Part shown: piece by piece, positions 1 to 64,000 of the stretch | Numbering within the stretch: position 1 is the stretch's first letter | Layout of the letters: every line of letters starts with the position of its first letter | NCBI RefSeq assembly: GCF_014202635.1 | Contig: NZ_JACHHD010000001.1 | Span: forward strand, 62,001-126,000 | From: Faecalicoccus acidiformans | GTDB taxonomy: Bacteria; Bacillota_I; Bacilli_A; Erysipelotrichales; Erysipelotrichaceae | DNA length: 64,000 nucleotides | Reading direction: 5' to 3' | The notes under the pieces: generated by a model | Told to the model about the DNA's origin: nothing | Database searches by the model: none | Seen by the model: only the letters and a program-made list of their open reading frames with translations | Made by a program: the position numbers and the translations under genes

Positions 1-1167
1 CAATCTCTTATTCAAAAAAGAGCGGAGTTAACTGCGGAACTAGAACAAAATAATGGTACATTAATTGAACTTGCATCTGGTGAGCTTCCTTTGTTATTGG
101 TCGAAAACCTTATTCGAGATATTAAATTGACAGCGGAAGACGAGCATGACGATTTGATTATGCAGCAAGCCTTTGGCCAGCTTGAGACTCTTTTATGTGA
201 GTATAATAAGTTACACACTGAAGATGTTTCTGCAAATCAGAAGTTCGTTGATTTTGTAAAGGAACATACTTTTGAAAGTCAAACCACTCCAGTTTATAAA
301 CTGTCTGACCATGCGTTGTTCCAAGCAAACTCTTTGGCAGAAGATCTACTATCTCTAAAGAAGAAACAAACCATTGATGTGTTAGAAAGGAAACACATTT
401 TAAAGCATCAGCTGGACGAAGTAGATAGTTATCTTTCACTGGATATTAATGAGAAAGAACTTAATGCAAAATTAGCTGAGATTAAAAAACAAGAGAAAGT
501 TCTTGTAGAAATGCAGGTCAAAAAGACATCGCTTGATCAAAAGAGAGCTGAGCTTGAATCAAAATTAGCAATTAAGACATCTGAATACAATCGCATAGTT
601 GAAAGATATTTGGCGGCGGTAGAGTTGACAGACGATGCTAAAAGACAATTAAAGTATTCAAGTATTGCACTTCAAATTATTGATAAATTCTCTGTTGAGC
701 TTCAGAAAAGAAAAACCGGAGCTCTTGGAGAAACAATTACAGATTGCTATAAAAAGCTGGCAAATAAGAAAAATCTTATCAGCCAAATCAAAGTGGATCC
801 TCAATCGCTTAGCCTAAGTTACATAGATAAACAGGGAAATCTCGTGGCAAAAGAGTCGTTATCGGCTGGAGAGAAGCAATTAATGGTTATCGCAATCTTG
901 TGGGCATTGGCTATCTGTTCCGCAAAAAAACTTCCGGTGATCATTGATACACCATTGTCACGATTAGACTCGATGCACAGAAAGTCATTAGTCACAACAT
1001 ATTTTCCTAAGGCAAGTGATCAGACGATAATTCTCTCCACAGATTCTGAAATCGATAGATATTATTATGGCTTGATGAAAGATTATGTGGGTGATGAATT
1101 TACACTTGAGTACAATGAAGAAACTCAGAGTACGAAAATTTTAAAGGGGTATTTTCAAGGGAAATGA
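1..1167 (+). CDS. dndD: DndD, C-terminal part (5' end outside window)
   Basis: DndD is the SMC/RecN-like ATPase of the DNA phosphorothioation machinery, working with DndC and DndE to put sulfur into the DNA backbone. The frame is open from base 1, so the gene starts upstream. About 388 residues are visible, against 650-700 for the whole family. They begin with coiled-coil sequence (roughly residues 90-190 of the visible part, rich in K, E and L) and end with an ABC signature (LSAGEKQL, near base 865), Walker B (PVIIDTPLSRLDS) and an ILSTDSEID segment typical of DndD. The stop overlaps the dndE start as ATGA, so the two are translationally coupled. Family assignment is firm; whether the missing N-terminal Walker A is intact cannot be seen. 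Confidence 0.93.
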   Translation, partial: QSLIQKRAELTAELEQNNGTLIELASGELPLLLVENLIRDIKLTAEDEHDDLIMQQAFGQLETLLCEYNKLHTEDVSANQKFVDFVKEHTFESQTTPVYKLSDHALFQANSLAEDLLSLKKKQTIDVLERKHILKHQLDEVDSYLSLDINEKELNAKLAEIKKQEKVLVEMQVKKTSLDQKRAELESKLAIKTSEYNRIVERYLAAVELTDDAKRQLKYSSIALQIIDKFSVELQKRKTGALGETITDCYKKLANKKNLISQIKVDPQSLSLSYIDKQGNLVAKESLSAGEKQLMVIAILWALAICSAKKLPVIIDTPLSRLDSMHRKSLVTTYFPKASDQTIILSTDSEIDRYYYGLMKDYVGDEFTLEYNEETQSTKILKGYFQGK

Positions 1168-1550
1168 TTATTAAACAAGTTCGCCTTTCGCAACAGGCAA
1201 AAGATCAACTTGCCAGACTAAAAGGAAAGACTGGCATTAAAAACTGGAATATTTTATGCAGATGGGCTTTGACATATTCTCTCGCAGAAAAGACGGTACC
1301 CACGGATATTCCTATTGTTAATGATAGCAATTTGGAAATGTCCTGGTTCACTTTTGGTGGAGACTATTACGAAATCTATGAGGCATTGATTAAGTCGTGG
1401 TGCATAAATATGGGATTGCCAACAGATGATGATACTGTATCAAAGTATTTTCGCCTGAATTTGGAAAGAGGTATCTCACATTTGTGCGGGACAGGCTTTA
1501 TTAAAAACATTGAGGACTTAATCAATCTGGCTGTGAGGGAAAAGGTATGA
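1164..1550 (+). CDS. dndE: DNA sulfur modification protein DndE
   Basis: DndE is the small DNA-binding partner of the DndCDE phosphorothioation complex and is thought to bind nicked or duplex DNA. This 128-residue product has the usual family length. It carries the conserved pattern LKGKTGIKNWNILCRWAL near the N terminus, DSNLEMSWFTFGG in the middle and FRLNLERGISHL plus IKNIEDLI near the end. It overlaps dndD by four bases at the start and the cysteine desulfurase by four bases at the end, which places it inside one operon. No truncation is visible. Confidence 0.93.
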   Translation: MIIKQVRLSQQAKDQLARLKGKTGIKNWNILCRWALTYSLAEKTVPTDIPIVNDSNLEMSWFTFGGDYYEIYEALIKSWCINMGLPTDDDTVSKYFRLNLERGISHLCGTGFIKNIEDLINLAVREKV

Positions 1551-2698
1551 GTATTTATCTGGATTACAATGCATCTTCTCCAATCGATACACGAGTATTA
1601 GATACAATGATGGATATATACAAGAATCACATTGGAAATGCAGATAGCCGTACACATAATCATGGTGATCAAGCCAGAGTAATAGTTGAAAATGCCAGGA
1701 AAGCAGTTGCTGGTTTATTAGGCATTTCATCCTCTGAAGTGTTTTTTACAAGTGGAGCCACAGAGAGTAATAATATTGCGATTCAAGGCTTAGAAGAATA
1801 TGCGCTGAAAAGCGGAAAGAATCACATTATCACTACCTCTATAGAACATAAGGCAATTCTCGAAACTGTAAAATCAATGGTAAGAAGGGGATTTGAAATC
1901 GATATTGTTGATCCGGAGCCTACTGGTAGAGTAAGTATGGAGAAGATTATAGAGAGGGTTCGGGACAATACGCTTCTTGTAAGCGTAATGCATGTTAACA
2001 ACGAGACAGGCATTATTCAGCCAATTGAGGAACTGGGCCGTGAATTAGGAAAAAGAGATATCCTGTTCCACATTGATGCAACACAAAGTTGTGGGAAACT
2101 TGTGCAGGAGTTAAGGAACGCAAAGTACAATATGCTTTCGTTTAGCGCGCACAAGCTAAAAGGACCACAGGGTGTTGGGGCGCTTGTCTTAAGACGCACT
2201 GGATATAAACTTCCTCCGGTCAAGGCTATTATGTATGGAGGACAACAGGAACATGGTATTCGTCCAGGAACAATTCCGGTTGCATTAGTTGGTGGTTGTG
2301 GCAAGGCCTGTGAAATTGCAGCAGACGAATACATGGATAACTCAAAAAAAATAAAAGAGATAAAGACTGCATTACTCGATTTACTAAATGAATCAGGGCT
2401 TTCCTATTCGTTTAATGGAGATCAGGAATATTGCTTAGATTCAACGGTTAATCTTTGCCTTCAAGGGGTTTCTTCGGAAGCGTTAATGCTTTCAACAAAA
2501 GAATACTGCAGCATATCTAATGGATCAGCATGTACTTCAAAAAGTTATGAACCAAGTTATGTGCTGAAGGCTATGGGAATCTCCAACGAGCAAATTGAGG
2601 ATTCAATAAGGATTAGCTGGGGAGCTGATACAGATTTGGATGAGTTCAAAAAGCAATTTTCAAAATTGTTAGAGATGGCAAAAATACTTGTAAATTAA
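1547..2698 (+). CDS. dndA: Cysteine desulfurase of the Dnd cluster (DndA/IscS-like)
   Basis: A PLP-dependent class V aminotransferase-fold enzyme that takes sulfur from cysteine and would supply it to DndC for DNA phosphorothioation. The 383 residues include the N-terminal YLDYNASSP motif, the PLP-contacting SIEHKAI histidine (about residue 101), the PLP lysine in SAHKLKGPQG (about 202) and the catalytic cysteine in NGSACTS (about 329). The start overlaps dndE as ATGA. Dnd clusters usually place dndA first or divergent; here it follows dndE and sits directly before the CBASS genes. It could also serve Fe-S or thiouridine assembly, but the overlap argues for Dnd. Confidence 0.9.
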   Translation: MSIYLDYNASSPIDTRVLDTMMDIYKNHIGNADSRTHNHGDQARVIVENARKAVAGLLGISSSEVFFTSGATESNNIAIQGLEEYALKSGKNHIITTSIEHKAILETVKSMVRRGFEIDIVDPEPTGRVSMEKIIERVRDNTLLVSVMHVNNETGIIQPIEELGRELGKRDILFHIDATQSCGKLVQELRNAKYNMLSFSAHKLKGPQGVGALVLRRTGYKLPPVKAIMYGGQQEHGIRPGTIPVALVGGCGKACEIAADEYMDNSKKIKEIKTALLDLLNESGLSYSFNGDQEYCLDSTVNLCLQGVSSEALMLSTKEYCSISNGSACTSKSYEPSYVLKAMGISNEQIEDSIRISWGADTDLDEFKKQFSKLLEMAKILVN

Positions 2699-2708
2699 GG
2701 TGAATACC

Positions 2709-3725
2709 ATGAAATTAAAACGTGAATTTGCTGATTTTTATAAAGAAATTAGGATTGATAGCGAGACTCATGCTCTAAAAGAGAAGAGAGAAATTTTAGA
2801 AGATGATATTAAATCAAAGCTCCCTGGCATTCTTGTGGATCACAATATCAGTATTAGTAAAACTGACATCAGAATGATTGATCAAGGTAGCTATAAGTAC
2901 AACACTACGATTAAGGATGATATCGTTGATCGCGATGTAGCTGTTATGATTCCGCTGGATACTTCTACTAATTCAGATCCGCGAATAATCAAAGGATATT
3001 TACGTGATGCCATCAATATTTCGCCCCGTACGGTAGCAATTAAAGAGCCTTGTGTCAGGGCTTCGTATTATGAGAATGGAAAAGAATGGCTTCATATTGA
3101 TTTACCTCTTTATGCAACAGACGGTAGTTGTGTCTATCTTGCAAGGGGAAAAGAGTTTAGCAACAGCTATTCTTGGGAAGATGCAGATCCGGATGGCTTA
3201 AACGATTATCTGTGTGGCCAGATCAATGGCAATGATCAGCTACGCAGAATCATATGCTTTATTAAAAAATGGCGGAATGAGCAGTATTCCGGATCAACGA
3301 ATGATCATGAAGTTCCTCCGAGCATAGGGTTGACACTTCTTGCCTGCGACTGCTTTTCTGCACAATCCACGATTGAGGGAGACGATGACTTGCTTTCGTT
3401 GCAAAAGACAATGAAAGGCATTCTGGACAAGTTCACGTATACGGCAGACAGTAGCGGCAATCTGATAAAGACGATAACAAAATATCTTCCTGTAACTCCA
3501 TATACGGACGTTTTTAAGAAGATGAAAGAAAGCAGCTCATACATAACAACGTTTTATAATCGACTTTCAAAAGCGGTTGATAATCTCACAAACGCTGTGA
3601 ATGTTGAGTCCGCACACGATGCCGGCGAGTATGTTCAGAAGGTGTTGGGAGATAGTTTTACAGTTCCAGCCAAAGAAGCAGTTGCGGCATCTGCGCAAAA
3701 CAAGCGAGAACATAGTTTTGGATAA
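2709..3725 (+). CDS. CBASS CD-NTase (cyclic oligonucleotide synthase)
   Basis: Predicted cGAS/DncV-like nucleotidyltransferase that makes a cyclic di- or trinucleotide alarm signal on phage infection. The 338-residue protein shows the GS motif (GSYKYNT, residues 60-66), a metal-binding D-x-D (D74, D76 in DRDV) and a third acidic residue in HIDLPLY (D131). The ATG at 2709 was chosen because AAGGTG lies six bases upstream; that site overlaps the stop of the preceding cysteine desulfurase, which suggests coupled translation. A GTG at 2700 sits inside the SD sequence and is less likely. The protein ends in HSFG: a C-terminal glycine is what Cap2 conjugates to targets in type II CBASS. The nucleotide product cannot be told from sequence. 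Confidence 0.88.
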   Translation: MKLKREFADFYKEIRIDSETHALKEKREILEDDIKSKLPGILVDHNISISKTDIRMIDQGSYKYNTTIKDDIVDRDVAVMIPLDTSTNSDPRIIKGYLRDAINISPRTVAIKEPCVRASYYENGKEWLHIDLPLYATDGSCVYLARGKEFSNSYSWEDADPDGLNDYLCGQINGNDQLRRIICFIKKWRNEQYSGSTNDHEVPPSIGLTLLACDCFSAQSTIEGDDDLLSLQKTMKGILDKFTYTADSSGNLIKTITKYLPVTPYTDVFKKMKESSSYITTFYNRLSKAVDNLTNAVNVESAHDAGEYVQKVLGDSFTVPAKEAVAASAQNKREHSFG

Positions 3726-3728
3726 GAT

Positions 3729-5396
3729 ATGACTGTTAAAGAGATTTTAGAATCATATGAGGAGATCACTGTAGAAGAGCAAGTTCTTGAAGGAGTGCTT
3801 TTCTTTACTCTGTTTGAGAAGAAATTCCTGTTTTTTGCTCCTGAGAAAGATGACCCTTCTTCGATGGCTACGGTATATCTTTACGATGACAATCTACTGG
3901 ACTTTCCACATGTCATGCTCCGGGAAAACTCAATTATCGATGGAAAATACCTCCCAAATGGAACATATAGATGGATATGTCTTTTTGAACAAGAGAGCAT
4001 AGTAAACACGATTGTTTCATATGAGGATAAGATTTTCGATTGCGTTGACCGGTTAATTGAACTGCTATCCATGACTTCAGTAGAGCGTGAAAGAGAATTT
4101 CAGAAAGAATTCATGTACTACTGGAACAGCGAATCTGCTGGAAATAACAAGGTCTCTGTATATTTAGAGCAAGCTACGCAATTCACAGAATTGGATGCGT
4201 TCTACGGCGAAAAAAAAGTCCGCTTAATTCAGAAAGGGCTAAATCTCTCCGATATAGACGACAGAGATAAGTCTGAGCGGAAATGGACTCATCATATTGA
4301 AAATGATGTGTTCTATATTCCAGTAACAGATAGCCGGGGCATTCTTCCACCGCACAGAGGTTACCAATGGACTGCGAATGAAGTGCAAAACATCGTTTAC
4401 GGAAAGCAAATAGAACATATCAGCGACGACACATTTCAGTCGATTAAAAGCAAGGTCCCCAAAACGCAAGATGTTATTCTTGTTTTCGGAATGAGAACAG
4501 ATCTTTCAAACGTTTATTTTGCCTTGAAAGTAAAGTGTAAGAACAGCAACAATCATACATTGCTAGAGAAATTACTCTCAGATATTGTAACGCTTGAGTC
4601 TCTCCCTACAGAGAGAAAGGATTACTCATATTTGTGTGAGCAAATAGGAAATGATATAGGATTGCTGAACAAAAGAATTTTACTTATTGGTGCTGGTTCT
4701 TTGGGAAGTTATGTCGCATTTGAGCTTGTGAAGAACGGTGCAAAGTACTTGAAGATATATGATGGCGACAAGTTTGAAGAAGAAAATGTTCTTCGTTGGG
4801 CATACGGAGGCATTGGCAAGGGCTCAAACAAAGCAACAACTATTCAGATTTTGCTAAAGTTGCTTCATCCAGAAATCAATATAGAAGTATGCGATGCAAA
4901 TATAAGCGCGCATTCTCTGATGGAGGAAATCAGCAACAAGGATTTGATCATATTTACTATTGGAAGTAGCGACGAACAAATAAAACTGAATAGTGTATTA
5001 AAAAGAGCAAACTGTCCCATACCTGCAATCTTTGTTTGGCTTGAGGAAGGTGGAACTAATAGCCATATTCTATTTGTAAATTATCAGATGCCTGGATGTT
5101 TTGAATGTCTGTATACAGATTCAAACGGAGAACTTGTGAATAATAGAGCTAGGAAGAATTCATCGGCAGCTACGGAAAATAACATAATTCGAAATGGTTG
5201 TGGAGGTACAAGGGCTGCCTATGGAACAGCGATTCTTCTTAGAACAACAGCAGCCTTATTGGATGTAATACGAGATTATGATGAGCATAAGATTATGACG
5301 AATACTCTGATAGATATAACACCAGAAAGAATCACTATTTCTGACACGGAATTCCCGATGGAGGCATGTAATTGTTGTGGAGATACGGGCAAATAG
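3729..5396 (+). CDS. cap2: CBASS Cap2, E2-E1 fusion ubiquitin-like ligase
   Basis: Cap2 activates and conjugates the C terminus of the CD-NTase to cellular targets, priming it for signalling. The 555-residue protein has an N-terminal E2-like region (conserved GTYRWICLF near residues 82-90) and a C-terminal ThiF/E1 domain. The E1 part starts with the nucleotide-binding loop ILLIGAGSLGS (about residues 316-326). It continues with a candidate E1 cysteine in NGCGGTRAAYG (about 490) and two cysteine pairs, CFEC (about 457) and CNCC (about 549), that resemble the E1 zinc site. It begins three bases after the CD-NTase stop and overlaps cap3 by 20 bases. Order and domain make-up match type II CBASS well. 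Confidence 0.88.
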   Translation: MTVKEILESYEEITVEEQVLEGVLFFTLFEKKFLFFAPEKDDPSSMATVYLYDDNLLDFPHVMLRENSIIDGKYLPNGTYRWICLFEQESIVNTIVSYEDKIFDCVDRLIELLSMTSVEREREFQKEFMYYWNSESAGNNKVSVYLEQATQFTELDAFYGEKKVRLIQKGLNLSDIDDRDKSERKWTHHIENDVFYIPVTDSRGILPPHRGYQWTANEVQNIVYGKQIEHISDDTFQSIKSKVPKTQDVILVFGMRTDLSNVYFALKVKCKNSNNHTLLEKLLSDIVTLESLPTERKDYSYLCEQIGNDIGLLNKRILLIGAGSLGSYVAFELVKNGAKYLKIYDGDKFEEENVLRWAYGGIGKGSNKATTIQILLKLLHPEINIEVCDANISAHSLMEEISNKDLIIFTIGSSDEQIKLNSVLKRANCPIPAIFVWLEEGGTNSHILFVNYQMPGCFECLYTDSNGELVNNRARKNSSAATENNIIRNGCGGTRAAYGTAILLRTTAALLDVIRDYDEHKIMTNTLIDITPERITISDTEFPMEACNCCGDTGK

Positions 5397-5925
5397 CAAA
5401 TGTGTAAAAATAGCTCTTCCGAATGGCAAAGTGGTTGACGTTCTCAGTCCAGTTATGGATGAAATTTGTAAATGGATCCAGGATGATTGTTCTAAGCCAG
5501 AAAGCGGTGGATATATAGTAGGATATCAACATGAACATACGGGAAATATTTCTTTAGAAGCTGTATCACATCCGCATCTTATGGATATAAAGAATCGCTT
5601 AAGATTTGATATAAGAGATCCACGGCATCAACTGTTCCTAAAAAAGGCCAAACGTCATAAGAGCTATTATATGGGCGTATGGCATACACATCCACAAACA
5701 ATTCCGGTGCCGTCAGATATTGATTGGAATGACTGGAATGAAACCATCCACTCTGATAAGACAGGGTGCCAATATGTCTTTTTTGTCATTGCTGGTACTG
5801 ATGAATGGCGACTATGGGTTGGGGATTTTATAACCGGAGAAATCCAGGAAGCTTTTGAATGTGAAAAAGATACGAACGGAATCTATATAAAAGAGAGCGT
5901 GTTGCAAGATGAAGAAACTTTGTGA
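5377..5925 (+). CDS. cap3: CBASS Cap3, JAMM isopeptidase
   Basis: Cap3 is a JAB/MPN+ metalloprotease that removes CD-NTase conjugates formed by Cap2. The 182-residue protein carries the full JAMM signature: a glutamate in PESGGYIVG (E42), the zinc histidines in GVWHTHP (H103 and H105) and the S-x-x-D following (S113, D116). The start is a GTG at 5377 inside the end of cap2, with GGAGG about 12 bases upstream; no better in-frame start is visible. It overlaps the next gene by 17 bases. All catalytic residues are present. Confidence 0.9.
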   Translation: MEIRANSKCVKIALPNGKVVDVLSPVMDEICKWIQDDCSKPESGGYIVGYQHEHTGNISLEAVSHPHLMDIKNRLRFDIRDPRHQLFLKKAKRHKSYYMGVWHTHPQTIPVPSDIDWNDWNETIHSDKTGCQYVFFVIAGTDEWRLWVGDFITGEIQEAFECEKDTNGIYIKESVLQDEETL

Positions 5926-6733
5926 AACGATTTCAAGTAACGGAAGACAGATATTAGAGATAATAGCTCTAATAATTGTGACTTCTATACCGTGGGTTGT
6001 TGATTTACAGGAGATATTCAAGGAGTATCTGACTAATCAGCCCATTTCTCCGGATGATTTTTTTTGGCAAGCCGCGCTTAGAATGGGCAAACCCGTCGCC
6101 TCTGTTATATTATTTTTTGCCGTTCTTATAGTAATAAGGAAGTTCAATCAGGGATTCGTTATGAATCGTAAGCGTGTATATCACGACTACTGTTATGCAT
6201 GGTATTGGTTCTGTGCAAAAATCCTTGAAATTAAGAGCTGCGATTTAGTGCTCGTACCAATCCATATGCAATTCAAGTTGGTAATAAGAGCTACTTTTCA
6301 AGAATACCCACTGGATGAAACAGAATATCCGGTTGTTGAGAATGAATCAGACAGTAAAGTATTAGAAACGAATCAAGAGGATCCGACCAGGGAAATCAAC
6401 CTTGTGTTGGAAGACACGTATGAAATTGAAGCGCGACAGATTCCGAAATCGAAACAAGGATATAGGACAATCAAGATCAGCAGAAACAGTGGCGCAGACA
6501 GTTCTCGTCATTTTAGCCAAAAATACATTGAGGCAATAATCAAGTGTATCAGAGACTTAAAGGGGAAAGTGTCAGTAAACGTGTATGCCACAACTAATCC
6601 AATGAATACAAAGCATATCGCAAAAAGAGCATTTGGTTTAGGTGAAAGAGGAAATGTTGAGCATCTCTATGTGTTCCAACAGAGTAAGGACGGAAGAAGA
6701 CGCTTTGAGGAAAAAGGCAAAAAGATTTTCTGA
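5909..6733 (+). CDS. Probable CBASS effector with two membrane segments
   Basis: Last gene of the CBASS string, in the position normally held by the effector that the cyclic nucleotide activates. The 274-residue protein has two predicted transmembrane helices, about residues 16-34 (EIIALIIVTSIPWVVDL) and 57-76 (ASVILFFAVLIVI). A basic YHDYCYAWYWFC segment follows, and then a soluble domain of about 170 residues. I do not recognise that domain. Its pattern (INLVLEDTYEI, then TIKISR, then a helix and VSVNVYATT) could be a nucleotide sensor of the SAVED or two-TM-beta kind. By analogy with other two-TM effectors it would disrupt the inner membrane. The effector role is inferred from position and topology, not from homology. 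Confidence 0.65.
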   Translation: MKKLCETISSNGRQILEIIALIIVTSIPWVVDLQEIFKEYLTNQPISPDDFFWQAALRMGKPVASVILFFAVLIVIRKFNQGFVMNRKRVYHDYCYAWYWFCAKILEIKSCDLVLVPIHMQFKLVIRATFQEYPLDETEYPVVENESDSKVLETNQEDPTREINLVLEDTYEIEARQIPKSKQGYRTIKISRNSGADSSRHFSQKYIEAIIKCIRDLKGKVSVNVYATTNPMNTKHIAKRAFGLGERGNVEHLYVFQQSKDGRRRFEEKGKKIF

Positions 6734-7536
6734 GGATCTATCGGCAGGCATGTGAATATTCCGGATCCTGTTGAGCCATCTGTCCGGCGATAGAGAGCCA
6801 CCCTTCCGGAGTGAGAGAGCCATCCGCCAGCAGTTTATTCCACGGTGCTCTTGACATGAGCCTCTGTCGCACATGAATGCCCGGCAATGCAGCAGATAGG
6901 CGCTTTCAGCCCTATTGCCGAGGCAGAAAGCCTATCATGTGCTACTCATGTAAAGAGCCTTTCGCGGCATAAAGCTGCTGGCTCTATGTCACCGGAACCG
7001 TGGCTCCACCGCCGCCGGACATGTGGCGCTGCCGAGCCGTAATATTCAGCATGCAAAGAAGTTTATCTTCAGAAGATTTGCTTGCTATGTTTGCATTAAT
7101 AGAGGCTCGACGCCTACCGTATTATACATGAGGCTAAACCACCAGTCGGTTGTTCCCATGCCTTCCGGATGCTATGTTTTCCCCAAAGGAATATGAGCGG
7201 AATGGACAGGATCCGGAGCATGGTCATATAGAACGGCATATAACGAAGACAGAACGGAAGGAAACATTGTCTATGTCGTATGAGAAAAGCTGCCAGGATG
7301 CAGCAGGGGAAAAATTTTTGAGGTAGCGATTTTCCGCTTTTGGAATGAAAGTGCTAAGGACTCGGAGCTCTGGGATCTGTTCCAGAATGCCCGAGTCTTT
7401 TTCGCTGACACGGGAATATTTGCAAAAGTTGCACTGCGAGTACAACCTCGTGACGAATGGTGCATTCCACGTCAGTTCCGCCTCCAAGTATACCTTTTTA
7501 TAATGGTGATAATCCAAGGAGAAGGAGGTGGTACCA
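6734..7536. other. Non-coding stretch after the CBASS operon, with hairpins
   Basis: No convincing protein gene lies in these 800 bases. Two clear inverted repeats occur: GATAGGC/GCCTATC (6895-6901 with 6930-6936, extended inward by TTTC/GAAA) and AGAGCC/GGCTCT (6954-6959 with 6980-6985). A terminator-like hairpin ends the stretch at 7359-7402. A short minus-strand frame at 6738-6857 (39 codons, reading NKLLADGSLTPEGW and then stopping) looks protein-like but has a badly spaced ribosome site. It may be the remnant of a larger gene. The stretch could be a long 3' leader or trailer RNA, or eroded element DNA. Confidence 0.5.
7359..7402 (+). terminator. Rho-independent terminator
   Basis: GACTCGG (7359-7365) pairs with CCGAGTC (7391-7397), with an inner TCTGG/CCAGA helix, followed by TTTTT. 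It could end the Dnd-CBASS transcript 625 bases after the last gene. Confidence 0.7.
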
Positions 7537-7911
7537 ATGCAAATTAAATATGATTTGGACAAAGTCGGCATTGGCAGCCGCCTTCAGGAAGAGCGCATTC
7601 GAGCAGGGCATACGCAGGAATCACTGGCGGAGGCCATGGGAATCACCGACAAATATATCAGTAAGGTGGAAAACGGGGCTGCGGCTCCATCCCTTTCGTA
7701 CGTTATGAAGTTTTCCGACATTACCAGGACCGATGTTTGTTATCTGCTGCTGGGGATCAAAGCAAAGACTGATGTTACAGCAGCCAGCATGGTCATGGAA
7801 GCAACAGCGCCGTATGGCAAATCGCAAACCAAGTTGTCAAAGAAGGGTCAGAAGATCTGCGATGAGATGATGAAAAAGATCAAAGAGGTACTGGAAGAAA
7901 ACAATATCTGA
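7537..7911 (+). CDS. XRE-family helix-turn-helix regulator
   Basis: A 124-residue DNA-binding protein with a Cro/CI-type helix-turn-helix at about residues 7-62: IGSRLQEERIRAGHTQ, then AEAMGITDKYISKVENG, then PSLSYVMKFSD. The C-terminal half is short and charged with no recognised domain. The ATG at 7537 was chosen because AGGAGG lies just upstream; the GTG at 7528 overlaps that site. Terminators flank the gene (7359-7402 and 7980-8026), so it looks like a single-gene unit. It probably controls the integrative element or itself; target sites are unknown. Confidence 0.85.
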   Translation: MQIKYDLDKVGIGSRLQEERIRAGHTQESLAEAMGITDKYISKVENGAAAPSLSYVMKFSDITRTDVCYLLLGIKAKTDVTAASMVMEATAPYGKSQTKLSKKGQKICDEMMKKIKEVLEENNI

Positions 7912-7979
7912 CGTAAACGAAAGGTCTGCCAACGAACAAGAGTATCTGTTAGCTGGTAGTCTGATCATAGGAAAAGGAT

Positions 7980-8026
7980 GTCCGCAGGACTGCCAGGTTT
8001 CAACAGGGTAGCTCTGCGGACTTTTT
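7980..8026 (+). terminator. Rho-independent terminator after the XRE gene
   Basis: GTCCGCAG (7980-7987) and CTGCGGAC (8014-8021) form a perfect 8-bp stem followed by TTTTT. Confidence 0.8.
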
Positions 8027-8076
8027 ACATACCCATATATTGACATGAATTAACACATCAGGGAGGGGGTCAGAAC

Positions 8077-9471
8077 ATGCTCAGTAAACTATTCTCGAAA
8101 AAGCAGAGGACAGAGCCTCAGCTGGAGAAGCTAACCGGAGATTACCGGATGGTTCCTGAAGAGGACATGCGGCGCTATGAGTTTCAGGAGAAACTGTTTC
8201 GGACGATCGTGTCGGTTGAAGCAGATGCTCATAACGAAGAAAATCCCATGGCGATTGCTGTCCGTGTCATGAAGGCATGCTGTGATTTTTATGATGCTGA
8301 CTGGTGCGGCATTCTGATTGCAGACCTGCAGACGCAGGTGTTCATTCCTGAGATCTGGTACGACTCGGAGATTGGACCGATGCAGGATACGCTGTTCAAC
8401 GATATCGAATTTACGGAAGAATTTGCTACTTGGGCACAGCACCTGATTGAGCAGAAGCCGCTGATCATTCCGGATGTTGAACAGATCCGTGAGAGCAAAC
8501 CGAAAGAGTATGAGGCATATCAGCGGTTGGAAGCCAGGTCGATCATGGGTGTTCCTTTTGGTCAGCATCCCTTGGGCTTCATGGTCATCCGTAACATGAA
8601 GCAGTATACGGACCGGCCGGAACCGCTGCAGCTTGCCTGCTTTGTTGCCATGATGATGTTGGAACAGATCCGGCGCACCAGAATGGAAAAGCTGACAAAG
8701 ATGCATGATGAGGACGACGGCAGGTTCCGCATCCGCTATAACATCCTCGGACCGCATAATTTTGTAATTGACGGAAAAGAGATCTATGAACAGGATCTGC
8801 CGCATCCGAACCGGCGTGCATGGATCATCATGCTTTACATGGTTCTGCATAAGCGTCCGGTGGATCAGCAGAAGCTGATTGCCGACAACTGGCCGGATGA
8901 AGAAGTCGATACAGCCAGGAACAATATGCGGTAGGCGATCTTCCGGCTGCACAACGACCTGGCAGCGTATCATGACGTGAAGGTGATCGATACCAGAAGC
9001 AGGATGATGGATTTCTCCGGTGAAGTGAATGTGACAACAGATGCGGATGAGATGGAGGATCTTTATAATCGCGCAAAGAATCTGCCGGACGGGGATGACA
9101 AGATCATTCTTCTGAAGAAGGCCTTTGAGCTGTATCGCGGCAGACTGTTCATCCAGGGAGAGGATGACATCGGAACCTGGCTCTATGCATATACGACGCA
9201 TTACAATCAGGTCTACGTCGATTTGACGTCGGCGCTGCTGACGACACTCGGTCATATCAAGGACTATCGCTGCATTATGGATTACGGGCCGAGAGCGCTG
9301 GAGATCGAGCCCGGCATTCTCACAGCCTACTACTGGATCATCATAGCGGCAGATGAAACAGGCAACAGTGTGGCACGGGAGAAGTTCCTCCAGAAAGCAG
9401 CTGAGGATCTGATCGATGAGGAAAATGAGAAGCTGATGAAGCTGCTGGCTCTGCAGAACCATATGAGCTGA
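8077..9471 (+). pseudogene. GAF domain plus SARP/BTAD-type activator, split by an in-frame amber codon
   Basis: The frame runs from ATG 8077 (GGAGGGGG upstream) to a TAG at 8932-8934 and then stays open in the same frame to TGA at 9469-9471. The first 285 residues hold a GAF-like sensor domain (about 45-205) and the start of a winged helix (FVIDGKEIYEQDLPHPNRRAW onward). After the stop, AIFRLHNDLAAY completes the recognition helix of the winged HTH. A BTAD-like helical repeat region follows (YNRAKNLP, KKAFELYRGRLF, YGPRALEIEP). Read through, the product would be about 464 residues. The stop most simply reflects a CAG-to-TAG change in an otherwise intact gene. Downstream lie phased GTAAC repeats of the kind SARP proteins bind. 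Alternatives are amber read-through or two separate polypeptides; a restart at ATG 8977 would lack the full DNA-binding helix. Confidence 0.8.
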
Positions 9472-9490
9472 TTTCCTCATAAAAGTGCCG

Positions 9491-9594
9491 AGTAACAGGA
9501 AAGTAACAGACTGTGTAACGGCAAAGTAACAGGCAAAAAAGATTATTTTTGGAGTAACAGAATAGTAACGGCCTCTGTAGCAGGCCAAGTAACA
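9491..9594 (+). promoter_or_regulatory. Two blocks of helically phased GTAAC direct repeats (candidate SARP operator)
   Basis: GTAAC starts at 9492, 9503, 9515 and 9526, then at 9554, 9565, 9577 (GTAGC variant) and 9589. Within each block the spacing is 11-12 bases; the blocks are 28 bases apart. Most copies read AGTAACA or AGTAACG. SARP/BTAD activators bind heptamer direct repeats at 11-base spacing ahead of a -10 element. Nine bases after block one is GATTAT (9541-9546), a possible -10. The coding gene just upstream is a GAF/BTAD regulator, which fits. Confidence 0.7.
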
Positions 9595-9664
9595 CCCGCC
9601 CGGTAGGGTAGCCAAGGCAAAAACAAAATGCTTTGGAAGCCTTAGAACGGACGGGTGATTTTTT
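9594..9664 (+). terminator. Large hairpin followed by T run (terminator or attenuator)
   Basis: ACCCGCCCG (9594-9602) pairs with CGGACGGGT (9648-9656) with one G-T wobble. An inner AAGGC/GCCTT helix is present and GATTTTTT follows. It could end the regulator transcript or attenuate a transcript started at the GTAAC repeats. Confidence 0.55.
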
Positions 9665-9825
9665 GGAAGAAACATCGCAGCAGGAGGCGGTTGTTTTTGC
9701 AGGAAACTGTGAAAGCAGCCGCCTCTTATTTTTATGCAAACAGATCGGCGTTCGATGCCGGTCGCCTCCGGTTTCAGGGATTTGCAGCTGAAACACAAAT
9801 CTCAAACGAAATCGTAGGAACTGAC

Positions 9826-10122
9826 ATGAGAACAACAAAATTCAATATGAAAGACTTTGGCCTGAGACTGCGCAAGCTGAGACAGGCCTGCGGATTAACC
9901 CAGGAAGAGTTCTGCGACGTGATCGGGATCAGCGATACCCATTACCGGAAGATCGAAGCCGGTACCAGGACCGGATCGCTGGAGCTGATCGTGGAGATGG
10001 CGGAGTACTTCCATGTGAGTCTTGATTATCTGCTGCTGGGAGAGACAGAATCCAACAGCAAGGCGAAGAGGGATATCTTGGCTGTCATCGAGAGCCTTAC
10101 AAGGATTGCCCGGGAGCTGTAA
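9826..10122 (+). CDS. Small XRE-family helix-turn-helix regulator
   Basis: A 98-residue protein that is almost all helix-turn-helix: FGLRLRKLRQACGLTQEEF, then DVIGISDTHYRKIEAG, then SLELIVEMAEYFHVSLDYLLLGE (residues about 11-68). The ATG at 9826 follows GTAGGAA; the open frame extends upstream to 9655 but that part is not protein-like. It lies directly after the GTAAC repeats and the 9594-9664 hairpin, so the repeats may control it. It converges on the AbiE genes, with a strong shared terminator between. Confidence 0.85.
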   Translation: MRTTKFNMKDFGLRLRKLRQACGLTQEEFCDVIGISDTHYRKIEAGTRTGSLELIVEMAEYFHVSLDYLLLGETESNSKAKRDILAVIESLTRIAREL

Positions 10123-10137
10123 GCCAACAAAAATGAA

Positions 10138-10185
10138 GGAGCAGAGAGACCGCATTTATTAATCTCTCTGCTCCAGTTTGTTTTA
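10138..10185. terminator. Bidirectional terminator, 12-bp stem
   Basis: GGAGCAGAGAGA (10138-10149) pairs perfectly with TCTCTCTGCTCC (10163-10174) between the convergent XRE and abiEii genes. Confidence 0.75.
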
Positions 10186-10197
10186 TTTGCCAAAGGT

Positions 10198-11085
10198 TTA
10201 TTTCCAGCACCCCTCATTCGGATCCCATTCAGTTACTGTGGTCTTGGTTTGAGTCAGAAGGGGCGTTACAAATGTCTTGATCCGGACCATAGCATCGTTC
10301 ATTGAGACTGGGATCAGAGCTTTTTTCTTTTTCAGGAATGAGTTCCATCTGGTCTGATGCATCGAATCACCACGAAACTCATCGCTGAAAGCTGCAGTGT
10401 CCATTGTAATGGGAGTTTTCCGGTTTGTGAATGTTTCCATGACAGCGTTGTTCAGTTCTTCATAGTCGAAGAGATACTTCTCTGAGAGGACATAAATATC
10501 GTAGAAGTCCTTATAACGGCTGTTCAGGAAACCGTTTTTGACAATAGCTTCCAGTTTCTCAGCAATGGAAGATTCCAAAGAGTATGCGTTCACTTTGGGT
10601 GCTTCCATATCCAGGATCACGGGGAATTCCATCTCTACGGCATCGGGATAAATCACATCGCCAAATCCGATATCAATCCCGATTGGAATTCTGGTCCGGT
10701 CAAGATATGCGACCGCTGAGATATGCAGTCCATGGTACTCTTTGAATTCTGTGATATCTTCAGCTGTAATGGAATCAAGGTCGAAAACAAGAGCATCGTC
10801 AGTGTCCAGAGTAAAGATATCGCGGAAGACGGTTTTCATTTCCTCAGCGCTGTTTGAGATACGTCTGGCCAGCAGGTCAACGTCTGTTGTGGCACGCTCG
10901 TACTTCCTGTCGAAGATGGCATACAGAAAGATGCCGCCTTTCAGAACAAAATGGCTGGCATACGGAGATACTGAGATCCGGTAAATCGTCCGCTCAAGTC
11001 CGTAATAGACGAGAGCTTCCTGGAACGTGCAGCCGGAGCTGACAGCGAAATTCTTCAGTCTTGCCTTTACGGAATCTGCATTCAT
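10198..11085 (-). CDS. abiEii: AbiEii-family nucleotidyltransferase toxin
   Basis: Toxin half of a type IV toxin-antitoxin pair; AbiEii proteins are nucleotidyltransferases that block growth and cause abortive phage infection. The 295-residue product has the family core FVLKGGIFLYA, then RATTDVDLLAR (polymerase-beta-like D-x-D). The later motif is SSIAEKLEAIVKNG, followed by SRYKDFYDIYVLS. The ATG at 11085 has GGAGG upstream and overlaps the abiEi stop (ATGA), so antitoxin and toxin are translated together. The frame continues upstream of this ATG but without a ribosome site. All expected motifs are present. Confidence 0.9.
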   Translation of the reverse strand: MNADSVKARLKNFAVSSGCTFQEALVYYGLERTIYRISVSPYASHFVLKGGIFLYAIFDRKYERATTDVDLLARRISNSAEEMKTVFRDIFTLDTDDALVFDLDSITAEDITEFKEYHGLHISAVAYLDRTRIPIGIDIGFGDVIYPDAVEMEFPVILDMEAPKVNAYSLESSIAEKLEAIVKNGFLNSRYKDFYDIYVLSEKYLFDYEELNNAVMETFTNRKTPITMDTAAFSDEFRGDSMHQTRWNSFLKKKKALIPVSMNDAMVRIKTFVTPLLTQTKTTVTEWDPNEGCWK

Positions 11086-11669
11086 GAAACAAGCACCTCC
11101 AGATAAGTTCTTACAATAGCTTCGCACCGCAGCATTTTGGCATAGGTGTAGAGCCGGTCGATCTGCCGATCCTTCCTCTTCAGGTAGTTGCGCAGCACCT
11201 CTGATGTTTCCTCAATGCCGATCTTATTGCGGTAGTAAATGATATCAACGACAGTCTTTTCAATGTCAAAAATACGGAATGAATCGCCGCCTTCCGTGAT
11301 TTTCGTGATACCGGTATCCATGCGGGAAGGGTCAAAATAGAATATTTTGATCTGTGGCCAGTCAGGAAGAGTACTGACTTTTTTCTTCCGGTCGATCGCA
11401 ACATCAATCACATCAGGAAGGAAATTGGTAAGCTCATAATATCGGGCGGCACTCATCAGGCAGATCACACCCTCCGGAACATATGCAGCAGCGTTGATAA
11501 AATCATTCTCATCACCTTTATAGGAGAGATTCTCATATGTGGTTCTGTTGATGCGGTGCAGCCTACCGTTTTCTTCCAGCTGGCCAATTTTGTAGTAGGA
11601 ATAGCCCATGTCTTTCAGTTCACTGGTCGTGTAGTATTTCTGATTTGCATCAAGTGCGATCACAGTCAT
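11082..11669 (-). CDS. abiEi: AbiEi-family antitoxin / transcriptional regulator
   Basis: Antitoxin half of the AbiE pair; AbiEi proteins carry an N-terminal winged helix that represses the operon and a C-terminal neutralising domain. The product (about 195 residues) has the N-terminal wHTH (YYTTSELKDMGYSYYKIGQL, then LHRINRTTYE) and the family middle segment PEGVICLMSAARYYELT. The later motif is FRIFDIEKTVVDIIYYRNKIG. Start choice is uncertain: ATG 11669 sits two bases after GGAGG, while GTG 11663 has better spacing. The longer frame to 11768 has no ribosome site and encodes an unlikely hydrophobic stretch. Confidence 0.88.
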   Translation of the reverse strand: MTVIALDANQKYYTTSELKDMGYSYYKIGQLEENGRLHRINRTTYENLSYKGDENDFINAAAYVPEGVICLMSAARYYELTNFLPDVIDVAIDRKKKVSTLPDWPQIKIFYFDPSRMDTGITKITEGGDSFRIFDIEKTVVDIIYYRNKIGIEETSEVLRNYLKRKDRQIDRLYTYAKMLRCEAIVRTYLEVLVS

Positions 11670-11854
11670 CACCTCCTTGACCGGAGTATACATCATTCTC
11701 ATAATAATTTCAACTAAATTCGGCAGAAAAAATAATAGCAGAAAATAATTAAAATACCGCAGGTGCAAATCATGATCCGCACCGGTCTTAAAAAGGACGG
11801 TGACCGGTCGCTTCAGGCGCTAAAATTCAGCTTTCACTGACCCTAAAATTGGAA

Positions 11855-12253
11855 CCGTAGGAGGGGTTTCCCTCCTACGGCGACATGGATCTTTGAAAAC
11901 TGAATATCATTCATCAGATACATCCCTGTACGGGCGTGAAAATGTCAGCCGGTTGAAACATACGCAATGACTCCGGAAGGATGAGCGAGAAATATGCCGT
12001 TCATATATGCAGGACAGCTACCTGCAAGGCGATGAAACGTACGGGCACAATGGTACTTCTGTCCAGCCACAGCCCCGGGTGGAACCGGGATCACGCAATG
12101 GGGGCAGCTGCGGGAGAACCTCGCGGGGGTGAGAGGCCCATGGAGCTGAAAGCATTCAGCCGTCTGATGACTTCCCGGTCACTTGGGTGTCGAGGATAAA
12201 TAAGTGAAAAGGAAATGAACGTTACGCCGCCGGCCTTATTACGACCGGCGGTG
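11855..12253 (+). ncRNA. Candidate structured non-coding RNA ahead of the toxin-recombinase genes
   Basis: The 620 bases between abiEi and the mazF-like gene hold no convincing protein but a run of local hairpins. These are CCGTAGGAGGG/CCCTCCTACGG (11855-11865 with 11870-11880), GCAGG/CCTGC (12009-12013 with 12021-12025) and CCCGG/CCGGG (12074-12078 with 12085-12089). Next are CCTC/GAGG (12119-12122 with 12133-12136), GCTGAA/TTCAGC (12145-12150 with 12155-12160) and CGCCGCCGG/CCGGCGGTG (12225-12233 with 12245-12253). A series of stable helices without coding potential suggests a structured leader or regulatory RNA. I cannot name a known family. Confidence 0.4.
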
Positions 12254-12290
12254 ATACATATACAGACATTTCTGTAGAGAGGAATTGCCA

Positions 12291-12665
12291 ATGAAAGAGT
12301 TTATCTACCGCAAGGGCGATGTATTCCTTGCGGATCTTGGTATTCCTCATGGCTCAGAGCAGGGCGGCCGCCGTCCGGTCGTGATCATTCAGAACGATGA
12401 CGGCTGCGTGTATTCTCCAACAGTAACGATGGTGCCGATGACAACGGCGATCAAGAAACCTTTCCAGAAGTCCCACTACATTCTCCGGTATTCGGACTGC
12501 ATCCGTTACCGATCGATGGTTGAGGCAGAGCAGATCCAGACTATTGACAAGGACCGCATCATTCGGCGGATCGGTCATCTGGATCCAAGGGATATATCCG
12601 GAATCGAAGAGGCCATGAGGAATCATTTCGGCTTCGATATCCCGGACTGTATTGAGGCTCCGTAA
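12291..12665 (+). CDS. PemK/MazF-family toxin (endoribonuclease fold)
   Basis: MazF-type proteins cleave mRNA at short sequences. The 124-residue product has the family N-terminal core GDVFLADLGIPHGSEQGGRRP followed by VVIIQND, the PTVTMVPMTT strand, and a MVEAEQIQTID segment, all in the usual order and at normal length. ATG 12291 follows AGAGGAA; a TTG two codons earlier is less likely. No antitoxin of the MazE type is adjacent. The next small gene does not resemble one, so this may be a solitary or element-control MazF homologue, as often seen beside large serine recombinases. Confidence 0.85.
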   Translation: MKEFIYRKGDVFLADLGIPHGSEQGGRRPVVIIQNDDGCVYSPTVTMVPMTTAIKKPFQKSHYILRYSDCIRYRSMVEAEQIQTIDKDRIIRRIGHLDPRDISGIEEAMRNHFGFDIPDCIEAP

Positions 12666-12698
12666 ACATGATGACGAAGGAAAGGAGGGAATGCTCAG

Positions 12699-12875
12699 AT
12701 GGAGAAGAATGAGAAACTGCTTCGCTATTCCATGCAGCTGGCTTATCTGCATACGCTGCTCTCTGCAAAGCTGATCACCGAGAGTGAGTATTCCCGGATC
12801 AAAAAGAAATTGCAGAAAGATTATAAAGTACCGTCTGACATCCTTGCTGATTTTGAATCGCGTGATGTAAGGTGA
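12699..12875 (+). CDS. Small SHOCT-like protein between toxin and recombinase
   Basis: A 58-residue protein with AAGGAGGG about nine bases before the ATG. It reads as two short helices joined at LLSAKLITESEYSRIKKKL, a pattern like the SHOCT (short C-terminal) domain, followed by a charged tail. It lies between the MazF-like gene and the recombinase on the same strand with short gaps, so all three are probably co-transcribed. Its function is unknown; possibly a recombinase accessory or directionality protein. Confidence 0.65.
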   Translation: MEKNEKLLRYSMQLAYLHTLLSAKLITESEYSRIKKKLQKDYKVPSDILADFESRDVR

Positions 12876-12894
12876 GGCAAAGGAGGCGAGGCAG

Positions 12895-14769
12895 ATGGCA
12901 AAAGTCGATGTAATCAAGGCTCAGGTATCTGTGACTGACCGCAGAAGACGCAGCAAATCCATAGAACGAAAGCGCGTTGCGGCATACTGCCGGGTCAGCA
13001 CGGACAGTGAGGATCAGCTGAACAGCTACAGATCGCAGGTTCAGTATTATACAGATAAGATCAGCGAAAACGTGGACTGGATGATGGCCGGAATCTATGC
13101 GGATGAAGCGATTACCGGCACCCAGGTGGCAAAGAGAGAAGGCTTCCAGAAAATGATCAATGACTGCATGAGCGGTCAGATTGATATGGTCATCACGAAG
13201 TCGATCTCGCGCTTTGCCCGCAATACATTGGACACACTGAAGTATGTCCGGATGCTGAAGGAGAAGGATATCGCCGTCTTCTTCGAAGTTGAGAATATCT
13301 CTTCCAACGTCAAGAAGGGACTGGCAATGAAGATGTCCCGTGGCGAGATCGTGGGCTTTGCCGGAGCGCTTGGATATGACTATGATCCGGAGACAAAGAC
13401 CATCTCAGTGAATGAGGAAGAGGCGAAGGTAGTCCGGTATATCTTCAAACGCTATATCGAAGGAATGGGAGCGCATGTAATCGCCAGGGAGCTGGAGCAG
13501 ATGGGAGCGCTCACCAATCGCGGCAACAAGAGCTGGTACGATTCAACCGTTCTCGGGATCATCAAGAATGAAAAGTATAAAGGGGATTTGCTGCAGGGAA
13601 AGACATTCACAGTCGATCCGATCACAAAACGCAGACTCGGAAACCTGGGAGAGGTTGACCAGTATCTGATGAAGGATCATCATGAGCCGATCATTTCAGA
13701 AGAGATGTGGGAGCAGGCGCAGGCGATCCTGAAAAGAAGAACCGTAGTCCATGAGAATTCAAACGTAGATCCGAATTCATACCGGGAACAATACAGCCGG
13801 AAATTCGCTTTCAGCTGTATGGTCAAATGCGGCTTCTGCGGAGCATCACTGACACGGCGTTCCTGGCACAGCGGATCCAAGTATCATAAGAATATCTGGC
13901 TGTGCATTTCCTCTTCCAAATACGGTAAGAAGAACTGCCCGGAAAGCAAGGGCATTGCTGAGGAAGTCCTGGAAAGTGCATTCGTCGAATCCTACCGGAT
14001 GATCACGAATGATCATAAGGATGTCCTGGAAGAATTTCTGCAGAGAACAGAAGAGGAGCTGCATTCCGATGCGACGCTGCAGGAGATCGATCGCGTAAAA
14101 AAAGAACTGAAGCAGCTTGATCAGAAGATGCAGCGTCTTCTGGATATGCATCTGGAACAGCAGATCGACTTCGGTACCTATGAGGACAAAAAGCTGGAGA
14201 TCATCAAGGAGCAACAGCTGAAGACAACAGAGCTTAAAAGACTACAGGGTGAAGCTGATATCGAGAAGGATTTACGCAAGAGGTTGGACGCAATGCGCAA
14301 GCTCCTTTCCGATGCTCCTATACTCAAGGAATTCGACAGAAATGTTTTTGAAAGCATCGTTGAAAAAGTTATTGTAGGCGGGTATGATGACGAGGGAAAT
14401 GCAGATCCGTCGATGATCACATTTGTCTATAAGACCGGGTTTGAAGACAAGAAAAAGGGTGACGATTACAAGCCTCCGAGGAGGAATTCCAAGTCTAAAA
14501 AATTGTCGTCACAACCTACCGACGACAGCAGCAAATTGTCACAACAAGCTATTGACGTTGCATATAGAAAGTGTGGTACTTTTATCCCGCAAAGCTTCGG
14601 ACAGTGTTTTGAAGAGATCATCGAATGGATAAAAATATTTATCAGATTGCAGAGCAGATACTCCAATTGCATCAGAAGGCCTATGAGATTTATTTGCCGC
14701 TCGTTGAAGATGTGTGCAGCCGAACTGTGTCAGAAGAAGAATTGTCGCATTTGTTGGATGATCTATTGA
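12895..14769 (+). CDS. Large serine recombinase, probably internally deleted
   Basis: Site-specific recombinase of the TndX/TnpX type that would excise and integrate the element. The catalytic serine is S35 in AAYCRVSTDSEDQ, and SRFARNTLDTL follows in the resolvase domain. The recombinase domain (about 145-270), a zinc ribbon (CGFCG with a distal CISSS-NCPES pair) and a coiled coil (about 370-470) are also present. At FFEVENISSNVKKG (about 128-142) the roughly 25 residues that normally separate the end of the catalytic domain from the long helix appear to be missing. The C-terminal 50 residues (SRYSNCIRRPMRF onward) are not family-like and overlap another gene in a different frame. It is probably inactive; family assignment is sure. 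Confidence 0.88.
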   Translation: MAKVDVIKAQVSVTDRRRRSKSIERKRVAAYCRVSTDSEDQLNSYRSQVQYYTDKISENVDWMMAGIYADEAITGTQVAKREGFQKMINDCMSGQIDMVITKSISRFARNTLDTLKYVRMLKEKDIAVFFEVENISSNVKKGLAMKMSRGEIVGFAGALGYDYDPETKTISVNEEEAKVVRYIFKRYIEGMGAHVIARELEQMGALTNRGNKSWYDSTVLGIIKNEKYKGDLLQGKTFTVDPITKRRLGNLGEVDQYLMKDHHEPIISEEMWEQAQAILKRRTVVHENSNVDPNSYREQYSRKFAFSCMVKCGFCGASLTRRSWHSGSKYHKNIWLCISSSKYGKKNCPESKGIAEEVLESAFVESYRMITNDHKDVLEEFLQRTEEELHSDATLQEIDRVKKELKQLDQKMQRLLDMHLEQQIDFGTYEDKKLEIIKEQQLKTTELKRLQGEADIEKDLRKRLDAMRKLLSDAPILKEFDRNVFESIVEKVIVGGYDDEGNADPSMITFVYKTGFEDKKKGDDYKPPRRNSKSKKLSSQPTDDSSKLSQQAIDVAYRKCGTFIPQSFGQCFEEIIEWIKIFIRLQSRYSNCIRRPMRFICRSLKMCAAELCQKKNCRICWMIY

Positions 14770-14891
14770 ATTTTGCGTATGTTGAAAAAATATTGAGATT
14801 GTATAAAAGGGTATGTAGATATTATTTTGATGTATATCCTAGTTGTATCAGGGATTACATTGAAGCATATTGGGAAATCTGGGAACGTTAA
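14625..14891 (+). CDS. Small acidic protein overlapping the recombinase 3' end
   Basis: An 88-residue acidic, helix-rich protein (MDKNIYQIAEQILQLHQKAYE at the start, IEAYWEIWER at the end). It overlaps the recombinase by 145 bases in another frame. In that overlap this frame looks more like real protein than the recombinase tail does, which suggests that the recombinase reading frame has been altered upstream of 14625. The ribosome site is weak (GAAGAG about eight bases before ATG). No family recognised. Confidence 0.5.
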   Translation: MDKNIYQIAEQILQLHQKAYEIYLPLVEDVCSRTVSEEELSHLLDDLLNFAYVEKILRLYKRVCRYYFDVYPSCIRDYIEAYWEIWER

Positions 14892-14894
14892 GAT

Positions 14895-14935
14895 ATAGTG
14901 TTTTATATGAAATGATAAAAAATACAAAACACTAT
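14895..14935. repeat. 10-bp perfect inverted repeat at the element edge
   Basis: ATAGTGTTTT (14895-14904) and AAAACACTAT (14926-14935) are perfect inverted arms with a 21-base A/T loop, immediately after the last element gene. It could be a terminator for the recombinase transcript or part of an attachment site. Confidence 0.5.
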
Positions 14936-15007
14936 GTGCTCTATATCGGCATTTGGCAATGAAATATAAGAAGAGCAACAAACAATAATAGAAGAGGTTG
15001 GGATCGA

Positions 15008-15378
15008 ATGAAGAGTTACGGTGAAATTGTTATCTATCAAACGGAAGATGGATTGACAAACATTGAGGTTAAAATCGAAGATGAAACTGTATGGTTGTCA
15101 CAGCAACAAATGGCCGATTTATTTCAAACATCTCGTACAAATGTAGTAGAACATATCAAACATATATACGAAGAAGGTGAACTTGATGAGAATTCAACCT
15201 GTCGGAATTTCCGACAGGTTCGAAAAGAAGGCAATCGAGACGTTTCAAGGGAAATGCCATTCTATAATCTTGATATGTTAGCGGACTCTTTTTGGATTCA
15301 GAAAAAGCGAACATTGAAGCTAAAAAAGTGAACATTGGAGTAGAAAAAACGAACATTGAAGAATATTTTATAAGTTGA
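15008..15378 (+). pseudogene. RhuM-family protein remnant
   Basis: The N-terminal 95 or so residues match RhuM (virulence RhuM / Fic-associated family): EIVIYQTEDGLTNIEVKIED, then ETVWLSQQQMADLF, then HIKHIYEEGELDE and FYNLDML. After that the usual body is missing. The frame then runs into a stop at 15331, while the neighbouring frame continues with three heptad repeats (ANIEAKK, VNIGVEK, TNIEEYF) resembling the coiled C-terminal end, to TGA at 15378. This fits an internal deletion plus frameshift. A 25-base palindrome lies inside it. Confidence 0.75.
15196..15220. repeat. 25-base near-perfect palindrome inside the rhuM remnant
   Basis: AACCTGTCGGAA (15196-15207) and TTCCGACAGGTT (15209-15220) are exact inverted arms around one T. 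The sequence is also part of the RhuM-coding segment (CRNFRQV). Confidence 0.9.
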
Positions 15379-15409
15379 GTTTTGAGATCAAAGGAAAGGA
15401 GGATGTTGT

Positions 15410-15727
15410 ATGGGATTGATTTCTATGTTACGCATCGATATTGATGCGGGTGTTGAAGTTTATCAGATGACCAAAAATGCGGTTTTGATCGATGTGCGGA
15501 CCAAGGAAGAATATGACCAGGGACATATTCCCAACAGTATCAATCTTCCTTTATCGAATCTGGATCAGATTTTAAAGGAAGTACCAGATAAAAATACGCC
15601 GCTCTTTGTGTATTGTCAAAGCGGCTCAAGAAGCGCAAGAGCTGTAAAATCGATGAAAAAGGCCGGTTATAGCGATGTGACCAACATCGGAGGAATTCTC
15701 TATTACCACGGACCAATCGAAAAGTGA
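15410..15727 (+). CDS. Rhodanese-like domain protein
   Basis: A single-domain sulfurtransferase of 105 residues, with GGAGG before the ATG. It has the rhodanese CH2A-like VLIDVRTKEEYDQGHIPNSI and the active-site loop FVYCQSGSRSARA, with the catalytic cysteine at about residue 70. The end GYSDVTNIGGI is also typical. Such proteins carry persulfide sulfur or act in redox signalling; the physiological acceptor is unknown. It is the first intact chromosomal gene after the accessory region. Confidence 0.9.
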   Translation: MGLISMLRIDIDAGVEVYQMTKNAVLIDVRTKEEYDQGHIPNSINLPLSNLDQILKEVPDKNTPLFVYCQSGSRSARAVKSMKKAGYSDVTNIGGILYYHGPIEK

Positions 15728-15799
15728 CATCTTACGACATTTTTACTTGCATTACCTTAGCTTTTCTCCTATCCTTATCTGTGGAAGGAGGGATATGGT

Positions 15800-16126
15800 A
15801 TGATTCGGAATTTTCCGCGAGGCGAAGTAATGCCTTTAAAAAATATGCTGATGTATGGGCCTGGTCAGTCATTATCCAAAAATTTTGTAGAAACTGAGAA
15901 TTTCTCGATGGAGATGTATTCGCTTTGGAAGGATGGCGAATTACAGATCGCAACTCAAGATCGGGATATGTTCATCACTTGTTTAGAGGGAGCTGTGATC
16001 GTTTCGGTTTCTGGTAAAGAAGTATACATCGTTCGAGCCGAAGAAAGCTTGCTGTTGCCAGGAAATGAAGTGGTGCGTATCGTCGCTAAAGAGAATTGCA
16101 AGTTTGTGATGATCAATACGAAGTAG
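15800..16126 (+). CDS. Cupin-fold small protein
   Basis: A 108-residue protein with a beta-rich pattern typical of cupins: EMYSLWKDGELQIATQDRD, then EGAVIVSVSGKEVYIVRAEES, then LLLPGNEVVRIVAKENCKFV. The metal-binding histidines of the classical cupin motifs are absent, so a binding or regulatory role is more likely than catalysis. GGAGGG precedes the ATG. A terminator follows directly. No partner is evident. Confidence 0.65.
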   Translation: MIRNFPRGEVMPLKNMLMYGPGQSLSKNFVETENFSMEMYSLWKDGELQIATQDRDMFITCLEGAVIVSVSGKEVYIVRAEESLLLPGNEVVRIVAKENCKFVMINTK

Positions 16127-16128
16127 AA

Positions 16129-16163
16129 AGTCAGATTCAAAAAATGAAGTCTGGCTTTTTTTG
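16129..16163 (+). terminator. Terminator after the cupin gene
   Basis: AGTCAGA-TTC pairs with GAA-GTCTGGCT around an A-rich loop, followed by a T run ending near 16162. Confidence 0.75.
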
Positions 16164-16168
16164 TCTGG

Positions 16169-16197
16169 TTGACTTACGAACTATTTTTTATGATAAT
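16169..16197 (+). promoter_or_regulatory. Sigma-A-type promoter for the ECF S-component gene
   Basis: TTGACT (16169-16174) and GATAAT (16192-16197) are separated by 17 bases, about 25 bases ahead of the chosen TTG start. Confidence 0.6.
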
Positions 16198-16221
16198 GAA
16201 GTCCAGAAAGAGGGGATTCTC

Positions 16222-16779
16222 TTGAGTCAAATTAAAAAGATCACTTGTTCTGCTTTGTTTTTAGCTATCGGATTTGTGTTGCCTTTCTTTACCGGACAGA
16301 TTCCTCAAATCGGTAGTATGCTTTTGCCGATGCACATTCCGGTATTCTTATGCGGTCTGATCTGTGGAGGACCTTATGGGCTGGTGATAGGCTTGATCTT
16401 GCCTGTTTTACGCAGCATGATCTTTGGAATGCCGCCGATGTTCCCGACTGCTGTCGCAATGGCATTTGAACTTGCCACTTACGGTTTTTTGATTGGGATG
16501 GTTTACAGTCATGCCAAATGGCAGTGTATCAAGCAGCTTTATATTGCATTGTTGATCTCCATGGTCGCTGGCCGCCTCGTTTGGGCAGCAGTCACCTGTA
16601 TTCTAGTCGGACTTTCCAATGTGAATGCTATGATGTTGATCAATGGAGCTCTTGTCAGTGCAGTTCCGGGAATTGTCGTACAGCTGATCTTGATTCCGCT
16701 GATCATGGTCACTTTGGATAAAGCAAAAGTGGTTCCATTTAAAAAAAGCTATACCGAAACAAAAGAGTGCATCCAGTAG
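16222..16779 (+). CDS. ECF transporter S component-like membrane protein
   Basis: A hydrophobic protein of about 185 residues with five or six membrane helices and glycine-rich loops (ICGGPYGLVIGLILPVLRSM, then FELATYGFLIGM). It resembles the substrate-binding S component of group II ECF vitamin transporters. These use a shared EcfAAT module, which is not in this window. The start is taken as TTG 16222 because AGAGGGG lies about eight bases upstream and a promoter sits just before; the ATG at 16096 would overlap the previous gene and terminator. The substrate cannot be told. Its terminator is shared with the convergent gene. Confidence 0.75.
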   Translation: MSQIKKITCSALFLAIGFVLPFFTGQIPQIGSMLLPMHIPVFLCGLICGGPYGLVIGLILPVLRSMIFGMPPMFPTAVAMAFELATYGFLIGMVYSHAKWQCIKQLYIALLISMVAGRLVWAAVTCILVGLSNVNAMMLINGALVSAVPGIVVQLILIPLIMVTLDKAKVVPFKKSYTETKECIQ

Positions 16780-16792
16780 ATGCACCCTTTTT
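16761..16792. terminator. Bidirectional terminator
   Basis: GTGCATC (16767-16773) pairs with GATGCAC (16779-16785), with A run upstream and T run downstream, between convergent genes. Confidence 0.75.
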
Positions 16793-17339
16793 ATAAGACT
16801 TGCAGATCGTGTAACGACCGGTTGATCAAAAAGATACTGAAGAGATCAAAGATTCCGATCATACTGATGAAGGTTCCAGCCAACATCACGAATCCTTCAA
16901 AAGAAGCGATCGGGAAAAAGAGAAGGAACGATCCCATCAAGACCGGTAAAACGATTGCCAATAAAGGCCCCCAAATAGATCCTCCGGCTTTTTTGACTTG
17001 GATCGCGGAAGAAATCTTACTGATTCCATTTACGATCATGCCAATACCGGCTACCATAGGCAAACTAGCCAATACCCAGGCGGGATTCAGATAGACTGCC
17101 ACGGAAACAACACTCAAACTGGCTCCCAATAAAAGATCCGCAATTGAATCGTATCCCTTTTTACGATCCGCGAACCAACGTGCGATCATATAGATTCCGT
17201 AAGCAAAACCAAGTAAGGCCAATAAGTTGGCCATCAACAAGCTTGTCATAGCCGGCTCGATCAAAATCAAAGCACCTGCTAATATCAAAGCGACAGACTC
17301 CATCAAGGATGGGCCCCAAAAATCAATTCTTCTAAGCAT
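16791..17339 (-). CDS. DUF308 (HdeD-like) membrane protein
   Basis: A 182-residue protein of six hydrophobic segments arranged as three similar helical pairs, as in HdeD/DUF308 proteins. Examples are SVALILAGALILIEP, LLGASLSVVSVAVYLNP, then GPLLAIVLPVLMGSFLLFFP. GAGGT precedes the ATG. HdeD is linked to acid resistance in enterobacteria, but the role in Bacillota is not established. A second DUF308-like segment is fused to a hydrolase-like domain at 51251-52528. Confidence 0.75.
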   Translation of the reverse strand: MLRRIDFWGPSLMESVALILAGALILIEPAMTSLLMANLLALLGFAYGIYMIARWFADRKKGYDSIADLLLGASLSVVSVAVYLNPAWVLASLPMVAGIGMIVNGISKISSAIQVKKAGGSIWGPLLAIVLPVLMGSFLLFFPIASFEGFVMLAGTFISMIGIFDLFSIFLINRSLHDLQVL

Positions 17340-17433
17340 ATCATATACCTCTTTTCTAATGCTGGTTTTATAATACAGTTAAATAAGGTCAATTTCTGTG
17401 TCTTGAACAACAGAATCAAAAAAAGGTGAAAAA

Positions 17434-18123
17434 ATGGAAACATATACGAAGATCATTCAAAATCATCCTTTGTTTCAAGGGATGGACGGACAAGAAATCG
17501 AAACGTTGATGAAACGATTTCGTGCCCATATTCAGTCATTTCAAAAAAAATCAGTATTTTGGGATTCTAATCAAAGAGTGGATGAGATGGGAATCGTATT
17601 GGAGGGGAATGTACACATTGAACGAATCGATGAAAATGGAATCACATGTTTGATCGATGTATTATTACCAGGCGATAGTTTAGGAGAGATGTTCTCCATC
17701 AGTCAGGCTCCTTTAAATACGACGTTTCGTATTCTTAAAGACGCCAAGATACTTTTCTTCAATGCCCGTCGAGTGATCGAATCACCGGTCAGCGATCCTT
17801 TAGAGGTGCGGTTTCTTCAAAACTTAGGAAAGGTATTATCAAAAAAATCATATTCTTTTTCAAAACGCTTGGCAGATACTGTTCATCGAACGACACGGCA
17901 ACGCCTCCAGGATTATCTTTCGGCACAATATCATATCAAAGGCAATCAGAAATTCACCATTCCTTTGGATCGCCAGGATCTGGCGGATTTTCTATTTGTG
18001 GATCGCAGCGCCATGTCTAAAGAATTGAGTAAGATGCAAGAGGAAGGACTGCTGATCTATCATAAACGCGATTTCGAATTCCTCGATAAGATGCCGATTA
18101 CGGATAAAGAAGAAGAGGATTAA
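17434..18123 (+). CDS. Crp/Fnr-family transcription regulator
   Basis: A 229-residue regulator with an N-terminal cyclic-nucleotide-binding-type beta roll (about 10-125; EMGIVLEGNVHIERID, LLPGDSLGEMF). A C-terminal winged helix follows (about 150-215; LDRQDLADFLFVDRSAMSKEL). No cysteine cluster for a 4Fe-4S centre like that of Fnr is visible, and the cAMP-contact arginine pattern is not clear, so the ligand is unknown. It lies alone, divergent from the DUF308 gene and convergent with typA. Similar regulators in anaerobes often control energy metabolism or metal stress. Confidence 0.85.
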   Translation: METYTKIIQNHPLFQGMDGQEIETLMKRFRAHIQSFQKKSVFWDSNQRVDEMGIVLEGNVHIERIDENGITCLIDVLLPGDSLGEMFSISQAPLNTTFRILKDAKILFFNARRVIESPVSDPLEVRFLQNLGKVLSKKSYSFSKRLADTVHRTTRQRLQDYLSAQYHIKGNQKFTIPLDRQDLADFLFVDRSAMSKELSKMQEEGLLIYHKRDFEFLDKMPITDKEEED

Positions 18124-18153
18124 AAAAACAACGAAGTTTTGAACCTCGTTGTT
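18122..18153. terminator. Bidirectional terminator
   Basis: AACAACGA and TCGTTGTT (ending 18153) pair between the convergent Crp-family and typA genes; seven T follow on the minus strand. Confidence 0.7.
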
Positions 18154-19984
18154 ATCCGTTTTGTGCCATTTTTTCGCGATATAAAGCCCGGCGATCTTGT
18201 GCTGTCAGACCTTTTTTACGGATTCGGATCGCATCGGGTGTGACTTCTACAAGTTCATCATCATTGATCCACTCTAAGGCTTCTTCCAAAGAGAAGATGC
18301 GAGGCGGTGTCAACAACATGGCTTCATCACGCCCGCTGGAACGGATCGCAGTTAATTTTTTATTTTTTAGAGGATTGACATCCATATCAATATTCTTAGC
18401 AGATTCTCCAATGATCATTCCTTCATAAACTTCTGTTTGAGGGGAAATGAACAATTGCCCCCGTTCTTGAAGGTTCCATAAGGCATAAGTCATGGCGGTT
18501 CCTGTTTCTGTGGAAATCATAGCGCCTTGCATGCGCTGTGCAATCTCACCTTTATAAGGCTCATATCCACAGATGCGGCGAACCAGCGTACCTTCACCAT
18601 GTGTTTCGTTGATGAATTCATTTCGGAACCCCAACAAGCCGCGAGTCGGAACCTGGTAGGTGATCTTGACATATCCGTTTTCTTCTTCCATGTTTTCCAT
18701 CACCCCTTTACGCAAGTTCAGTTTATTGATGATGGTACCAGAATACTCTTCCGGAGCAAGACAGATGACTTCTTCTACCGGTTCTACTTTAACGCCGTTT
18801 TCATCTTTATGTAAGATGACTTCCGGCTTGCTGATGGCAAGCTCATACCCTTCGCGACGCATGTTTTCGATCAAGATCGAAATATGTAATTCGCCGCGCC
18901 CGGATACTTTAAAACAATCGGCACTGTCGGTTGGTTCTACCTTTAAGCCTACATTGACTTCAAGTTCTCGTTCCAAACGTTCCTTGATATTTCGGCTGGT
19001 GACATATTTTCCGCTGCGCCCGGCAAACGGACTGGAATTAACATGAAAGTTCATTGACAATGTAGGTTCTTCAATAGGGATATGATCCATCGGCTCCACA
19101 TGTTCTGGATCACAGATCGTATCTCCGATGCTGATGTCTGGCATTCCGGCTACCACGACGATGTCTCCGCTGTGAGCTTCTTTGACGTTGGTTCGCGAAA
19201 GACCTTTATAGACGAAAAGATTTGAGATCGTTTCGCGTTTTTCTAATCCCTCTTGGTTACAGCGAATATAGGAAGCTCCTTGTTTAAGTACACCAGAATA
19301 GATTCGACCGATTCCCAAACGCCCGATGTATTCATCATAAGCCAAAGCCGATACTTGCATTCGGCAAGGCTCTTCATCCAAATTTGGATAAACATCACAA
19401 TGCTTTAAAATCGTATCGAACAAAGGTTCAATATTTGTACTTGGTGTATTGAGGTCATATTGAACAATTCCTTCTCGTGCGATTCCATAGAGGATCGGGA
19501 AATCCAATTGTTCGTCGTTGGCATCCAAGTCTAAGAATAATTCATAGACTTCATCTACCACTTCTTCGGCACGCTGATCTTTTTTATCGATCTTATTGAT
19601 CAAAAGAATAGGCTTTAAACCAATTTCCAGGGCCTTGCTCAAAACAAAACGAGTTTGGGGCATCGGACCTTCGCTGGCATCTACCAATAAGATCACGGTA
19701 TCGACGGTTCGAATGATTCGTTCGACTTCGCTGGAGAAATCCGCATGTCCTGGAGTATCGACAATATTGATCTTGACCCCGTTATGGATCACAGAGCAGT
19801 TTTTCGAGTAGATCGTGATTCCACGCTCTCTCTCTAAGTCGTTTGAGTCCATGATACAGTCTACGACTTCTTCATTATCACGAAAGACATCACTTTGTCT
19901 TAAAAAAGCATCCACTAATGTACTTTTGCCGGCATCGACGTGGGCAATGACGGCTATATTCAAGATCTTTTCCTGATCGGCCAT
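18152..19984 (-). CDS. typA: Ribosome-associated GTPase TypA/BipA
   Basis: A translational GTPase that binds the 70S ribosome and helps 50S assembly and stress adaptation. The 610-residue protein has the G1 loop HVDAGKST, the switch segment ERERGITIYSKN, G3 DTPGHADF and G4 NKIDK in the first 140 residues. A beta-barrel, two EF-G-like domains and the BipA C-terminal end (NPLKNKKLTAIRSSGRDEAM) follow. ATG 19984 was chosen because GAGGAAC lies upstream and the protein then begins ADQEKILNIAVIAHV; the extra codons to 20017 have no ribosome site. Confidence 0.96.
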   Translation of the reverse strand: MADQEKILNIAVIAHVDAGKSTLVDAFLRQSDVFRDNEEVVDCIMDSNDLERERGITIYSKNCSVIHNGVKINIVDTPGHADFSSEVERIIRTVDTVILLVDASEGPMPQTRFVLSKALEIGLKPILLINKIDKKDQRAEEVVDEVYELFLDLDANDEQLDFPILYGIAREGIVQYDLNTPSTNIEPLFDTILKHCDVYPNLDEEPCRMQVSALAYDEYIGRLGIGRIYSGVLKQGASYIRCNQEGLEKRETISNLFVYKGLSRTNVKEAHSGDIVVVAGMPDISIGDTICDPEHVEPMDHIPIEEPTLSMNFHVNSSPFAGRSGKYVTSRNIKERLERELEVNVGLKVEPTDSADCFKVSGRGELHISILIENMRREGYELAISKPEVILHKDENGVKVEPVEEVICLAPEEYSGTIINKLNLRKGVMENMEEENGYVKITYQVPTRGLLGFRNEFINETHGEGTLVRRICGYEPYKGEIAQRMQGAMISTETGTAMTYALWNLQERGQLFISPQTEVYEGMIIGESAKNIDMDVNPLKNKKLTAIRSSGRDEAMLLTPPRIFSLEEALEWINDDELVEVTPDAIRIRKKGLTAQDRRALYREKMAQNG

Positions 19985-20016
19985 AAGTTCCTCACTTTCT
20001 TCTAAAAAACAGAACA

Positions 20017-20061
20017 ATTATAATGCAGAGTGGATGAAAAGACAATTGATTATGATATAAT
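20017..20061. promoter_or_regulatory. Back-to-back promoters of typA and the esterase gene
   Basis: On the minus strand, TATAAT (20017-20022) and TTGTCT (20040-20045) are spaced by 17 bases and face typA. On the plus strand, an extended -10 (TG at 20053, TATAAT 20056-20061) faces the esterase gene, so the two overlap. Confidence 0.55.
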
Positions 20062-20087
20062 CTACGCAGAATAGAGAGGTTTTTATT

Positions 20088-20828
20088 ATGCAGATACGAT
20101 ACTTTCGAGAGTATTCCCATTACTTGGATCGCTTCATGGAGTTTAAGATGTATGGACATGCCGGTAAGATGTGTTTTGTTTTCCCGTGTCAGGACGGACG
20201 CTTTTTTGAATGGGAAGACCGCGGCATGTTTGATCTGGTCAGCGACTTGATCGAACAAGGACGAATTCAGTTTTGCACGGTTGATTCCATTGATAAAGAG
20301 ACATGGAGTTCGCAAGAAGATACGCACCGTCGTATGTGGCTGCAGGAATGCTGGGTACGCTATGTGATGGAAGAACTGGTTCCCAGCGCTTTATGGAAAG
20401 CCGGCTTGCCGGAAGATTCTATGTGTATGACCATGGGTGCCAGTATGGGCGGAACGCATGCGGCAAACTTCTTCTTCCGCTTCCCGAATCGATTCGATAA
20501 AGTCCTGGGCATCAGCGGTGTCTATGATATGCAGGCATACTTTCACGGAGTTTATGATGATAATTGTTACAACAATGACCCTTGTGCTTATTTGAGCGGA
20601 ATGGATCCCCATCATTCATTTATTCAAAAATACAATGAGTCGCAGATCATCTTATGCGTAGGGCAGGGTGCCTGGGAAGATGTCTGCAAAGCTTCGCTCC
20701 AAAAGCTTTCCGGTATTCTATATGATAAAGGAATCCATGCCTGGATTGACTTTTGGGGATATGATGTCAACCATGACTGGCCCTGGTGGGAAGTCATGCT
20801 CCGTTACTTTTTGCCAAAAATGGTTTAA
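20088..20828 (+). CDS. Alpha/beta-hydrolase of the esterase D-like family
   Basis: A 246-residue serine hydrolase with nucleophile elbow GASMGG (serine near residue 119) preceded by TMGASMGGTHAANFFFRFP. Late NHDWPWW supplies the histidine. It resembles the esterase family that includes mycolyltransferase-like and Fes-like enzymes. All catalytic positions appear filled; the substrate is unknown. It has its own extended -10 promoter and terminator and so stands alone. Confidence 0.8.
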   Translation: MQIRYFREYSHYLDRFMEFKMYGHAGKMCFVFPCQDGRFFEWEDRGMFDLVSDLIEQGRIQFCTVDSIDKETWSSQEDTHRRMWLQECWVRYVMEELVPSALWKAGLPEDSMCMTMGASMGGTHAANFFFRFPNRFDKVLGISGVYDMQAYFHGVYDDNCYNNDPCAYLSGMDPHHSFIQKYNESQIILCVGQGAWEDVCKASLQKLSGILYDKGIHAWIDFWGYDVNHDWPWWEVMLRYFLPKMV

Positions 20829-20830
20829 TG

Positions 20831-20852
20831 AGCACCTTCGGGGTGCTTTTTT
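20831..20852 (+). terminator. Terminator after the esterase gene
   Basis: GCACC and GGTGC pair around a TTCGG-type loop, followed by TTTTTT. Confidence 0.85.
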
Positions 20853-20862
20853 GTTTGCCATG

Positions 20863-20883
20863 AAAAAAAGAGCCGTCAGGCTC
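20863..20883 (-). terminator. Terminator after the NifU-like gene
   Basis: On the minus strand GAGCC and GGCTC pair around TGAC with seven T following, directly after the stop. Confidence 0.85.
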
Positions 20884-21138
20884 TTATCCGATTAAAAGAA
20901 CATCACGGATGCCGGGGACCTCGTCCATTAAAAGAAGTTTGATCCCGGAATGAAAATCTTCCGCTGCCATCATACAGCCGGCGCAGGCTCCACGAAAAGC
21001 TACATATACAATCGCATTCTCATCGACTCCCATCAGTTCAATATCGCCGCCATCATGCTGGATGTAAGGACGGATCTTATTGAGACATTCATTGATTTTA
21101 TCCATATCCGGCATGATAGGTTTATTTTCTTCTGCCAT
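20884..21138 (-). CDS. NifU C-terminal domain protein (Fe-S scaffold)
   Basis: A short NifU-type protein (84 residues) of the kind that transiently holds Fe-S clusters. It has the pattern INECLNKIRPYIQHDGGDIELM and the cluster-binding CAGC in GACAGCMMA. ATG 21138 has AGGAAG upstream with correct spacing; a GTG three codons earlier is too close to that site. It lies 12 bases after the YuiD-like gene on the same strand, so the two are probably co-transcribed. Confidence 0.9.
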   Translation of the reverse strand: MAEENKPIMPDMDKINECLNKIRPYIQHDGGDIELMGVDENAIVYVAFRGACAGCMMAAEDFHSGIKLLLMDEVPGIRDVLLIG

Positions 21139-21150
21139 TTCAATCACTTC

Positions 21151-21612
21151 CTATCCTAGAAATAAAGGTACAAATAAAAGAGGGAATACCAGGCCAATCA
21201 CAAAACCGCCAAGGACTTCGATGAAACGGTGCCCTAAGACGGACTTGAGCTGCTCCTCATAGATTGGATTGTCTAAAGGGACTTCAATCTCTTTTAAATC
21301 ACGAATCAGCTGCTGGGTCAATTCGATGTTTTTTCCAGAATAATAACGAACATGACAAGCATCGTACATCACGATAAAGGCAAAGACTGCCGTAACCGCA
21401 AAGATCGTCGAGTCAAATCCCTCCTGGATCCCAATTGCCATGGAAAGACCTGTAACTGTACTGGAGTGGGAGCTGGGGAAACCTCCACTGGCTATGACCC
21501 AATGCAAGTCCCATTTCCCCGATTTTAGATAATAGAAGATGGTTTTTAATACTTGGGCTATCACATTACATGTCAATGCGACGACCAAGGGAAATAAAGC
21601 CTGTGGAAACAT
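21151..21612 (-). CDS. Divergent PAP2-family membrane protein (YuiD-like, DUF212)
   Basis: A 153-residue membrane protein with the phosphatase-like motifs GGFPSSHSSTVTGLS, DACHVRYYSGKN and LGHRFIEVLGG. These are characteristic of DUF212/YuiD, a divergent branch of acid phosphatase/vanadium haloperoxidase-like proteins. Three or four membrane helices are visible. AGGAG lies ten bases before the ATG. The substrate is unknown; a lipid phosphate is plausible. Confidence 0.85.
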   Translation of the reverse strand: MFPQALFPLVVALTCNVIAQVLKTIFYYLKSGKWDLHWVIASGGFPSSHSSTVTGLSMAIGIQEGFDSTIFAVTAVFAFIVMYDACHVRYYSGKNIELTQQLIRDLKEIEVPLDNPIYEEQLKSVLGHRFIEVLGGFVIGLVFPLLFVPLFLG

Positions 21613-21663
21613 AGTATTTCAACTCCTAAACCGTTAGTATTATAGCACAGTTTCTTTTTTTCG

Positions 21664-21672
21664 TGATATAAT
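21664..21672 (+). promoter_or_regulatory. Extended -10 promoter for pgi
   Basis: TG at 21664, one base, then TATAAT (21667-21672), 30 bases before the start codon; no clear -35. Confidence 0.55.
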
Positions 21673-21701
21673 GTGCTCGTAAATAACGGAGGTACTGTAA
21701 C

Positions 21702-22973
21702 ATGATTCAATTAGACTTACAACATGCTCATTTAAAAGAGGATGTGAAGAGTTACCAGGAAAAGGTCAATCAGATCGATGAATCCCTGCGCTTAAAGACA
21801 TGTAAAGGCAATGATTTTATCGGATGGATGACTTGGGCCAACGACTATGATAAGGAAGAATTTGCCCGCGTTAAAGCTTGTGCCAAAAAAGTGCGTGAAG
21901 ACAGTGATGTATTTGTCGTATGCGGCATTGGAGGATCTTATTTAGGATCTCGTGCTGCGATTGAAATGATCAACGGACTGTACAGTCAGAAAAAACCGGA
22001 AATCATTTTCTTAGGAAATACGTTCTCCAGCAGCTACATCGTTCAAGTGATGGACTATATCAAAGATAAAGATGTTTCTGTCAATGTCATTTCCAAGTCA
22101 GGAACAACGACGGAAACTTCGATTGCGTTCCGTCTGTTGAAACAGTTCATGGAAGAGAAGTATGGTTCGGAAGCAAAACATCGAATCTATGCGACAACCG
22201 ATAAAGCCCGCGGTACCCTGAAAGCTTTAGCGGATAAAGAAGGCTATGAACAGTTTGTGATTCCGGATGATATCGGCGGCCGTTTCTCTGTCATCACACC
22301 GGTCGGCTTATTGCCGATTGCGGTCGCAGGAATCGATATTGATGAGATCATGCGCGGATTGCACGATGGCATGGGAGAATATGGAGATGCCGATCTTGAA
22401 AAAAATCCGGCTTATCGATATGCTGTTGCCCGTCGGATCCTACAAAATGAAGGTTATAATGTAGAATTGTTTGTCAATTATGAAATGCAGATGCAGATGG
22501 TTGCAGAATGGTGGAAACAGCTGTTCGGAGAAAGCGAAGGAAAAGATGGTAAGGGAATCTTGCCAGACAGCGTCTGCAATTCCACAGACCTTCACTCCTT
22601 AGGTCAATTTGTACAAGATGGTAAAAAGATCTTGTTTGAGACAAACTTGTATGTTGACAAACCAATGTTGGATATGACTTTCCCAAGCGATGATGAAAAC
22701 ATGGATAATATGAACTATCTGGCAGGAAAATCTTTGGATTGGGTCAATAAAATGGCCGCCAAAGGAACATTGCAGGCACATGTGGATACAGGAAATGTGC
22801 CAAACATTATTTTGACGATGCCAGATATGAGCGCTTACAGCTTTGGAAATATGTGTATGTTCTATTTTAAAGCAATCGCCATGACGACATTGATGAATGA
22901 TTCGAATCCGTTCAATCAGCCAGGTGTAGAGGTTTATAAAAAGAACATGTTCAAGCTTTTAGGAAAAGAATAA
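21702..22973 (+). CDS. pgi: Glucose-6-phosphate isomerase
   Basis: Interconverts glucose 6-phosphate and fructose 6-phosphate in glycolysis. The 423-residue protein is of the short bacterial type found in Bacillota. It shows VCGIGGSYLGSRAAIEMI (sugar phosphate site), ISKSGTTTETSIAFR and the later GILPDSVCNSTDLHSLGQF. The N terminus of about 40 residues is helical as in the family. GGAGG precedes the ATG. It is monocistronic, between its promoter and a strong terminator. Confidence 0.96.
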   Translation: MIQLDLQHAHLKEDVKSYQEKVNQIDESLRLKTCKGNDFIGWMTWANDYDKEEFARVKACAKKVREDSDVFVVCGIGGSYLGSRAAIEMINGLYSQKKPEIIFLGNTFSSSYIVQVMDYIKDKDVSVNVISKSGTTTETSIAFRLLKQFMEEKYGSEAKHRIYATTDKARGTLKALADKEGYEQFVIPDDIGGRFSVITPVGLLPIAVAGIDIDEIMRGLHDGMGEYGDADLEKNPAYRYAVARRILQNEGYNVELFVNYEMQMQMVAEWWKQLFGESEGKDGKGILPDSVCNSTDLHSLGQFVQDGKKILFETNLYVDKPMLDMTFPSDDENMDNMNYLAGKSLDWVNKMAAKGTLQAHVDTGNVPNIILTMPDMSAYSFGNMCMFYFKAIAMTTLMNDSNPFNQPGVEVYKKNMFKLLGKE

Positions 22974-22978
22974 GATCT

Positions 22979-23001
22979 AGGAGGCCAAACCGGCCTCCTT
23001 T
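22979..23001 (+). terminator. Terminator after pgi
   Basis: AGGAGGCC and GGCCTCCT form a perfect stem, followed by a short T run. Confidence 0.85.
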
Positions 23002-23027
23002 GTCGTAATCTGAACCGAACGAAAGTC

Positions 23028-23078
23028 GTGTGAATTTTTGAACAACCCCTTTAAAATCAAATTAAAAACTCGTATAAT
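23028..23078 (+). promoter_or_regulatory. nifJ promoter region with a possible Rex-like half palindrome
   Basis: TATAAT lies at 23073-23078. Upstream, GTGTGAA-TTTT-TGAACAA (23028-23045) resembles the Rex box TTGTGAA-n4-TTCACAA with three mismatches. Rex would link nifJ to the NADH/NAD ratio; this is a weak call. Confidence 0.3.
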
Positions 23079-23120
23079 TATTAAGGTATAGGATACTGAA
23101 ATAAGGAGGAAACAAAAAAC

Positions 23121-26100
23121 ATGCCTAGAGCTAAATTATCTATGGATGGAAATACGGCAGCCGCTCACGTTGCGTATGCGTATACAGAAGTTGCTGCGAT
23201 TTATCCGATCACTCCATCCAGTCCAATGGCTGATCAAATTGATATCTGGTCTGCCGGGGGACGTAAAAACATTTTTGGAAATCAGGTAGTTGTTAGTGAG
23301 TTGGAATCCGAAGCTGGTGCCGCTGGTGCGGTTCACGGATCTCTGGCAGCCGGTGCCCTGACAAACACATTCACTGCTTCACAGGGTCTGCTTCTGATGA
23401 TTCCAAATATGTATAAGATTGCCGGGGAACAATTGCCTTGCGTATTTGATGTTTCAGCTCGTACTGTTGCATCTCACGCATTGAATATCTTCGGAGATCA
23501 CAGCGACGTCTATGCTTGTCGTCAAACAGGTTTCGCAATGCTTTGTGAAACGAACCCACAGGAAGTTATGGACCTTTCTCCAGTAGCACACTTGTCAGCT
23601 TTGGAAGGAAAAGTTCCATTTATCAACTTCTTTGATGGTTTCCGTACATCTCACGAGATCCAGAAAATCGAGATCTGGGACTATGAAGATCTAAAAGAAC
23701 TTTGTCCAATGGATAAAGTGGAAGAATTCCGTAATCATGCATTGAACCCAGAACATCCAACGATGCGCGGTTCTCACGAAAATGGAGATATTTTCTTCCA
23801 GCATCGTGAAGCATGCAACACTGCTTATGACAATCTGCCGGAAGTTGTTGAAAAATACATGGGCAAGATCAATGAAAAATTAGGAACGAACTATGGATTG
23901 TTCAACTACTATGGTGCAGAGGATGCAGAGCGTGTAATTATTGCGATGGGTTCTGTAAATGATGTTTGCGAAGAAGTTATCGATTACTTGATGGCTAAGG
24001 GCGAAAAAGTCGGTGTTATCAAAGTTCGTTTGTATCGTCCATGGTCAAGCAAGCACCTTCTGAGCGTATTGCCTAAGACTGTGAAGAAAATTGCAGTGTT
24101 AGACCGTACAAAAGAACCAGGTTCTTTAGGTGAACCATTGTATTTGGATGTCGCAACAACATTAAGAGAAGCTGGATTGAACGATATCAAAGTAATCGCC
24201 GGCCGTTATGGTTTGGGATCTAAAGATACTCCGCCTTCAAGCATCTTTGCGGTATATGCCGAATTGTTAAAGGATGAGCCAAAAGATCGTTTCACGATCG
24301 GTATCGTGGATGACGTGACAAACTTGTCTTTACCAGAAGTGAAACCAGCTCCAATCACAAGTGCTCCTGGAACAATCGAATGTAAATTCTGGGGTCTTGG
24401 CGGAGACGGTACAGTTGGTGCCAACAAGAACTCTACAAAGATCATCGGTGACCACACTGATAAATATATCCAGGCTTACTTCCAGTATGACTCTAAAAAA
24501 ACGGGTGGTATCACAATTTCTCACTTGCGTTTTGGGGACAATCCAATCAAGAGTCCATACTACATCAGCCAGGCTGATTTTGTTGCCTGCCACAACCCTT
24601 CTTATGTAGTCAAAGGATATAAGATGGTTCAGGATGTAAAACCTGGCGGTATCTACATGATCAACTGCCAATGGTCAGATGAAGAATTAGACAAACATAT
24701 GCCGGCAGAAGCAAAAAAATACATCGCTGAAAACAACATTCAACTGTATACGATCAATGCGATCGACAAAGCCATCGAAATTGGTATGGGTAAACGTACC
24801 AATACGATCCTGCAGTCAGCATTCTTTAAATTAGCTGATATTATGCCGATTGAAGAAGCTGTGCAGTATATGAAAGAAGCTGCTAAGAAATCTTATTCGA
24901 AGAAGGGCGATGCCGTTGTGGAAATGAACTACAAGGCAATCGATGCCGGTGTCGATGCGGTTCACAAAGTCGATGTGCCTGCTTCTTGGGCAAATCCAGA
25001 ACCAGATGCAGCTCCAAAAGAATTAAACGGTCGTCCTGCTACGGTCAAGATGGTAAAAGATATCATGGAACCGGTAAACTTGATGGATGGAGATGCTCTT
25101 CCAGTATCTGCATTCAATGCTCATGTTGACGGTCAATGGGAAACTGGAGCCAGTGCTTATGAAAAACGTGGAACAGCCGTTATGGTTCCTGAATGGGATG
25201 CGGATAAATGTATCCAGTGTAACCAGTGTGCTTTCGTCTGCTCACATGCTACGATCCGTCCGTTCCTGTTGAGTGAAGAAGAAGTACAGAATGCTCCAGA
25301 AAACATTAAATTAGCAGATACTAAACCAAAAGCCAGCGAATACAAATATACGATGAGCGTTACTCCGCTTGATTGTATGGGATGCGGCGAATGTATTACT
25401 GTATGTCCAACAGGGGCTATTGTGATGAAACCGCAAGAATCTCAATTGGCAGAACAGCCAGTATTCGATTACCTGGTTGCCAATGTATCTAAGAAAGATA
25501 TCGGTTTGAAAGATGAAACTGTCAAAGGTTCTCAGTTCAATCAGCCATTATTGGAATTCTCTGGTTCCTGCGCAGGATGTGCTGAAACATCTTATGCTCG
25601 TTTGGTAACACAGCTGTTTGGTGAACAGATGTATATTTCCAACGCTACAGGATGTTCTTCTATCTGGGGTGGACCAGCTGCTACTTGTCCATATACGGTA
25701 AATAAAGACTCCAACAAAGGACCAGCTTGGGCAAACTCTTTGTTTGAAGACAATGCAGAACACGGATTCGGTATGGCTTTAGGTCATAAGACTCTTCGTG
25801 AACATACGATCTCTAAGGTTGCTGCTATCGTTGAAAACAGCGATAACGCTGCATTGAAAGCGGCTTTTGATCAGTTCATGGAAACAAAAGAAAATACAAA
25901 AGCGAATGTAGAACCAACCAAAGCTTTGATTGCTGCTCTAGAAGAATTAGGTACAGAAGAAGCAAAAGAAGTATTGGCTAACAAACAATACTTAGGCAAG
26001 AAATCTGTTTGGATCTTCGGTGGAGACGGATGGGCTTACGATATTGGATACGGAGGATTAGACCACGTATTAGCTTCTGGTGAAAACGTAAATGTCTTTG

Positions 26101-26657
26101 TATTCGATACTGAAATGTACTCTAATACAGGTGGACAGGCTTCAAAAGCCAGCAACATCGGTGAAGTATGTCAGTTTGCTGCTGCCGGTAAAGAAATCAA
26201 GAAAAAATCTTTGGCAGAAATCGCTATGACATACGGATATGTTTATGTAGCTCAGATTGCTTTAGGTGCCAACCCGGCACAAGCTGTTAAGTGCATTGCA
26301 GAAGCCGAAGCTTATAACGGACCATCTTTGATCATCGGTTATGCACCTTGTGAACTTCATGGTATCGCTAAGGGTGGTATGAACCATTGTCAAGATGAAA
26401 TGAAGAAAGCCGTTCAAGCCGGATACTGGAACTTATTCAGTTTTGATCCAGCTAAGAAGGCAGAAGGTAAGAATCCATTCACATTGACTTCTAAAGAAGG
26501 CGATGGTTCTTATCAGGCATTCTTGAACAACGAGGCACGTTATACGCGTTTGATCAAGCCATTCCCTGAAAGAGCAGAAAAACTGTTCGCTAAATCAGAA
26601 GAAGAAGCGAAAGCACGTTACGAGCACTTGAAAAAACTGGTTGAACTTTACAGCTAG
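23121..26657 (+). CDS. nifJ: Pyruvate:ferredoxin (flavodoxin) oxidoreductase
   Basis: A single-chain PFOR of 1178 residues that converts pyruvate and CoA to acetyl-CoA, CO2 and reduced ferredoxin, the central step of pyruvate fermentation. Domains run in the usual order: the pyruvate-binding transketolase-like part (AYAYTEVAAIYPITPSSPMA near residues 14-33), the gamma part, and a two-4Fe-4S ferredoxin domain (CIQCNQCAFVC near 697 and CMGCGECITVC near 753). The TPP domain follows (SGSCAGCAETSYARL near 815, and GGDGWAYDIGYGGLDH). It needs strict anaerobiosis, which supports an anaerobic host. GGAGG precedes the ATG. No truncation. Confidence 0.97.
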   Translation: MPRAKLSMDGNTAAAHVAYAYTEVAAIYPITPSSPMADQIDIWSAGGRKNIFGNQVVVSELESEAGAAGAVHGSLAAGALTNTFTASQGLLLMIPNMYKIAGEQLPCVFDVSARTVASHALNIFGDHSDVYACRQTGFAMLCETNPQEVMDLSPVAHLSALEGKVPFINFFDGFRTSHEIQKIEIWDYEDLKELCPMDKVEEFRNHALNPEHPTMRGSHENGDIFFQHREACNTAYDNLPEVVEKYMGKINEKLGTNYGLFNYYGAEDAERVIIAMGSVNDVCEEVIDYLMAKGEKVGVIKVRLYRPWSSKHLLSVLPKTVKKIAVLDRTKEPGSLGEPLYLDVATTLREAGLNDIKVIAGRYGLGSKDTPPSSIFAVYAELLKDEPKDRFTIGIVDDVTNLSLPEVKPAPITSAPGTIECKFWGLGGDGTVGANKNSTKIIGDHTDKYIQAYFQYDSKKTGGITISHLRFGDNPIKSPYYISQADFVACHNPSYVVKGYKMVQDVKPGGIYMINCQWSDEELDKHMPAEAKKYIAENNIQLYTINAIDKAIEIGMGKRTNTILQSAFFKLADIMPIEEAVQYMKEAAKKSYSKKGDAVVEMNYKAIDAGVDAVHKVDVPASWANPEPDAAPKELNGRPATVKMVKDIMEPVNLMDGDALPVSAFNAHVDGQWETGASAYEKRGTAVMVPEWDADKCIQCNQCAFVCSHATIRPFLLSEEEVQNAPENIKLADTKPKASEYKYTMSVTPLDCMGCGECITVCPTGAIVMKPQESQLAEQPVFDYLVANVSKKDIGLKDETVKGSQFNQPLLEFSGSCAGCAETSYARLVTQLFGEQMYISNATGCSSIWGGPAATCPYTVNKDSNKGPAWANSLFEDNAEHGFGMALGHKTLREHTISKVAAIVENSDNAALKAAFDQFMETKENTKANVEPTKALIAALEELGTEEAKEVLANKQYLGKKSVWIFGGDGWAYDIGYGGLDHVLASGENVNVFVFDTEMYSNTGGQASKASNIGEVCQFAAAGKEIKKKSLAEIAMTYGYVYVAQIALGANPAQAVKCIAEAEAYNGPSLIIGYAPCELHGIAKGGMNHCQDEMKKAVQAGYWNLFSFDPAKKAEGKNPFTLTSKEGDGSYQAFLNNEARYTRLIKPFPERAEKLFAKSEEEAKARYEHLKKLVELYS

Positions 26658-26661
26658 TCTG

Positions 26662-26692
26662 AAAAGGATCGGATCATCCGATCCTTTTTTTT
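26662..26692 (+). terminator. Terminator after nifJ
   Basis: AGGATCGGAT and ATCCGATCCT pair, followed by eight T. Confidence 0.85.
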
Positions 26693-26762
26693 GAATCTTC
26701 TATTTTCAACATGAAGAAAATCGAATATTATAAATGAGAGAGATAGATATAGGAGAGAGAAC

Positions 26763-27578
26763 ATGCATACAGTTACATTAGTCGCTACCGATCTGGATGG
26801 AACTTTTTTAAACAGTCAAAAACAAGTTTCCGATTTAAACCGTGAAGCCATTTCTGCCTTAAAACATAAGGGAATCCTTTTTGGAATTGCTTCTGGAAGA
26901 CCGGTCGAAACCGTTCATGCGATGCTCAACCAATGGGGAATTCAAGACAGTGTCAGCTTTATTATGGGAATGAACGGGGGTGTGATCTATGACATACGTC
27001 GTCGTACGAAAGAAGAGTATCATCTGTTAGACGGAAAAGTTGTATTGGATATCATTCATTTTTACCAGGATATGGATGTGATCTTCCATGTATTGGTAGG
27101 CGACATCCGCTATACAAGCAAATCAACACCAGAGACGCGGGCACATGCGAAATTGTTCGGAGAAACTGAGATAGAAATTGATCTGGAGTCCTTTTTACAA
27201 GATCGTGCGGTCAACAAATTGATCATCTATAGTGATCCGGCTTACCAACCCAAAGTGATTGAACGGTCTAAATCTTTCCGTCGTTATGATTGCATCGGAT
27301 TCAGTACCGCAAATAATCTGTTTGAATATTGCGATCCCGTTATTAATAAAGGGTATGGGATTGAAAAACTGTGTAAACATTTTGGCGTCAATTTAGAAAA
27401 CTGTGTCGCCTTTGGTGATGAGGCAAATGATATCCAGATGTTAGAAAAGGTCGGTATGGGTGTCTGTATGAAAAATGGCTGTGATGCAGCCAAAGCAGTG
27501 GCCAATGTTGTCAGTGAATACACCAATGACGAAAGTGCATTAGGTCATTTCTTAAAAGAGCATGTATTGAATGATTAA
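26763..27578 (+). CDS. Cof-type HAD-IIB phosphatase
   Basis: A 271-residue sugar-phosphate or FMN phosphatase of the Cof family. Motif I is DLDGTFLNSQ (nucleophile aspartate about residue 10). Motif II lies in FGIASGRP, the C2-type cap occupies about residues 85-185, and motif IV is AFGDEANDIQML. All catalytic residues are present. The substrate is not determinable from sequence; the family includes promiscuous hexose-phosphate phosphatases. The stop codon overlaps the left arm of a terminator. Confidence 0.9.
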   Translation: MHTVTLVATDLDGTFLNSQKQVSDLNREAISALKHKGILFGIASGRPVETVHAMLNQWGIQDSVSFIMGMNGGVIYDIRRRTKEEYHLLDGKVVLDIIHFYQDMDVIFHVLVGDIRYTSKSTPETRAHAKLFGETEIEIDLESFLQDRAVNKLIIYSDPAYQPKVIERSKSFRRYDCIGFSTANNLFEYCDPVINKGYGIEKLCKHFGVNLENCVAFGDEANDIQMLEKVGMGVCMKNGCDAAKAVANVVSEYTNDESALGHFLKEHVLND

Positions 27579-27598
27579 GAGACTTCGGTCTCTTTTTT
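27577..27598 (+). terminator. Terminator overlapping the Cof-phosphatase stop
   Basis: AAGAGAC and GTCTCTT pair around TTCG, followed by T run. Confidence 0.85.
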
Positions 27599-27701
27599 AC
27601 TATAAAAATGTAAAACGATTAAAAGAGTATGATAAAATGAAAATCAAGATTGCAGCGTTGATCTTCTATAAACTGTGTTTTGCGAAATGGTGAGGATTGA
27701 A

Positions 27702-28397
27702 ATGAAGTTTTTGTTTGATTGCGATGATACGTTATATGATTTGGAAAGACCCTTTTATCAGGCGGTACAAGATTTGGATCTGCCTTTACACCAGGAGCAG
27801 ATTCCTTCTTTTTATACATTGTATCGAAAACATGGAGATGCGATCTTCGATCAAGTGCAGTCCAAAAAAATGAGTGTGGATGAATCAGGAATCTATCGGA
27901 TTTTGAATGCTTGTCAAGATTTTCGGATTCCTCTTGAAAGATGCGAGGCTCTTCGTTTTCAAGAACGTTATCGCTTTTATCAGAATCATATTTCCTTATC
28001 CAAGCCTTTACAGGAATGGTTTGCTTCTTCCCGCAGTGAAAAGGCTATTTTGACCAACGGTGAGAAAAATCATCAAATGGAGAAATTACAAGCCTTGAAG
28101 ATCCCTTCTTATATACCGGATGATCATATTTTTATCAGCGGTGTGATCGGATATCGAAAACCAGATCCCAGAGCTTTTGATGCCGTGCTAGTAAAATGTG
28201 GAGGCCCAAGTCTGGATTGGGTCTATATTGGGGATCGATATGATCATGATATCGTTCCGGCTAAACAAAAAGGAATGCGTACGATTCATTTTAATCGTCA
28301 TCATCGTTTGGAAGGCCCTTTGGCAGATCATATTGTATACCAGGACGAAGAATTGGTTGCGCTGTTATTAAAAATGGAAAGAGGAGAGAGTGTATGA
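27702..28397 (+). CDS. HAD-IA hydrolase (pyrimidine 5'-nucleotidase-like)
   Basis: A 231-residue HAD phosphatase. Motif I is FDCDDTLYDLERPF, the pattern typical of SDT1/PynA-like nucleotidases (DxDxTLYD). The threonine motif is in AILTNGEKNHQ, the lysine is in GYRKPDPRAFD and motif IV is in YIGDRYDHDI. ATG 27702 has GAGGA upstream and begins MKFLFDCDD; the frame extends upstream without a ribosome site. The stop overlaps the proB start as ATGA, so it is cotranslated with the proline genes, although its activity has no obvious place there. Confidence 0.85.
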   Translation: MKFLFDCDDTLYDLERPFYQAVQDLDLPLHQEQIPSFYTLYRKHGDAIFDQVQSKKMSVDESGIYRILNACQDFRIPLERCEALRFQERYRFYQNHISLSKPLQEWFASSRSEKAILTNGEKNHQMEKLQALKIPSYIPDDHIFISGVIGYRKPDPRAFDAVLVKCGGPSLDWVYIGDRYDHDIVPAKQKGMRTIHFNRHHRLEGPLADHIVYQDEELVALLLKMERGESV

Positions 28398-29224
28398 ATC
28401 GAGACCCATTAAAGGACAAAAAACGAATCGTTATCAAAGTTGGTTCGAGCAGTATTACACATCCCAGCGGGGATCTTTATCTTTCTAAGATCGAGAAATT
28501 GGTTCGGATTCTTTGTGATCTCAAAGCGAAAAATAAAGATGTCGTCCTAGTGTCATCCGGAGCGATCGCTGTGGGAAGACGTGCCTTGCATATCGGCAGA
28601 AGGCCAGAATCGATTGCGGAAAAACAAGCTTTTGCCGCTGTCGGACAAGCACGCTTAATGATGGTCTATCAAAGATTGTTCAGCGAGTATAACTTTGTTG
28701 CTTCTCAGGTGTTGCTGACAAAGAATATCATGACAGAAAAACGATCTCGAGAAAATGCCCGGAATACGTTTGAAGAACTTTTTGCCTTAGAAAGTATTCC
28801 TGTCGTCAATGAAAATGATACGATCTCGACTCAAGAATTGGAACAAGTGGAAAGTTTTGGCGATAATGATCAGCTGGCGGCTACGGTAGGAGCTTTGATC
28901 CATGCAGATTTGGTGATCTTGTTAAGTGATATTGAAGGACTTTACACAGATGATCCGAAGATCGACCCGAAGGCAAAACTGATCGATCATGTCGATCGAA
29001 TCGACGAATCACTGCTATCCATGGGAAAAAACAAACCAGGTTCCAATGTCGGAACAGGCGGGATGCAGGCGAAACTGATGGCGGCTCAAATTGCAATGGA
29101 TGCAGGCTGCGATCTGGTCATTGCGAAATTTGAGGATGCTTCCATCATCGCCAGGATCTTAAAGGGAGAGAACGTCGGAACTTATTTTCAGAGTCAAAAT
29201 AGGAGGAGTCACCATGAATCTTGA
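28394..29224 (+). CDS. proB: Glutamate 5-kinase
   Basis: Phosphorylates glutamate as the first step of proline synthesis. The 276-residue protein contains the amino-acid kinase domain: RIVIKVGSSSIT at the start, VLVSSGAIAVGRR, then PVVNENDTIS and FGDNDQLAATV. It lacks the C-terminal PUA domain of the longer E. coli-type enzymes, as many Bacillota forms do. It overlaps the upstream HAD gene by four bases and proA by 11 bases, forming a compact operon. Confidence 0.95.
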   Translation: MNRDPLKDKKRIVIKVGSSSITHPSGDLYLSKIEKLVRILCDLKAKNKDVVLVSSGAIAVGRRALHIGRRPESIAEKQAFAAVGQARLMMVYQRLFSEYNFVASQVLLTKNIMTEKRSRENARNTFEELFALESIPVVNENDTISTQELEQVESFGDNDQLAATVGALIHADLVILLSDIEGLYTDDPKIDPKAKLIDHVDRIDESLLSMGKNKPGSNVGTGGMQAKLMAAQIAMDAGCDLVIAKFEDASIIARILKGENVGTYFQSQNRRSHHES

Positions 29225-30467
29225 AACTATCGGTCAACAGGCAAGGCAGGCATCGTATGCTCTTGCATCCCTTTCCTCACAAAAGAAAAATGATATTTTG
29301 AAAACGGTTGCGCAAAGTTTGAGGGAAAATCAAGATCAAATCTTGAGAGCGAATGATCAGGATATGATAAAAGGCAAACAGAAAGGTCTTAACGAGGGCT
29401 TGCTGGATCGTTTGAAATTAGATGGCGATCGTTTGGAAGCCATGGCCGATTCGGTATTGGAAATCGTAGAGTTAGAAGATCCTGTCGGCGAGATCATGGA
29501 AGAAAGAATCTTAGCCAACGGTCTAACCATTCAGAAAAAAAGAGTGCCGATCGGGGTGATTGGCATCATCTATGAAGCCCGTCCCAATGTAACGTTAGAT
29601 GCTTTTTCGATTTGTTTTAAGAGCGGAAATGCCGTGGTCTTAAAAGGCGGCAGCGATGCGCTTTTATCAAATATGGCGATCACAGAATGTATCCAGAAAA
29701 GTCTTGAACAATGTGGTATCGATCCTTTTGCGATCCAGCTGATCAAATCAACATCACACGAAGATACGCAGCGGTTTATGAGTATGACAAAATGGATCGA
29801 TGTGATCATTCCTCGGGGATCTGCGCGCTTGATCCAGTCCGTCATGAACAATGCGAAGGTTCCAGTGATTGAAACTGGAGCAGGGAATTGTCATATCTAT
29901 ATCGATCAGTATGCTGATCTTCGTAAAGCTGTCGAGATTGTCTACAATGCTAAGACACAAAGAATCGGCGTCTGCAATGCAGCTGAATCTTTACTGGTAC
30001 AACGAGATATCGCACCTCAGATACTGCCGCGGATTCAAAAACGTCTAAATGAAAAAAATGTTTGTCTTCGATTAGATGAAGAAGCGTATGCGATCTTAAA
30101 AGATGGTCAAGGAAGAATCGAACATGCGAGTGATCAAGATTGGGGCATGGAGTACCTGGATTATATTTTATCGGTAAAGATCGTATCCGATGTACAAGAA
30201 GCCATTGACCATATTAACCGGTATTCAACGCATCATAGCGAGTGTATTGTAACCGAAGACTCTCAAGCTGCGCAGCAGTTCTTGAATCAAATCGATTCTG
30301 CTTGTGTTTACTGGAATGCATCCACACGGTTTACGGATGGTGGAGTTTTCGGCCTGGGGGCAGAAATTGGAATCTCGACTGGAAAAATACACGCTCGTGG
30401 ACCAATGGGATTAAAAGAGATGACGACCTATAAGTATACGATTTACGGAAACGGACAGGTACGTTAG
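29214..30467 (+). CDS. proA: Gamma-glutamyl phosphate reductase
   Basis: Reduces glutamyl 5-phosphate to the semialdehyde with NADPH, second step of proline synthesis. The 417-residue protein has the family pattern PIGVIGIIYEARPNVTLDA, then SGNAVVLKGG, then VPVIETGAGNCHIY. The catalytic cysteine is in KTQRIGVCNAAESLL. The end RGPMGLKEMTTYKY is complete. The final enzyme, proC, is not in this window. Confidence 0.96.
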   Translation: MNLETIGQQARQASYALASLSSQKKNDILKTVAQSLRENQDQILRANDQDMIKGKQKGLNEGLLDRLKLDGDRLEAMADSVLEIVELEDPVGEIMEERILANGLTIQKKRVPIGVIGIIYEARPNVTLDAFSICFKSGNAVVLKGGSDALLSNMAITECIQKSLEQCGIDPFAIQLIKSTSHEDTQRFMSMTKWIDVIIPRGSARLIQSVMNNAKVPVIETGAGNCHIYIDQYADLRKAVEIVYNAKTQRIGVCNAAESLLVQRDIAPQILPRIQKRLNEKNVCLRLDEEAYAILKDGQGRIEHASDQDWGMEYLDYILSVKIVSDVQEAIDHINRYSTHHSECIVTEDSQAAQQFLNQIDSACVYWNASTRFTDGGVFGLGAEIGISTGKIHARGPMGLKEMTTYKYTIYGNGQVR

Positions 30468-30493
30468 GCTTTTCGCTAGAAAAGCCTTTTTTT
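30466..30493 (+). terminator. Terminator after proA
   Basis: AGGCTTTTC and GAAAAGCC pair around GCTA, followed by seven T. Confidence 0.85.
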
Positions 30494-30529
30494 GTGGTAC
30501 ACTATAGCTGTTGACTAAAAGGAGATGCC

Positions 30530-31372
30530 ATGATACTGAGTACGATACATGAAATCAAAAATATTCCCAGACTTAAAGAAGCAGGGGCAGATGCACTGAT
30601 TTTCGGTTTAGATGAGTTATCGATTCGGGCATGTCGAACTTTTTTGTGGGAGCAGCTTCCGGAAATCAAAGCTTGTTGTGAGCGTTATCAAGTGAAACTC
30701 TATATCAATGCCTTGCGTTTTTTTATGGAAGATGAAATGGATCTGGTTCGCCGCTTTTTAAAGCTGGCTAAAGAACTTTCCGTTGATGGGATCTATTATG
30801 GGGATGAAGGCTTCTATCAGGAAGCAAAAGCCATTGGATTTGAAGATCGTTTGGTGTATCAGCCCGAAACTCTGATTACTAACTCGTCTGATATCGATTT
30901 CTACTTAGGTTTAGGAATCCAATCGGTTTCGTTAGCGCATGAATGCACATTGGAAGAAATAGCAGCGATGACTCGAAATCAGAAAAATGTTGAAGTTTTG
31001 ATTTCCGGATATTTTTCGATCCTTTATTCTCGACGTCCCTTATTGACCAACTATAAAAATCAGATTCATTCTAACCAGATCCAAACGGACAGAATGTATA
31101 CTTTGATTGAATCGACAAGAACGGCTCGAATGCCGATTTTGGAAGATCGTTTTGGGACGACTATCTATAGTGAAGCGCCTATACAAAGCTTTAAGGAACT
31201 GCCGATCCTGAAAGAACATGGATTATCGAGATTTCGTATCGATTCTTTGTTCTTTGATGATGAATGGACGATCCAAGTGCTTCAAGCTTACAAGACAAAA
31301 GGCGATCTTCCTGGATCGAATCGCTGGTATTATCAAAAAACGATGACGAAAAAGGAGGATGGCGATGTCTAA
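30530..31372 (+). CDS. U32-family protein, TrhP1-like (tRNA 5-hydroxyuridine formation)
   Basis: The smaller of two adjacent U32 proteins (280 residues). In Bacillus subtilis a short and a long U32 protein (YrrN/YrrO, TrhP1/TrhP2) act in prephenate-dependent 5-hydroxylation of wobble uridine in tRNA. This one has a TIM-barrel-like pattern (RLKEAGADALIFGLDELSIR, then VDGIYYGDEGFYQEA). It lacks the cysteine-rich cluster motif present in its neighbour, as expected for the short partner. It overlaps the next gene by eight bases. Older annotation would call it a U32 peptidase; no protease evidence is seen. Confidence 0.75.
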   Translation: MILSTIHEIKNIPRLKEAGADALIFGLDELSIRACRTFLWEQLPEIKACCERYQVKLYINALRFFMEDEMDLVRRFLKLAKELSVDGIYYGDEGFYQEAKAIGFEDRLVYQPETLITNSSDIDFYLGLGIQSVSLAHECTLEEIAAMTRNQKNVEVLISGYFSILYSRRPLLTNYKNQIHSNQIQTDRMYTLIESTRTARMPILEDRFGTTIYSEAPIQSFKELPILKEHGLSRFRIDSLFFDDEWTIQVLQAYKTKGDLPGSNRWYYQKTMTKKEDGDV

Positions 31373-32573
31373 GATTGAATTGTTAGCGCCGGCCGGCAAT
31401 CTGGAAAAAGCAAAAATCGCGATCCTCTACGGGGCGGATGCCGTCTATATCGGAGGAAAGCAGTTCTCTTTGCGTTCTCGCGCCAGCAACTTTTCTTTGA
31501 AAGAGATCAAAGAACTTGTTGATTTTGCCAATGAACATCGAGCTCATGTCCATGTAACAGTGAATATGCTTCCGCATGAGGATGATCTGGCCGGACTCAA
31601 AGAATATCTTTTGGCTTTAGATGCTGCCGGAGTTCATGCGATCATCGTATGCAGTCCTGCCATTATGAAAATGGCTAAAGCATGTGGCTGTCATTATGAA
31701 GTTCATGTTTCAACACAACACTCATCGACCAATTCGAGCAGCCTGGCATTTTGGAAAGAACAAGGAATGGATCGCGTTGTTTTGGCTAGAGAATGCCAGA
31801 TGGATGAGATCCGTTCGATTTGTAAAAAACAGATATTGCCGGTTGAGGTATTTATCCACGGCGGCATGTGTATCTCTTTCAGCGGCCGTTGTGTCTTAAG
31901 CAATCATTTGACATACCGGGATGCCAATCGCGGAGGATGTGCTCAAAGTTGCCGATGGAAATATCATTTGATGGATCAGGATCAAGAACTGAGTGATCCG
32001 AATTCTTTATTTTCTATGTCCAGTAAAGATTTGCAGGCCGTTGATCAAATAGAATCTTTTATCAAGATGGGTGTCGCTTCTTTAAAGATTGAAGGCCGCA
32101 TGAAAAGCGCATACTATCTGGCAACAGTTGTCAGCAGTTATCGTCGCTTGATCGATCAAATCTATGAACAAGGTCATGTCTCTAGCGAAATGCTCAATGC
32201 GATCAAAAAAGAGATTGCCAAAGCAGAGAATCGTCCAACCGGGCCAGGGTTTTATCGGGGGATTCCCAATCAGGATGTACAGCTTTATGCGGATCGGGAT
32301 GAAATTGTAACCCAGGAATATGTGGCGTTTGTATTGGATTATGATGCGGATACGCATGAAGCCACTTTGCAGGTTAAGAATCATTTTAGTCCCCATCAGA
32401 ATCTGGAGATCTTTGGGCCCCATATCGATCCGACTAGTGTCTATGTCGGCAGCATTTATGATGAAAACGGCTTGGAACTTTCTGTTTGTAAGACACCTAT
32501 GCAGATCGTAAGAACGCATTGGGATGGACCGATCGAAAAAAATGCGATGATCCGAAAGATTCGAGTTGTTTAA
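31365..32573 (+). CDS. U32-family protein, TrhP2-like (tRNA hydroxylation)
   Basis: The longer partner, 402 residues, with U32 motifs: KIELLAPAGNLEKAKIAILY and GADAVYIGGKQFSLR. Next is HGGMCISFSGRCVLSNHLT followed by RGGCAQSCRW, whose cysteines form the signature cluster of U32 RNA-modification proteins. KIEGRMKSAYYLATVVSSYR is also typical. A C-terminal barrel domain follows from about residue 320. ATG 31365 was chosen because AAGGAGG lies seven bases upstream; ATG 31359 abuts that site. Paired with TrhP1-like, and followed by proS. Prephenate synthesis genes are not in this window. Confidence 0.85.
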   Translation: MSKIELLAPAGNLEKAKIAILYGADAVYIGGKQFSLRSRASNFSLKEIKELVDFANEHRAHVHVTVNMLPHEDDLAGLKEYLLALDAAGVHAIIVCSPAIMKMAKACGCHYEVHVSTQHSSTNSSSLAFWKEQGMDRVVLARECQMDEIRSICKKQILPVEVFIHGGMCISFSGRCVLSNHLTYRDANRGGCAQSCRWKYHLMDQDQELSDPNSLFSMSSKDLQAVDQIESFIKMGVASLKIEGRMKSAYYLATVVSSYRRLIDQIYEQGHVSSEMLNAIKKEIAKAENRPTGPGFYRGIPNQDVQLYADRDEIVTQEYVAFVLDYDADTHEATLQVKNHFSPHQNLEIFGPHIDPTSVYVGSIYDENGLELSVCKTPMQIVRTHWDGPIEKNAMIRKIRVV

Positions 32574-32617
32574 AGAATCCAAGTACGCTAAAATTAAACA
32601 CTGAAAAGAGGTTTATC

Positions 32618-34309
32618 ATGAAATTAAGTCAGAGTTTTTTCTATACATTGCGTGAAAACGCCAAAGATGAAGACAGTATTTCCGGCAATCTTCTGGTCAG
32701 AGCCGGAATGATCAAAAAAACATCGAATGGAATCTATATGATCATGCCGATGGGTAAAAAAGTCTTGGCCAAGATTGAGAATATCGTTCGTGAAGAGATG
32801 GATGCGAAGGGTGCTCAGGAACTGCTGATGCCTAGTCTGATCTCGGAAGATGTCTATGTTCAATCGGGGCGCCGGGAAGCCTTTGGTTCGAATATGTTTT
32901 CTTTGAAAGACCGTTATTCCAAACCCTATGTGCTGGGTCCAACGCATGAAGAACTGTTTGCGGTTGCGGCAAGCATGAATGGAAAATCTTACAAAGATTA
33001 TCCCTATAATCTATATCAGATCCAGACTAAATACCGCGATGAAACACGTCCTCGCTATGGCTTGATTCGGGTTCGTGAATTTATAATGAAGGATGCTTAT
33101 ACATTTGATATCGATGAAGCGGGCTTGGATGTGGCATATCAAAAGATGTATGATGCATATTGCCGCATCTTTGATCGCCTTCATTTAGACTATAAGATCG
33201 TAAAAGCCGATACAGGGGCTATGGGAGGTCTTTTATCCGAAGAATACCAAGCTTTATCTTCGATTGGAGAAGATATCGTTGTGGGTTGTGAAGGTTGTGA
33301 TTTTTCCAGTAATTTAGAGATCACGGAAGTAATAGATACCATCCAGGATTCACAAGAACAGGAAAAAGAAATGCAGATCCAAGAAACGCCGAATGCCAGG
33401 ACGATTGAAGAGGTAGCTGCTTTTTTTGGAAAAGAGCCTTCTGATTTTGTAAAGACTCTTCTGTATTCTGTAGATGGGCAGACAGTTGCCTTTTGTATCC
33501 CGGGAGACAGAGAACTCAACGAGACGAAAGCATTGAAACTTTTGGGGGCCAATGAGATAGAACTTGCCAGCTTTGAAGAAGTAGAACGTGTTACTCATGC
33601 CAAGGTCGGTTTTGCCGGACCTGTGGGTCTGGATTGCCCGGTTTATCTGGATCGTCAGATTTTACATCGCAAAAATTTTATTGTGGGTGCCAATAAAACG
33701 GACCATCATATTGTGAATGTCAATCTGAAAGATTTTACTTATGAAAAAGTGGCTGATTTATGTCAAGTCAAAGAAGGAGATATTTGCCCGGTTTGCGGCC
33801 AGAAACTGACATTCTCCCATGGTATCGAGGTGGGAAATCTATTTAAACTCGGAACTAAGTATTCTCAATCGATGGACCTCTTCTACACAGACGCGAAGAA
33901 TCAGTTACAGCCTGTGTGGATGGGAAGTTATGGCATTGGCTTGGAACGCTGCATGGCAGCGGTTGCGGAACAGCACAATGATGAACACGGGATCATCTGG
34001 CCTCGTGAGATCGCACCGTTTTCCTTGGCAATCGTGCCTATTAGCTTGAAAGATCAAGAACAAGTTCAGTTAGCGGATCAGATTTATGAATATTGTGTTC
34101 AGAAGCACTATGATGTCTTATATGATGACCGCAATGAACGCCCAGGGGTCAAGTTCAAAGATATGGAATTGATCGGTATCCCTACGCGGATCACTTTGGG
34201 AAAAGGTGTCAAAGAAGGGAAAGTCGAAATCGTTGATCGTGCGACAGGAATCAAGGAAGAATGCGCGATCGAGAATCTTTGGAAAAAGATCGATGAAATC
34301 TTTGCATAA
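32618..34309 (+). CDS. proS: Prolyl-tRNA synthetase (bacterial type, with INS editing domain)
   Basis: Charges tRNA-Pro. The 563-residue class II enzyme has motif 1 around LLVRAGMIKKTSNGIY and motif 2 (TKYRDETRPRYGLIRVREFIMKD). The YbaK-like INS editing domain lies about residues 225-400 (KTLLYSVDGQTVAF, DHHIVNVN), then motif 3 (GIGLERCMAA) and the anticodon-binding domain. ATG 32618 has AAAGAGG upstream and starts KLSQSFFYTLRENAK as in the family. A free-standing YbaK-type deacylase is encoded at 62093-62578. Confidence 0.96.
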   Translation: MKLSQSFFYTLRENAKDEDSISGNLLVRAGMIKKTSNGIYMIMPMGKKVLAKIENIVREEMDAKGAQELLMPSLISEDVYVQSGRREAFGSNMFSLKDRYSKPYVLGPTHEELFAVAASMNGKSYKDYPYNLYQIQTKYRDETRPRYGLIRVREFIMKDAYTFDIDEAGLDVAYQKMYDAYCRIFDRLHLDYKIVKADTGAMGGLLSEEYQALSSIGEDIVVGCEGCDFSSNLEITEVIDTIQDSQEQEKEMQIQETPNARTIEEVAAFFGKEPSDFVKTLLYSVDGQTVAFCIPGDRELNETKALKLLGANEIELASFEEVERVTHAKVGFAGPVGLDCPVYLDRQILHRKNFIVGANKTDHHIVNVNLKDFTYEKVADLCQVKEGDICPVCGQKLTFSHGIEVGNLFKLGTKYSQSMDLFYTDAKNQLQPVWMGSYGIGLERCMAAVAEQHNDEHGIIWPREIAPFSLAIVPISLKDQEQVQLADQIYEYCVQKHYDVLYDDRNERPGVKFKDMELIGIPTRITLGKGVKEGKVEIVDRATGIKEECAIENLWKKIDEIFA

Positions 34310-34336
34310 GTTCGGATTCTGTTCCGAACTTTTTTT
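34309..34336 (+). terminator. Terminator after proS
   Basis: AGTTCGGA and TCCGAACT pair, followed by T run. Confidence 0.85.
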
Positions 34337-34373
34337 GAAAGTACAGCTTTCAAAACGGGGACAAAGTCCTGAC

Positions 34374-34430
34374 TGGAAACGTTTACAAACGTTCTTATGA
34401 ATTTACTTTTATTTCTACTTAGGTTAAAAT
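34374..34430 (+). promoter_or_regulatory. cre-like site and promoter of the PEPCK-like gene
   Basis: TGGAAACGTTTACA (34374-34387) matches the CcpA consensus TGWAARCGYTWNCW at all but one position. A promoter follows: TTTACT (34402-34407), 17 bases, TAAAAT (34425-34430). CcpA control would be expected for a gluconeogenic or anaplerotic enzyme. Confidence 0.6.
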
Positions 34431-34452
34431 AGCTATATTAGGAGGATTTTAG

Positions 34453-36147
34453 ATGGAAAAGAAAATCAGTATCAGCAATACACAGGTGATTTTGAATTAC
34501 AACAAGGCTTATCCAAAAGATCGTCAGGAGCTTTTGGCCAGTAAGACCTTAAAAGTCTTTTTGCAGTATTTTATTTCCTTACAAAAGGAAAAGAATCAAG
34601 ACATTTATAGATATTTAACGCAAGATGGAAAATACGATTCCGAAACCGCAACCGAAGAGTTTAGTCATTTCCTTCGTTTGTTATCGGTGTTCCAGCTGGA
34701 TGAGATCCGCAATGACTATGCGTTAGATGAAAACGGTTTGCTGGACACGATCGAAGAGTTCTACAAGAGCTGGCGCCAGCTGCAGCGTTTTGCGTTTATG
34801 TCCAGTGAAACTCGTGATGGTTTTGGTGTCAACACGTTAGTGGCAATGGATTCTTCGCTCAACAATTTATTTTTGAGAACATATCGTTTATTCGAAGAAC
34901 GCGCAATGCATCGCCGAAACGTAGTATACCGTCAGGTACAGGCAGGAACCAATGCTTGTTTCTCTGTTCATCATCATCGCAATCTTTGGGATCCTCAATA
35001 TGAAAAATTGATGGATATCCCGGTGATTGATACCGTGATGTTGCGCACACCGATGATCCTGCACCCGAAATCCAGTAAAAGAGAAGGTGTGATCAATGAG
35101 ATTCACGAAAACCCTATGAATTATTTTGCGGGCGATTCAGAAGACTGGTTCTGCTTCCCATGCCGCGTTGGAAAATTGTTGTGTTTTGTCTACTTTAATT
35201 CAAAATATATCGCTTCTGCTTTAAGTATGGCAAACTTGTTTGAATTGGCGACTCGTGAAGAATCTGAAGGAAAACCAGATTTGATCTGTATTTATGGAAA
35301 CCCGGATGACCGAAACGAGACACAGTTCTATCACGATGAAGCCAATGATATCTGGATCGGATGCATCAGTGATCATCCAAGAGTGGAATATTTTGGTTAT
35401 TTGAAGAAGATGTGTTTGACTTTGCATAACTTGGCGATGATGAATCGCGGATGGTTGCCGATCCACGGTGCTTTTGTGAACATCACATTACATGATGGCC
35501 GTAAAAAAGGCATCATGTTGATGGGTGATTCTGGTGCTGGTAAGTCGGAATCCATTGAAGCCTTGAAAGCGGCTGGAAAAGATTTGATTCGCGATATTGA
35601 AGTTGTCTTTGATGATATGGGTACGATTCATATCGAAGATGGTGTTCCTTATGGACAGGGAACGGAGATCGGAGCCTTTATTCGTCTGGATGACTTGGAT
35701 CCGGGAACGCCTTATCGTGATATGGACCGTTCTGTGATCATGGGGCCGGAAAATCCGAATGCCCGGATGGTTGTGCCAGCCAGTCCATACCGTGTTGTCG
35801 TTCACAACCATAAGATCGATCTGTTTGCTTATGCGAACAATTACACCAATGAATTCGGCTTGAAGCAGCTCCCGATCGAAGAAGTCAAAGCAACTTGTAA
35901 ATTGGGTAAACGTATGGCTTTGGGAACGACCCAGGAAGTGGGAATTTCGACAACTTATTTTGCGAACCCGTTTGGTCCAATGCAGAAACAAGAATTATGT
36001 GAACCTTTGATTGATAAGATGTTCCAATGCATGAAAGACAACGGCATCTTTGTCGGGGAAATCTATACTCATTTGGGATTTGATCGTTCCAGCCGTGAAG
36101 GATTAGATGTGGCCGCTAAAGAATTATTAGACTTTATTATGAAATAG
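34453..36147 (+). CDS. PEP carboxykinase/HprK-like P-loop protein
   Basis: A 564-residue soluble protein with a P-loop GDSGAGKSESIEAL (about residues 357-370), close in form to HPr kinase and PEP carboxykinase. A second acidic motif is FDDMGTIHIED (about 396). The N-terminal 330 residues are helical and not recognised. Within the catalytic half, GQGTEIGAFIRLDDL and YNPFGPMQ-like (YFANPFGPM) segments occur. I believe related proteins in Erysipelotrichia are annotated as PEP carboxykinase, but it does not look like classical ATP- or GTP-PEPCK throughout. The cre-like site upstream suits a role in PEP metabolism. A protein kinase role is the alternative. Confidence 0.55.
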   Translation: MEKKISISNTQVILNYNKAYPKDRQELLASKTLKVFLQYFISLQKEKNQDIYRYLTQDGKYDSETATEEFSHFLRLLSVFQLDEIRNDYALDENGLLDTIEEFYKSWRQLQRFAFMSSETRDGFGVNTLVAMDSSLNNLFLRTYRLFEERAMHRRNVVYRQVQAGTNACFSVHHHRNLWDPQYEKLMDIPVIDTVMLRTPMILHPKSSKREGVINEIHENPMNYFAGDSEDWFCFPCRVGKLLCFVYFNSKYIASALSMANLFELATREESEGKPDLICIYGNPDDRNETQFYHDEANDIWIGCISDHPRVEYFGYLKKMCLTLHNLAMMNRGWLPIHGAFVNITLHDGRKKGIMLMGDSGAGKSESIEALKAAGKDLIRDIEVVFDDMGTIHIEDGVPYGQGTEIGAFIRLDDLDPGTPYRDMDRSVIMGPENPNARMVVPASPYRVVVHNHKIDLFAYANNYTNEFGLKQLPIEEVKATCKLGKRMALGTTQEVGISTTYFANPFGPMQKQELCEPLIDKMFQCMKDNGIFVGEIYTHLGFDRSSREGLDVAAKELLDFIMK

Positions 36148-36160
36148 AGGAGATGATATC

Positions 36161-36865
36161 ATGTTTAATGATTATCAAACAACTTTTTACTCACAAGATA
36201 CAGTTCGCAAGTCGGTTTTAAACAGCTATGTTTGGATGGCATTGGGTCTGCTCGTTACCGGCGCGGTATCGTTTGGCTTATATGTCACTGGACTGTTCTT
36301 TACTTTATTGGCTTCTCCATTTGTGATGTTGGCCTTGATCATTGCGCAGTTCGGCATTGTCATTGCTTTTTCATCCGCGTTAGCTCGTAATACGAGTGCC
36401 GGGACGATGAAAATCCTGTTCTTGGCTTATGCTGTCATTTTGGGTATTACGATGACTTCGATCTTCTATTCCTATCCTTTGGGTGTGATTGGAGTGGCTT
36501 TCTTTGTATCGGCGCTCTTCTTTGGCTGTCTGGTGATTATGGGAATCACAACCAAAAAAGATATGACGCGTATTGGCATGATCTGTATGGCTGGCTTATT
36601 TGCCATGATCATTTCACAGCCGATTCTCTGGCTGCTTGGATTTGGTCCGATGACTAGGATGTTCAGTCTGCTGGGGCTTGTGATCTTTGCCGGATTGACA
36701 ATCTGGGATGTTCAAAGAATGCATAAGATCATGACATTAGAAGATGGAACGATCGTTTCGCGTGAAAAGTTATCCATTTATTTCGCTTTAGAATTGTATT
36801 TGGATTTCATCAATATCTTCTTATACATCCTTCGTTTGGTTGGTTTAGGAAGCAGTCGAGATTAA
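36161..36865 (+). CDS. Bax inhibitor-1/YccA-family membrane protein
   Basis: A 234-residue integral membrane protein with seven hydrophobic segments and the typical family end: GLTIWDVQRMHKIM followed by YFALELYLDFINIFLYILRL. BI-1 proteins are pH-sensitive calcium leak channels in some bacteria. It begins 13 bases after the PEPCK-like gene, with GGAG upstream, so they probably share a transcript. Terminator follows. Confidence 0.9.
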   Translation: MFNDYQTTFYSQDTVRKSVLNSYVWMALGLLVTGAVSFGLYVTGLFFTLLASPFVMLALIIAQFGIVIAFSSALARNTSAGTMKILFLAYAVILGITMTSIFYSYPLGVIGVAFFVSALFFGCLVIMGITTKKDMTRIGMICMAGLFAMIISQPILWLLGFGPMTRMFSLLGLVIFAGLTIWDVQRMHKIMTLEDGTIVSREKLSIYFALELYLDFINIFLYILRLVGLGSSRD

Positions 36866-36872
36866 ATACTTG

Positions 36873-36902
36873 GTCCTTAGAGAAATCTAAGGACTTTTTT
36901 TT
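36873..36902 (+). terminator. Terminator after the BI-1 gene
   Basis: GTCCTTAGA and TCTAAGGAC pair around GAAA, followed by T run. Confidence 0.85.
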
Positions 36903-36924
36903 GAGAATAAAAAATGAAGGAGAA

Positions 36925-37788
36925 TTATCTCCTTCGAATATTTGACATATATGTTTTCAGATTCGCCTCTTTGGTGATCACCGGCTGGATCTTTCCTGTT
37001 TTGCTGGTAGCGACTACACACACGCCAGGACCATGACCGCTGGTAAAAGAATCGCTATGAACGATGACACCGATGCTGATGCTGCCCTTCAGATAGTGCG
37101 GGCCGTATTCGTTATCGTGATCTTGGATCGCAACAAAATCGCCAAAGCGAAGGTCGTTGATACCATATGTTTCATTAGCTTCTTTATCTTGGGTCATGAT
37201 ATCGTAATCGCCCTCCATCATCGTACTGGATCCCAGACCGGAGCCCATGAGGAAACTTGGAATCATGGTAACGACAGGGAAAGTGATCGCATCGCCTTTT
37301 TCTTCGATTGGCAGGGCTTCAAAAAGATCTGGATCGAGGTTCATAATGTAAATCTCCGGATGATCCACCAACTTCATGCCTTGTCCATAGGCCTTGACCA
37401 AAATAGTTTCATTTCCGTCCATTTCCTCCAAAATGCTTTTATCGAAGCAGATCATGGTATGATCGATGCCTCCATGAGTTCCGCTGACATAACCGATTTC
37501 GCCTTTTTTGGGTCCATTGATGATGCGTGCCTCGTTACCGACACAGGCAAATGTTTCCAATGCGTGATTTTCACCATTGCCGGGGTTGGCCAAAGAGATA
37601 CCCGGTTCTACATGGTCTCCGGCCAATCCCATACAAGGATCACCGATCGCATGGGAGTATGTGATGCCTCCGGTTCCAATCGGCATTCGTCCTTTTCCGT
37701 CAAATCCAACGCGATACCCTTTCATTCGAGGGTGATCTACTTGTCCTTGGACAGCGATTTTGACCAATTTGTCTCTATTGATATTCAT
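36925..37788 (-). CDS. DUF4438 family protein
   Basis: A 287-residue soluble protein of unknown function matching DUF4438. It has VDHPRMKGYRVGFDGKGRMP near the N terminus, GDHVEPGISLANPG, SGTHGGIDHTMICF and the C-terminal SFTSGHGPGVCVVATSKTG. Several conserved histidines, aspartates and glycines (GDHVEPG, GTHGG, HDNEYGPH) suggest a metal- or phosphate-binding enzyme. ATG 37788 with AAAGGAGG upstream was chosen over the longer frame. It overlaps the TrmH-family gene by 14 bases, so they form one operon. Confidence 0.75.
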   Translation of the reverse strand: MNINRDKLVKIAVQGQVDHPRMKGYRVGFDGKGRMPIGTGGITYSHAIGDPCMGLAGDHVEPGISLANPGNGENHALETFACVGNEARIINGPKKGEIGYVSGTHGGIDHTMICFDKSILEEMDGNETILVKAYGQGMKLVDHPEIYIMNLDPDLFEALPIEEKGDAITFPVVTMIPSFLMGSGLGSSTMMEGDYDIMTQDKEANETYGINDLRFGDFVAIQDHDNEYGPHYLKGSISIGVIVHSDSFTSGHGPGVCVVATSKTGKIQPVITKEANLKTYMSNIRRR

Positions 37789-38509
37789 GATGGTTCCTCC
37801 TTTGTCTGACGATCTCAAAACTGATGGCACTGCATACACTGGCGGTATCGAGGGCATAACGAAATTCGCGGCCATAATCTAAAACCAGATTTTGATCGGC
37901 ATTTTGTATCAAGGTAGCCTTAAGTCCTCGCAATGCGCCGCCAATTGCCAAACAAAACGATTTTGGGAATGTGTAATCATAAACACTCTTTGCCTGATCA
38001 CGATGGGCGATCACAAGAGGAATCTGAATGGTTTTCAGATAGGTTACTAATTCTTCTTCGTTTTGGATCCAATAGATGGGAAGTCGTTCAAAAGCACCGG
38101 CACTTGCTTTTAGGATGGTAGGTTCAGCCGTTGACCAGTCTCGCTTTTTTAAGATGAGAGCTTCACAGCCGCTTGCATAAAGGGTGCGCGCAATGCTTCC
38201 AAGATTATATGGATCTTCGACGCCATCGATCATGCATAGATATCCAGTTAATTTTTGAGCTGGCAGGGGCTTTTGCGGTCGCTGATGAGCTTTGACCAAG
38301 ATGCCGCCATGACTCTTTGAGTTTGCATAGGCATCTATTTCTTCTCTTGACCAAGTCTGGATCACAATCCCGTTTTTTGATGCCAGGGCTTTGAGATAAC
38401 CAATATCTCTGGAGCGTTTATCTTTTTGGATGATCAACGTCTCGATTTTCCTTTGTTTGCTTTCCATCAGGGCTTTTGCCGAGATCTGTCCTTCAAAAAT
38501 CAATTCCAT
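37775..38509 (-). CDS. TrmH/SpoU-family rRNA or tRNA 2'-O-ribose methyltransferase
   Basis: A 244-residue SPOUT methyltransferase. The N terminus (IFEGQISAKALMESKQRKIETLII) is the substrate-binding domain. Motif 1 is IDGVEDPYNLGSIARTLYASG, motif 2 is in CLAIGGALRGL, and motif 3 in ALDTASVCSAISFEIVRQR carries changes from the usual SLNVSVAA form. The altered motif 3 may mean altered specificity. ATG 38509 begins MELIFEGQ, with AAGAAG upstream; the frame extends to 38584 without a ribosome site. The target nucleotide is unknown. Confidence 0.8.
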   Translation of the reverse strand: MELIFEGQISAKALMESKQRKIETLIIQKDKRSRDIGYLKALASKNGIVIQTWSREEIDAYANSKSHGGILVKAHQRPQKPLPAQKLTGYLCMIDGVEDPYNLGSIARTLYASGCEALILKKRDWSTAEPTILKASAGAFERLPIYWIQNEEELVTYLKTIQIPLVIAHRDQAKSVYDYTFPKSFCLAIGGALRGLKATLIQNADQNLVLDYGREFRYALDTASVCSAISFEIVRQRRNHHEYQ

Positions 38510-38583
38510 GCTTCTTATTATAAAGCCTTTCACAAATACTTTCCATATGATAGAATCTTTTGTGTTATAAGGTGGAGTCAACA

Positions 38584-39741
38584 ATGCATTTTCAAATTAC
38601 AGAAGAAATGAAGAAAAAGATCTTTGTGTATGCAGGGTCGTTATCAATTGCCGTTGCCGTTGCAGCACTTTTTTTCTATTTTGACCGTGTGATCGACATT
38701 CTTCAGTTTCTGCTTTCGATTGGATTTCCATTCTTGCTGGGAATCTTTTTAGCGTTTCTTTTGCATAAACCAAGTCGCTGGTTTGAAAAGAAGCTTTTTG
38801 GATCTTTTAAGTTCAGTTCGAAGAAGAAACGATTATTGTCAATCATCATCTCTTTTATTTTATTTTTGTGTTTAATAGCGCTGTTCTTTGGAACGATCAT
38901 TCCCAGCCTGATCGATTCAGCCGTACAGTTCTCTGATAATTTTGCGGCTTATTGGGATCGTTTGGTGACTTATGCGATCAGCTTGGGATCCAGCTGGAAT
39001 ATATCTGTTTCCAGCATTGAACAAGCCTTGCAGGAGATCGATGTGTTGAATACGATTACTTCCACGTTGACGAAGTATTTGCCGGAGATCGCCAATTATT
39101 CATACAATCTGATTCGTCTGGTCATTAATTTGATTCTTGCGTTTGTCAGTGCGTTTTATATTTTGTTGGATAAAGAAAGTTTGCTGCTGGGCTTGAAAGA
39201 ATTGAATTATGCTTTATTTGACAAGACAACGGCCAATTTCATCACGGCTTGGACCGAAGATGCTAAGCTTGTCTTTGAAAAATACATCGTTGGAAGCATT
39301 ATCGATTCTACAATAATCGGCGTCTCTTGTTATATAGGAGTTTCACTGTTGCAGATTCCTTATGCACCTATGATCGGCTTTGTGGTAGGGATTACAAATG
39401 TGATTCCTGTCTTTGGCCCATTTATCGGAGCGATTCCAGTGATTGTTTTGCTTTTGCTGATCAATCCGTTCTATGCGCTTGTTTTCGCAATTTTTATCCT
39501 GGTTCTGCAGCAGATTGACGGAAATGTTTTAAAACCGATCGTTTTAGGAGACCAGTTGGGAATTTCCGGGTTCTGGATCCTATTTTCGGTTACGATCGGC
39601 GGCGGGCTGGCTGGCGTGGTCGGCATGTTCTTGGGAGTCCCTGTTTTCGCTTTGATCTATGCGGGGGTTCGCGATTTTTCAAAAGCTCGGCTGGAAAAGA
39701 AAAAAATCAAAGTGACCGAAAAAAAAGGAACGATTTCTTAG
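38584..39741 (+). CDS. AI-2E family transporter
   Basis: A 385-residue protein of the AI-2 exporter (TqsA/YdiK/YtvI) superfamily: an N-terminal pair of helices, a soluble stretch at about 100-160, then five or six helices. Family motifs are VVGITNVIPVFGPFIGAIP and QQIDGNVLKPIVLGDQLGISGFW. ATG 38584 with AAGGTGGAG upstream was chosen. Members export autoinducer-2 or act as Na+/H+ antiporters; which applies here is unknown. Divergent from the methyltransferase operon. Confidence 0.88.
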   Translation: MHFQITEEMKKKIFVYAGSLSIAVAVAALFFYFDRVIDILQFLLSIGFPFLLGIFLAFLLHKPSRWFEKKLFGSFKFSSKKKRLLSIIISFILFLCLIALFFGTIIPSLIDSAVQFSDNFAAYWDRLVTYAISLGSSWNISVSSIEQALQEIDVLNTITSTLTKYLPEIANYSYNLIRLVINLILAFVSAFYILLDKESLLLGLKELNYALFDKTTANFITAWTEDAKLVFEKYIVGSIIDSTIIGVSCYIGVSLLQIPYAPMIGFVVGITNVIPVFGPFIGAIPVIVLLLLINPFYALVFAIFILVLQQIDGNVLKPIVLGDQLGISGFWILFSVTIGGGLAGVVGMFLGVPVFALIYAGVRDFSKARLEKKKIKVTEKKGTIS

Positions 39742-39742
39742 A

Positions 39743-39767
39743 AGATCCAAATTTGGATCTTTTTTTG
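39743..39767 (+). terminator. Terminator after the AI-2E gene
   Basis: AGATCCAAA and TTTGGATCT form a perfect inverted repeat followed by seven T. Confidence 0.85.
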
Positions 39768-39821
39768 CATTAGACTGGAAAAAATTTTTTAGAGACGTAT
39801 AATGAGTAACCAGGTGAAAGA

Positions 39822-40712
39822 ATGAATTTTATATATCATGGAATCGAACATACTTTACAAGATACTTGGATGATGTTTCCTTTTTTGCTTGTCACATATC
39901 TGATCTTGGAAGTATTTGAGAGAAAACAAAAGAATACGGATGAAAAAGTCTTTTTCGGTCTTCAGAAATATGGTCCTCTGATTGGTGCAGTCGTAGGTCT
40001 GATCCCGCAGTGTGGATTTAGCATCTTGGCTGCCATGTTATTTGTACAAAGAAATATCACAATGGGAACGTTGATCGCAGTTATGATTGCGACCAGCGAT
40101 GAAGCGATTCCTATTTTGTTGAGTGAACCAAATCTCTATTCAACATTAGGAATGATCCTGATTCTTAAATTTGTGATTGCTGGCGGAGTGGGGATGCTGG
40201 TGGATCGTGTTCTTTTTCCTGGTCAGAAGATCATTACTTTTGAGCAGATGGAAGAAGTTGAAGAGGAAGACTGGGAAGAGGAGAGTCCATCCAGCACCTG
40301 TCCTTGCTGTTATGTTCAATATCCTATTCCGGTCAGTGCTTTTCTTCGCTCATTGAAGATTTACGGCTTCATATTTGTGACTTCGTTAGTTTTAACTTGG
40401 ATCTTAGAAGGAATCGGGGAAGAACAGCTTTCCATGATTTTATTATCCAATTCGATTTTTCAGCCCATCTTGGCTTCGTTGTTTGGCTTTATCCCGAATT
40501 GTGCCGCAACCGTTGTTTTGACTTCTTTATATGTCGGCGGACAGTTACAGTTTGGATCGTTGTTAGCGGGCTTGATCACTAATGCTGGTTTGGGCCTTGT
40601 GGTTTTATTTCGTTATCAGGAGCATAAAAGAAATATCCTATGGGTGATTTTGATTTTATGGATCACGGCGATCATCGCCGGAATGCTTTTTTATGGATGG
40701 GGGTGTCTGTAA
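39822..40712 (+). CDS. Putative heavy-metal exporter (10-TM arsenic/manganese efflux-like)
   Basis: A 296-residue membrane protein made of two similar halves joined by an acidic linker with cysteines (EEVEEEDWEEE, then CPCC near residue 163). Each half carries a related proline-x-cysteine motif in a helix, PQCGFSILAAM (about 62) and PNCAATVVLTSLYVGG (about 225), characteristic of the putative arsenic/manganese efflux family. The linker cysteines could bind metal. The substrate is not established. The next gene starts on the base after the stop, so the two are co-transcribed. Confidence 0.75.
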   Translation: MNFIYHGIEHTLQDTWMMFPFLLVTYLILEVFERKQKNTDEKVFFGLQKYGPLIGAVVGLIPQCGFSILAAMLFVQRNITMGTLIAVMIATSDEAIPILLSEPNLYSTLGMILILKFVIAGGVGMLVDRVLFPGQKIITFEQMEEVEEEDWEEESPSSTCPCCYVQYPIPVSAFLRSLKIYGFIFVTSLVLTWILEGIGEEQLSMILLSNSIFQPILASLFGFIPNCAATVVLTSLYVGGQLQFGSLLAGLITNAGLGLVVLFRYQEHKRNILWVILILWITAIIAGMLFYGWGCL

Positions 40713-41327
40713 GTGTTTCACGTATTTTTACACGACTTTCAAGAAAGTCCTGCTTTTTGGAATCCGGTTTTAGAGGTGATGCAAGATAAAACCCGCAGCA
40801 GCATCCCTTCTCTTTATTCTTGGTTGGATCCTGAACATGCTTATTATAGAGATATTCTTCAAGGCTTGCTTTTACAGTGTGCTTCCTATGCGGAACCTTT
40901 TGATCTTTGTGGACAAGGTTATGGAGCTTTGCTGGCTTTAGATCTGGCAGCTCAAGATCCGGATCGGATTCGGAATTTAGTTTTGATCGAACCCTCGATT
41001 CCTGTGTCAAAACGTTTTCAGAAAGTTCAACAAACACTGGCTCACCTTGTTCCTTCGAAGGTGTTTGATCAAATGCCGATCTCGAAAAAGATGTATTTAG
41101 ATCTGATGGCGTCGCTTCAAGATTTCGAACATCGGATGGATGCAATCAGTGCACCAACATGGATCCTTCTCGGTGAAAATGACAAGATCCATCAACAGGC
41201 TGCCCAATGGATCCAAGAATCGATAAAAACTTCAGAGATTCGCTATATACCGGATGCGATTCATGATGTTGTTCGTCAAAACTCTGAAGCGGTGGGTAAA
41301 TTCTTAAAAGAAATCTATCAAATATAA
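40713..41327 (+). CDS. Alpha/beta-hydrolase fold protein lacking the nucleophile serine
   Basis: A 204-residue alpha/beta-hydrolase with the fold landmarks: FHVFLHDFQESPAFW (oxyanion loop), a nucleophile elbow, APTWILLGENDKIH (acid aspartate) and IPDAIHDVV (histidine). The elbow reads LCGQGYGALLAL, so the G-x-S-x-G position for serine is glycine (about residue 71). Unless another residue serves, it should not be a hydrolase. It starts with GTG at 40713, directly after the exporter stop and without a good ribosome site, implying coupling. It may be a non-catalytic binding protein. Confidence 0.8.
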   Translation: MFHVFLHDFQESPAFWNPVLEVMQDKTRSSIPSLYSWLDPEHAYYRDILQGLLLQCASYAEPFDLCGQGYGALLALDLAAQDPDRIRNLVLIEPSIPVSKRFQKVQQTLAHLVPSKVFDQMPISKKMYLDLMASLQDFEHRMDAISAPTWILLGENDKIHQQAAQWIQESIKTSEIRYIPDAIHDVVRQNSEAVGKFLKEIYQI

Positions 41328-41328
41328 A

Positions 41329-41356
41329 AAAACTCGGTTTCCCGAGTTTTCTTTTT
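41329..41356. terminator. Bidirectional terminator
   Basis: ACTCGG and CCGAGT pair, with A run before and T run after, between the hydrolase gene and the minus-strand tRNAs. Confidence 0.75.
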
Positions 41357-41359
41357 GAA

Positions 41360-41447
41360 TGGTGGGGACGGTGGGACTTGAACCCACACGGGATTAACTC
41401 CCAACGGATTTTAAGTCCGTTGCGTCTGCCTATTCCGCCACGACCCC
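41360..41447 (-). tRNA. tRNA-Leu (anticodon TAA)
   Basis: Read on the minus strand: acceptor GGGGTCG with CGTCCCC, the D-loop segment typical of leucine tRNAs (GGCGGAATAGGCAGACGC), anticodon loop CTTAAAA (TAA), a long variable arm, a GGTTCAAGTCC T arm, discriminator A and an encoded CCA. It has the class II length expected for leucine. It lies five bases after tRNA-Cys. Confidence 0.95.
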
Positions 41448-41452
41448 ATTCT

Positions 41453-41526
41453 TGGAGGTTCCGACCGGATTCGAACCGGTGCTCACAGAGTTGCAGTCTA
41501 TTGCCTTACCACTTGGCTACGGAACC
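41453..41526 (-). tRNA. tRNA-Cys (anticodon GCA)
   Basis: Minus strand: acceptor GGTTCCG with CGGAACC, anticodon loop CTGCAAC (GCA), T arm CCGGTTCGAATCCGG, the U73 discriminator required for cysteine identity, and an encoded CCA. Transcribed ahead of tRNA-Leu. Confidence 0.95.
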
Positions 41527-41670
41527 AGTGCCTAATCATTATATGAGAATTCAACTTTAAATGCAAGTTTTTTTTCTTGGACTTCCATACCTCTTTTCTG
41601 ACTAGACTCTTTGGTGATTATTGTATATTTGTACACTTGGTGTATAATTTAAATAAAGAAGGAGATTTTT

Positions 41671-41979
41671 ATGAGCACCAAAGCAATTATCAACCTTTTG
41701 TTTGTTTTTCGTGCTGTGGGTTGGTTTTTAATTCTTTATTCCGCTTTTGTATCGATCAAACTGATCCGATATCATCCGATTCGCTATAAACCTTTGTTTT
41801 TGATCCTGGTCAATTTAGTTTATTTGGCGCTTTTTATCATTTTCTTCAATTATGATTTTGGCAATCCTCCTCAATCTATTCCTGGCTGGTTTGTGGGGTT
41901 GTTTATCTGTGATGTATTGATCGCTGTCGTTGTAACGATTTTGAGGAAAAAATATCCTTATCCAGAAGATGAGGAGTGA
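41671..41979 (+). CDS. Small membrane protein, three helices
   Basis: A 102-residue hydrophobic protein with three predicted membrane helices (about 8-27, 38-58, 74-92) and a short charged C-terminal tail. AAGGAG precedes the ATG. It is unrecognised, and the next gene (also a small membrane protein) begins four bases later, so the two are co-transcribed and may act together. Confidence 0.65.
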   Translation: MSTKAIINLLFVFRAVGWFLILYSAFVSIKLIRYHPIRYKPLFLILVNLVYLALFIIFFNYDFGNPPQSIPGWFVGLFICDVLIAVVVTILRKKYPYPEDEE

Positions 41980-41983
41980 AAAT

Positions 41984-42313
41984 ATGCTACGTGATTTTTT
42001 GATTTGTGCAGTTTGTATCATACTTTATATAGCGGGAACCTGGATCTTTATTGACTTGTATCAGAAACATAAGATCTCTTGGATCTTAAGAGATCTGATT
42101 ATTTTTGTTCTTGCGTTTTTAATGTTTGGATTCGGATATGAATTCATCCACCGCTGGATGAATTTGTTTCATTGTCTGCTCTATGGTTTGCTTTGGGGCG
42201 GTATACATGTTTATTCGCTGCATTCGAATTCGCCCAGGATCCAGCGAATCAAAAAAGTTTTTCAAGATTTTTCTGATTCCTTGTTTCCAAAAGGATATGG
42301 AAAGAAAAAGTAA
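41984..42313 (+). CDS. Small membrane protein, second of a pair
   Basis: A 109-residue protein with three hydrophobic segments (about 5-25, 38-56, 62-80) and a basic C-terminal tail (PRIQRIKKVFQDF, then GYGKKK). ATG 41984 has GAGGAG upstream, while the ATG at 41969 lies inside that site. No family recognised. A terminator follows. Confidence 0.6.
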   Translation: MLRDFLICAVCIILYIAGTWIFIDLYQKHKISWILRDLIIFVLAFLMFGFGYEFIHRWMNLFHCLLYGLLWGGIHVYSLHSNSPRIQRIKKVFQDFSDSLFPKGYGKKK

Positions 42314-42339
42314 GATCGTGCAAGCGATCTTTTCTTTTT
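42312..42339 (+). terminator. Terminator upstream of priA
   Basis: AAGATCG and CGATCTT pair around TGCAAG, followed by TTTCTTTTT. Confidence 0.8.
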
Positions 42340-42346
42340 GACCGTA

Positions 42347-42355
42347 TGTTATAAT
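42347..42355 (+). promoter_or_regulatory. Extended -10 promoter placed for leaderless priA mRNA
   Basis: TG (42347-42348), one base, TATAAT (42350-42355). The priA ATG is at 42362, only seven bases after the -10, where transcription would begin. No -35 or ribosome site is visible. Confidence 0.55.
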
Positions 42356-42361
42356 ATCTGT

Positions 42362-44485
42362 ATGTCTTATATCGATGTTTATATTGAACATAATTCTTTA
42401 CAGCTCAATACAACTTTCACATATGTCTGCAAAGAACCAATATCGGTCGGCTGTCGTGTACGAGTTCCTTTTGGAGCTCTTGATTTGATAGGATTTGTGG
42501 CCGCAATTGATGTGCAGCCACGTATTTCAACTGTCAAAGAAGTCCTGGAAGTAATAGACAAAGAACCTTTGCTGAATGATGAATTGATGGCGTTGGCTAT
42601 GACAATTTCCAGACAGTATGTTTGCTCTGTGATCTCTGTCTTGAAGACCATGTTGCCGCCGGCTCTGCGTCCCTCCAGTTCGAAAGCTAAGATTATTTAT
42701 GAAGACTGGGTTGTCCTCAATGATCCGCAAGTGGATCTGACACCGAAACAAAGAGCGGCCTTAGAAAGCGTGATGGAACAATTGCCGATGAAGGCAAGTG
42801 TTTTACGAAAAAGAATCACGCTTGCAAATCCATTGCTTCAAAAAGGTGCTCTGCGTTTGGAACAAAGAGTCAAAACTTCTCAACTCGATCTGGAATCGAT
42901 TCCTGATACCTCTTTTTCTTTGACATCCGAACAAAAAAACGCAATTGAACAAATCGAAAAGGGGACAAAGTCTGTCTATCTGCTTCATGGTGTAACCGGT
43001 TCCGGAAAGACGGAGGTCTTTTTACGGTTGGCAGAAAAAGTGTTGACTCAAGGCAAGCAAGTTTTGTTTTTGGTTCCGGAAATTGGCTTGACGCCAATGA
43101 TGATCCAACGAGTCAAGGCTCGCTTTCAGACAAAGATTGCGATTTATCATTCTTCTTTGAACGCCCAGGAAAAATATGAACAATATCTTTTGGTCAAGAA
43201 TCGCGAAGCTTCCATCGTCATCGGAACGAGAAGCAGCGTTTTTATGCCTTTTTGCGACCTGGGACTGATCTTGATGGATGAAGAACACGATGCCTCTTAC
43301 AAACAAGATTCCATGCCGCGATACCATGCCCGTGATGTGATCTTGGAAAGAGCAGCTTTTCATCATTGTAAGGTGGTGCTTTCTTCAGCTACTCCAAGTC
43401 TGGATTCTTATGCGCGCGCCTATAAAGGAGTCTATGCGTTGGTTGAGCTTACTCATCGTATCTATTTGGATATGCCCAGGATCCATCCTTTAGATCTCAA
43501 GCAGGAAAAAGTAGAACATGGAATCTCTGCAAGACTGTGGAAGGCAATCGAAGAGGCTCTGTATCGTCATGAACAAGTGATTCTGCTGTTGAATCGCCGA
43601 GGGTATTTGCCAGTCGTGAAATGTACCCAGTGCAATGAAACTTTCACTTGTCCTGATTGCGGCATCGCTTTAACGTATCATAAAAAAGAAGATGTTTTGA
43701 TGTGTCATTGTTGCGGAAGGGTTTTTACTTTTGATCATACTTGTCCGCATTGTCACGGTCATGCATTCTACCATATGGGAATGGGGACAGAAAAACTGGA
43801 AGAAACGTTGAAATTGCGTTTTCCTTCTGCCAATATTCTGCGCATGGACGCAGACAGTACTCGTAAGAAAAATTCTCATGCCAAGATTTTGGAAGAGTTT
43901 CATGATCAAGGAGATATCTTGGTCGGGACACAGATGGTTGCCAAAGGTCTGGATTTCGAAAGGGTGACTGTCGTGGGGATCTTGCAGGCAGATGCTGCTT
44001 TGATGCGTATGGATTATCAAAGTGCCGAGAGGGCTTATGCGATGTTGGAACAAGCCAGCGGTCGATGCGGGCGTCATGAAAAAGAAGGACATGTCTATAT
44101 TCAGACCTTTGATCCTGATCATTATGTGATCAAAAGTGTTATCGATCATGACTATATTTCTTTTTTTAAAAAAGAGATGTTGTATCGTCATCTGGGAAAA
44201 TATCCGCCCTATGTCTATTTATGTACGGTGATTTATATGCATAAAGAGGAAACTAAAGCGATGCAGATCGCACAGGATGCGAAAAATCACCTGTCTGATC
44301 TGGTCGTTTTGGGGCCTATCTCGATTTCTATGCGACAACAGAAAGCCCGCGTCCGCCTGGTTGTTAAAGGGAAGGATCGGTCTGTATTGAATCAGCGAAT
44401 CTGGGATTTAGTGCAATACCATCTGTCGAAAAAAACGACAGTGAAGCAAGAAATCAATATGTATCCTTTAGGTTTGGAGGAATAA
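42362..44485 (+). CDS. priA: Primosomal protein N' (PriA helicase)
   Basis: A 3'-to-5' superfamily 2 helicase that restarts stalled replication forks. The 707-residue product begins with the DNA-binding domain (TTFTYVCKEPISVGCRVRVPFG). Walker A (GVTGSGKTEVFLRL, about residue 220) and DEEHD (about 313) follow. Next is the zinc-binding module (CTQCNETFTC, CPDCGIAL, CHCCGRVF, CPHCHG; about 420-480), then helicase motifs V and VI (VGTQMVAKGLDF, QASGRCGRHEKEG). The ATG at 42362 sits where transcription is predicted to start. It leads the operon of rsmB, rlmN, prpC, prkC, rsgA, rpe and thiN; def and fmt, often present here, are absent. Confidence 0.95.
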   Translation: MSYIDVYIEHNSLQLNTTFTYVCKEPISVGCRVRVPFGALDLIGFVAAIDVQPRISTVKEVLEVIDKEPLLNDELMALAMTISRQYVCSVISVLKTMLPPALRPSSSKAKIIYEDWVVLNDPQVDLTPKQRAALESVMEQLPMKASVLRKRITLANPLLQKGALRLEQRVKTSQLDLESIPDTSFSLTSEQKNAIEQIEKGTKSVYLLHGVTGSGKTEVFLRLAEKVLTQGKQVLFLVPEIGLTPMMIQRVKARFQTKIAIYHSSLNAQEKYEQYLLVKNREASIVIGTRSSVFMPFCDLGLILMDEEHDASYKQDSMPRYHARDVILERAAFHHCKVVLSSATPSLDSYARAYKGVYALVELTHRIYLDMPRIHPLDLKQEKVEHGISARLWKAIEEALYRHEQVILLLNRRGYLPVVKCTQCNETFTCPDCGIALTYHKKEDVLMCHCCGRVFTFDHTCPHCHGHAFYHMGMGTEKLEETLKLRFPSANILRMDADSTRKKNSHAKILEEFHDQGDILVGTQMVAKGLDFERVTVVGILQADAALMRMDYQSAERAYAMLEQASGRCGRHEKEGHVYIQTFDPDHYVIKSVIDHDYISFFKKEMLYRHLGKYPPYVYLCTVIYMHKEETKAMQIAQDAKNHLSDLVVLGPISISMRQQKARVRLVVKGKDRSVLNQRIWDLVQYHLSKKTTVKQEINMYPLGLEE

Positions 44486-44486
44486 T

Positions 44487-45704
44487 ATGCGAAATTGGAT
44501 CTATCAGGCACTTTGTGCCATTATTCTTGACCAAGTGTATTCGAATCTGTATCTTCGAGACCATCTCGATTCATGTCCTAAAAAGGATCGGGCTCTGGCT
44601 ACTCGCATAGTCTATGGTACGATTCAGAACTACGGGTATTTAAATTATGCGATCGACCAATATGCTCAAAAAAAAGTGGATAAAAGAGTCCGTATTTTAT
44701 TGGCCATGAGTCTTTATCAGCTGTTTTATCTTGATAAGGTACCGGCTTATGCGATCGTGTATGAAGCCAATCAGATCTGTCGTAAAATCAGTCCGAAAAG
44801 CCGAGGGTTTGTCAATGCCATGCTTCATCGAATCAAAAAAGATCAGATCCATCTTCCTGATGATCCTTTGGAAAGCCTTTCCATCCAGACTAGTCTTCCT
44901 CTGTGGCTGATTCGAATGTGGAATGCTCAATATGGAGAAAAGCGCACCCAGCAAATGGCCTGGGCCTCTTTGAAGATTTTACCGGTCTATGTTCGTAGAA
45001 ATCCAATCAAGGCTTCTTCTCAAGAATTTGAAGAAGCCGGATGGGAAAAAGTGAATGGAGATCTGTATCGATATCCTAAGAATGATGTAGCGCATCATCC
45101 TTTTTATCGGGAGGGAAAAATGAGTGTTCAGGATCTTGGTTCTTATCAGATTGCCTGCTTCGTCGATGCAAAAGCAGGCATGCACGTCCTGGATGCATGT
45201 GCGGCTCCAGGGACAAAATCCATGGCTATATTGGAACGTATGAAAGATCAGGGATCTATGACATGTATAGATATTCATCCGCATCGAGTGAAACTGATTC
45301 AAAATGAGATCCGGCGTCTGGGAGTGCATCACGCGAAAGCTTTTGTTTGCGATGCTTCCGAGATTGATGATCTGGGAGTCTATGATCGCATCTTGTGTGA
45401 TGTGCCTTGCAGCGGATATGGAGTTTTGGCACGAAAGCCAGATATACGCCTTCGTTTAAAATCCACTGATATGGATACCTTGATTCCTTTACAAAAAAAG
45501 ATCTTGGAATCTTGCGCTGCTCATGTCAAAAAAAAAGGCCAGATCGTCTATTCAACTTGTACGATCAATAAAAAAGAGAATGAAAAACAGATTGAAGCGT
45601 TTTTACAGGCACACCCGAATTTTTCTCTGATGGAAGAAAAGATTTTATTTCCGAACGATCAGGCTGATGGATTCTATATGGCAAAACTTGAGAAAGAATC
45701 TTGA
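44487..45704 (+). CDS. rsmB: 16S rRNA (cytosine-967-C5)-methyltransferase RsmB
   Basis: Methylates C967 of 16S rRNA. The 405-residue protein has the NusB-like N-terminal RNA-binding domain (about 1-135) and the SAM-dependent domain: LDACAAPGTKSMAI, DVPCSGYGVLARKPDIR (catalytic cysteine), YSTCTINKKENEK (second cysteine). It starts one base after the priA stop with GGAGG upstream. Complete. Confidence 0.94.
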   Translation: MRNWIYQALCAIILDQVYSNLYLRDHLDSCPKKDRALATRIVYGTIQNYGYLNYAIDQYAQKKVDKRVRILLAMSLYQLFYLDKVPAYAIVYEANQICRKISPKSRGFVNAMLHRIKKDQIHLPDDPLESLSIQTSLPLWLIRMWNAQYGEKRTQQMAWASLKILPVYVRRNPIKASSQEFEEAGWEKVNGDLYRYPKNDVAHHPFYREGKMSVQDLGSYQIACFVDAKAGMHVLDACAAPGTKSMAILERMKDQGSMTCIDIHPHRVKLIQNEIRRLGVHHAKAFVCDASEIDDLGVYDRILCDVPCSGYGVLARKPDIRLRLKSTDMDTLIPLQKKILESCAAHVKKKGQIVYSTCTINKKENEKQIEAFLQAHPNFSLMEEKILFPNDQADGFYMAKLEKES

Positions 45705-45742
45705 GGTTGTTATAATTTTTCTTGTGAATTGAGAGGGATACT

Positions 45743-46789
45743 ATGCAAAGTCTATATGATTATGATTACGAACAGATCCAGTGCCTGGCTGAGAGTTACG
45801 GATGGAAGAAATTTCGCGGTCATCAGATCTTTCAGTGGCTTTATCGAAACCGAGTTGATTCGGTGGATGAGATGACAAACCTCAGCAAAGAAACGCGAGA
45901 GATCTTAAAACGGGACTTTATGATCTCTCCTTTAAAAATGATCCGCAAGCAAGTCGCTCATGACGGCACGACCAAATTTTTGTTTGCGTTAGAAGATGGT
46001 GCTTTGGTTGAAAGTGTTTTGATGTTGTTTGATTATGGAAAGAGTATCTGTGTAACGACTCAGGTGGGCTGTAATATGGGCTGTGCTTTTTGTGCCAGCG
46101 GTCTTACAAAGAAAAAAAGAAATCTGACAAGCGGTGAAATGGTGGCCCAGTTTATGGCAGTTCAAAAAGAGCTGGATAAGAGCGGTGACCGCTTGAGCCA
46201 TGTTGTAGTGATGGGGACAGGAGAGCCTTTTGACAACTATGACAATGTCATGAATTTTTTATCTACTATCAATCATGACCGCGGCTTAGGGATTGGTTCT
46301 CGACATATTACTATTTCAACTTGCGGGATTGCCGATCGAATCATCGATTTTGCCTATGAGCATACACAATACAATCTTGCGATCAGTCTGCATGCTCCTA
46401 ATGACCAGCTGCGTTCTTCTTTGATGCCGATCAATAAAGCGTATCCTTTAGAGACGCTGATGCATGCTCTAGATATATATTGTCAGGAAAACAACCGTCG
46501 TTTAACATTTGAATATATTCTGTTAAAAGGGGTCAATGACCGCCCGGAACATGCTGCTCAGCTGGCTCGTCTTTTAAAGGGTTATAATGCTTATGTCAAT
46601 TTGATTCCGTACAATGCTGTGGATGAAAAAGGATTTCAAGGAGTCAATCATGAAGAAGCGATGGTCTTCTATGATCAATTGATGAAAAAAAGGATCCGCT
46701 GTACGATTCGCAAGGAGCACGGAAATGACATTGATGCCGCTTGCGGGCAATTGCGTATCAAAGAATTGAAAAGAGGGTACGAGGAATGA
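45743..46789 (+). CDS. rlmN: Dual-specificity rRNA/tRNA adenine-C2 methyltransferase RlmN
   Basis: A radical SAM enzyme that methylates C2 of A2503 in 23S rRNA and A37 in tRNA. The 348-residue protein has the CxxxCxxC cluster in GCNMGCAFCASG (about residues 112-123) and MGTGEPFDNYDNV. ISTCGIADRI and the C-terminal catalytic cysteine region RKEHGNDIDAACGQLR complete it. GAGAGGG precedes the ATG. The stop overlaps the prpC start. Confidence 0.96.
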   Translation: MQSLYDYDYEQIQCLAESYGWKKFRGHQIFQWLYRNRVDSVDEMTNLSKETREILKRDFMISPLKMIRKQVAHDGTTKFLFALEDGALVESVLMLFDYGKSICVTTQVGCNMGCAFCASGLTKKKRNLTSGEMVAQFMAVQKELDKSGDRLSHVVVMGTGEPFDNYDNVMNFLSTINHDRGLGIGSRHITISTCGIADRIIDFAYEHTQYNLAISLHAPNDQLRSSLMPINKAYPLETLMHALDIYCQENNRRLTFEYILLKGVNDRPEHAAQLARLLKGYNAYVNLIPYNAVDEKGFQGVNHEEAMVFYDQLMKKRIRCTIRKEHGNDIDAACGQLRIKELKRGYEE

Positions 46790-47520
46790 AGATCTATGCG
46801 AATACCGATGTTGGACTGACTCGTAAAATCAACGAGGATGATTTTTTAGTTCTGCAAAATGAAAACGATGATCTGTTGGCAATTGTTTGTGATGGCATCG
46901 GAGGAGCGGCTGCCGGCGAGGTGGCCAGTGCGATAGCCGTTAACACTTTTCGAAACGCATTTTTGAATGTTGAGTCCTTTGAAAACGATGGCCAAGCTTT
47001 GTCTTGGATCCGTGAGACCATGGATAAGGCGAATGACAGAATCTACCAGCAAAGTATGCTGAGCCGTCGGGAACGCGGTATGGGAACAACGTGTGTAGGT
47101 GTCTTGATCACACATCAGCACAGTTATATCTTCAATGTAGGGGATTCTCGTTTATATGCTCAGTATTCGGATGGCTTGATCCAGATGACAGAAGATCACA
47201 GTGTGATCGCTCAATTGATCAAAGAAGGAAAGATCACGGCCGAAGAAGCAAAACATCATGCGCAAAAAAACACATTGACTAATGCGTTGGGGGTATGGCA
47301 CGTCTATCGTGTTGACACCAATAAAATTGATGAGGATTATAAACGTCTTTTGATCTGCAGCGATGGTTTGCATGGTTATGTCGAATACGAAAAGATCTGC
47401 GAGGTTCTTTCGCAAAAGTGCACTTTAGAACAAAAAGGAGATCGTTTGCTGAGCCTTAGTTTACAAGCGGGCGGCTATGATAATTGTACGATCATTTTAT
47501 TAGAAAAAGAGGGCATGTAG
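46786..47520 (+). CDS. prpC: PP2C-type serine/threonine phosphatase
   Basis: Dephosphorylates targets of the PASTA kinase encoded next. The 244-residue protein contains the PP2C metal-binding motifs RKINEDDF, VCDGIGGAAAGEVAS, VGDSRLYAQ, CSDGLHGYV and GGYDNCTII. ATG 46786 overlaps the rlmN stop (ATGA); the frame is open further upstream inside rlmN. One base separates its stop from the kinase start. Confidence 0.95.
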   Translation: MKIYANTDVGLTRKINEDDFLVLQNENDDLLAIVCDGIGGAAAGEVASAIAVNTFRNAFLNVESFENDGQALSWIRETMDKANDRIYQQSMLSRRERGMGTTCVGVLITHQHSYIFNVGDSRLYAQYSDGLIQMTEDHSVIAQLIKEGKITAEEAKHHAQKNTLTNALGVWHVYRVDTNKIDEDYKRLLICSDGLHGYVEYEKICEVLSQKCTLEQKGDRLLSLSLQAGGYDNCTIILLEKEGM

Positions 47521-47521
47521 T

Positions 47522-49168
47522 ATGGCAATGATCAAAGAAATTGCCAATCGGTATCAGATCTTGTCTTTGATAGGGCAAGGGGGAATGGCCGATGTCTATC
47601 GTGCCAAAGATAAGATCTTGGATCGAGTTGTGGCTATCAAGGTGCTGCGTTCCAAACTGTCTGAGGATCCGATGGTCCTGGTTCGCTTTCAACGGGAAGC
47701 CAGCGCTGCCAGCCGTCTTTCTCATCCCAATGTCGTCGATATCTACGATGTTGGAGAATATGAAGGAATGCACTACATTGTCATGGAATATATCCGAGGC
47801 CGAACTTTAAAACAACTGATCATGCAGCGGGGAGCTTTGAACTTTAAGGAAGCTTTGGACATTATGAAACAACTGGTCTCAGCGGTTGTTGCCGCTCACC
47901 AGAAAAATATCATTCACCGTGATATCAAGCCGCAAAATGTTCTGATCAAAGACGACGGAACGATTAAAATCACGGATTTTGGAATTGCTGTGGCTAGCGA
48001 TTCGGTCCAGTTGACGCTGAATAATGCAGTCATGGGTTCGGCACACTATCTCGCTCCGGAGACCGCACAAGGGAAAGAACCCACTGAACAGGTGGATATC
48101 TATTCTTTAGGAATCGTCTTTTATGAATTGTTAACGGGTACGGTTCCTTTCAAAGGACAGACACCAACGGAGATCGCGATTCAGCATCTTCGGGTTTCCA
48201 TGCCCTATGTGAGGGACTTTAACCCAGGCATTCCGCAATCTGTTGAAAACATTATTTTGAAGGCTACCGCAAAGGACCCAGAAGAGCGTTATGCACATGC
48301 CTCGGATATGCTTTATGATATTGAACACTGTCGGGATCGGGATCAAAGAGGAATTGAAAGACTTAAGTTAAAGAATCCTTCCGTTCAAGATGCGAAAACA
48401 AATCAGTCAAAATCGAAAGCGGGTAAAGAAGAAAAAGAGAAAAAGCATTCTTCTAAAATGTTTGGTGCTTTGGTCGGTATCTGTGTTGCGCTGATTGTTT
48501 GTTTAAGTTCTTTCTTTGTCTTATCTTTAAGTGGAGTGATCTCTTTGAGTGGTTTATTTGGACAGTATACGATTCCTGATGTGATTGAGATGAGCGAGGA
48601 TCAGGCCAAAGAAACACTGGTAGAGGCAGGTTTTACGGAAGATCAGATCTCGATTGAAAAAAAGGCCGATGATTCGGTCGAAGTCGATCATGTGATATCT
48701 GTCAGTCCAAAGGAAGGGACAAAAGCGGGTCAGGATGATTCGATCGTTTTGACAATCTGTAAAGGACCAACATACTTGATCCAGGACTATACAGGTCAAT
48801 ATCTTTCGGATATCCAGGCTCAGTTTGAAGAAGAAGGCCTTCATATTCAAATCAATGTGGAGGAACAGGCGATGCCAAATACCAATCCAGGCTATATTCT
48901 TGAACAAAAAGGGTTATCGGTCGGTGATCGGATCGATCCGGACCAAGAGGTGGAAATCACTTTTGTGGTGGCTGCCTATCCTTCGATAGAGATCTCGGCC
49001 GATTGGATCGGTCAAACGTACGAGCAAGTCTATGAAGAACTCAATGCGATGGGAATCGCAGTAGCGCGTTCGGGATCGGGTTCAACAATCGTTGATGTAT
49101 CGCCATCAGTAGGAACTACATATATACAGGAAGGATCAGACAGCTATATTACGCTGTATACGGAATAA
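47522..49168 (+). CDS. prkC: PASTA-domain serine/threonine protein kinase
   Basis: A membrane kinase that senses cell-wall fragments or lipid II and tunes wall growth. The 548-residue protein has a eukaryotic-like kinase domain: GQGGMADVYRAKD, VAIKVLR (ATP lysine), HRDIKPQNVL, DFG and APE motifs in the first 270 residues. A lysine-rich juxtamembrane stretch, a single helix (about 312-338) and three extracellular PASTA repeats (about 345-410, 411-485, 486-548) follow. It pairs with prpC and is followed immediately by rsgA. Confidence 0.95.
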   Translation: MAMIKEIANRYQILSLIGQGGMADVYRAKDKILDRVVAIKVLRSKLSEDPMVLVRFQREASAASRLSHPNVVDIYDVGEYEGMHYIVMEYIRGRTLKQLIMQRGALNFKEALDIMKQLVSAVVAAHQKNIIHRDIKPQNVLIKDDGTIKITDFGIAVASDSVQLTLNNAVMGSAHYLAPETAQGKEPTEQVDIYSLGIVFYELLTGTVPFKGQTPTEIAIQHLRVSMPYVRDFNPGIPQSVENIILKATAKDPEERYAHASDMLYDIEHCRDRDQRGIERLKLKNPSVQDAKTNQSKSKAGKEEKEKKHSSKMFGALVGICVALIVCLSSFFVLSLSGVISLSGLFGQYTIPDVIEMSEDQAKETLVEAGFTEDQISIEKKADDSVEVDHVISVSPKEGTKAGQDDSIVLTICKGPTYLIQDYTGQYLSDIQAQFEEEGLHIQINVEEQAMPNTNPGYILEQKGLSVGDRIDPDQEVEITFVVAAYPSIEISADWIGQTYEQVYEELNAMGIAVARSGSGSTIVDVSPSVGTTYIQEGSDSYITLYTE

Positions 49169-50017
49169 ATGGAAAAGGGAAGAATCATTAAAATTATATC
49201 CAATCAATATACGATTCAGTTAGAACACCGGACTGCGATCGCCCGGCCGCGTGGAAAACTGCGCTTGGATAAAGCGCCGTTGGTCGGAGATTTTGTCTTG
49301 GTTGAAAAGATTGAAGAAGCTTATCGTATTCATTCTATCGAACCTAGAAAGAATCGTTTGCTTCGACCGGCGATTGCCAATGTGGATCAAGCATTGATCG
49401 TTACCAGTTTGAAAGATCCTGATTTTTCAGTTCATCTTCTCAACCGCTTGATCATTTTAGTATCTTTGGCTCATGTTGAGCCGATTATCGTGATCACAAA
49501 ACAAGATCTGATCGAGGATATTCATACGATTCAGAAAGATTTAGAATGGTATCAAAATGCCGGTTATACGGTGCTGATGACTTGGCCTGGAAGCGATGAT
49601 CAAAAACTATGCCAGGCGATCAACGGAAAGGTCAGTGTTTTATGCGGGCAAAGCGGGGCAGGGAAGAGCTCATTGTTGAACCGCTTGGATCCTTCGTTTC
49701 AGCTGCAGACGCAAGAGATCTCGAAAGCTTTGGGACGAGGGCGCCACACTACCCGTTTTTGCGAGCTTCACCGTGTAGCTGACGGTCTGGTAGCGGATAC
49801 TCCTGGTTTTTCCAGCTTAGATTTTTCACGAATGGATCTTGCACATTTGGATGAGTGCATCAAGGATTTTGCTCCTTATCTTCACCAGTGCCGGTTTAAA
49901 GATTGCCGGCATATTCATGAACCAGATTGTGCGATTTTGAGTGCTTTAAAACAAGGAAAGATCAATCCGTCGATGTATGAAGATTATAAACAAATCGTGA
50001 AAGGAGAATCCAAATGA
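49169..50017 (+). CDS. rsgA: Ribosome small subunit GTPase RsgA
   Basis: A circularly permuted GTPase that checks 30S maturation. The 282-residue protein has the OB-fold N terminus (about 1-65), G4 in ITKQDLI, the P-loop GQSGAGKSSLLNRL (about 165) and DTPGFSSLDF. The zinc-binding cluster is CRFKDCRHIHEPDC near the end. The ATG follows the prkC stop directly. Its stop overlaps rpe. Confidence 0.95.
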   Translation: MEKGRIIKIISNQYTIQLEHRTAIARPRGKLRLDKAPLVGDFVLVEKIEEAYRIHSIEPRKNRLLRPAIANVDQALIVTSLKDPDFSVHLLNRLIILVSLAHVEPIIVITKQDLIEDIHTIQKDLEWYQNAGYTVLMTWPGSDDQKLCQAINGKVSVLCGQSGAGKSSLLNRLDPSFQLQTQEISKALGRGRHTTRFCELHRVADGLVADTPGFSSLDFSRMDLAHLDECIKDFAPYLHQCRFKDCRHIHEPDCAILSALKQGKINPSMYEDYKQIVKGESK

Positions 50018-50673
50018 ATGAAAGAATTATTGCTCCTTCCATATTGTCTTTAGATTATTCAGATACTAAAGCGCAATTAGAGGCTTTAAATCAAAGTCAG
50101 GCACAATGGCTGCATTTTGATGTGATGGATGGACATTTCGTACCCAATATAACGTTTGGACCGGATATATTGAAAGGATTTAAAAAGATCTCTCATCAAT
50201 TGATGGATGTTCATTTAATGGTGAGTGATCCGGAAATGTATGCGCCGATCTTTATCGATGCGGGTGCTCAGTGTGTGACTTTCCATACAGAAGCATTGGA
50301 TAATGATCTGAATCGTATCCAGACGCTTTTGGAACAGATTCGTTCTAAAGGATGTCTTTGCGGTTTTGTAGTCAAACCGAATACGCCGATTGAACTTTTT
50401 GAAACGCTTTTAGACAAAGTGGACCTGGTGTTGATCATGAGTGTGGAGCCTGGCTTTGGGGGACAGTCTTTCATGGAAGAGATGCTGGATAAAGTACGAT
50501 GGCTAGATCAGATACGCAATGAAAAACAATTATCTTATCGGATTGAAATCGATGGCGGCATCAATGGAGAAACATTCCGAAAAGCGGTTGATGCGGGTTG
50601 TGATACATTGGTTGCGGGCAGTTATGTCTTTAAAGGGGATATCCCGGAAAAAGTAGAAAGTCTTTTACGATGA
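50014..50673 (+). CDS. rpe: Ribulose-phosphate 3-epimerase
   Basis: Interconverts ribulose 5-phosphate and xylulose 5-phosphate in the pentose phosphate pathway. The 219-residue TIM barrel shows HFDVMDGHFVPNITFGPDI, then DVHLMVSDP, MSVEPGFGGQSF and EIDGGINGE, which carry the metal and catalytic residues. ATGA overlaps link it to rsgA before and thiN after. Confidence 0.96.
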   Translation: MNERIIAPSILSLDYSDTKAQLEALNQSQAQWLHFDVMDGHFVPNITFGPDILKGFKKISHQLMDVHLMVSDPEMYAPIFIDAGAQCVTFHTEALDNDLNRIQTLLEQIRSKGCLCGFVVKPNTPIELFETLLDKVDLVLIMSVEPGFGGQSFMEEMLDKVRWLDQIRNEKQLSYRIEIDGGINGETFRKAVDAGCDTLVAGSYVFKGDIPEKVESLLR

Positions 50674-51275
50674 GGCCGGCAGTTTTAGTAACACCCATGG
50701 CGCAAAAAATCCCCAAAATTGAAAATGCCGAATACATTGGGATCGATGCAGGCTGCTTGCGGATCTTGGAAGCAGGATTGGATCTGGCTTATGGAGTCGG
50801 CGATTTTGATTCCATAGATTCTAAAGAACTTGAATATTTGAATAAGCATTCGCATTTAGAGATTCATCCTGTTAAAAAAGATGAGACAGATAGTGAACTT
50901 GCTTTAGCCTTCGCTGCTCAGCTGGGATTTTCACCTTTGTTCTTAGTGGGGGCTTTAGGTGGCCGAATCGATCATAGTTTGGCTAATATTCGACTTTTGA
51001 TGTACCGGTATGATGATTTGATCCTATGGGAAGAAGACCAGCGTGTTTTTGTGCTCTTGGAAGGAAAACATGTATTATCCCGGGAATTTAAACATGTTTC
51101 TTTTTTAGCTGTTAAAGACAGTGTATTGAGTCTTGAAGGATTTTTGTATCCTTTAACGCATGCTGTTTTGCGAGTGCAGGATATTTATACGACCTCCAAT
51201 ACGATTCAACAGGAACAAGGGATCGTTACGGTAGAGAAAGGAAAACTTTTGTGTATAATGACAAACCGCAAGTGA
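50670..51275 (+). CDS. thiN: Thiamine pyrophosphokinase
   Basis: Makes thiamine diphosphate, the cofactor needed by PFOR and transketolase. The 201-residue protein has IGIDAGCLRILEAGLDL, VGDFDSID, KKDETDSELALAFA and LGGRIDHSLANI as in the family. It overlaps the next gene, which begins with GTG inside its end. Confidence 0.92.
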   Translation: MRPAVLVTPMAQKIPKIENAEYIGIDAGCLRILEAGLDLAYGVGDFDSIDSKELEYLNKHSHLEIHPVKKDETDSELALAFAAQLGFSPLFLVGALGGRIDHSLANIRLLMYRYDDLILWEEDQRVFVLLEGKHVLSREFKHVSFLAVKDSVLSLEGFLYPLTHAVLRVQDIYTTSNTIQQEQGIVTVEKGKLLCIMTNRK

Positions 51276-52528
51276 ATTGGGATGAGTTGATCCTGGATAT
51301 GCTTTTGGGTCTTTTTATGGCCATTCTTGGATTTTTGATGCTTTTTGTACCGCAATGGATCTATACAGTTTTTGTGGATTTGATCTTAGTTGTGATCGCA
51401 TCTCAATCGTTGCTTTTGGGGGTTCGTTTTTTTCGAAAGAAGCAGAAGATCGATCTGATCATGGCTTTGATAACGTTTCTATTCTTCTGTGTTTTATTCA
51501 ATCATCAAAGCTTTCCTCAGATACTGTTTCAGATCGTTTTCGGAATCTATTGTCTAGTCAGTGCTTTAGCCACCCTGATTCAGCTTTTGATCAATATTTT
51601 TAACCAAGTCAAAGGAAAAATTTTTTTGTTGATTTGTACTTTTTTTTATATGGGAATCGGGATCTTTTTGATCTTATCGCATGAAGAGCTGAAGGTTTTG
51701 ATTCGCGCTTTTGGAATCTACCTGATTCTTTTAGGATTTAGGACTCTTTCCGATGCCAGCCAATGCGTGAACCCCCTGACAAAAGTCAAATGGAAGCGCA
51801 AGGTCCGATTGACGTTTCCGGCATTGCTTTGTGCCTTTTTTCCGGATTGGGCTTTGAATGCGGTCAATTCGGTCTTGGAGTCTGGAGAGCCGATCGAGTG
51901 GGAGCAAAAAGAGGGAAGAGTCTCAACCGACCTTCGTGTTTTTGTTCATATAGGTCCTTATGGATTACAAAAAGTAGGACATATCTGTTTTGCTTATCGT
52001 GGGATCGTTTATAGCTATGGAAATTATGATCAGGCTTCTTTCCGATTTAACCAGACGTTAGGCGATGGTGTTTTATTTAAAGCGCCTGTACAAGATTATA
52101 TTCCTAACGCAATGGAAGTTGAAAATAATACGATTTTTGAATATGGAATCGCATTATCAAAATCGCAAAAAGCGGTATTGGAAGCAGAATTGAAATCGCT
52201 GCAATCCAATCTGGTGCGGTGGTATTGTCTTTTGGAGCAGGAAAGAGGATATCGTCATCCCCTGGACTATCAAGAAGATTACCCGTCTCGACTGCATGCG
52301 AAAACAGGGGCCAAGCTTTATAAATTCAAATCTGGAAAATTTAAATCGTACTGGGCATTGGGTGATAATTGTGCTGTTTTTACGGATCGTATGTTGGGAT
52401 GTCTGGGGGCGGATATCTTAAGTATGCGTGGAATTATTTCTCCGGGAACTTATTTGGACTGGCTTCAAAAGGAATTTTTGAAAAGAAACAGTCCGGTCGT
52501 CTCCCGAACCTTGCATGCACGATCTTAA
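51251..52528 (+). CDS. Membrane protein: DUF308-like segment fused to a papain-like (permuted NlpC/P60-type) domain
   Basis: A 425-residue protein of unusual make-up. Residues about 10-175 hold six hydrophobic helices in pairs, like DUF308/HdeD. The C-terminal 230 residues are soluble and contain VGHICFAYRGIVYSYGNYD (histidine) and later SYWALGDNCAVFTDRMLG (cysteine), with a tail GIISPGTYLDWL. That order of His then Cys matches permuted papain-like enzymes such as YiiX. The catalytic role is a hypothesis. GTG 51251 has AAAGGA upstream and overlaps thiN. A wall- or lipid-directed hydrolase, perhaps linked to the adjacent wall genes, would be one reading. Confidence 0.55.
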   Translation: MYNDKPQVNWDELILDMLLGLFMAILGFLMLFVPQWIYTVFVDLILVVIASQSLLLGVRFFRKKQKIDLIMALITFLFFCVLFNHQSFPQILFQIVFGIYCLVSALATLIQLLINIFNQVKGKIFLLICTFFYMGIGIFLILSHEELKVLIRAFGIYLILLGFRTLSDASQCVNPLTKVKWKRKVRLTFPALLCAFFPDWALNAVNSVLESGEPIEWEQKEGRVSTDLRVFVHIGPYGLQKVGHICFAYRGIVYSYGNYDQASFRFNQTLGDGVLFKAPVQDYIPNAMEVENNTIFEYGIALSKSQKAVLEAELKSLQSNLVRWYCLLEQERGYRHPLDYQEDYPSRLHAKTGAKLYKFKSGKFKSYWALGDNCAVFTDRMLGCLGADILSMRGIISPGTYLDWLQKEFLKRNSPVVSRTLHARS

Positions 52529-52535
52529 ACAAAAA

Positions 52536-52561
52536 ACGACTTCTTTAGAAGCCGTCTTTTT
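52536..52561. terminator. Terminator between the membrane hydrolase-like gene and rpmB
   Basis: ACGACTTCT and AGAAGCCGT pair with one mismatch, followed by CTTTTTG. Confidence 0.7.
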
Positions 52562-52582
52562 GTTTGTATTGTCCTTTCGCTA

Positions 52583-52774
52583 TTAGATAGCGCCTTGTTT
52601 TTTTAATGTTCTTAATGCACGCGCACTCACACGAACTGTCTGAGGTTTTCCGTCGATTTCGATGCGAACCTTCTGCAGGTTGACATTCCATTTACGACGA
52701 GTTGCACGCATAGAGTGAGAACGTTTATTTCCAGTTAAAGGACCTCTACCGGATACTGCACATACTTTTGACAT
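52583..52774 (-). CDS. rpmB: 50S ribosomal protein L28
   Basis: A 63-residue basic ribosomal protein with the L28 pattern [21 protein letters not shown], then [13 protein letters not shown] and [13 protein letters not shown]. It has the zinc-free form (one cysteine only). GGAGG precedes ATG 52774. Divergent from mraY. Confidence 0.97.
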
Positions 52775-52860
52775 GTCGTTGTCCTCCTTCTTCCTTTCCA
52801 TTTGCGAAATTGCTTATTTATGATAACATTCCCAACACCCTTTTTCAAGAGGAAATTTCA

Positions 52861-52890
52861 TTGTTTTTGAAAGGAAGAGCATGCTATAAT
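52861..52890 (+). promoter_or_regulatory. Promoter of the mraY-murD-uppP operon
   Basis: TTGTTT (52861-52866), 18 bases, extended -10 TGcTATAAT ending at 52890; the start codon follows 25 bases later. Confidence 0.6.
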
Positions 52891-52914
52891 GAACTGCAGA
52901 ATGGAGAGATCACG

Positions 52915-53895
52915 ATGGATTTTTCTGAGGTTTTGATTTATATCTTTGGTTTTCTTGGCGCATTGATCATCATGTTGATCGTGATGCCAGGTTTTATTCG
53001 TTATTTGCATAAGATCAAATTTGGTCAAACAGAAAGAGAAGAGGGTTTACAGAGTCATAAAGTAAAAAACGGGACTCCTACTATGGGGGGGATCGCTTTT
53101 ATCCTTGTGCCGGTTCTTCTATATGGGGTAGCAAGCTGTTTTTCGATCGTATCCTTTGATATGGATATGTTGATCATTTTACTGGCTTTTGTCGGATATG
53201 GATTGATAGGCTTTATCGATGACTATATCATTGTCGTCAAAAAAGATAATACCGGGCTTAAACCCAGTATGAAGTTTTTGATGCAGAGCGTCTTGGCAAT
53301 CGTATTTTATCTGATGTATGTATCGCATCATGAAACGACTTTATGGATCCCTTTGCTGAATGTGTCTTTTGATATAGGTCTTTTGTATTTCTTTTTGATC
53401 TTTTTTATGTTTACAGCTGAAACGAATGCAGTCAATCTGACCGATGGTTTGGATGGTTTATGTGCCGGACAAATGATCATCGCTTTGATCCCTTTTGGAA
53501 TTTTTTCGTGGCTTGCCGGTTACCATAATCTGGTATTCTTCTTGGTTCTTGTCATCGGTGCTTTGTTTGGGTATTTGTATTTTAACAAACATCCTGCAAA
53601 GATTTTTATGGGCGATACTGGTTCTTTGGCCTTGGGCGGATTATTGGCCGGTGTTGCGATGATTTTAAAACAAGAGATCTTATTGATTTTGATTGGCTTT
53701 GTATTTGTCATGGAAGTTTTAAGTGTCGTGATTCAGGTAACCTATTATAAGCGTACCAAAAAACGTATTTTCAAGATGGCGCCGCTGCATCATCATTTTG
53801 AATTATCCGGGTGGAGTGAGACGCAAGTCGTACATCGGTTCTGGCTTGCCGGCGTTGTGTTTGCCTTGATTGGACTATGGATGGGAGTGCATTGA
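52915..53895 (+). CDS. mraY: Phospho-N-acetylmuramoyl-pentapeptide-transferase
   Basis: Makes lipid I from UDP-MurNAc-pentapeptide and undecaprenyl phosphate at the inner membrane face. The 326-residue, ten-helix protein has KNGTPTMGGIAFI, GFIDDYIIV (catalytic aspartates), NAVNLTDGLDGL, MGDTGSLALGG and PLHHHFELSGW. ATG 52915 has GGAGAG upstream. Its stop overlaps or abuts the murD start. Confidence 0.96.
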   Translation: MDFSEVLIYIFGFLGALIIMLIVMPGFIRYLHKIKFGQTEREEGLQSHKVKNGTPTMGGIAFILVPVLLYGVASCFSIVSFDMDMLIILLAFVGYGLIGFIDDYIIVVKKDNTGLKPSMKFLMQSVLAIVFYLMYVSHHETTLWIPLLNVSFDIGLLYFFLIFFMFTAETNAVNLTDGLDGLCAGQMIIALIPFGIFSWLAGYHNLVFFLVLVIGALFGYLYFNKHPAKIFMGDTGSLALGGLLAGVAMILKQEILLILIGFVFVMEVLSVVIQVTYYKRTKKRIFKMAPLHHHFELSGWSETQVVHRFWLAGVVFALIGLWMGVH

Positions 53896-53897
53896 TC

Positions 53898-55214
53898 GTG
53901 GAGAATGTTTTAGTGATCGGAGCGGCTCGCTCGGGCGTAGCTGTCAGCCGTCTTTTGGTGAAGATGGGTTATCATGTCTTATTGACGGATCAAAAGGAGA
54001 TCCTGCAGAAAAATGAATTAGAATCATTGGGAATCGAAGTGTATGAAAAAGGGCATCCCGATTCATTAAAGGAAAGACAATATGCTTTTTTGGTCAAGAA
54101 TCCGGGAATTCCTTATACGGCTCCTTTTGTCGCTTATTTTGTTGAGAAAAAGATCCCGATCTATACGGAGATCGAGATCGCGTTTCGAGCTCGAAAAGAT
54201 TTTTCTTATGCTGCAGTGACGGGAACCGACGGCAAGACGACCGTGACGACTTTGCTTTATGAAATGCTCAAAAGTGAAAAACCGGCTCTAGTGGCCGGAA
54301 ATATTGGAACTCCGTTAAGTGAATGTGCTTTAACGGCAGAGAATCAAGAATATGCAGTAGCCTTAGAGCTCAGCAATTTTCAACTTTTGGGAATTGATAC
54401 TTTTGCACCTACGGTATCTACGGTTACAAATTTGGCACCGGATCATTTGGATTATATGGATTCTTTGGAATCTTATTATTCTTCCAAAATGAAGATTTAT
54501 GAGCACTGTGATCCGCAAGCTTGGTTTATTCGAAATGTGGATGATGAAAATATCGTTCACTTTGCTCAAAACATTCCTTGTAAGGTGATTGATTTTTCCT
54601 TGTTGCGCAAAGATGTAGATTTGTATAAAGATGATACCTATGCTTATCTGCATGATCAGATCTTGTTTAAACTTTCTGATTTAAAGATTGTTGGCGATTT
54701 CAATGTAGGCAATGCGATGATGGCTGCCTGCATGGCGTATCGCATGGGGATCTCTTTAGAGTCTATTTCGCGTGTGATCGCATCTTTTCATGGCGTAGAA
54801 CATCGTATCGAATATGTCGGCACGGTTCGCGGGGTTCGCATCTACAACGATTCGAAAGCGACAAACACGCATGCGGCGTGTGCGGCTTTGAGCGCTTTTG
54901 ATCAAAATGTGATCTTATTGTGCGGGGGAAAAGATAAACATATTTCTTTTGATGATCTTAAACAGTTTGATTCAAAGATCAAGCACTGTTTCTCATTTGG
55001 ACAGACTCAGGATGCGTTCCAATCCATCTTTACCCATCAAACCTCATGCCAGACTATGGAGAATGCATTGAAAAAGGCATTTGATTGTGCAAGACCAGGC
55101 GATGTAATCTTATTGAGCCCGGCTTGTTCAAGCTTTGATCAGTTTAAAAACTTTGAAGTAAGAGGTGAGATTTTCAAGGATCTTGTCGCACAATTGGGAG
55201 GAGAAGCAATATGA
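53898..55214 (+). CDS. murD: UDP-N-acetylmuramoylalanine--D-glutamate ligase
   Basis: Adds D-glutamate to UDP-MurNAc-L-Ala. The 438-residue protein starts with ENVLVIGAARSGVAVSRLL and has the ATP loop TGTDGKTTVTTLLYEML and the middle-domain segment APDHLDYMDSLESYYSSK. HRIEYVGTVRGVRIYNDSKATN and LCGGKDKHI are also in place. The start is uncertain: GTG 53898 lies ten bases after GGGAG, TTG 53892 overlaps the mraY stop with closer spacing, and ATG 53877 lies inside mraY without a site. Confidence 0.93.
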   Translation: MENVLVIGAARSGVAVSRLLVKMGYHVLLTDQKEILQKNELESLGIEVYEKGHPDSLKERQYAFLVKNPGIPYTAPFVAYFVEKKIPIYTEIEIAFRARKDFSYAAVTGTDGKTTVTTLLYEMLKSEKPALVAGNIGTPLSECALTAENQEYAVALELSNFQLLGIDTFAPTVSTVTNLAPDHLDYMDSLESYYSSKMKIYEHCDPQAWFIRNVDDENIVHFAQNIPCKVIDFSLLRKDVDLYKDDTYAYLHDQILFKLSDLKIVGDFNVGNAMMAACMAYRMGISLESISRVIASFHGVEHRIEYVGTVRGVRIYNDSKATNTHAACAALSAFDQNVILLCGGKDKHISFDDLKQFDSKIKHCFSFGQTQDAFQSIFTHQTSCQTMENALKKAFDCARPGDVILLSPACSSFDQFKNFEVRGEIFKDLVAQLGGEAI

Positions 55215-56035
55215 GTTTTTTGTTCGATTTATTGAAATCGATCCTGTTTGGTATCGTTCAGGGGATCACGGAATGGCTGCCGATTAGTTCTACAGGACAT
55301 TTGATTTTATTAGACAGCATTATTCCTCTGGAGCCGGATGCCTTTTTTGAGGTGTTTAAGGTCGTGATCCAGTTTGGCAGTATTCTTGCGGTGCTGGTTC
55401 TGTATTATCATCGTTTAAATCCCTGGAGCAAGAAAAAATCGCCAGCGAAAAGAAAGGAAACTTTTGATCTTTGGAAGAAAGTGATCATTGGTGTGATTCC
55501 TGCCGGTGTTTTAGGTCTTTTGTTTGACAACATCATTGAAGATTACTTGAGTGCTTATTTTATTATCGCCATCGCTTTGATTGCGTATGGTGTGATTTAT
55601 ATCATCGTCGAAAAGCATCCCAAAAAACCTAAAATCGTCAATTTGGATCAATTGGATTATAAAACAAGCTTCCAGATTGGCTGCTTTCAATGTTTGGCGT
55701 TGATTCCAGGTACTTCGCGTTCTGGTTCTACGATTTTGGGCGGTCTTTATTCCGGGTGTTCCAGGACGGTGGCCAGCGAATTTTCGTTCTTTATCGCAAT
55801 TCCGGTTATGCTGGGGGCCAGCGGTTTAAAAGTAGTAAAATATTTTATGGAGTCGGGGTTCTTCTCTTTTGGGCAGTTGATTATTCTGCTGCTTGGAACC
55901 TTTATCAGTTTTGTCGTATCTCTATTCGCGATTCGTGGTTTGCTGAGTTATGTTAAGAAACATGATTTTACTATTTTTGGATGGTACCGTATCGTATTAG
56001 GAATCTTGGTTCTTTTATTCTTTTATATATTATAG
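55211..56035 (+). CDS. uppP: Undecaprenyl-diphosphatase
   Basis: Recycles the undecaprenyl carrier and can give bacitracin tolerance. The 274-residue membrane protein has GITEWLPISSTGHLIL (about 18-33) and PGTSRSGSTI (about 167), the two BacA signatures, within about eight helices. ATGA overlap with murD. It closes the wall operon; a bidirectional terminator follows. Confidence 0.95.
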   Translation: MSFLFDLLKSILFGIVQGITEWLPISSTGHLILLDSIIPLEPDAFFEVFKVVIQFGSILAVLVLYYHRLNPWSKKKSPAKRKETFDLWKKVIIGVIPAGVLGLLFDNIIEDYLSAYFIIAIALIAYGVIYIIVEKHPKKPKIVNLDQLDYKTSFQIGCFQCLALIPGTSRSGSTILGGLYSGCSRTVASEFSFFIAIPVMLGASGLKVVKYFMESGFFSFGQLIILLLGTFISFVVSLFAIRGLLSYVKKHDFTIFGWYRIVLGILVLLFFYIL

Positions 56036-56076
56036 AAAAAGAGTTGTGCAGATTTTATTTCTACACAACTCTTTTT
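56036..56076. terminator. Bidirectional terminator between uppP and trpS
   Basis: AAAAAGAGTTGTG (56036-56048) and CACAACTCTTTTT (56064-56076) form a 13-bp perfect stem. Confidence 0.85.
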
Positions 56077-57058
56077 AGATGTTAAAGCCTATTTTTCGAT
56101 AAACTTTTTGAATCTTTTTATCGGCGATTCGACTGGCTTTTTGGGCTCCTTGAGCCAAGACTTCATCGACGATCTTTTTGTCGAGGACGTTTTTGTATCG
56201 AGCCTGCAGATCGCTCAGGAAGTCAAAGACGGTTTGCCCAATCTCTTGTTTGAGTTCTCCATAACCCTTTCCTTGGTATCGTGAAACGATAGAGTCAATG
56301 GGTTCTTTCGATAAAACAGACTGGATCGTCAACAAGTTTGCCAATCCTGGCTGATTTTCAGGATCATACTGAATGATGCCCAGCGAATCTGTTACGGCCG
56401 ATAAGATCTTTTTGCGGGCCAGATTGGGATCGTCCAAAAGATCGATCGTGCCCTTTGGATTGGTTTCTGATTTTGACATTTTTTTGGTCGGATCTTGTAA
56501 AGAATAAATCTTTTGACCGACAGTTGTCATTTTTGGTTCCGGAATCGTGAAAGTATCCGAATAGCGGTTGTTGAAACGTTCGGCAAGATTTCGCGCCAGT
56601 TCTACATGCTGTTTTTGATCGATGCCTACAGGGACATATTTCGGATCGTACAATAAAATATCGGCTGCCATCAGGCATGGGTAGGTAAACAGCCCGGCGG
56701 TAATGCCTGTTTCCTGTTTTGCGACTTTGTCTTTATACTGAGTCATGCGTTGGAGTTCACCCATATAACTCATACATGTCATGACCCATCCTAACTTCGC
56801 GTGGGCGGCGACATCGCTTTGCAGAAAAATCGTGACTTTGTTTGGGTCCAAGCCGCTGGCCAGATATAGAGCGATCAGATCTTTTGTGTTCTTTCTAAGC
56901 TCTTTTGCTTCAATAGGAATCGTGATTGCGTGTTGATTGGCAATAAAGATATAGAGTTCATATTCATCTTGAAACTGAACGAACTGAGATATAGCTCCGA
57001 TATAATTTCCAAGGGTCAAGCGACCGGTGGGCTTGATCCCGCTTAACATTCTTTCCAT
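56075..57058 (-). CDS. trpS: Tryptophanyl-tRNA synthetase
   Basis: Class I synthetase for tRNA-Trp, 327 residues. The HIGH-type motif appears as TGRLTLGNYIGA near residue 13 and the KMSKS loop is KKMSKSETNPKG near 193. Conserved MTQYKDK and GLFTYPCLMAADILLY are present. ATG 57058 has GGAGGG six bases upstream. Monocistronic. Confidence 0.96.
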   Translation of the reverse strand: MERMLSGIKPTGRLTLGNYIGAISQFVQFQDEYELYIFIANQHAITIPIEAKELRKNTKDLIALYLASGLDPNKVTIFLQSDVAAHAKLGWVMTCMSYMGELQRMTQYKDKVAKQETGITAGLFTYPCLMAADILLYDPKYVPVGIDQKQHVELARNLAERFNNRYSDTFTIPEPKMTTVGQKIYSLQDPTKKMSKSETNPKGTIDLLDDPNLARKKILSAVTDSLGIIQYDPENQPGLANLLTIQSVLSKEPIDSIVSRYQGKGYGELKQEIGQTVFDFLSDLQARYKNVLDKKIVDEVLAQGAQKASRIADKKIQKVYRKIGFNI

Positions 57059-57167
57059 AAACAACCCTCCAGAGTACGGCTTTTATTTTACATCAATTAT
57101 CTGGGAAAACCAATGGTATTTTCAAAGCATAATGTTATAATAGGAATACGGAAATGGAGGGATGGCT

Positions 57168-57614
57168 ATGGTGATCATCTATACCTCACCTGGTTGTGCC
57201 AGCTGCCGCAAAGCAAAACAATGGCTGAAAGACAACCAAATTGAATTTGTCGAAAAAAATATCTTTACGACCTTATTGGATGAAGAAGAGATCAAATATA
57301 TTCTTTCACGATGCGAAAACGGAACAGAAGATATTATTTCTGTACGCTCGAAAGCTTTTCAATCATTAAAAGAGGATATTAATGATCTGAGCATGAATGA
57401 GCTGGTTGCTTTGATTCAAAACAACCCATCCATCTTAAAACGCCCGATCATGTTGTCAAAGAGGAGCATTGTTGTTGGTTATGATGACGATGAGATCACA
57501 GCTATGATGCCTGCGAAGTTGCGTCCGATTGTTGAGAGTTCTTGTAATCCATCTTGCCCGAACTATGCGGTTTGCGGAAGCGTTCGTCTTCCTGAATCAG
57601 AAATGACGGCTTAA
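57168..57614 (+). CDS. spx: Spx-family redox regulator with a cysteine-rich C-terminal extension
   Basis: Spx binds the RNA polymerase alpha subunit and switches transcription under thiol stress. The 148-residue protein has the ArsC fold with the redox switch CASC (residues about 10-13), FVEKNIFTTLLDEEEI, the RPIMLSKRSIVVGYDDDEI segment and an alpha-CTD-contact surface. Spx is usually about 131 residues; here the end continues as SSCNPSCPNYAVCG, giving three extra cysteines. ATG 57168 was chosen for spacing to GGAGGG. Confidence 0.85.
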   Translation: MVIIYTSPGCASCRKAKQWLKDNQIEFVEKNIFTTLLDEEEIKYILSRCENGTEDIISVRSKAFQSLKEDINDLSMNELVALIQNNPSILKRPIMLSKRSIVVGYDDDEITAMMPAKLRPIVESSCNPSCPNYAVCGSVRLPESEMTA

Positions 57615-57640
57615 ACGACCTCGGTGTCGTTTTTTTTATG
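57613..57640 (+). terminator. Terminator after spx
   Basis: ACGAC and GTCGT pair around CTCGGT, followed by eight T. Confidence 0.75.
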
Positions 57641-57667
57641 TCTTTTCTATGCCTATGAAAGAAAAAG

Positions 57668-57699
57668 TGCTATAATATTGGAGGTTGAAAACGTTTACA
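57668..57699 (+). promoter_or_regulatory. ppdK promoter with a perfect cre site
   Basis: An extended -10, TGcTATAAT (57668-57676), is followed by TGAAAACGTTTACA (57686-57699), which matches the CcpA consensus TGWAARCGYTWNCW at every position. Lying just past the transcription start, it should allow CcpA repression by roadblock. Confidence 0.75.
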
Positions 57700-57728
57700 T
57701 TACAGACGTAAAAAGAAGGAGGATTTAA

Positions 57729-60356
57729 ATGACGAAAAAATATGTGTACCTTTTTCAAGAAGGTGACGCAAATATGCGTGAACTCCTAGGCGGTAAGGGT
57801 GCCAACCTTGCGGAAATGAGCAAGTTAGGGATGCCTGTGCCAAATGGGTTTACCATCACAACGGAAGCATGTAATCAATATTATGAGGATGGCGAAAAGA
57901 TCAACGATGAGATCCAGGCCGAAATCATGGAATATTTAGGAAAATTAGAAGCTGAGACCGGAAAGCGTTTTGGTGATGCTCAAAACCCGTTATTAGTTTC
58001 TGTGCGTTCGGGAGCACGTGCAAGCATGCCGGGCATGATGGATACGATCTTGAATCTAGGCATCAACGATGTCGTTGCCCAAACTATTGCCCAAAAGAGC
58101 GGCAATCCTCGTTTTGCCTATGACTCTTATCGTCGTTTTATCCAGATGTTTGCTGACGTAGTCAAGGGATTAAGCAAGAAGCGTTTTGAAGAGATCATTG
58201 ACGAAATCAAGGCTGAACGCGGGATCAAAGACGATTTGGAATTAACGGCAGATGATATGAAGACGTTGGTAGAACGTTTCAAAGAATTCTATCAGTCTGA
58301 ACTTCATGAAAGCTTCCCAACGGATCCAAAGACGCAAATGATGGAAGCTATTGAAGCGGTATTTAAATCATGGAATAATGAGCGTGCAATCTACTATCGT
58401 CGTATGAATGATATCCCTAGCGATTGGGGAACTGCCGTCAATGTACAGATGATGGTATTTGGAAACATGGGTGAAGATTGCGGTACAGGGGTTGCCTTTA
58501 CTCGTAACCCGGCTACGGGAGAGAATAAACTGTATGGTGAATTCTTGATGAACGCCCAAGGTGAAGATGTTGTTGCCGGGGTTCGTACTCCTCAAAAGAT
58601 CGATCAATTGAAAGAAATCAGTCCTACGGCTTATGACCAATTCGTTGATATTTGCTCAAAGCTGGAACATCACTACAAAAATATGCAAGATATGGAATTT
58701 ACTATTGAAGGTGGTAAATTATTCATGTTGCAGACACGTAACGGAAAACGTACTGCTCAGGCTGCGCTGAAAGTTGCATGCGATATGGTTGATGAAGGTC
58801 TGGTCACAGAAGAAGAAGCGTTGATGATGGTAGAGCCTCAACAATTGGACGCTTTGCTTCATCCTATGTTTGATCCTGAGGCTCTTAAAGCTGCAACGCC
58901 TATCACATCTGCATTGCCGGCAAGTCCAGGAGCCGGGTCCGGACAGATCGTATTCTCGGCAGATGAAGCAAAAGAAGAAGCAGAGGGCGGAAAGAAAGTT
59001 ATCCTTGTCCGTTTGGAAACAAGTCCGGAAGACATCGAAGGTATGGCCGTATCTGAAGGAATCTTGACGGTTCGCGGTGGCATGACTAGCCATGCAGCTG
59101 TTGTTGCCCGCGGTATGGGAGCATGCTGTGTCAGTGGTGCCGGCGATATCGAGATGCATGAAGAAGAAGGATATTTCACTGTTGGCGGAAAAGATTATCA
59201 TAGAGGAGATTGGATCTCTATCGATGGTTCTACGGGAAATGTTTATGGTGAAGCAATCAAAACCGTACCGGCGGAGATCAGCGGTAATTTTGAACGCTTT
59301 ATGGGATGGGCCGATAAAGCTCGTACATTAAAGATTCGTACGAATGCCGATACGCCTCGCGATGCTGCGCAAGCCGTGAAGTTCGGTGCGGAAGGAATCG
59401 GTTTGGTTCGTACGGAACATATGTTCTTTGATGGGGACAAGATCAAAGCGATCCGCGAAATGATCGTTGCCAAAGATGAAGAGCAGATGGAAGCTGCTTT
59501 GAATAAACTGGAACCGATGCAACAAAAAGACTTTGAAGGAATCTATGAGGCTATGGAAGGCCGTCCAGTAACCATTCGTTACTTGGATCCGCCTTTGCAT
59601 GAATTTGTTCCAACAGATCCAGAAGATATCAAGGATCTGGCTTGCGAGATGAATATCCCAGTGGCGAATCTGGAACAAGTTATCGCATCTTTGCACGAAG
59701 TCAACCCGATGATGGGACACCGCGGCAGCCGTTTGGATGTTTCCAACCCTGGCATTGGTCGTATGCAGACTGCAGCGATTATTAAAGCCGCTTTGAAGGT
59801 GAATAAAGAACATCCGGACTGGAATATCGAGCCGGAGATCATGTTGCCTCTGATTGGTGATATCAAAGAACTAAAATATGTTAAGAAGATCGTGACTGAA
59901 ACAGCGGATAAGATTTTAGCCGAAGCTGGTGTAGAGATGAAGTATCATGTCGGTACGATGATTGAAGTGCCGCGTGCTGCATTGCTGGCGGATGAAATTG
60001 CTGAAGAAGCCGAATTCTTCTCTTTTGGAACCAATGACTTAACCCAGTTGACATTTGGTTTCTCTCGCGACGATGCGGGTAAATTCTTGCCAGAATACTA
60101 CGATGCCAAAATTTATGAAAACGATCCTTTTGCTCGCTTAGATCAAAAAGGTGTTGGTAAATTAGTTGCATTAGCGGCAGAATTAGGACGCAAAACTCGT
60201 CCGAATATCAAGTTAGGTATTTGTGGAGAACATGGAGGGGATCCATCCAGTATAGAATTTGTGAACAAGCTAGGCTTAAATTATGTTTCTTGTTCACCAT
60301 TCCGTGTACCGATCGCTCGTTTAGCTGCTGCTCAAGCTGCCATTAAACAAAAATAA
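57729..60356 (+). CDS. ppdK: Pyruvate, phosphate dikinase
   Basis: Interconverts pyruvate, ATP and phosphate with PEP, AMP and pyrophosphate. The 875-residue protein has the ATP-grasp N-terminal domain (LGGKGANLAEMSKLGMPVPN at the start) and the phosphohistidine domain GGMTSHAAVVARGMG (about 447). The PEP/pyruvate barrel follows (GIGLVRTEHMF, CGEHGGDPSS). All catalytic residues look present. GGAGG precedes the ATG. A cre site places it under carbon catabolite control. Confidence 0.97.
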   Translation: MTKKYVYLFQEGDANMRELLGGKGANLAEMSKLGMPVPNGFTITTEACNQYYEDGEKINDEIQAEIMEYLGKLEAETGKRFGDAQNPLLVSVRSGARASMPGMMDTILNLGINDVVAQTIAQKSGNPRFAYDSYRRFIQMFADVVKGLSKKRFEEIIDEIKAERGIKDDLELTADDMKTLVERFKEFYQSELHESFPTDPKTQMMEAIEAVFKSWNNERAIYYRRMNDIPSDWGTAVNVQMMVFGNMGEDCGTGVAFTRNPATGENKLYGEFLMNAQGEDVVAGVRTPQKIDQLKEISPTAYDQFVDICSKLEHHYKNMQDMEFTIEGGKLFMLQTRNGKRTAQAALKVACDMVDEGLVTEEEALMMVEPQQLDALLHPMFDPEALKAATPITSALPASPGAGSGQIVFSADEAKEEAEGGKKVILVRLETSPEDIEGMAVSEGILTVRGGMTSHAAVVARGMGACCVSGAGDIEMHEEEGYFTVGGKDYHRGDWISIDGSTGNVYGEAIKTVPAEISGNFERFMGWADKARTLKIRTNADTPRDAAQAVKFGAEGIGLVRTEHMFFDGDKIKAIREMIVAKDEEQMEAALNKLEPMQQKDFEGIYEAMEGRPVTIRYLDPPLHEFVPTDPEDIKDLACEMNIPVANLEQVIASLHEVNPMMGHRGSRLDVSNPGIGRMQTAAIIKAALKVNKEHPDWNIEPEIMLPLIGDIKELKYVKKIVTETADKILAEAGVEMKYHVGTMIEVPRAALLADEIAEEAEFFSFGTNDLTQLTFGFSRDDAGKFLPEYYDAKIYENDPFARLDQKGVGKLVALAAELGRKTRPNIKLGICGEHGGDPSSIEFVNKLGLNYVSCSPFRVPIARLAAAQAAIKQK

Positions 60357-60361
60357 GGATT

Positions 60362-60386
60362 AGGAGATGCCAGTCATCTCCTTTTT
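60362..60386 (+). terminator. Terminator after ppdK
   Basis: AGGAGATG and CATCTCCT pair, followed by TTTTT; the next gene starts 13 bases later. Confidence 0.8.
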
Positions 60387-60398
60387 AGGTAGACTATT

Positions 60399-61001
60399 AT
60401 GAAAGAAATCGAAAAAATGAGACAAGGGAAACTGTACAATCCTTTTTTACTGGAGGAGGATTCGTGGATGCAGATCCGGAAAGCTTTAAAAGATTTTAAT
60501 CAGAGCGATTATTGGATCGACCGCAAGCCGTTAGACTCTTTACGAAGTTTTTTTCACCAATCTTATCCGGATCTCTCATTGATTCCGCCGTTTTATTGTG
60601 ATCATGGGAAGAATATATCGATAGGAAGGCATTTTCAGGGCAATACGGGGATCGTGATCTTGGATGAAGCGCAGGTAACGATTGGAAATGATGTTTTTAT
60701 GGGACCTAATGTTTCTCTTTATACACCGATCCATCCTTTATCGGCATCCATTCGTAACAAGGATCTGGAAATGGCACGTCCGATCGTGATTGAAGATTCA
60801 GTATGGATTGCGGGAAATGTTATCATCAATGCAGGTGTTACGATCAAAAAGGGAAGTGTGATCGGATCTGGAAGTGTGGTAACACACGATATTCCGGAAG
60901 GCGTGTTTGCGGCAGGGAATCCATGTCGGGTGATTCGTAAGATCGATGAAAAAGAAAACGACATTTGGCAACGGCTTTACAAGGAGTATCTTTGTGGATA
61001 A
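60399..61001 (+). CDS. maa: Maltose O-acetyltransferase-like hexapeptide enzyme
   Basis: A 200-residue left-handed beta-helix acetyltransferase. The N terminus (MRQGKLYNPF) is the maltose/galactoside acetyltransferase cap, then hexapeptide repeats from about residue 65 to 185 (ISIGRHFQGNTGIVI, VTIGNDVFMGPNVSLYT, VWIAGNVIINAGVTI). The catalytic histidine lies in PIHPLS. It overlaps the flavin reductase gene by eight bases. The acceptor sugar is not determined. Confidence 0.88.
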   Translation: MKEIEKMRQGKLYNPFLLEEDSWMQIRKALKDFNQSDYWIDRKPLDSLRSFFHQSYPDLSLIPPFYCDHGKNISIGRHFQGNTGIVILDEAQVTIGNDVFMGPNVSLYTPIHPLSASIRNKDLEMARPIVIEDSVWIAGNVIINAGVTIKKGSVIGSGSVVTHDIPEGVFAAGNPCRVIRKIDEKENDIWQRLYKEYLCG

Positions 61002-61539
61002 TATTTTATTTGTGAATGCCTGCATTTCCAAAGACTCTCGAACTCTTAGGCTCGCCAGACATCTGTTGGAACATATTGAAGGACCCGTGATGGAGCTGGA
61101 TCTTCAAAAAGAAGAAATGATTTCTCTGGATTCAAGACAATTAGAACAACGAGAACACGGAATATATCAAACATCTTACGCAAAGCTTTTATCATCGGCA
61201 GAGATTATCGTAATTGCAGCTCCTTTTTACGATCTGTCGTTTCCTTCGCTTTTGAAAACATTTATTGAGATGTGCTGTGTACAGGGAATTGCGTTTTATT
61301 ATGATGAAACGGGACAATGTCACAGCTTATGTCGCGCTAAAAAAATGTTTTATGTAAGCACAGCGGGAGGTAGTTTTGATCCGCGTTTTGGCTTTGATTA
61401 TATTAAAGAGGTTTTTTCAATGTTTTTTGGCGTCAAGGATTCGACCTTATTTATGGCTGAAAATTTAGATCTTTTTGATCAGGATCCAGAAGCCATCCTT
61501 CATCAGGCTGAAGTAGAAATGGATGCATATTTTGAATAA
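60994..61539 (+). CDS. NAD(P)H-dependent flavodoxin-fold oxidoreductase
   Basis: A 181-residue FMN reductase or azoreductase-like protein. It has FVNACISKDSRTLRLARHLL (phosphate loop), VIAAPFYDLSFPSLLKTFIE (FMN site) and YVSTAGGSFDPRFGFDYIK (second FMN contact), as in AzoR-like enzymes. GTG 60994 follows AAGGAG with proper spacing; the frame is open upstream inside maa. It overlaps both neighbours, so the block 60399-62578 is probably one operon. Confidence 0.82.
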   Translation: MDNILFVNACISKDSRTLRLARHLLEHIEGPVMELDLQKEEMISLDSRQLEQREHGIYQTSYAKLLSSAEIIVIAAPFYDLSFPSLLKTFIEMCCVQGIAFYYDETGQCHSLCRAKKMFYVSTAGGSFDPRFGFDYIKEVFSMFFGVKDSTLFMAENLDLFDQDPEAILHQAEVEMDAYFE

Positions 61540-62074
61540 AAAAATTCTTTTGATCAGCGACAGTCATCGCTTTTTAGATCATCTGCCGCGATTAGTTAAA
61601 AAATATCGAAAATCTGTTGATCTGATGATCCATTGTGGTGATTCCGCTTTGCCAAAAAACGATCCTGTTATGTCTTTGTTTGATATAGCGGTTCGTGGAA
61701 ATCACGATGAAGAGGCTTATCCTTCCTATGTTAAATATGAACATATTTTGGTTACCCATGGACATTTGTACAATGTCTATGATGGTTATGATGAATTGAT
61801 CAGGCTTTGTCAAAAAGAAAGATGTTCTCTGTGCTTTCATGGACATACTCATGTTCCTACGATCAAAACGATTCAAGGAATCACGTTTATTAATCCTGGC
61901 AGCACCATGGTCAATCGAGGGTCTTATGATTATGGAACGTATGCGATCGTACACTTATTCAATGATATTCAGACAACTTTTTATCGAAGTGATACGGATG
62001 CGATCTGCTCGGATGCGATCTTGTTGGAGGGCCTGCGTCAACTGGAACTGTTTAAGCGATGGAGAAAAAAATAA
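61523..62074 (+). CDS. YfcE/MJ0936-family metallophosphodiesterase
   Basis: A 183-residue calcineurin-like phosphodiesterase with the motifs ISDSH, HCGD, VRGNHDE, THGH and FHGHTHVP in order, giving the full bimetal site. Members hydrolyse phosphodiesters such as bis-p-nitrophenyl phosphate; the natural substrate is unclear. It starts inside the end of the flavin reductase gene. A TTG three codons further in is an alternative start. Confidence 0.88.
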   Translation: MHILNKKILLISDSHRFLDHLPRLVKKYRKSVDLMIHCGDSALPKNDPVMSLFDIAVRGNHDEEAYPSYVKYEHILVTHGHLYNVYDGYDELIRLCQKERCSLCFHGHTHVPTIKTIQGITFINPGSTMVNRGSYDYGTYAIVHLFNDIQTTFYRSDTDAICSDAILLEGLRQLELFKRWRKK

Positions 62075-62092
62075 CAGAAAGAATGTGACAAG

Positions 62093-62578
62093 ATGAAAAA
62101 GATGCCAAAAACAAATGCGATGCGCCAGCTGGACTCGCAAAAAATAGATTACTGTGTTCATGAATATCCTCACCATGGTCAGGAGGCAGTCGATGGCAAT
62201 GAGGTTGCTCAATTGTTGGGAATCGATCCTGCTTGTGTTTTTAAAACGTTAGTTACCAGAAGTCACACTCATGAGATTTTGGTCTATATGATTCCTGTAA
62301 ATACCAAGTTGGATTTAAAAAAATGTGCGAAAGCAGCTCAAGTCAAAAATACGGAAATGGTTCCAGTCAAGGAAATCCAATCCTTGACAGGGTATATACG
62401 AGGCGGCTGTTCTCCTTTGGGTATGAAGAAAAAATATCGCACTTTCATCGATCAAAGTGCTCTTAAACAAAATCATATCGTTTTTAGCGGCGGTAAGATC
62501 GGGATACAGATAGAAATGGATCCCCGGGCACTGATCGATGTTTTTCATGTCGCTCCATTTGACCTGGTTTTTGATTGA
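62093..62578 (+). CDS. ybaK: Cys-tRNA(Pro)/Cys-tRNA deacylase YbaK
   Basis: A stand-alone editing enzyme that clears tRNA-Pro charged with cysteine. The 161-residue protein has the YbaK/EbsC core: GIDPACVFKTLVTRS, IPVNTKLDLKKCAKAA and the catalytic lysine in that FKTL segment. YIRGGCSPLGMKKKY is also conserved. The chromosome also encodes a ProRS with its own INS domain (32618-34309), so both alanine and cysteine mis-charging may be covered. Confidence 0.9.
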   Translation: MKKMPKTNAMRQLDSQKIDYCVHEYPHHGQEAVDGNEVAQLLGIDPACVFKTLVTRSHTHEILVYMIPVNTKLDLKKCAKAAQVKNTEMVPVKEIQSLTGYIRGGCSPLGMKKKYRTFIDQSALKQNHIVFSGGKIGIQIEMDPRALIDVFHVAPFDLVFD

Positions 62579-62677
62579 TGTTTCTATTCTGTACCGAAAA
62601 CAAAGAGAGGTAGAGGTGCATTAACTGAAATGTAATCAATGTGATTTTTCTATAAATCGGAATTTGGAGGAGCATAA

Positions 62678-63055
62678 ATGAAACAAACAACAAAGAATGC
62701 GGGGACAGGCGTGGCATTAGGAATGTGTTTTGGTGTAGCTGTCGGCTCTGCTATTGAAAGCTTAGGAATACCTATGGGGCTTTGTCTTGGAATGCTGATT
62801 GGTCTTATCATTGGAGCAAATAAGGATGAAATTGTTAATAAACAAGTCGCAGAAAAAGGATATAAAATAAAAGCGATAGAAAAAAAAGAGGGATCCAATG
62901 AATATGGTATTACACTTGTAGATAATCAAGGTAGTGAACGAACGGTTTCAATATGTTCAGGAACGATGGAAACAGAATTGTTTAAAGTGGGAGATATTGT
63001 GTTTATCGATGAGGACGGAGACATAGAACAAGCCTTTGATGAAGACCAGAGATAA
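62678..63055 (+). CDS. Small glycine-zipper membrane protein
   Basis: A 125-residue protein with two glycine-rich hydrophobic segments (about 8-28 and 31-49; GVALGMCFGVAVGS, GLCLGMLIGLIIGA) followed by a soluble beta-rich domain of 70 residues with an acidic tail. GGAGG precedes the ATG. The glycine zipper suggests membrane insertion or oligomerisation; no family or role is recognised. Confidence 0.65.
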   Translation: MKQTTKNAGTGVALGMCFGVAVGSAIESLGIPMGLCLGMLIGLIIGANKDEIVNKQVAEKGYKIKAIEKKEGSNEYGITLVDNQGSERTVSICSGTMETELFKVGDIVFIDEDGDIEQAFDEDQR

Positions 63056-63220
63056 GCTAGATCAGGTATTTGGCACTATATCTAAAAAAAGAAACAATCT
63101 CTGTTCGTTTTTATATGATGCAAGTTTTAAAACTCTATTTGGCGATGAACAGCTAATTATTCGATAAACAATGGATTTTGTAATGTATGTGAAAAGCGAG
63201 TCTTCTTTATTTTAGTATTG

Positions 63221-63246
63221 AAAAGTTCCTACGGGAACTTTTTTTC
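63221..63246 (+). terminator. Terminator after the glycine-zipper gene
   Basis: AAGTTCC and GGAACTT pair around TACG, followed by seven T. Confidence 0.85.
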
Positions 63247-63317
63247 TAGTGATAAGCATGATATAATTCAATTGTTAGACATATGTAAAAGCTTATACGT
63301 GTGTAAAGGGAAAAGAT

Positions 63318-63908
63318 ATGAAATATGATCATACAAAAAAAACAAACCGGTTTGCAGCCAGAACGTTAAAAGATTTTTCAACCACGATGTTTTCTTTATT
63401 AGAAGACAAACCGTTTGAATCGATTACAGTTCTTCAGATTTGCCAAATCGCAAATTATCCTCGCGCTACTTTTTATAATTATTTTGAAGATAAACATGAT
63501 CTCTTAGAGTATTGTTGGAGTTTGATCAAAGACCGGATCCGGTTGGAAGAAGCACTGGATATCTGTCATCCTCATGAAACTTTTGAACTCTTTGGAAGGT
63601 TATACGATTGTTTTAAAGAACACGAAAAGCTCTTGACGAGGATCATGGCTCATAATCCGATCGAAGGAGAACTTTTTGCCAGCTTCACGCGCTACTTGAG
63701 CGTTAATGTTTTACGGATAGTGGAATCACTGAATATTCAAAGCGAGACCATCCCTTTACCTCTGGCTGTTTCTTTTTACTCAAATACGATCATGTTGGTA
63801 TTGGAATATTGTTTTTTGGAAAAAAAGAGGATCTCAAAAGAGCAGGCTATGATCTATCTTCGTTATCTTTTGATTAAGGAGAGCACAAAAAAAGGAGGAC
63901 CCGTTTAA
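63318..63908 (+). CDS. TetR-family transcription regulator
   Basis: A 196-residue regulator. The N-terminal HTH reads FSTTMFSLLEDKPFESITVL, then QICQIANYPRATFYNYFEDKHDLL (residues about 15-60); the rest is a helical ligand-binding domain. Its stop overlaps the start of the GH13 gene (TAATG), so it is probably co-transcribed with, and may regulate, sugar-polymer breakdown. The ligand is unknown. Confidence 0.85.
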   Translation: MKYDHTKKTNRFAARTLKDFSTTMFSLLEDKPFESITVLQICQIANYPRATFYNYFEDKHDLLEYCWSLIKDRIRLEEALDICHPHETFELFGRLYDCFKEHEKLLTRIMAHNPIEGELFASFTRYLSVNVLRIVESLNIQSETIPLPLAVSFYSNTIMLVLEYCFLEKKRISKEQAMIYLRYLLIKESTKKGGPV

Positions 63909-64000
63909 TGTGGACAAATCAGAGTGTGTTTTATCAAATATATCCTTTAGGAGCATTTGGTTGCCCTTTTGAAAACGATGGACAACAAAACCACAGACTG
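63908..64000 (+). CDS. Glycoside hydrolase family 13 (alpha-amylase/neopullulanase-like), 5' end only
   Basis: Only 31 codons are visible before the window ends. They read WTNQSVFYQIYPLGAFGC, and VFYQIYP followed by a GF-type loop is the usual start of the GH13 alpha-amylase barrel in cyclomaltodextrinase-like enzymes. The start is coupled to the TetR stop. Family call is probable but based on a short stretch. Confidence 0.65.
   Translation, partial: MWTNQSVFYQIYPLGAFGCPFENDGQQNHRL

Follow-up and report, generated by a model that had tools for sequence, protein, structure and literature searches.

Probable recent loss by an amber codon of a GAF-SARP activator, with its candidate direct-repeat operator left behind, in a defence-carrying genomic island of Faecalicoccus acidiformans

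An amber codon (TAG, 8932-8934, + strand), in frame with the ATG at 8077, splits an otherwise open frame of 464 codons (8077-9471) in the 64-kb stretch of the Faecalicoccus acidiformans genome analysed here, hereafter the window. We consider it probable that a GAF-SARP activator of HTH2, an XRE-family gene of the surrounding island, was recently lost through this codon and that its operator was left orphaned; as part of the same joint reading, the regulator would be one component of a module that serves regulation and integration on a mobile genomic island. We infer that the intact protein perceives some signal with its GAF domain, binds eight direct repeats lying just downstream of its own gene and, once bound, recruits RNA polymerase to a weak promoter for HTH2 transcription, HTH2 itself having a control role. 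A conserved glutamine codon midway along the recognition helix would then have become TAG by a recent C-to-T change. The resulting product of 285 residues would keep the GAF domain and be unable to activate, because its DNA-reading helix is incomplete and both the wing and the entire BTAD domain are missing, and the operator would stay as an orphan. The predicted consequence, narrower than the silencing of the element that had been suggested at first, is loss of activation at one operator-promoter region (9492-9609); HTH2, in turn, might act for or against excision or the expression of cargo genes.

The frame comprises 285 codons from the ATG at 8077, the TAG, and 178 further codons up to the TGA at 9469-9471. 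Its first part (8077-8934, + strand) encodes a truncated regulator of 285 amino acids with the GAF domain, a linker and the beginning of the winged helix, whereas the untranslated 3' part (8935-9471, + strand) holds the remaining recognition helix, the wing and the BTAD domain, all of which truncation at residue 285 takes away. The codon context, NNMR-stop-AIFRLHNDL, is as the preliminary description gave it. Among 15 family members, Pfam GAF was matched in 13 at E values up to 1 (best 1.2e-4), BTAD in nine (best E 3.4e-6) and Trans_reg_C in only two (best 0.11); the GAF score of the window copy lies below the curated Pfam cut-off, and its 3' part alone gave no match. An AlphaFold2 model of the intact regulator of L013, the closest relative (mean pLDDT 79.6, pTM 0.64; 15-sequence alignment), consists of a GAF-like first domain, a winged helix with its recognition helix at residues 277-295, and a helical C-terminal domain. 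Foldseek and VIA-align, the latter serving as a second look at the Foldseek matches, such that absent folds support no conclusion, returned AfsR (Z 16.9) and EmbR (2fez, Z 16.8) as top fold matches of residues 217-464, and GAF structures at Z 12-14 for residues about 55-200. The Pfam matches and these best folds bear out the GAF/SARP identity first proposed from the letters alone, and the model places codon 286 midway along the recognition helix, where the stop had been said to fall.

As modelled, the protein thus has three domains, in the order GAF, SARP-type winged helix and BTAD. The order of winged helix and BTAD is that of AfsR/SARP proteins and the GAF fold is recognisable, yet the SARP domain stands behind the GAF domain instead of at the N terminus; the protein would work like a SARP without being a canonical small or large one. 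For AfsR, PMC10936776 describes base contacts by T88 and R92 of the recognition helix and conservation of W74. Codon 286 would correspond to T88 and the invariant R290 to R92, a mapping obtained by counting from the shared tryptophan (W272 here) and from the agreement of R92 with R290, not from a residue alignment.

Between the regulator gene and HTH2 (9826-10122, + strand; the predicted target) lie eight direct heptamers, those at 9492, 9503, 9515 and 9526 forming a first candidate operator block of GTAACAG type (9492-9532, + strand) and those at 9554, 9565, 9577 and 9589 a second (9554-9595, + strand), with a spacing of 11-12 bp within blocks. A -10-like hexamer, TAGGGT (9604-9609, + strand), follows 8 bp past the last heptamer and is the predicted activator-dependent promoter. 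We collected 24 relatives of the regulator, 22 by scanning genome contigs and two from viral contigs. A regular expression for a four-unit chain at 11-12 bp had the array as its only match in the window, and 15 of the 24 relatives have a match at the corresponding position. As for the other nine, L014 and L030 lack the region, L023, L027, L028, L029 and L032 are cut short by contig ends, L033 contains a stretch of N, and no array was seen within the 8 kb examined of L020. None of 5000 dinucleotide shuffles of the intergenic stretch contained even a three-unit chain, and the three-unit pattern of the window's word occurs once in the whole genome. Moreover, a layout-only scan, blind to the word, ranked the array site first: it scored 44-45 of 48 in the window and in L012, L013, L015, L016, L017, L035, L022 and L024, and 44 in L018, L026 and L021 when a block gap of 38 was allowed, as against a best score of 37 elsewhere in the 64-kb window. 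In all 12 aligned loci the last unit is followed, after 8 bp, by TAGGGT, TAGAGT or TAAAGT.

This arrangement recalls SARP promoters, for which PMC10936776 gives direct repeats 11 or 22 bp apart, the 3' repeat lying 8 bp from the -10 element, and PMC10972967 heptameric direct repeats with spacers of 4-15 nt. The window's repeats are likewise spaced by 11 bp, some by 12 bp, and the 8-bp distance to -10 elements, which are themselves predicted, holds in the 12 aligned loci and in the more distant L093. The 4+4 repeats might instead bind HTH2 itself, mark an origin of replication or transfer, or play a structural role in the DNA, and the amber would remain a null allele; we regard this as unlikely, although worth keeping in view. 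Iterated repeats do also occur at replication origins, and in L021 the array stays with HTH2 while cargo separates it from the regulator gene; direct repeats at 11-12 bp placed 8 bp before a weak -10-like hexamer are, however, the layout reported for SARPs, and XRE regulators usually bind inverted repeats. Further downstream, in the stretch 9683-9735 (+ strand), the HTH2 leader contains a strongly conserved hairpin (9683-9726), present in 12 of 12 aligned loci and possibly involved in attenuation. RNAalifold gave 37 pairs in the leader, four of them with change on both sides; since the main hairpin is kept largely by identity and G-U pairs, we claim it only as terminator-like.

The layout recurs in relatives and the repeat word differs by clade, being GTAACAG in the window's clade, GTCACAG/GTAACAG in L018, L021 and L026, and (G/A)TAACGG in L022 and L024. 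L093, whose regulator is 27% identical, has the same XRE-regulator-XRE order and two four-unit blocks of TGCGAC(C/T) with internal spacings of 11,12,11 and 11,12,12, as in the window, followed by 8 bp and TAGGCT in a register set by eye. Two human-faecal records in a phage collection (L100 and L101; regulators of 25-26% identity) carry ATAACAC and ATAAGAC-like units that scored 23-25 of 28 in a per-block scan and only 38 and 35 in the eight-copy scan; these two depart from the 8-bp rule, with 10 bp before the best -10-like hexamer. Layout scans of two other distant relatives, L092 and L094, found no array. A search with the array pattern returned three viral stretches, two of them on contigs already known and the third (L102) a low-complexity repeat, where the regulator was not found and which was therefore set aside. 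The layout is thus kept broadly, though not in every case, and what ties the word to the regulator is a correlation across a small number of clades. The block-to-block distance is 28 bp in the window's clade (9526 to 9554), 38 in L018, L021 and L026, and about 18 in L093, in steps of 10 bp that are close to one DNA turn; it is about 41 and 52 in L100 and L101.

We then compared the interrupted codon across the 24 relatives, 20 of which cover it (all except L029, L031, L032 and L033). Codon 286 is CAG in every one of the 20 and TAG only in the window, as expected from the single base change that had been suggested as the origin of the stop. Since the pairs L017/L034 and L024/L025 are identical and L018 and L019 agree at 99.9%, the 20 loci amount to about 17 distinct sequences; identities range from 93-95% (L012-L015) down to about 54% (L024), and distant homologues, at about 18-29% identity, have other residues near this codon. 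The frame is protein-like on either side of the stop, with 93-95% identity to the nearest relatives, and it is not the case that homologues are always encoded as two genes, a pattern that would have spoken against inactivation. Where a record title names a source for a relative, it is ruminant gut. L089, which comes from a genome assigned to the same family as the window's, and L013, labelled Solobacterium, encode proteins with 100% identity, as would suit a host in the Erysipelotrichaceae. A search of plasmids found no relative of the regulator.

Pairwise dN/dS among near relatives is about 0.03-0.13, for the whole gene and for both of its parts, and the gene is therefore normally under strong purifying selection. 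Between 8770 and 9186, window and L013 differ at two bases only, 8932 and 9069, the former making the stop, while upstream in the gene they differ by 6-25% in 100-base bins; this contrast points to a mosaic haplotype and a young stop. Apart from the TAG, the window's regulator copy has no further stop or frameshift, and recent inactivation without any other lesion, as initially proposed, agrees with both observations. On this comparison, TAG 8932 is a single, recent nonsense mutation of a gene that purifying selection otherwise maintains, with the signature of a nonsense pseudogene, namely a conserved gene broken by it in one lineage only and intact elsewhere. By itself, the stop is an ordinary null allele, modest, yet useful as a natural knock-out. 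Replacement singletons are more frequent in the window (5 of 16) than in four relatives (8 of 85), a nominal difference (Fisher p 0.03, uncorrected); we do not rely on it for relaxed selection, as recombination makes branch counts rough. Along the module (7520-10122), closeness to L012, L013, L014 and L015 shifts with position, a sign of recent recombination between islands.

The TAG could be an error in the assembly consensus, or an allele that is mixed or in the minority, the gene being intact in most cells. The source is a 1.77-Mb draft in 31 contigs, the change is a single transition with no accompanying lesion, and a search of viral contigs for the exact amber context gave no second instance. 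Nevertheless, the site lies in no repeat or homopolymer, the regulator is present in a single copy (no other match in the genome at E 0.001) that leaves no second copy to confuse the assembly, and single-base consensus errors are rare in deep short-read assemblies, all of which makes an artefact improbable. We give similarly little credence to a truncated GAF protein that is functional in its own right, for instance as a dominant-negative or signal-titrating short form: although residues 1-285 hold the whole GAF fold in the model and the regulator start is intact, none of the covering relatives makes such a form, and the nominal singleton excess hints at relaxed rather than kept function. Re-initiation was also considered and rejected; the next in-frame starts, GTG 8977 and ATG 9004, lie beyond the recognition helix, and a C-terminal product could not rebuild the DNA-reading helix.

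We further searched the genome for signs of recoding. None of the 44 tRNAs detected with the Rfam tRNA model, with anticodons assigned by ARAGORN, has a CTA anticodon, a search that could miss unusual tRNAs; both ordinary glutamine tRNAs (TTG and CTG) are present, as is release factor 1 (RF1), above its cut-off. A pylS model matched below its cut-off only, and it likewise matched 13 of the 14 control genomes, one of them above the cut-off. TAG terminates 17 of 91 non-overlapping ORFs of at least 100 amino acids within 104 kb around the site, and the RNA fold of the 100 nt after the stop is no better than that of shuffles (z = 0.32). Neither a change of genetic code nor amber suppression finds support in the tRNA, RF1 and pylS searches, and the suppressor tRNA that the preliminary description had suggested looking for did not turn up. 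Programmed or suppressed read-through yielding a low level of full-length activator, the other outcome contemplated there, is hence very hard to credit: the frame is conserved on both sides and undecayed beyond the stop, as would equally be expected of a young mutation, while CTA tRNAs were absent from the 44, pylS stayed below cut-off, RF1 is present, the downstream fold is unremarkable and no relative has a stop at codon 286.

The favoured reading, loss of an activator with its operator retained, can be set beside other damaged copies of the regulator. L030 has a frameshift, a stop at codon 172 and no 3' part, L031 retains nothing upstream of codon 298, its remaining 3' part following the end of a different recombinase gene, and L014 lacks the start region. 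Within the clade at 75% identity or above, there are thus four damaged copies including the window's, as against intact ones in L012, L013 and L015; L029 and L032 of the same clade are cut by contig ends and were left out of the count. The operator is kept in the window and in L031, where its first block is seen, and lost together with HTH2 in L014 and L030. Coming from draft assemblies, this pattern is suggestive only. In two genomes the regulator gene is broken at the same heptamer, TATCATG (codons 297-299; L031 7598-8010 and L030 1540-1620), which abuts an element end in L031 and is joined by a deletion to a DUF3800 gene at a similar heptamer in L030; it may be a recombination target. Distant copies, too, look interrupted: L095 (G090:C4:206489-206953) has one TGA and one TAG inside the match, and G043:C1:36232-37496 (L003, L010) consists of two halves in different frames.

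The regulator gene is part of a shared gene order, XRE, GAF-SARP, XRE, PemK/MazF and integrase, which in the window runs on the + strand from HTH1, an XRE-family gene upstream of the regulator (7537-7911), through HTH2 and a PemK/MazF-like gene (12285-12665) to a large serine recombinase (12895-14769), homology to relatives stopping near 14568. For integration, the window's clade has a serine recombinase and L018 with its kin a tyrosine integrase, and genes outside the shared order differ between relatives. The window cargo includes DndD, DndE, DndA-like, type II CBASS and AbiEi/AbiEii genes. PADLOC reported DndD, DndE, DndA/SspA-like and type II CBASS components (cyclase, E1-E2, JAB and 2TM effector) in the window at 91-6733 and in L078 at 16628-19224; DndB- and DndC-like genes in the upstream stretch were named by eye only. 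An Rfam pemK RNA (RF02913) lies at 12047-12143, upstream of the PemK/MazF gene, with 57.1 bits over a gathering threshold of 34.8. A search for empty sites in congeners gave no clean junction for the island ends.

The regulator-operator pair merits pursuit more than the null allele does. This pair from gut Bacillota, a GAF-SARP protein and its presumed operator of 4+4 direct repeats, is apparently undescribed; our searches of an open-access library for regulators or islands of this kind yielded no paper recognised as describing it, although such a negative carries little weight. The chief known role of SARPs is antibiotic activation in actinomycetes, and the pair sits here in the module of an island carrying Dnd, CBASS and AbiE genes. 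If it works as proposed, the switching of such defence islands becomes directly testable and the family is a set of matched regulator-operator variants. More speculatively, and with real doubt on our part, the family might be a signal-controlled switch of defence-carrying mobile islands across Bacillota, its eight-repeat layout fixed and its repeat sequence co-evolving with the regulator so as to insulate the islands of different clades; activator loss (through the amber here; in three close relatives through a missing start, a deletion or a nested insertion) would lock the island in place with its defences kept.

Among known systems, the code-15 gut phages, in which TAG is recoded to glutamine, likewise have TAG where relatives encode glutamine, according to PMC9523058; here, in contrast, a single site is affected, a CTA tRNA was not found, RF1 is present and TAG ends 17 of 91 nearby ORFs. 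BrxR-type regulators (PMC9122589) similarly have their gene beside phage-defence genes on a mobile element, although BrxR is a WYL protein whose fold is unrelated to that of the present regulator. In the BrxR system, the same paper reports a premature TAG with little effect on restriction, which cautions against assuming a strong phenotype for the amber described here. EmbR of Mycobacterium tuberculosis shares the winged helix-BTAD fold (2fez) and carries a C-terminal FHA domain, according to PMC10936776, in place of the N-terminal GAF domain. AfsR/SARP activators of actinomycetes (AfsR, DnrI, ActII-ORF4) have in common with the window's regulator the winged helix and BTAD fold and, according to PMC10936776, direct repeats that are spaced by roughly a turn of DNA and stop 8 bp from a poor -10 element. 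The present system differs from them in its domain order, with GAF leading where they have an N-terminal SARP domain, in residing on Bacillota mobile islands instead of in antibiotic clusters, and in its eight repeats, arranged in two blocks with a spacing of 11 or 12 bp.

Follow-up and report, generated by a model that had tools for sequence, protein, structure and literature searches.

A helically phased heptamer array as candidate operator of a SARP-like regulator in integrative elements of rumen and gut Bacillota

Eight heptamers lying directly behind the gene of a SARP-like regulator in Faecalicoccus acidiformans are arranged in two helically phased blocks, and probably constitute the composite operator of that regulator, which would drive the leader-gated XRE2/recombination end of an integrative element. 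The array lies in a stretch of 64,000 nucleotides, hereafter the window, whose own numbering is used throughout; the genes of the module, the repeat blocks, the promoter hexamers and the leader features described below are all on its + strand. SARP-type activation is known mainly from actinomycete antibiotic clusters. The preliminary description of this DNA had proposed a cognate SARP/BTAD operator in mobile DNA of Bacillota, a proposal that is now supported in silico by the phasing of the repeats, the 8-bp spacing to a -10-like hexamer, the fold of the regulator and the joint divergence of operator and DNA-binding domain.

Block 1 (9492-9532) consists of GTAACAG/GTAACGG units starting at 9492, 9503, 9515 and 9526, a spacing kept in homologues, and block 2 (9554-9595) of units starting at 9554, 9565, 9577 and 9589, with steps of 11, 12 and 12 bases. 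All starts and steps given earlier were correct; of the eight GTAAC units claimed, however, the one at 9577 (GTAGCAG) reads GTAGC, so that seven GTAAC units and a single variant remain. Among 30 simulated sequences of 64 kb, matched to the window in dinucleotide composition, the longest GTAAC run was two, and four successive copies of any 5-mer at 10-12 base steps never arose, compared to one such run in the window. These simulations, together with conservation across homologous loci, rule out a chance repeat. When a second array or genome-wide targets were searched for in the 1.77-Mb genome, none was found besides the array at 9492-9595.

A single scan covering 84,980 species genomes recovered 22 relatives of the regulator (54-95% identical), which come from Lachnospiraceae, Solobacterium and other rumen/gut Bacillota MAGs; a viral_contigs search gave two records. 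Further copies emerged from a leader-signature search (loci L077 and L078, plus the decayed L079 and L081), and a covariance-model search revealed a distant paralogue (L103/L107) located 33 kb off on the same contig as L045. The element family is rare: a search for leader and array in 195 genomes of relatives found no second genome, and one in 397 genomes of the family of the L045 host found that host only. Plasmids and annotated phages were discarded as carriers, none being close, and four unannotated gut phage records hold relatives of the regulator protein only (20-26%). Matches to the R1 model at L099, L100 and L104 were also set aside, as reading them disclosed neither an array nor an XRE2-like leader nearby.

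Full arrays in homologous loci have the same layout of four plus four units, with steps of 11, 11 or 12, and 11 bases in the first block, an inter-block gap of 28 or 38 bp, and steps of 11, 12 and 12 in the second. The gap measures 38 bp in the L039/L042 group and 28 bp otherwise. Units themselves differ by lineage, being GTAACAG in the window and L037, GTCACAG in L039, L041 and L042, and [GA]TAACGG in L043, L045 and L077. Across 64 units the information is confined to the heptamer (0.8-1.5 bits at positions 0-6, no more than 0.45 outside). L077 and L078 show the standard layout with small offsets, one unit of L078 being degenerate, while the paralogue L107 carries the heptamer CAAACGC with a 28-bp inter-block gap and 12-bp block 2 steps. 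The motif search near regulator genes of other elements thus found two blocks of four again, with the same phasing.

The array follows the regulator in full-length loci with enough flank, except where the two are separated by inserts (about 2.2 kb in L042 and about 10 kb in L041 and L084) or where part has been deleted. Homologous loci that keep the regulator but lack the repeats would have spoken against a functional link; instead, array and exact phasing are retained despite diverged units, and the exception, L035, has suffered a visible deletion in which leader and XRE2 disappeared along with all but two of the units next to its regulator. Arrays without a linked regulator occur in L095, L085 and L107. 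In L107 (11395-12189) an in-frame fusion joins XRE1 to the BTAD part at the C-terminus of the regulator, most of which has been deleted, with array and XRE2 retained. Two further loci are decayed solitary copies: L085, which holds L081, has lost three block 2 units and starts its XRE2 with TTG, and in L086, which holds L079, block 1 is gone, as are the loop sequence and XRE2.

In the rule described for AfsR, direct repeats lie one turn apart, the 3' repeat is 8 bp from the -10 and each protomer takes one repeat (PMC10936776). Both features of such operators recur here, namely direct repeats of a heptamer at intervals of about 11 bp (steps of 11-12, with information limited to the heptamer) and a 3' repeat 8 bp upstream of a -10-like hexamer. 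In the window this hexamer is TAGGGT (9604-9609, designated P2), conserved and exactly 8 bp past the last heptamer. At the equivalent position every full array has TAnnnT, in the form TA[GA][AG]GT in the main family and TAGATT in L107; the lineages other than that of the window read TAGAGT, TAAAGT or TAGATT. A -10 had earlier been placed behind block 1, and the hexamer GATTAT (9541-9546), a possible -10 of that block, is indeed present 8 bases past the heptamer GTAACAG; nevertheless, it is kept in the clade of the window only, other lineages having AAAATT, AAGATT, AATATT or AAAAAA there. Because the block 1 hexamer varies and that of block 2 is TAnnnT throughout, GATTAT was rejected as the conserved, main -10, and the conserved promoter follows block 2 instead. 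Transcription from P2 is predicted to start near 9616. The -10 hexamers are weak, which counts against the operator/promoter reading, as do the 28/38-bp inter-block gap and the 12-bp steps, which exceed the classical 11 bp, and also the arrays without regulator, the 10-kb separation in L041 and L084 and the premature stop in the regulator of the window.

The regulator gene (8077-9471) shows the order GAF, OmpR-type DNA-binding domain and BTAD if its one in-frame stop codon, a TAG at 8932-8934, is ignored. This codon replaces an invariant glutamine of the recognition helix, and all full-length homologues covering the site are open there, the homologues being 53-95% identical to the protein. Either this copy has decayed or the assembly is wrong at this point; barring an assembly error, the regulator of this genome is probably truncated inside its DNA-reading helix and hence inactive. 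Assignment of the gene to the SARP/BTAD type, as first proposed, holds in view of an AfsR/EmbR-like fold and of Pfam BTAD matches in relatives (6 of 12 members, best 3.4e-6, Trans_reg_C reaching merely 0.11). In an AlphaFold model of an intact homologue (12 homologues used, mean pLDDT 78.5), fold search matched residues 27-206 to GAF folds and residues 209-464 to EmbR (2FEZ, Z 16.7) and AfsR (8hvr, Z 16.6; 8k60, Z 16.5). Fold search was needed to recognize this likeness because a sequence search for a solved homologue matched TPR designs alone, at the C-terminus of the regulator; searches of NCBIfam and PHROGs with the regulator gave nothing above chance. An OmpR-type DNA-binding domain is thus followed by BTAD as in SARPs, but it is not N-terminal, the GAF domain (27-206) coming first, and the protein is therefore filed as SARP-like, with a variant architecture as in DnrS.

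Whether this protein or a neighbour reads the array can be judged from how the units diverge. Among seven lineages, those more alike in the part of the regulator that binds DNA have the smaller operator distances (rho -0.60, exact Mantel p 0.014, a small test in which several domains were compared), and no such correlation is seen with identity of GAF (rho -0.12), XRE1 (0.04) or XRE2 (0.13). As the lineages are few, the correlation is supportive and falls short of proof. XRE proteins frequently bind beside their own genes, and both XRE1 and XRE2 are encoded within the conserved module, so that the array might be bound by one of them instead of the SARP-like regulator and serve, say, as its repressor operator. 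However, the usual sites of XRE/HTH_3 proteins are dyads, whereas the array units are all direct repeats, and unit divergence follows neither protein; the window and L037 have one unit in common with XRE1 just 30% identical, and L039 and L042 likewise share a unit with XRE2 40% identical. Binding by an XRE protein is accordingly unlikely, and the reading of the array as a SARP operator is well supported by the sequence comparisons.

Downstream of the array lies a conserved, highly structured leader. In RNA reading through from upstream, hairpin B (9593-9657) is predicted to pair the promoter spacer CCGCCCG with GGACGGGTG, the Shine-Dalgarno (SD) sequence of a short ORF, a pairing that shows compensatory changes and includes the SD-like GGACGGGTGA. 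Its loop, GCAAAAACAA (9617-9626), is conserved in all full lineages, is complementary to the left arm of the terminator (9691-9700) and would be the 5' end of the P2 RNA. In L107 both loop and terminator arm are altered, yet 9 of 10 positions pair, although this is a single distant paralogue and, in one of the two directions, the non-cognate combination pairs almost as strongly. The terminator itself, hairpin C plus T-run (9683-9735), was identified by terminator scan and has the GC-containing hairpin, T-run and conserved pairing expected of an intrinsic terminator or attenuator, its stem undergoing compensatory replacement in L107. Farther on, hairpin D (9765-9818) is predicted to sequester the XRE2 ribosome-binding site. 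This site (9812-9819) reads CGTAGGA in the window and CGGAGG in other lineages, a second sign, besides the TAG, that the copy in the window may be decaying.

The possible leader ORF (9663-9791, 42 codons) spans the terminator, begins with TTG (ATG in the L037 group) and in most other lineages overlaps the start of XRE2. Its start, SD and frame are conserved. As a conserved protein it was not retained, since main-family substitutions by codon position (135/133/176) are unconvincing and give a weak coding signal; the L107 paralogue is more suggestive, changes in its AVVFAG stretch being mostly third-position. The whole-leader covariation score was reached by none of 500 shuffles and also exceeds all slid controls, while the number of doubly changed pairs does not stand out (89 of 500 shuffles); the L045 leader folds with a z of -9.5. 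In 10 of 10 sequences the SD is predicted to be less paired when the RNA starts at P2 than when it reads through from upstream, the gain in accessibility being small in L045, L043 and L037. A known riboswitch or RNA family was discarded, as Rfam gave no family at gathering score over array and leader and matches at a relaxed threshold were at chance level.

Given such structure 3' of the array, the GUAAC repeats might themselves work in RNA, as tandem protein-binding sites or a structural leader element, and a dyad around the third unit of block 2 (9570-9586) seems, by eye, conserved. On the other hand, helical phasing at 11-12 bases and a gap shift of about one turn (28 to 38) fit DNA, the units stand in non-equivalent RNA contexts, and the predicted P2 start falls 3' of both blocks, which together make an RNA role decidedly improbable. 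The dyad in question is small (GGCCT..AGGCC), its arms seem compensatory between lineages by eye, and it sits 5' of the predicted P2 start.

Module order is conserved across lineages as XRE1, regulator, array, leader, XRE2, PemK and recombinase. In the window it comprises XRE1 (7537-7911, Pfam HTH_3 1.5e-12), the first gene of the module; XRE2 (9826-10122, HTH_3 3e-14), directly 3' of the leader and conserved in position; a PemK/MazF toxin gene (12285-12665, PemK_toxin 3.2e-23), conserved between XRE2 and recombinase; and a large serine recombinase (12895-14769, Pfam Recombinase and Resolvase). The pemK RNA motif (Rfam RF02913) is found 5' of the PemK gene at 12047-12143, here inside a recombination module. 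AbiE toxin genes or a ParB-like gene may intervene between XRE2 and PemK. Recombinases vary by member, from a Tn916-type Xis with tyrosine integrase to one to three large serine recombinases; in L092 and L058 three different genes of the latter kind stand in series after PemK. Defence cargo was noted at 2700-6733 and in L064: a type II CBASS operon of the window (with a DncV-like nucleotidyltransferase, ThiF and a SUa-2TM effector) lies 5' of the module, and DndB/DndC-like and DptFGH-like genes, named from reading translations, lie farther 5' in the same genome.

Phased direct repeats are known in accessory recombination or replication sites (integrase arm-type sites, iterons, partition sites) and the array is close to the recombination end of the element, but such a role is highly unlikely, given that the recombinase gene of the window is several kb off, the 8-bp relation to the -10-like hexamer is fixed and the architecture is identical with Tn916-type tyrosine integrases and unrelated large serine recombinases. 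Such independence of recombinase type is hard to reconcile with arm sites of an integrase and favours a role in the control of transcription.

As transcriptional control by the SARP-like regulator, the switch could operate as follows. Regulator monomers would align on the GTAAC[AG]G heptamers, one at each helical turn, and block 2 would set them 8 bp before the weak -10 TAGGGT (9604-9609), replacing a -35 as AfsR does. Activated transcription would begin near 9616 and enter the leader, in which a short ORF overlaps a terminator and a hairpin covers the next ribosome-binding site; the leader may thereby gate XRE2 and then the PemK/recombinase end, with a possible bearing on excision. In read-through RNA from upstream, hairpin B would form, hide the SD of the short ORF and favour termination. 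If transcription from P2 starts about 7 bases past the -10, P2 RNA would instead open with GCAAAAACAA and be devoid of the left arm of hairpin B, and its 5' end, being complementary to the terminator arm, could allow escape from termination. SD accessibility and the complementarity of loop and terminator arm are the grounds on which this attenuation model is proposed. More tentatively, it is possible that the leader represents a new class of promoter-dependent attenuator, in which the start chosen by an activator decides the RNA fold and gates the recombination end upon a signal sensed by the GAF domain. With its regulator truncated, the switch is probably stuck in the genome of the window itself.

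SARP promoter geometry is thus found as the conserved control region of integrative elements in Bacillota of the rumen and gut, elements that bring defence genes along as cargo and exchange one type of recombinase for another. Operators that diverged together with their reader provide natural regulator/operator pairs with differing heptamers, usable for tests of SARP specificity, and transfer control in these elements becomes directly testable.

Among known systems, AfsR-type SARPs come closest in mechanism, and DnrS, likewise from a mobile element, comes closest in the order of its domains; the present analysis adds the conserved leader and its setting beside a recombination module. AfsR at the afsS promoter (PMC10936776) resembles the family in a fold that combines OmpR-type DNA-binding and BTAD domains (Z 16.6), in direct repeats one turn apart and in a 3' repeat 8 bp before a weak -10. 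It differs in that the family described here has a GAF domain before the DNA-binding domain, an array of eight heptamers in two blocks with an attenuator-like leader RNA 3' of it, and a location on a Bacillota integrative element without an antibiotic cluster. EmbR of Mycobacterium tuberculosis (2FEZ) matches in DNA-binding plus BTAD fold (Z 16.7), but has a C-terminal FHA domain instead of the N-terminal GAF. With the Tn916 Xis/Int module, several members have Tn916-Xis and Integrase_DNA Pfam matches in common, whereas their regulatory part is formed by the SARP-like regulator, operator array and leader, and some carry serine recombinases. The text on DnrS makes no mention of a direct-repeat operator (PMC5748679). 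DnrS of Thermus thermophilus, with an N-terminal GAF and a C-terminal BTAD, is likewise a GAF-then-BTAD regulator encoded on a mobile element, the nitrate respiration conjugative element, where it controls denitrification genes with DnrT (PMC5748679), while the regulator of the present family adjoins a recombination module.
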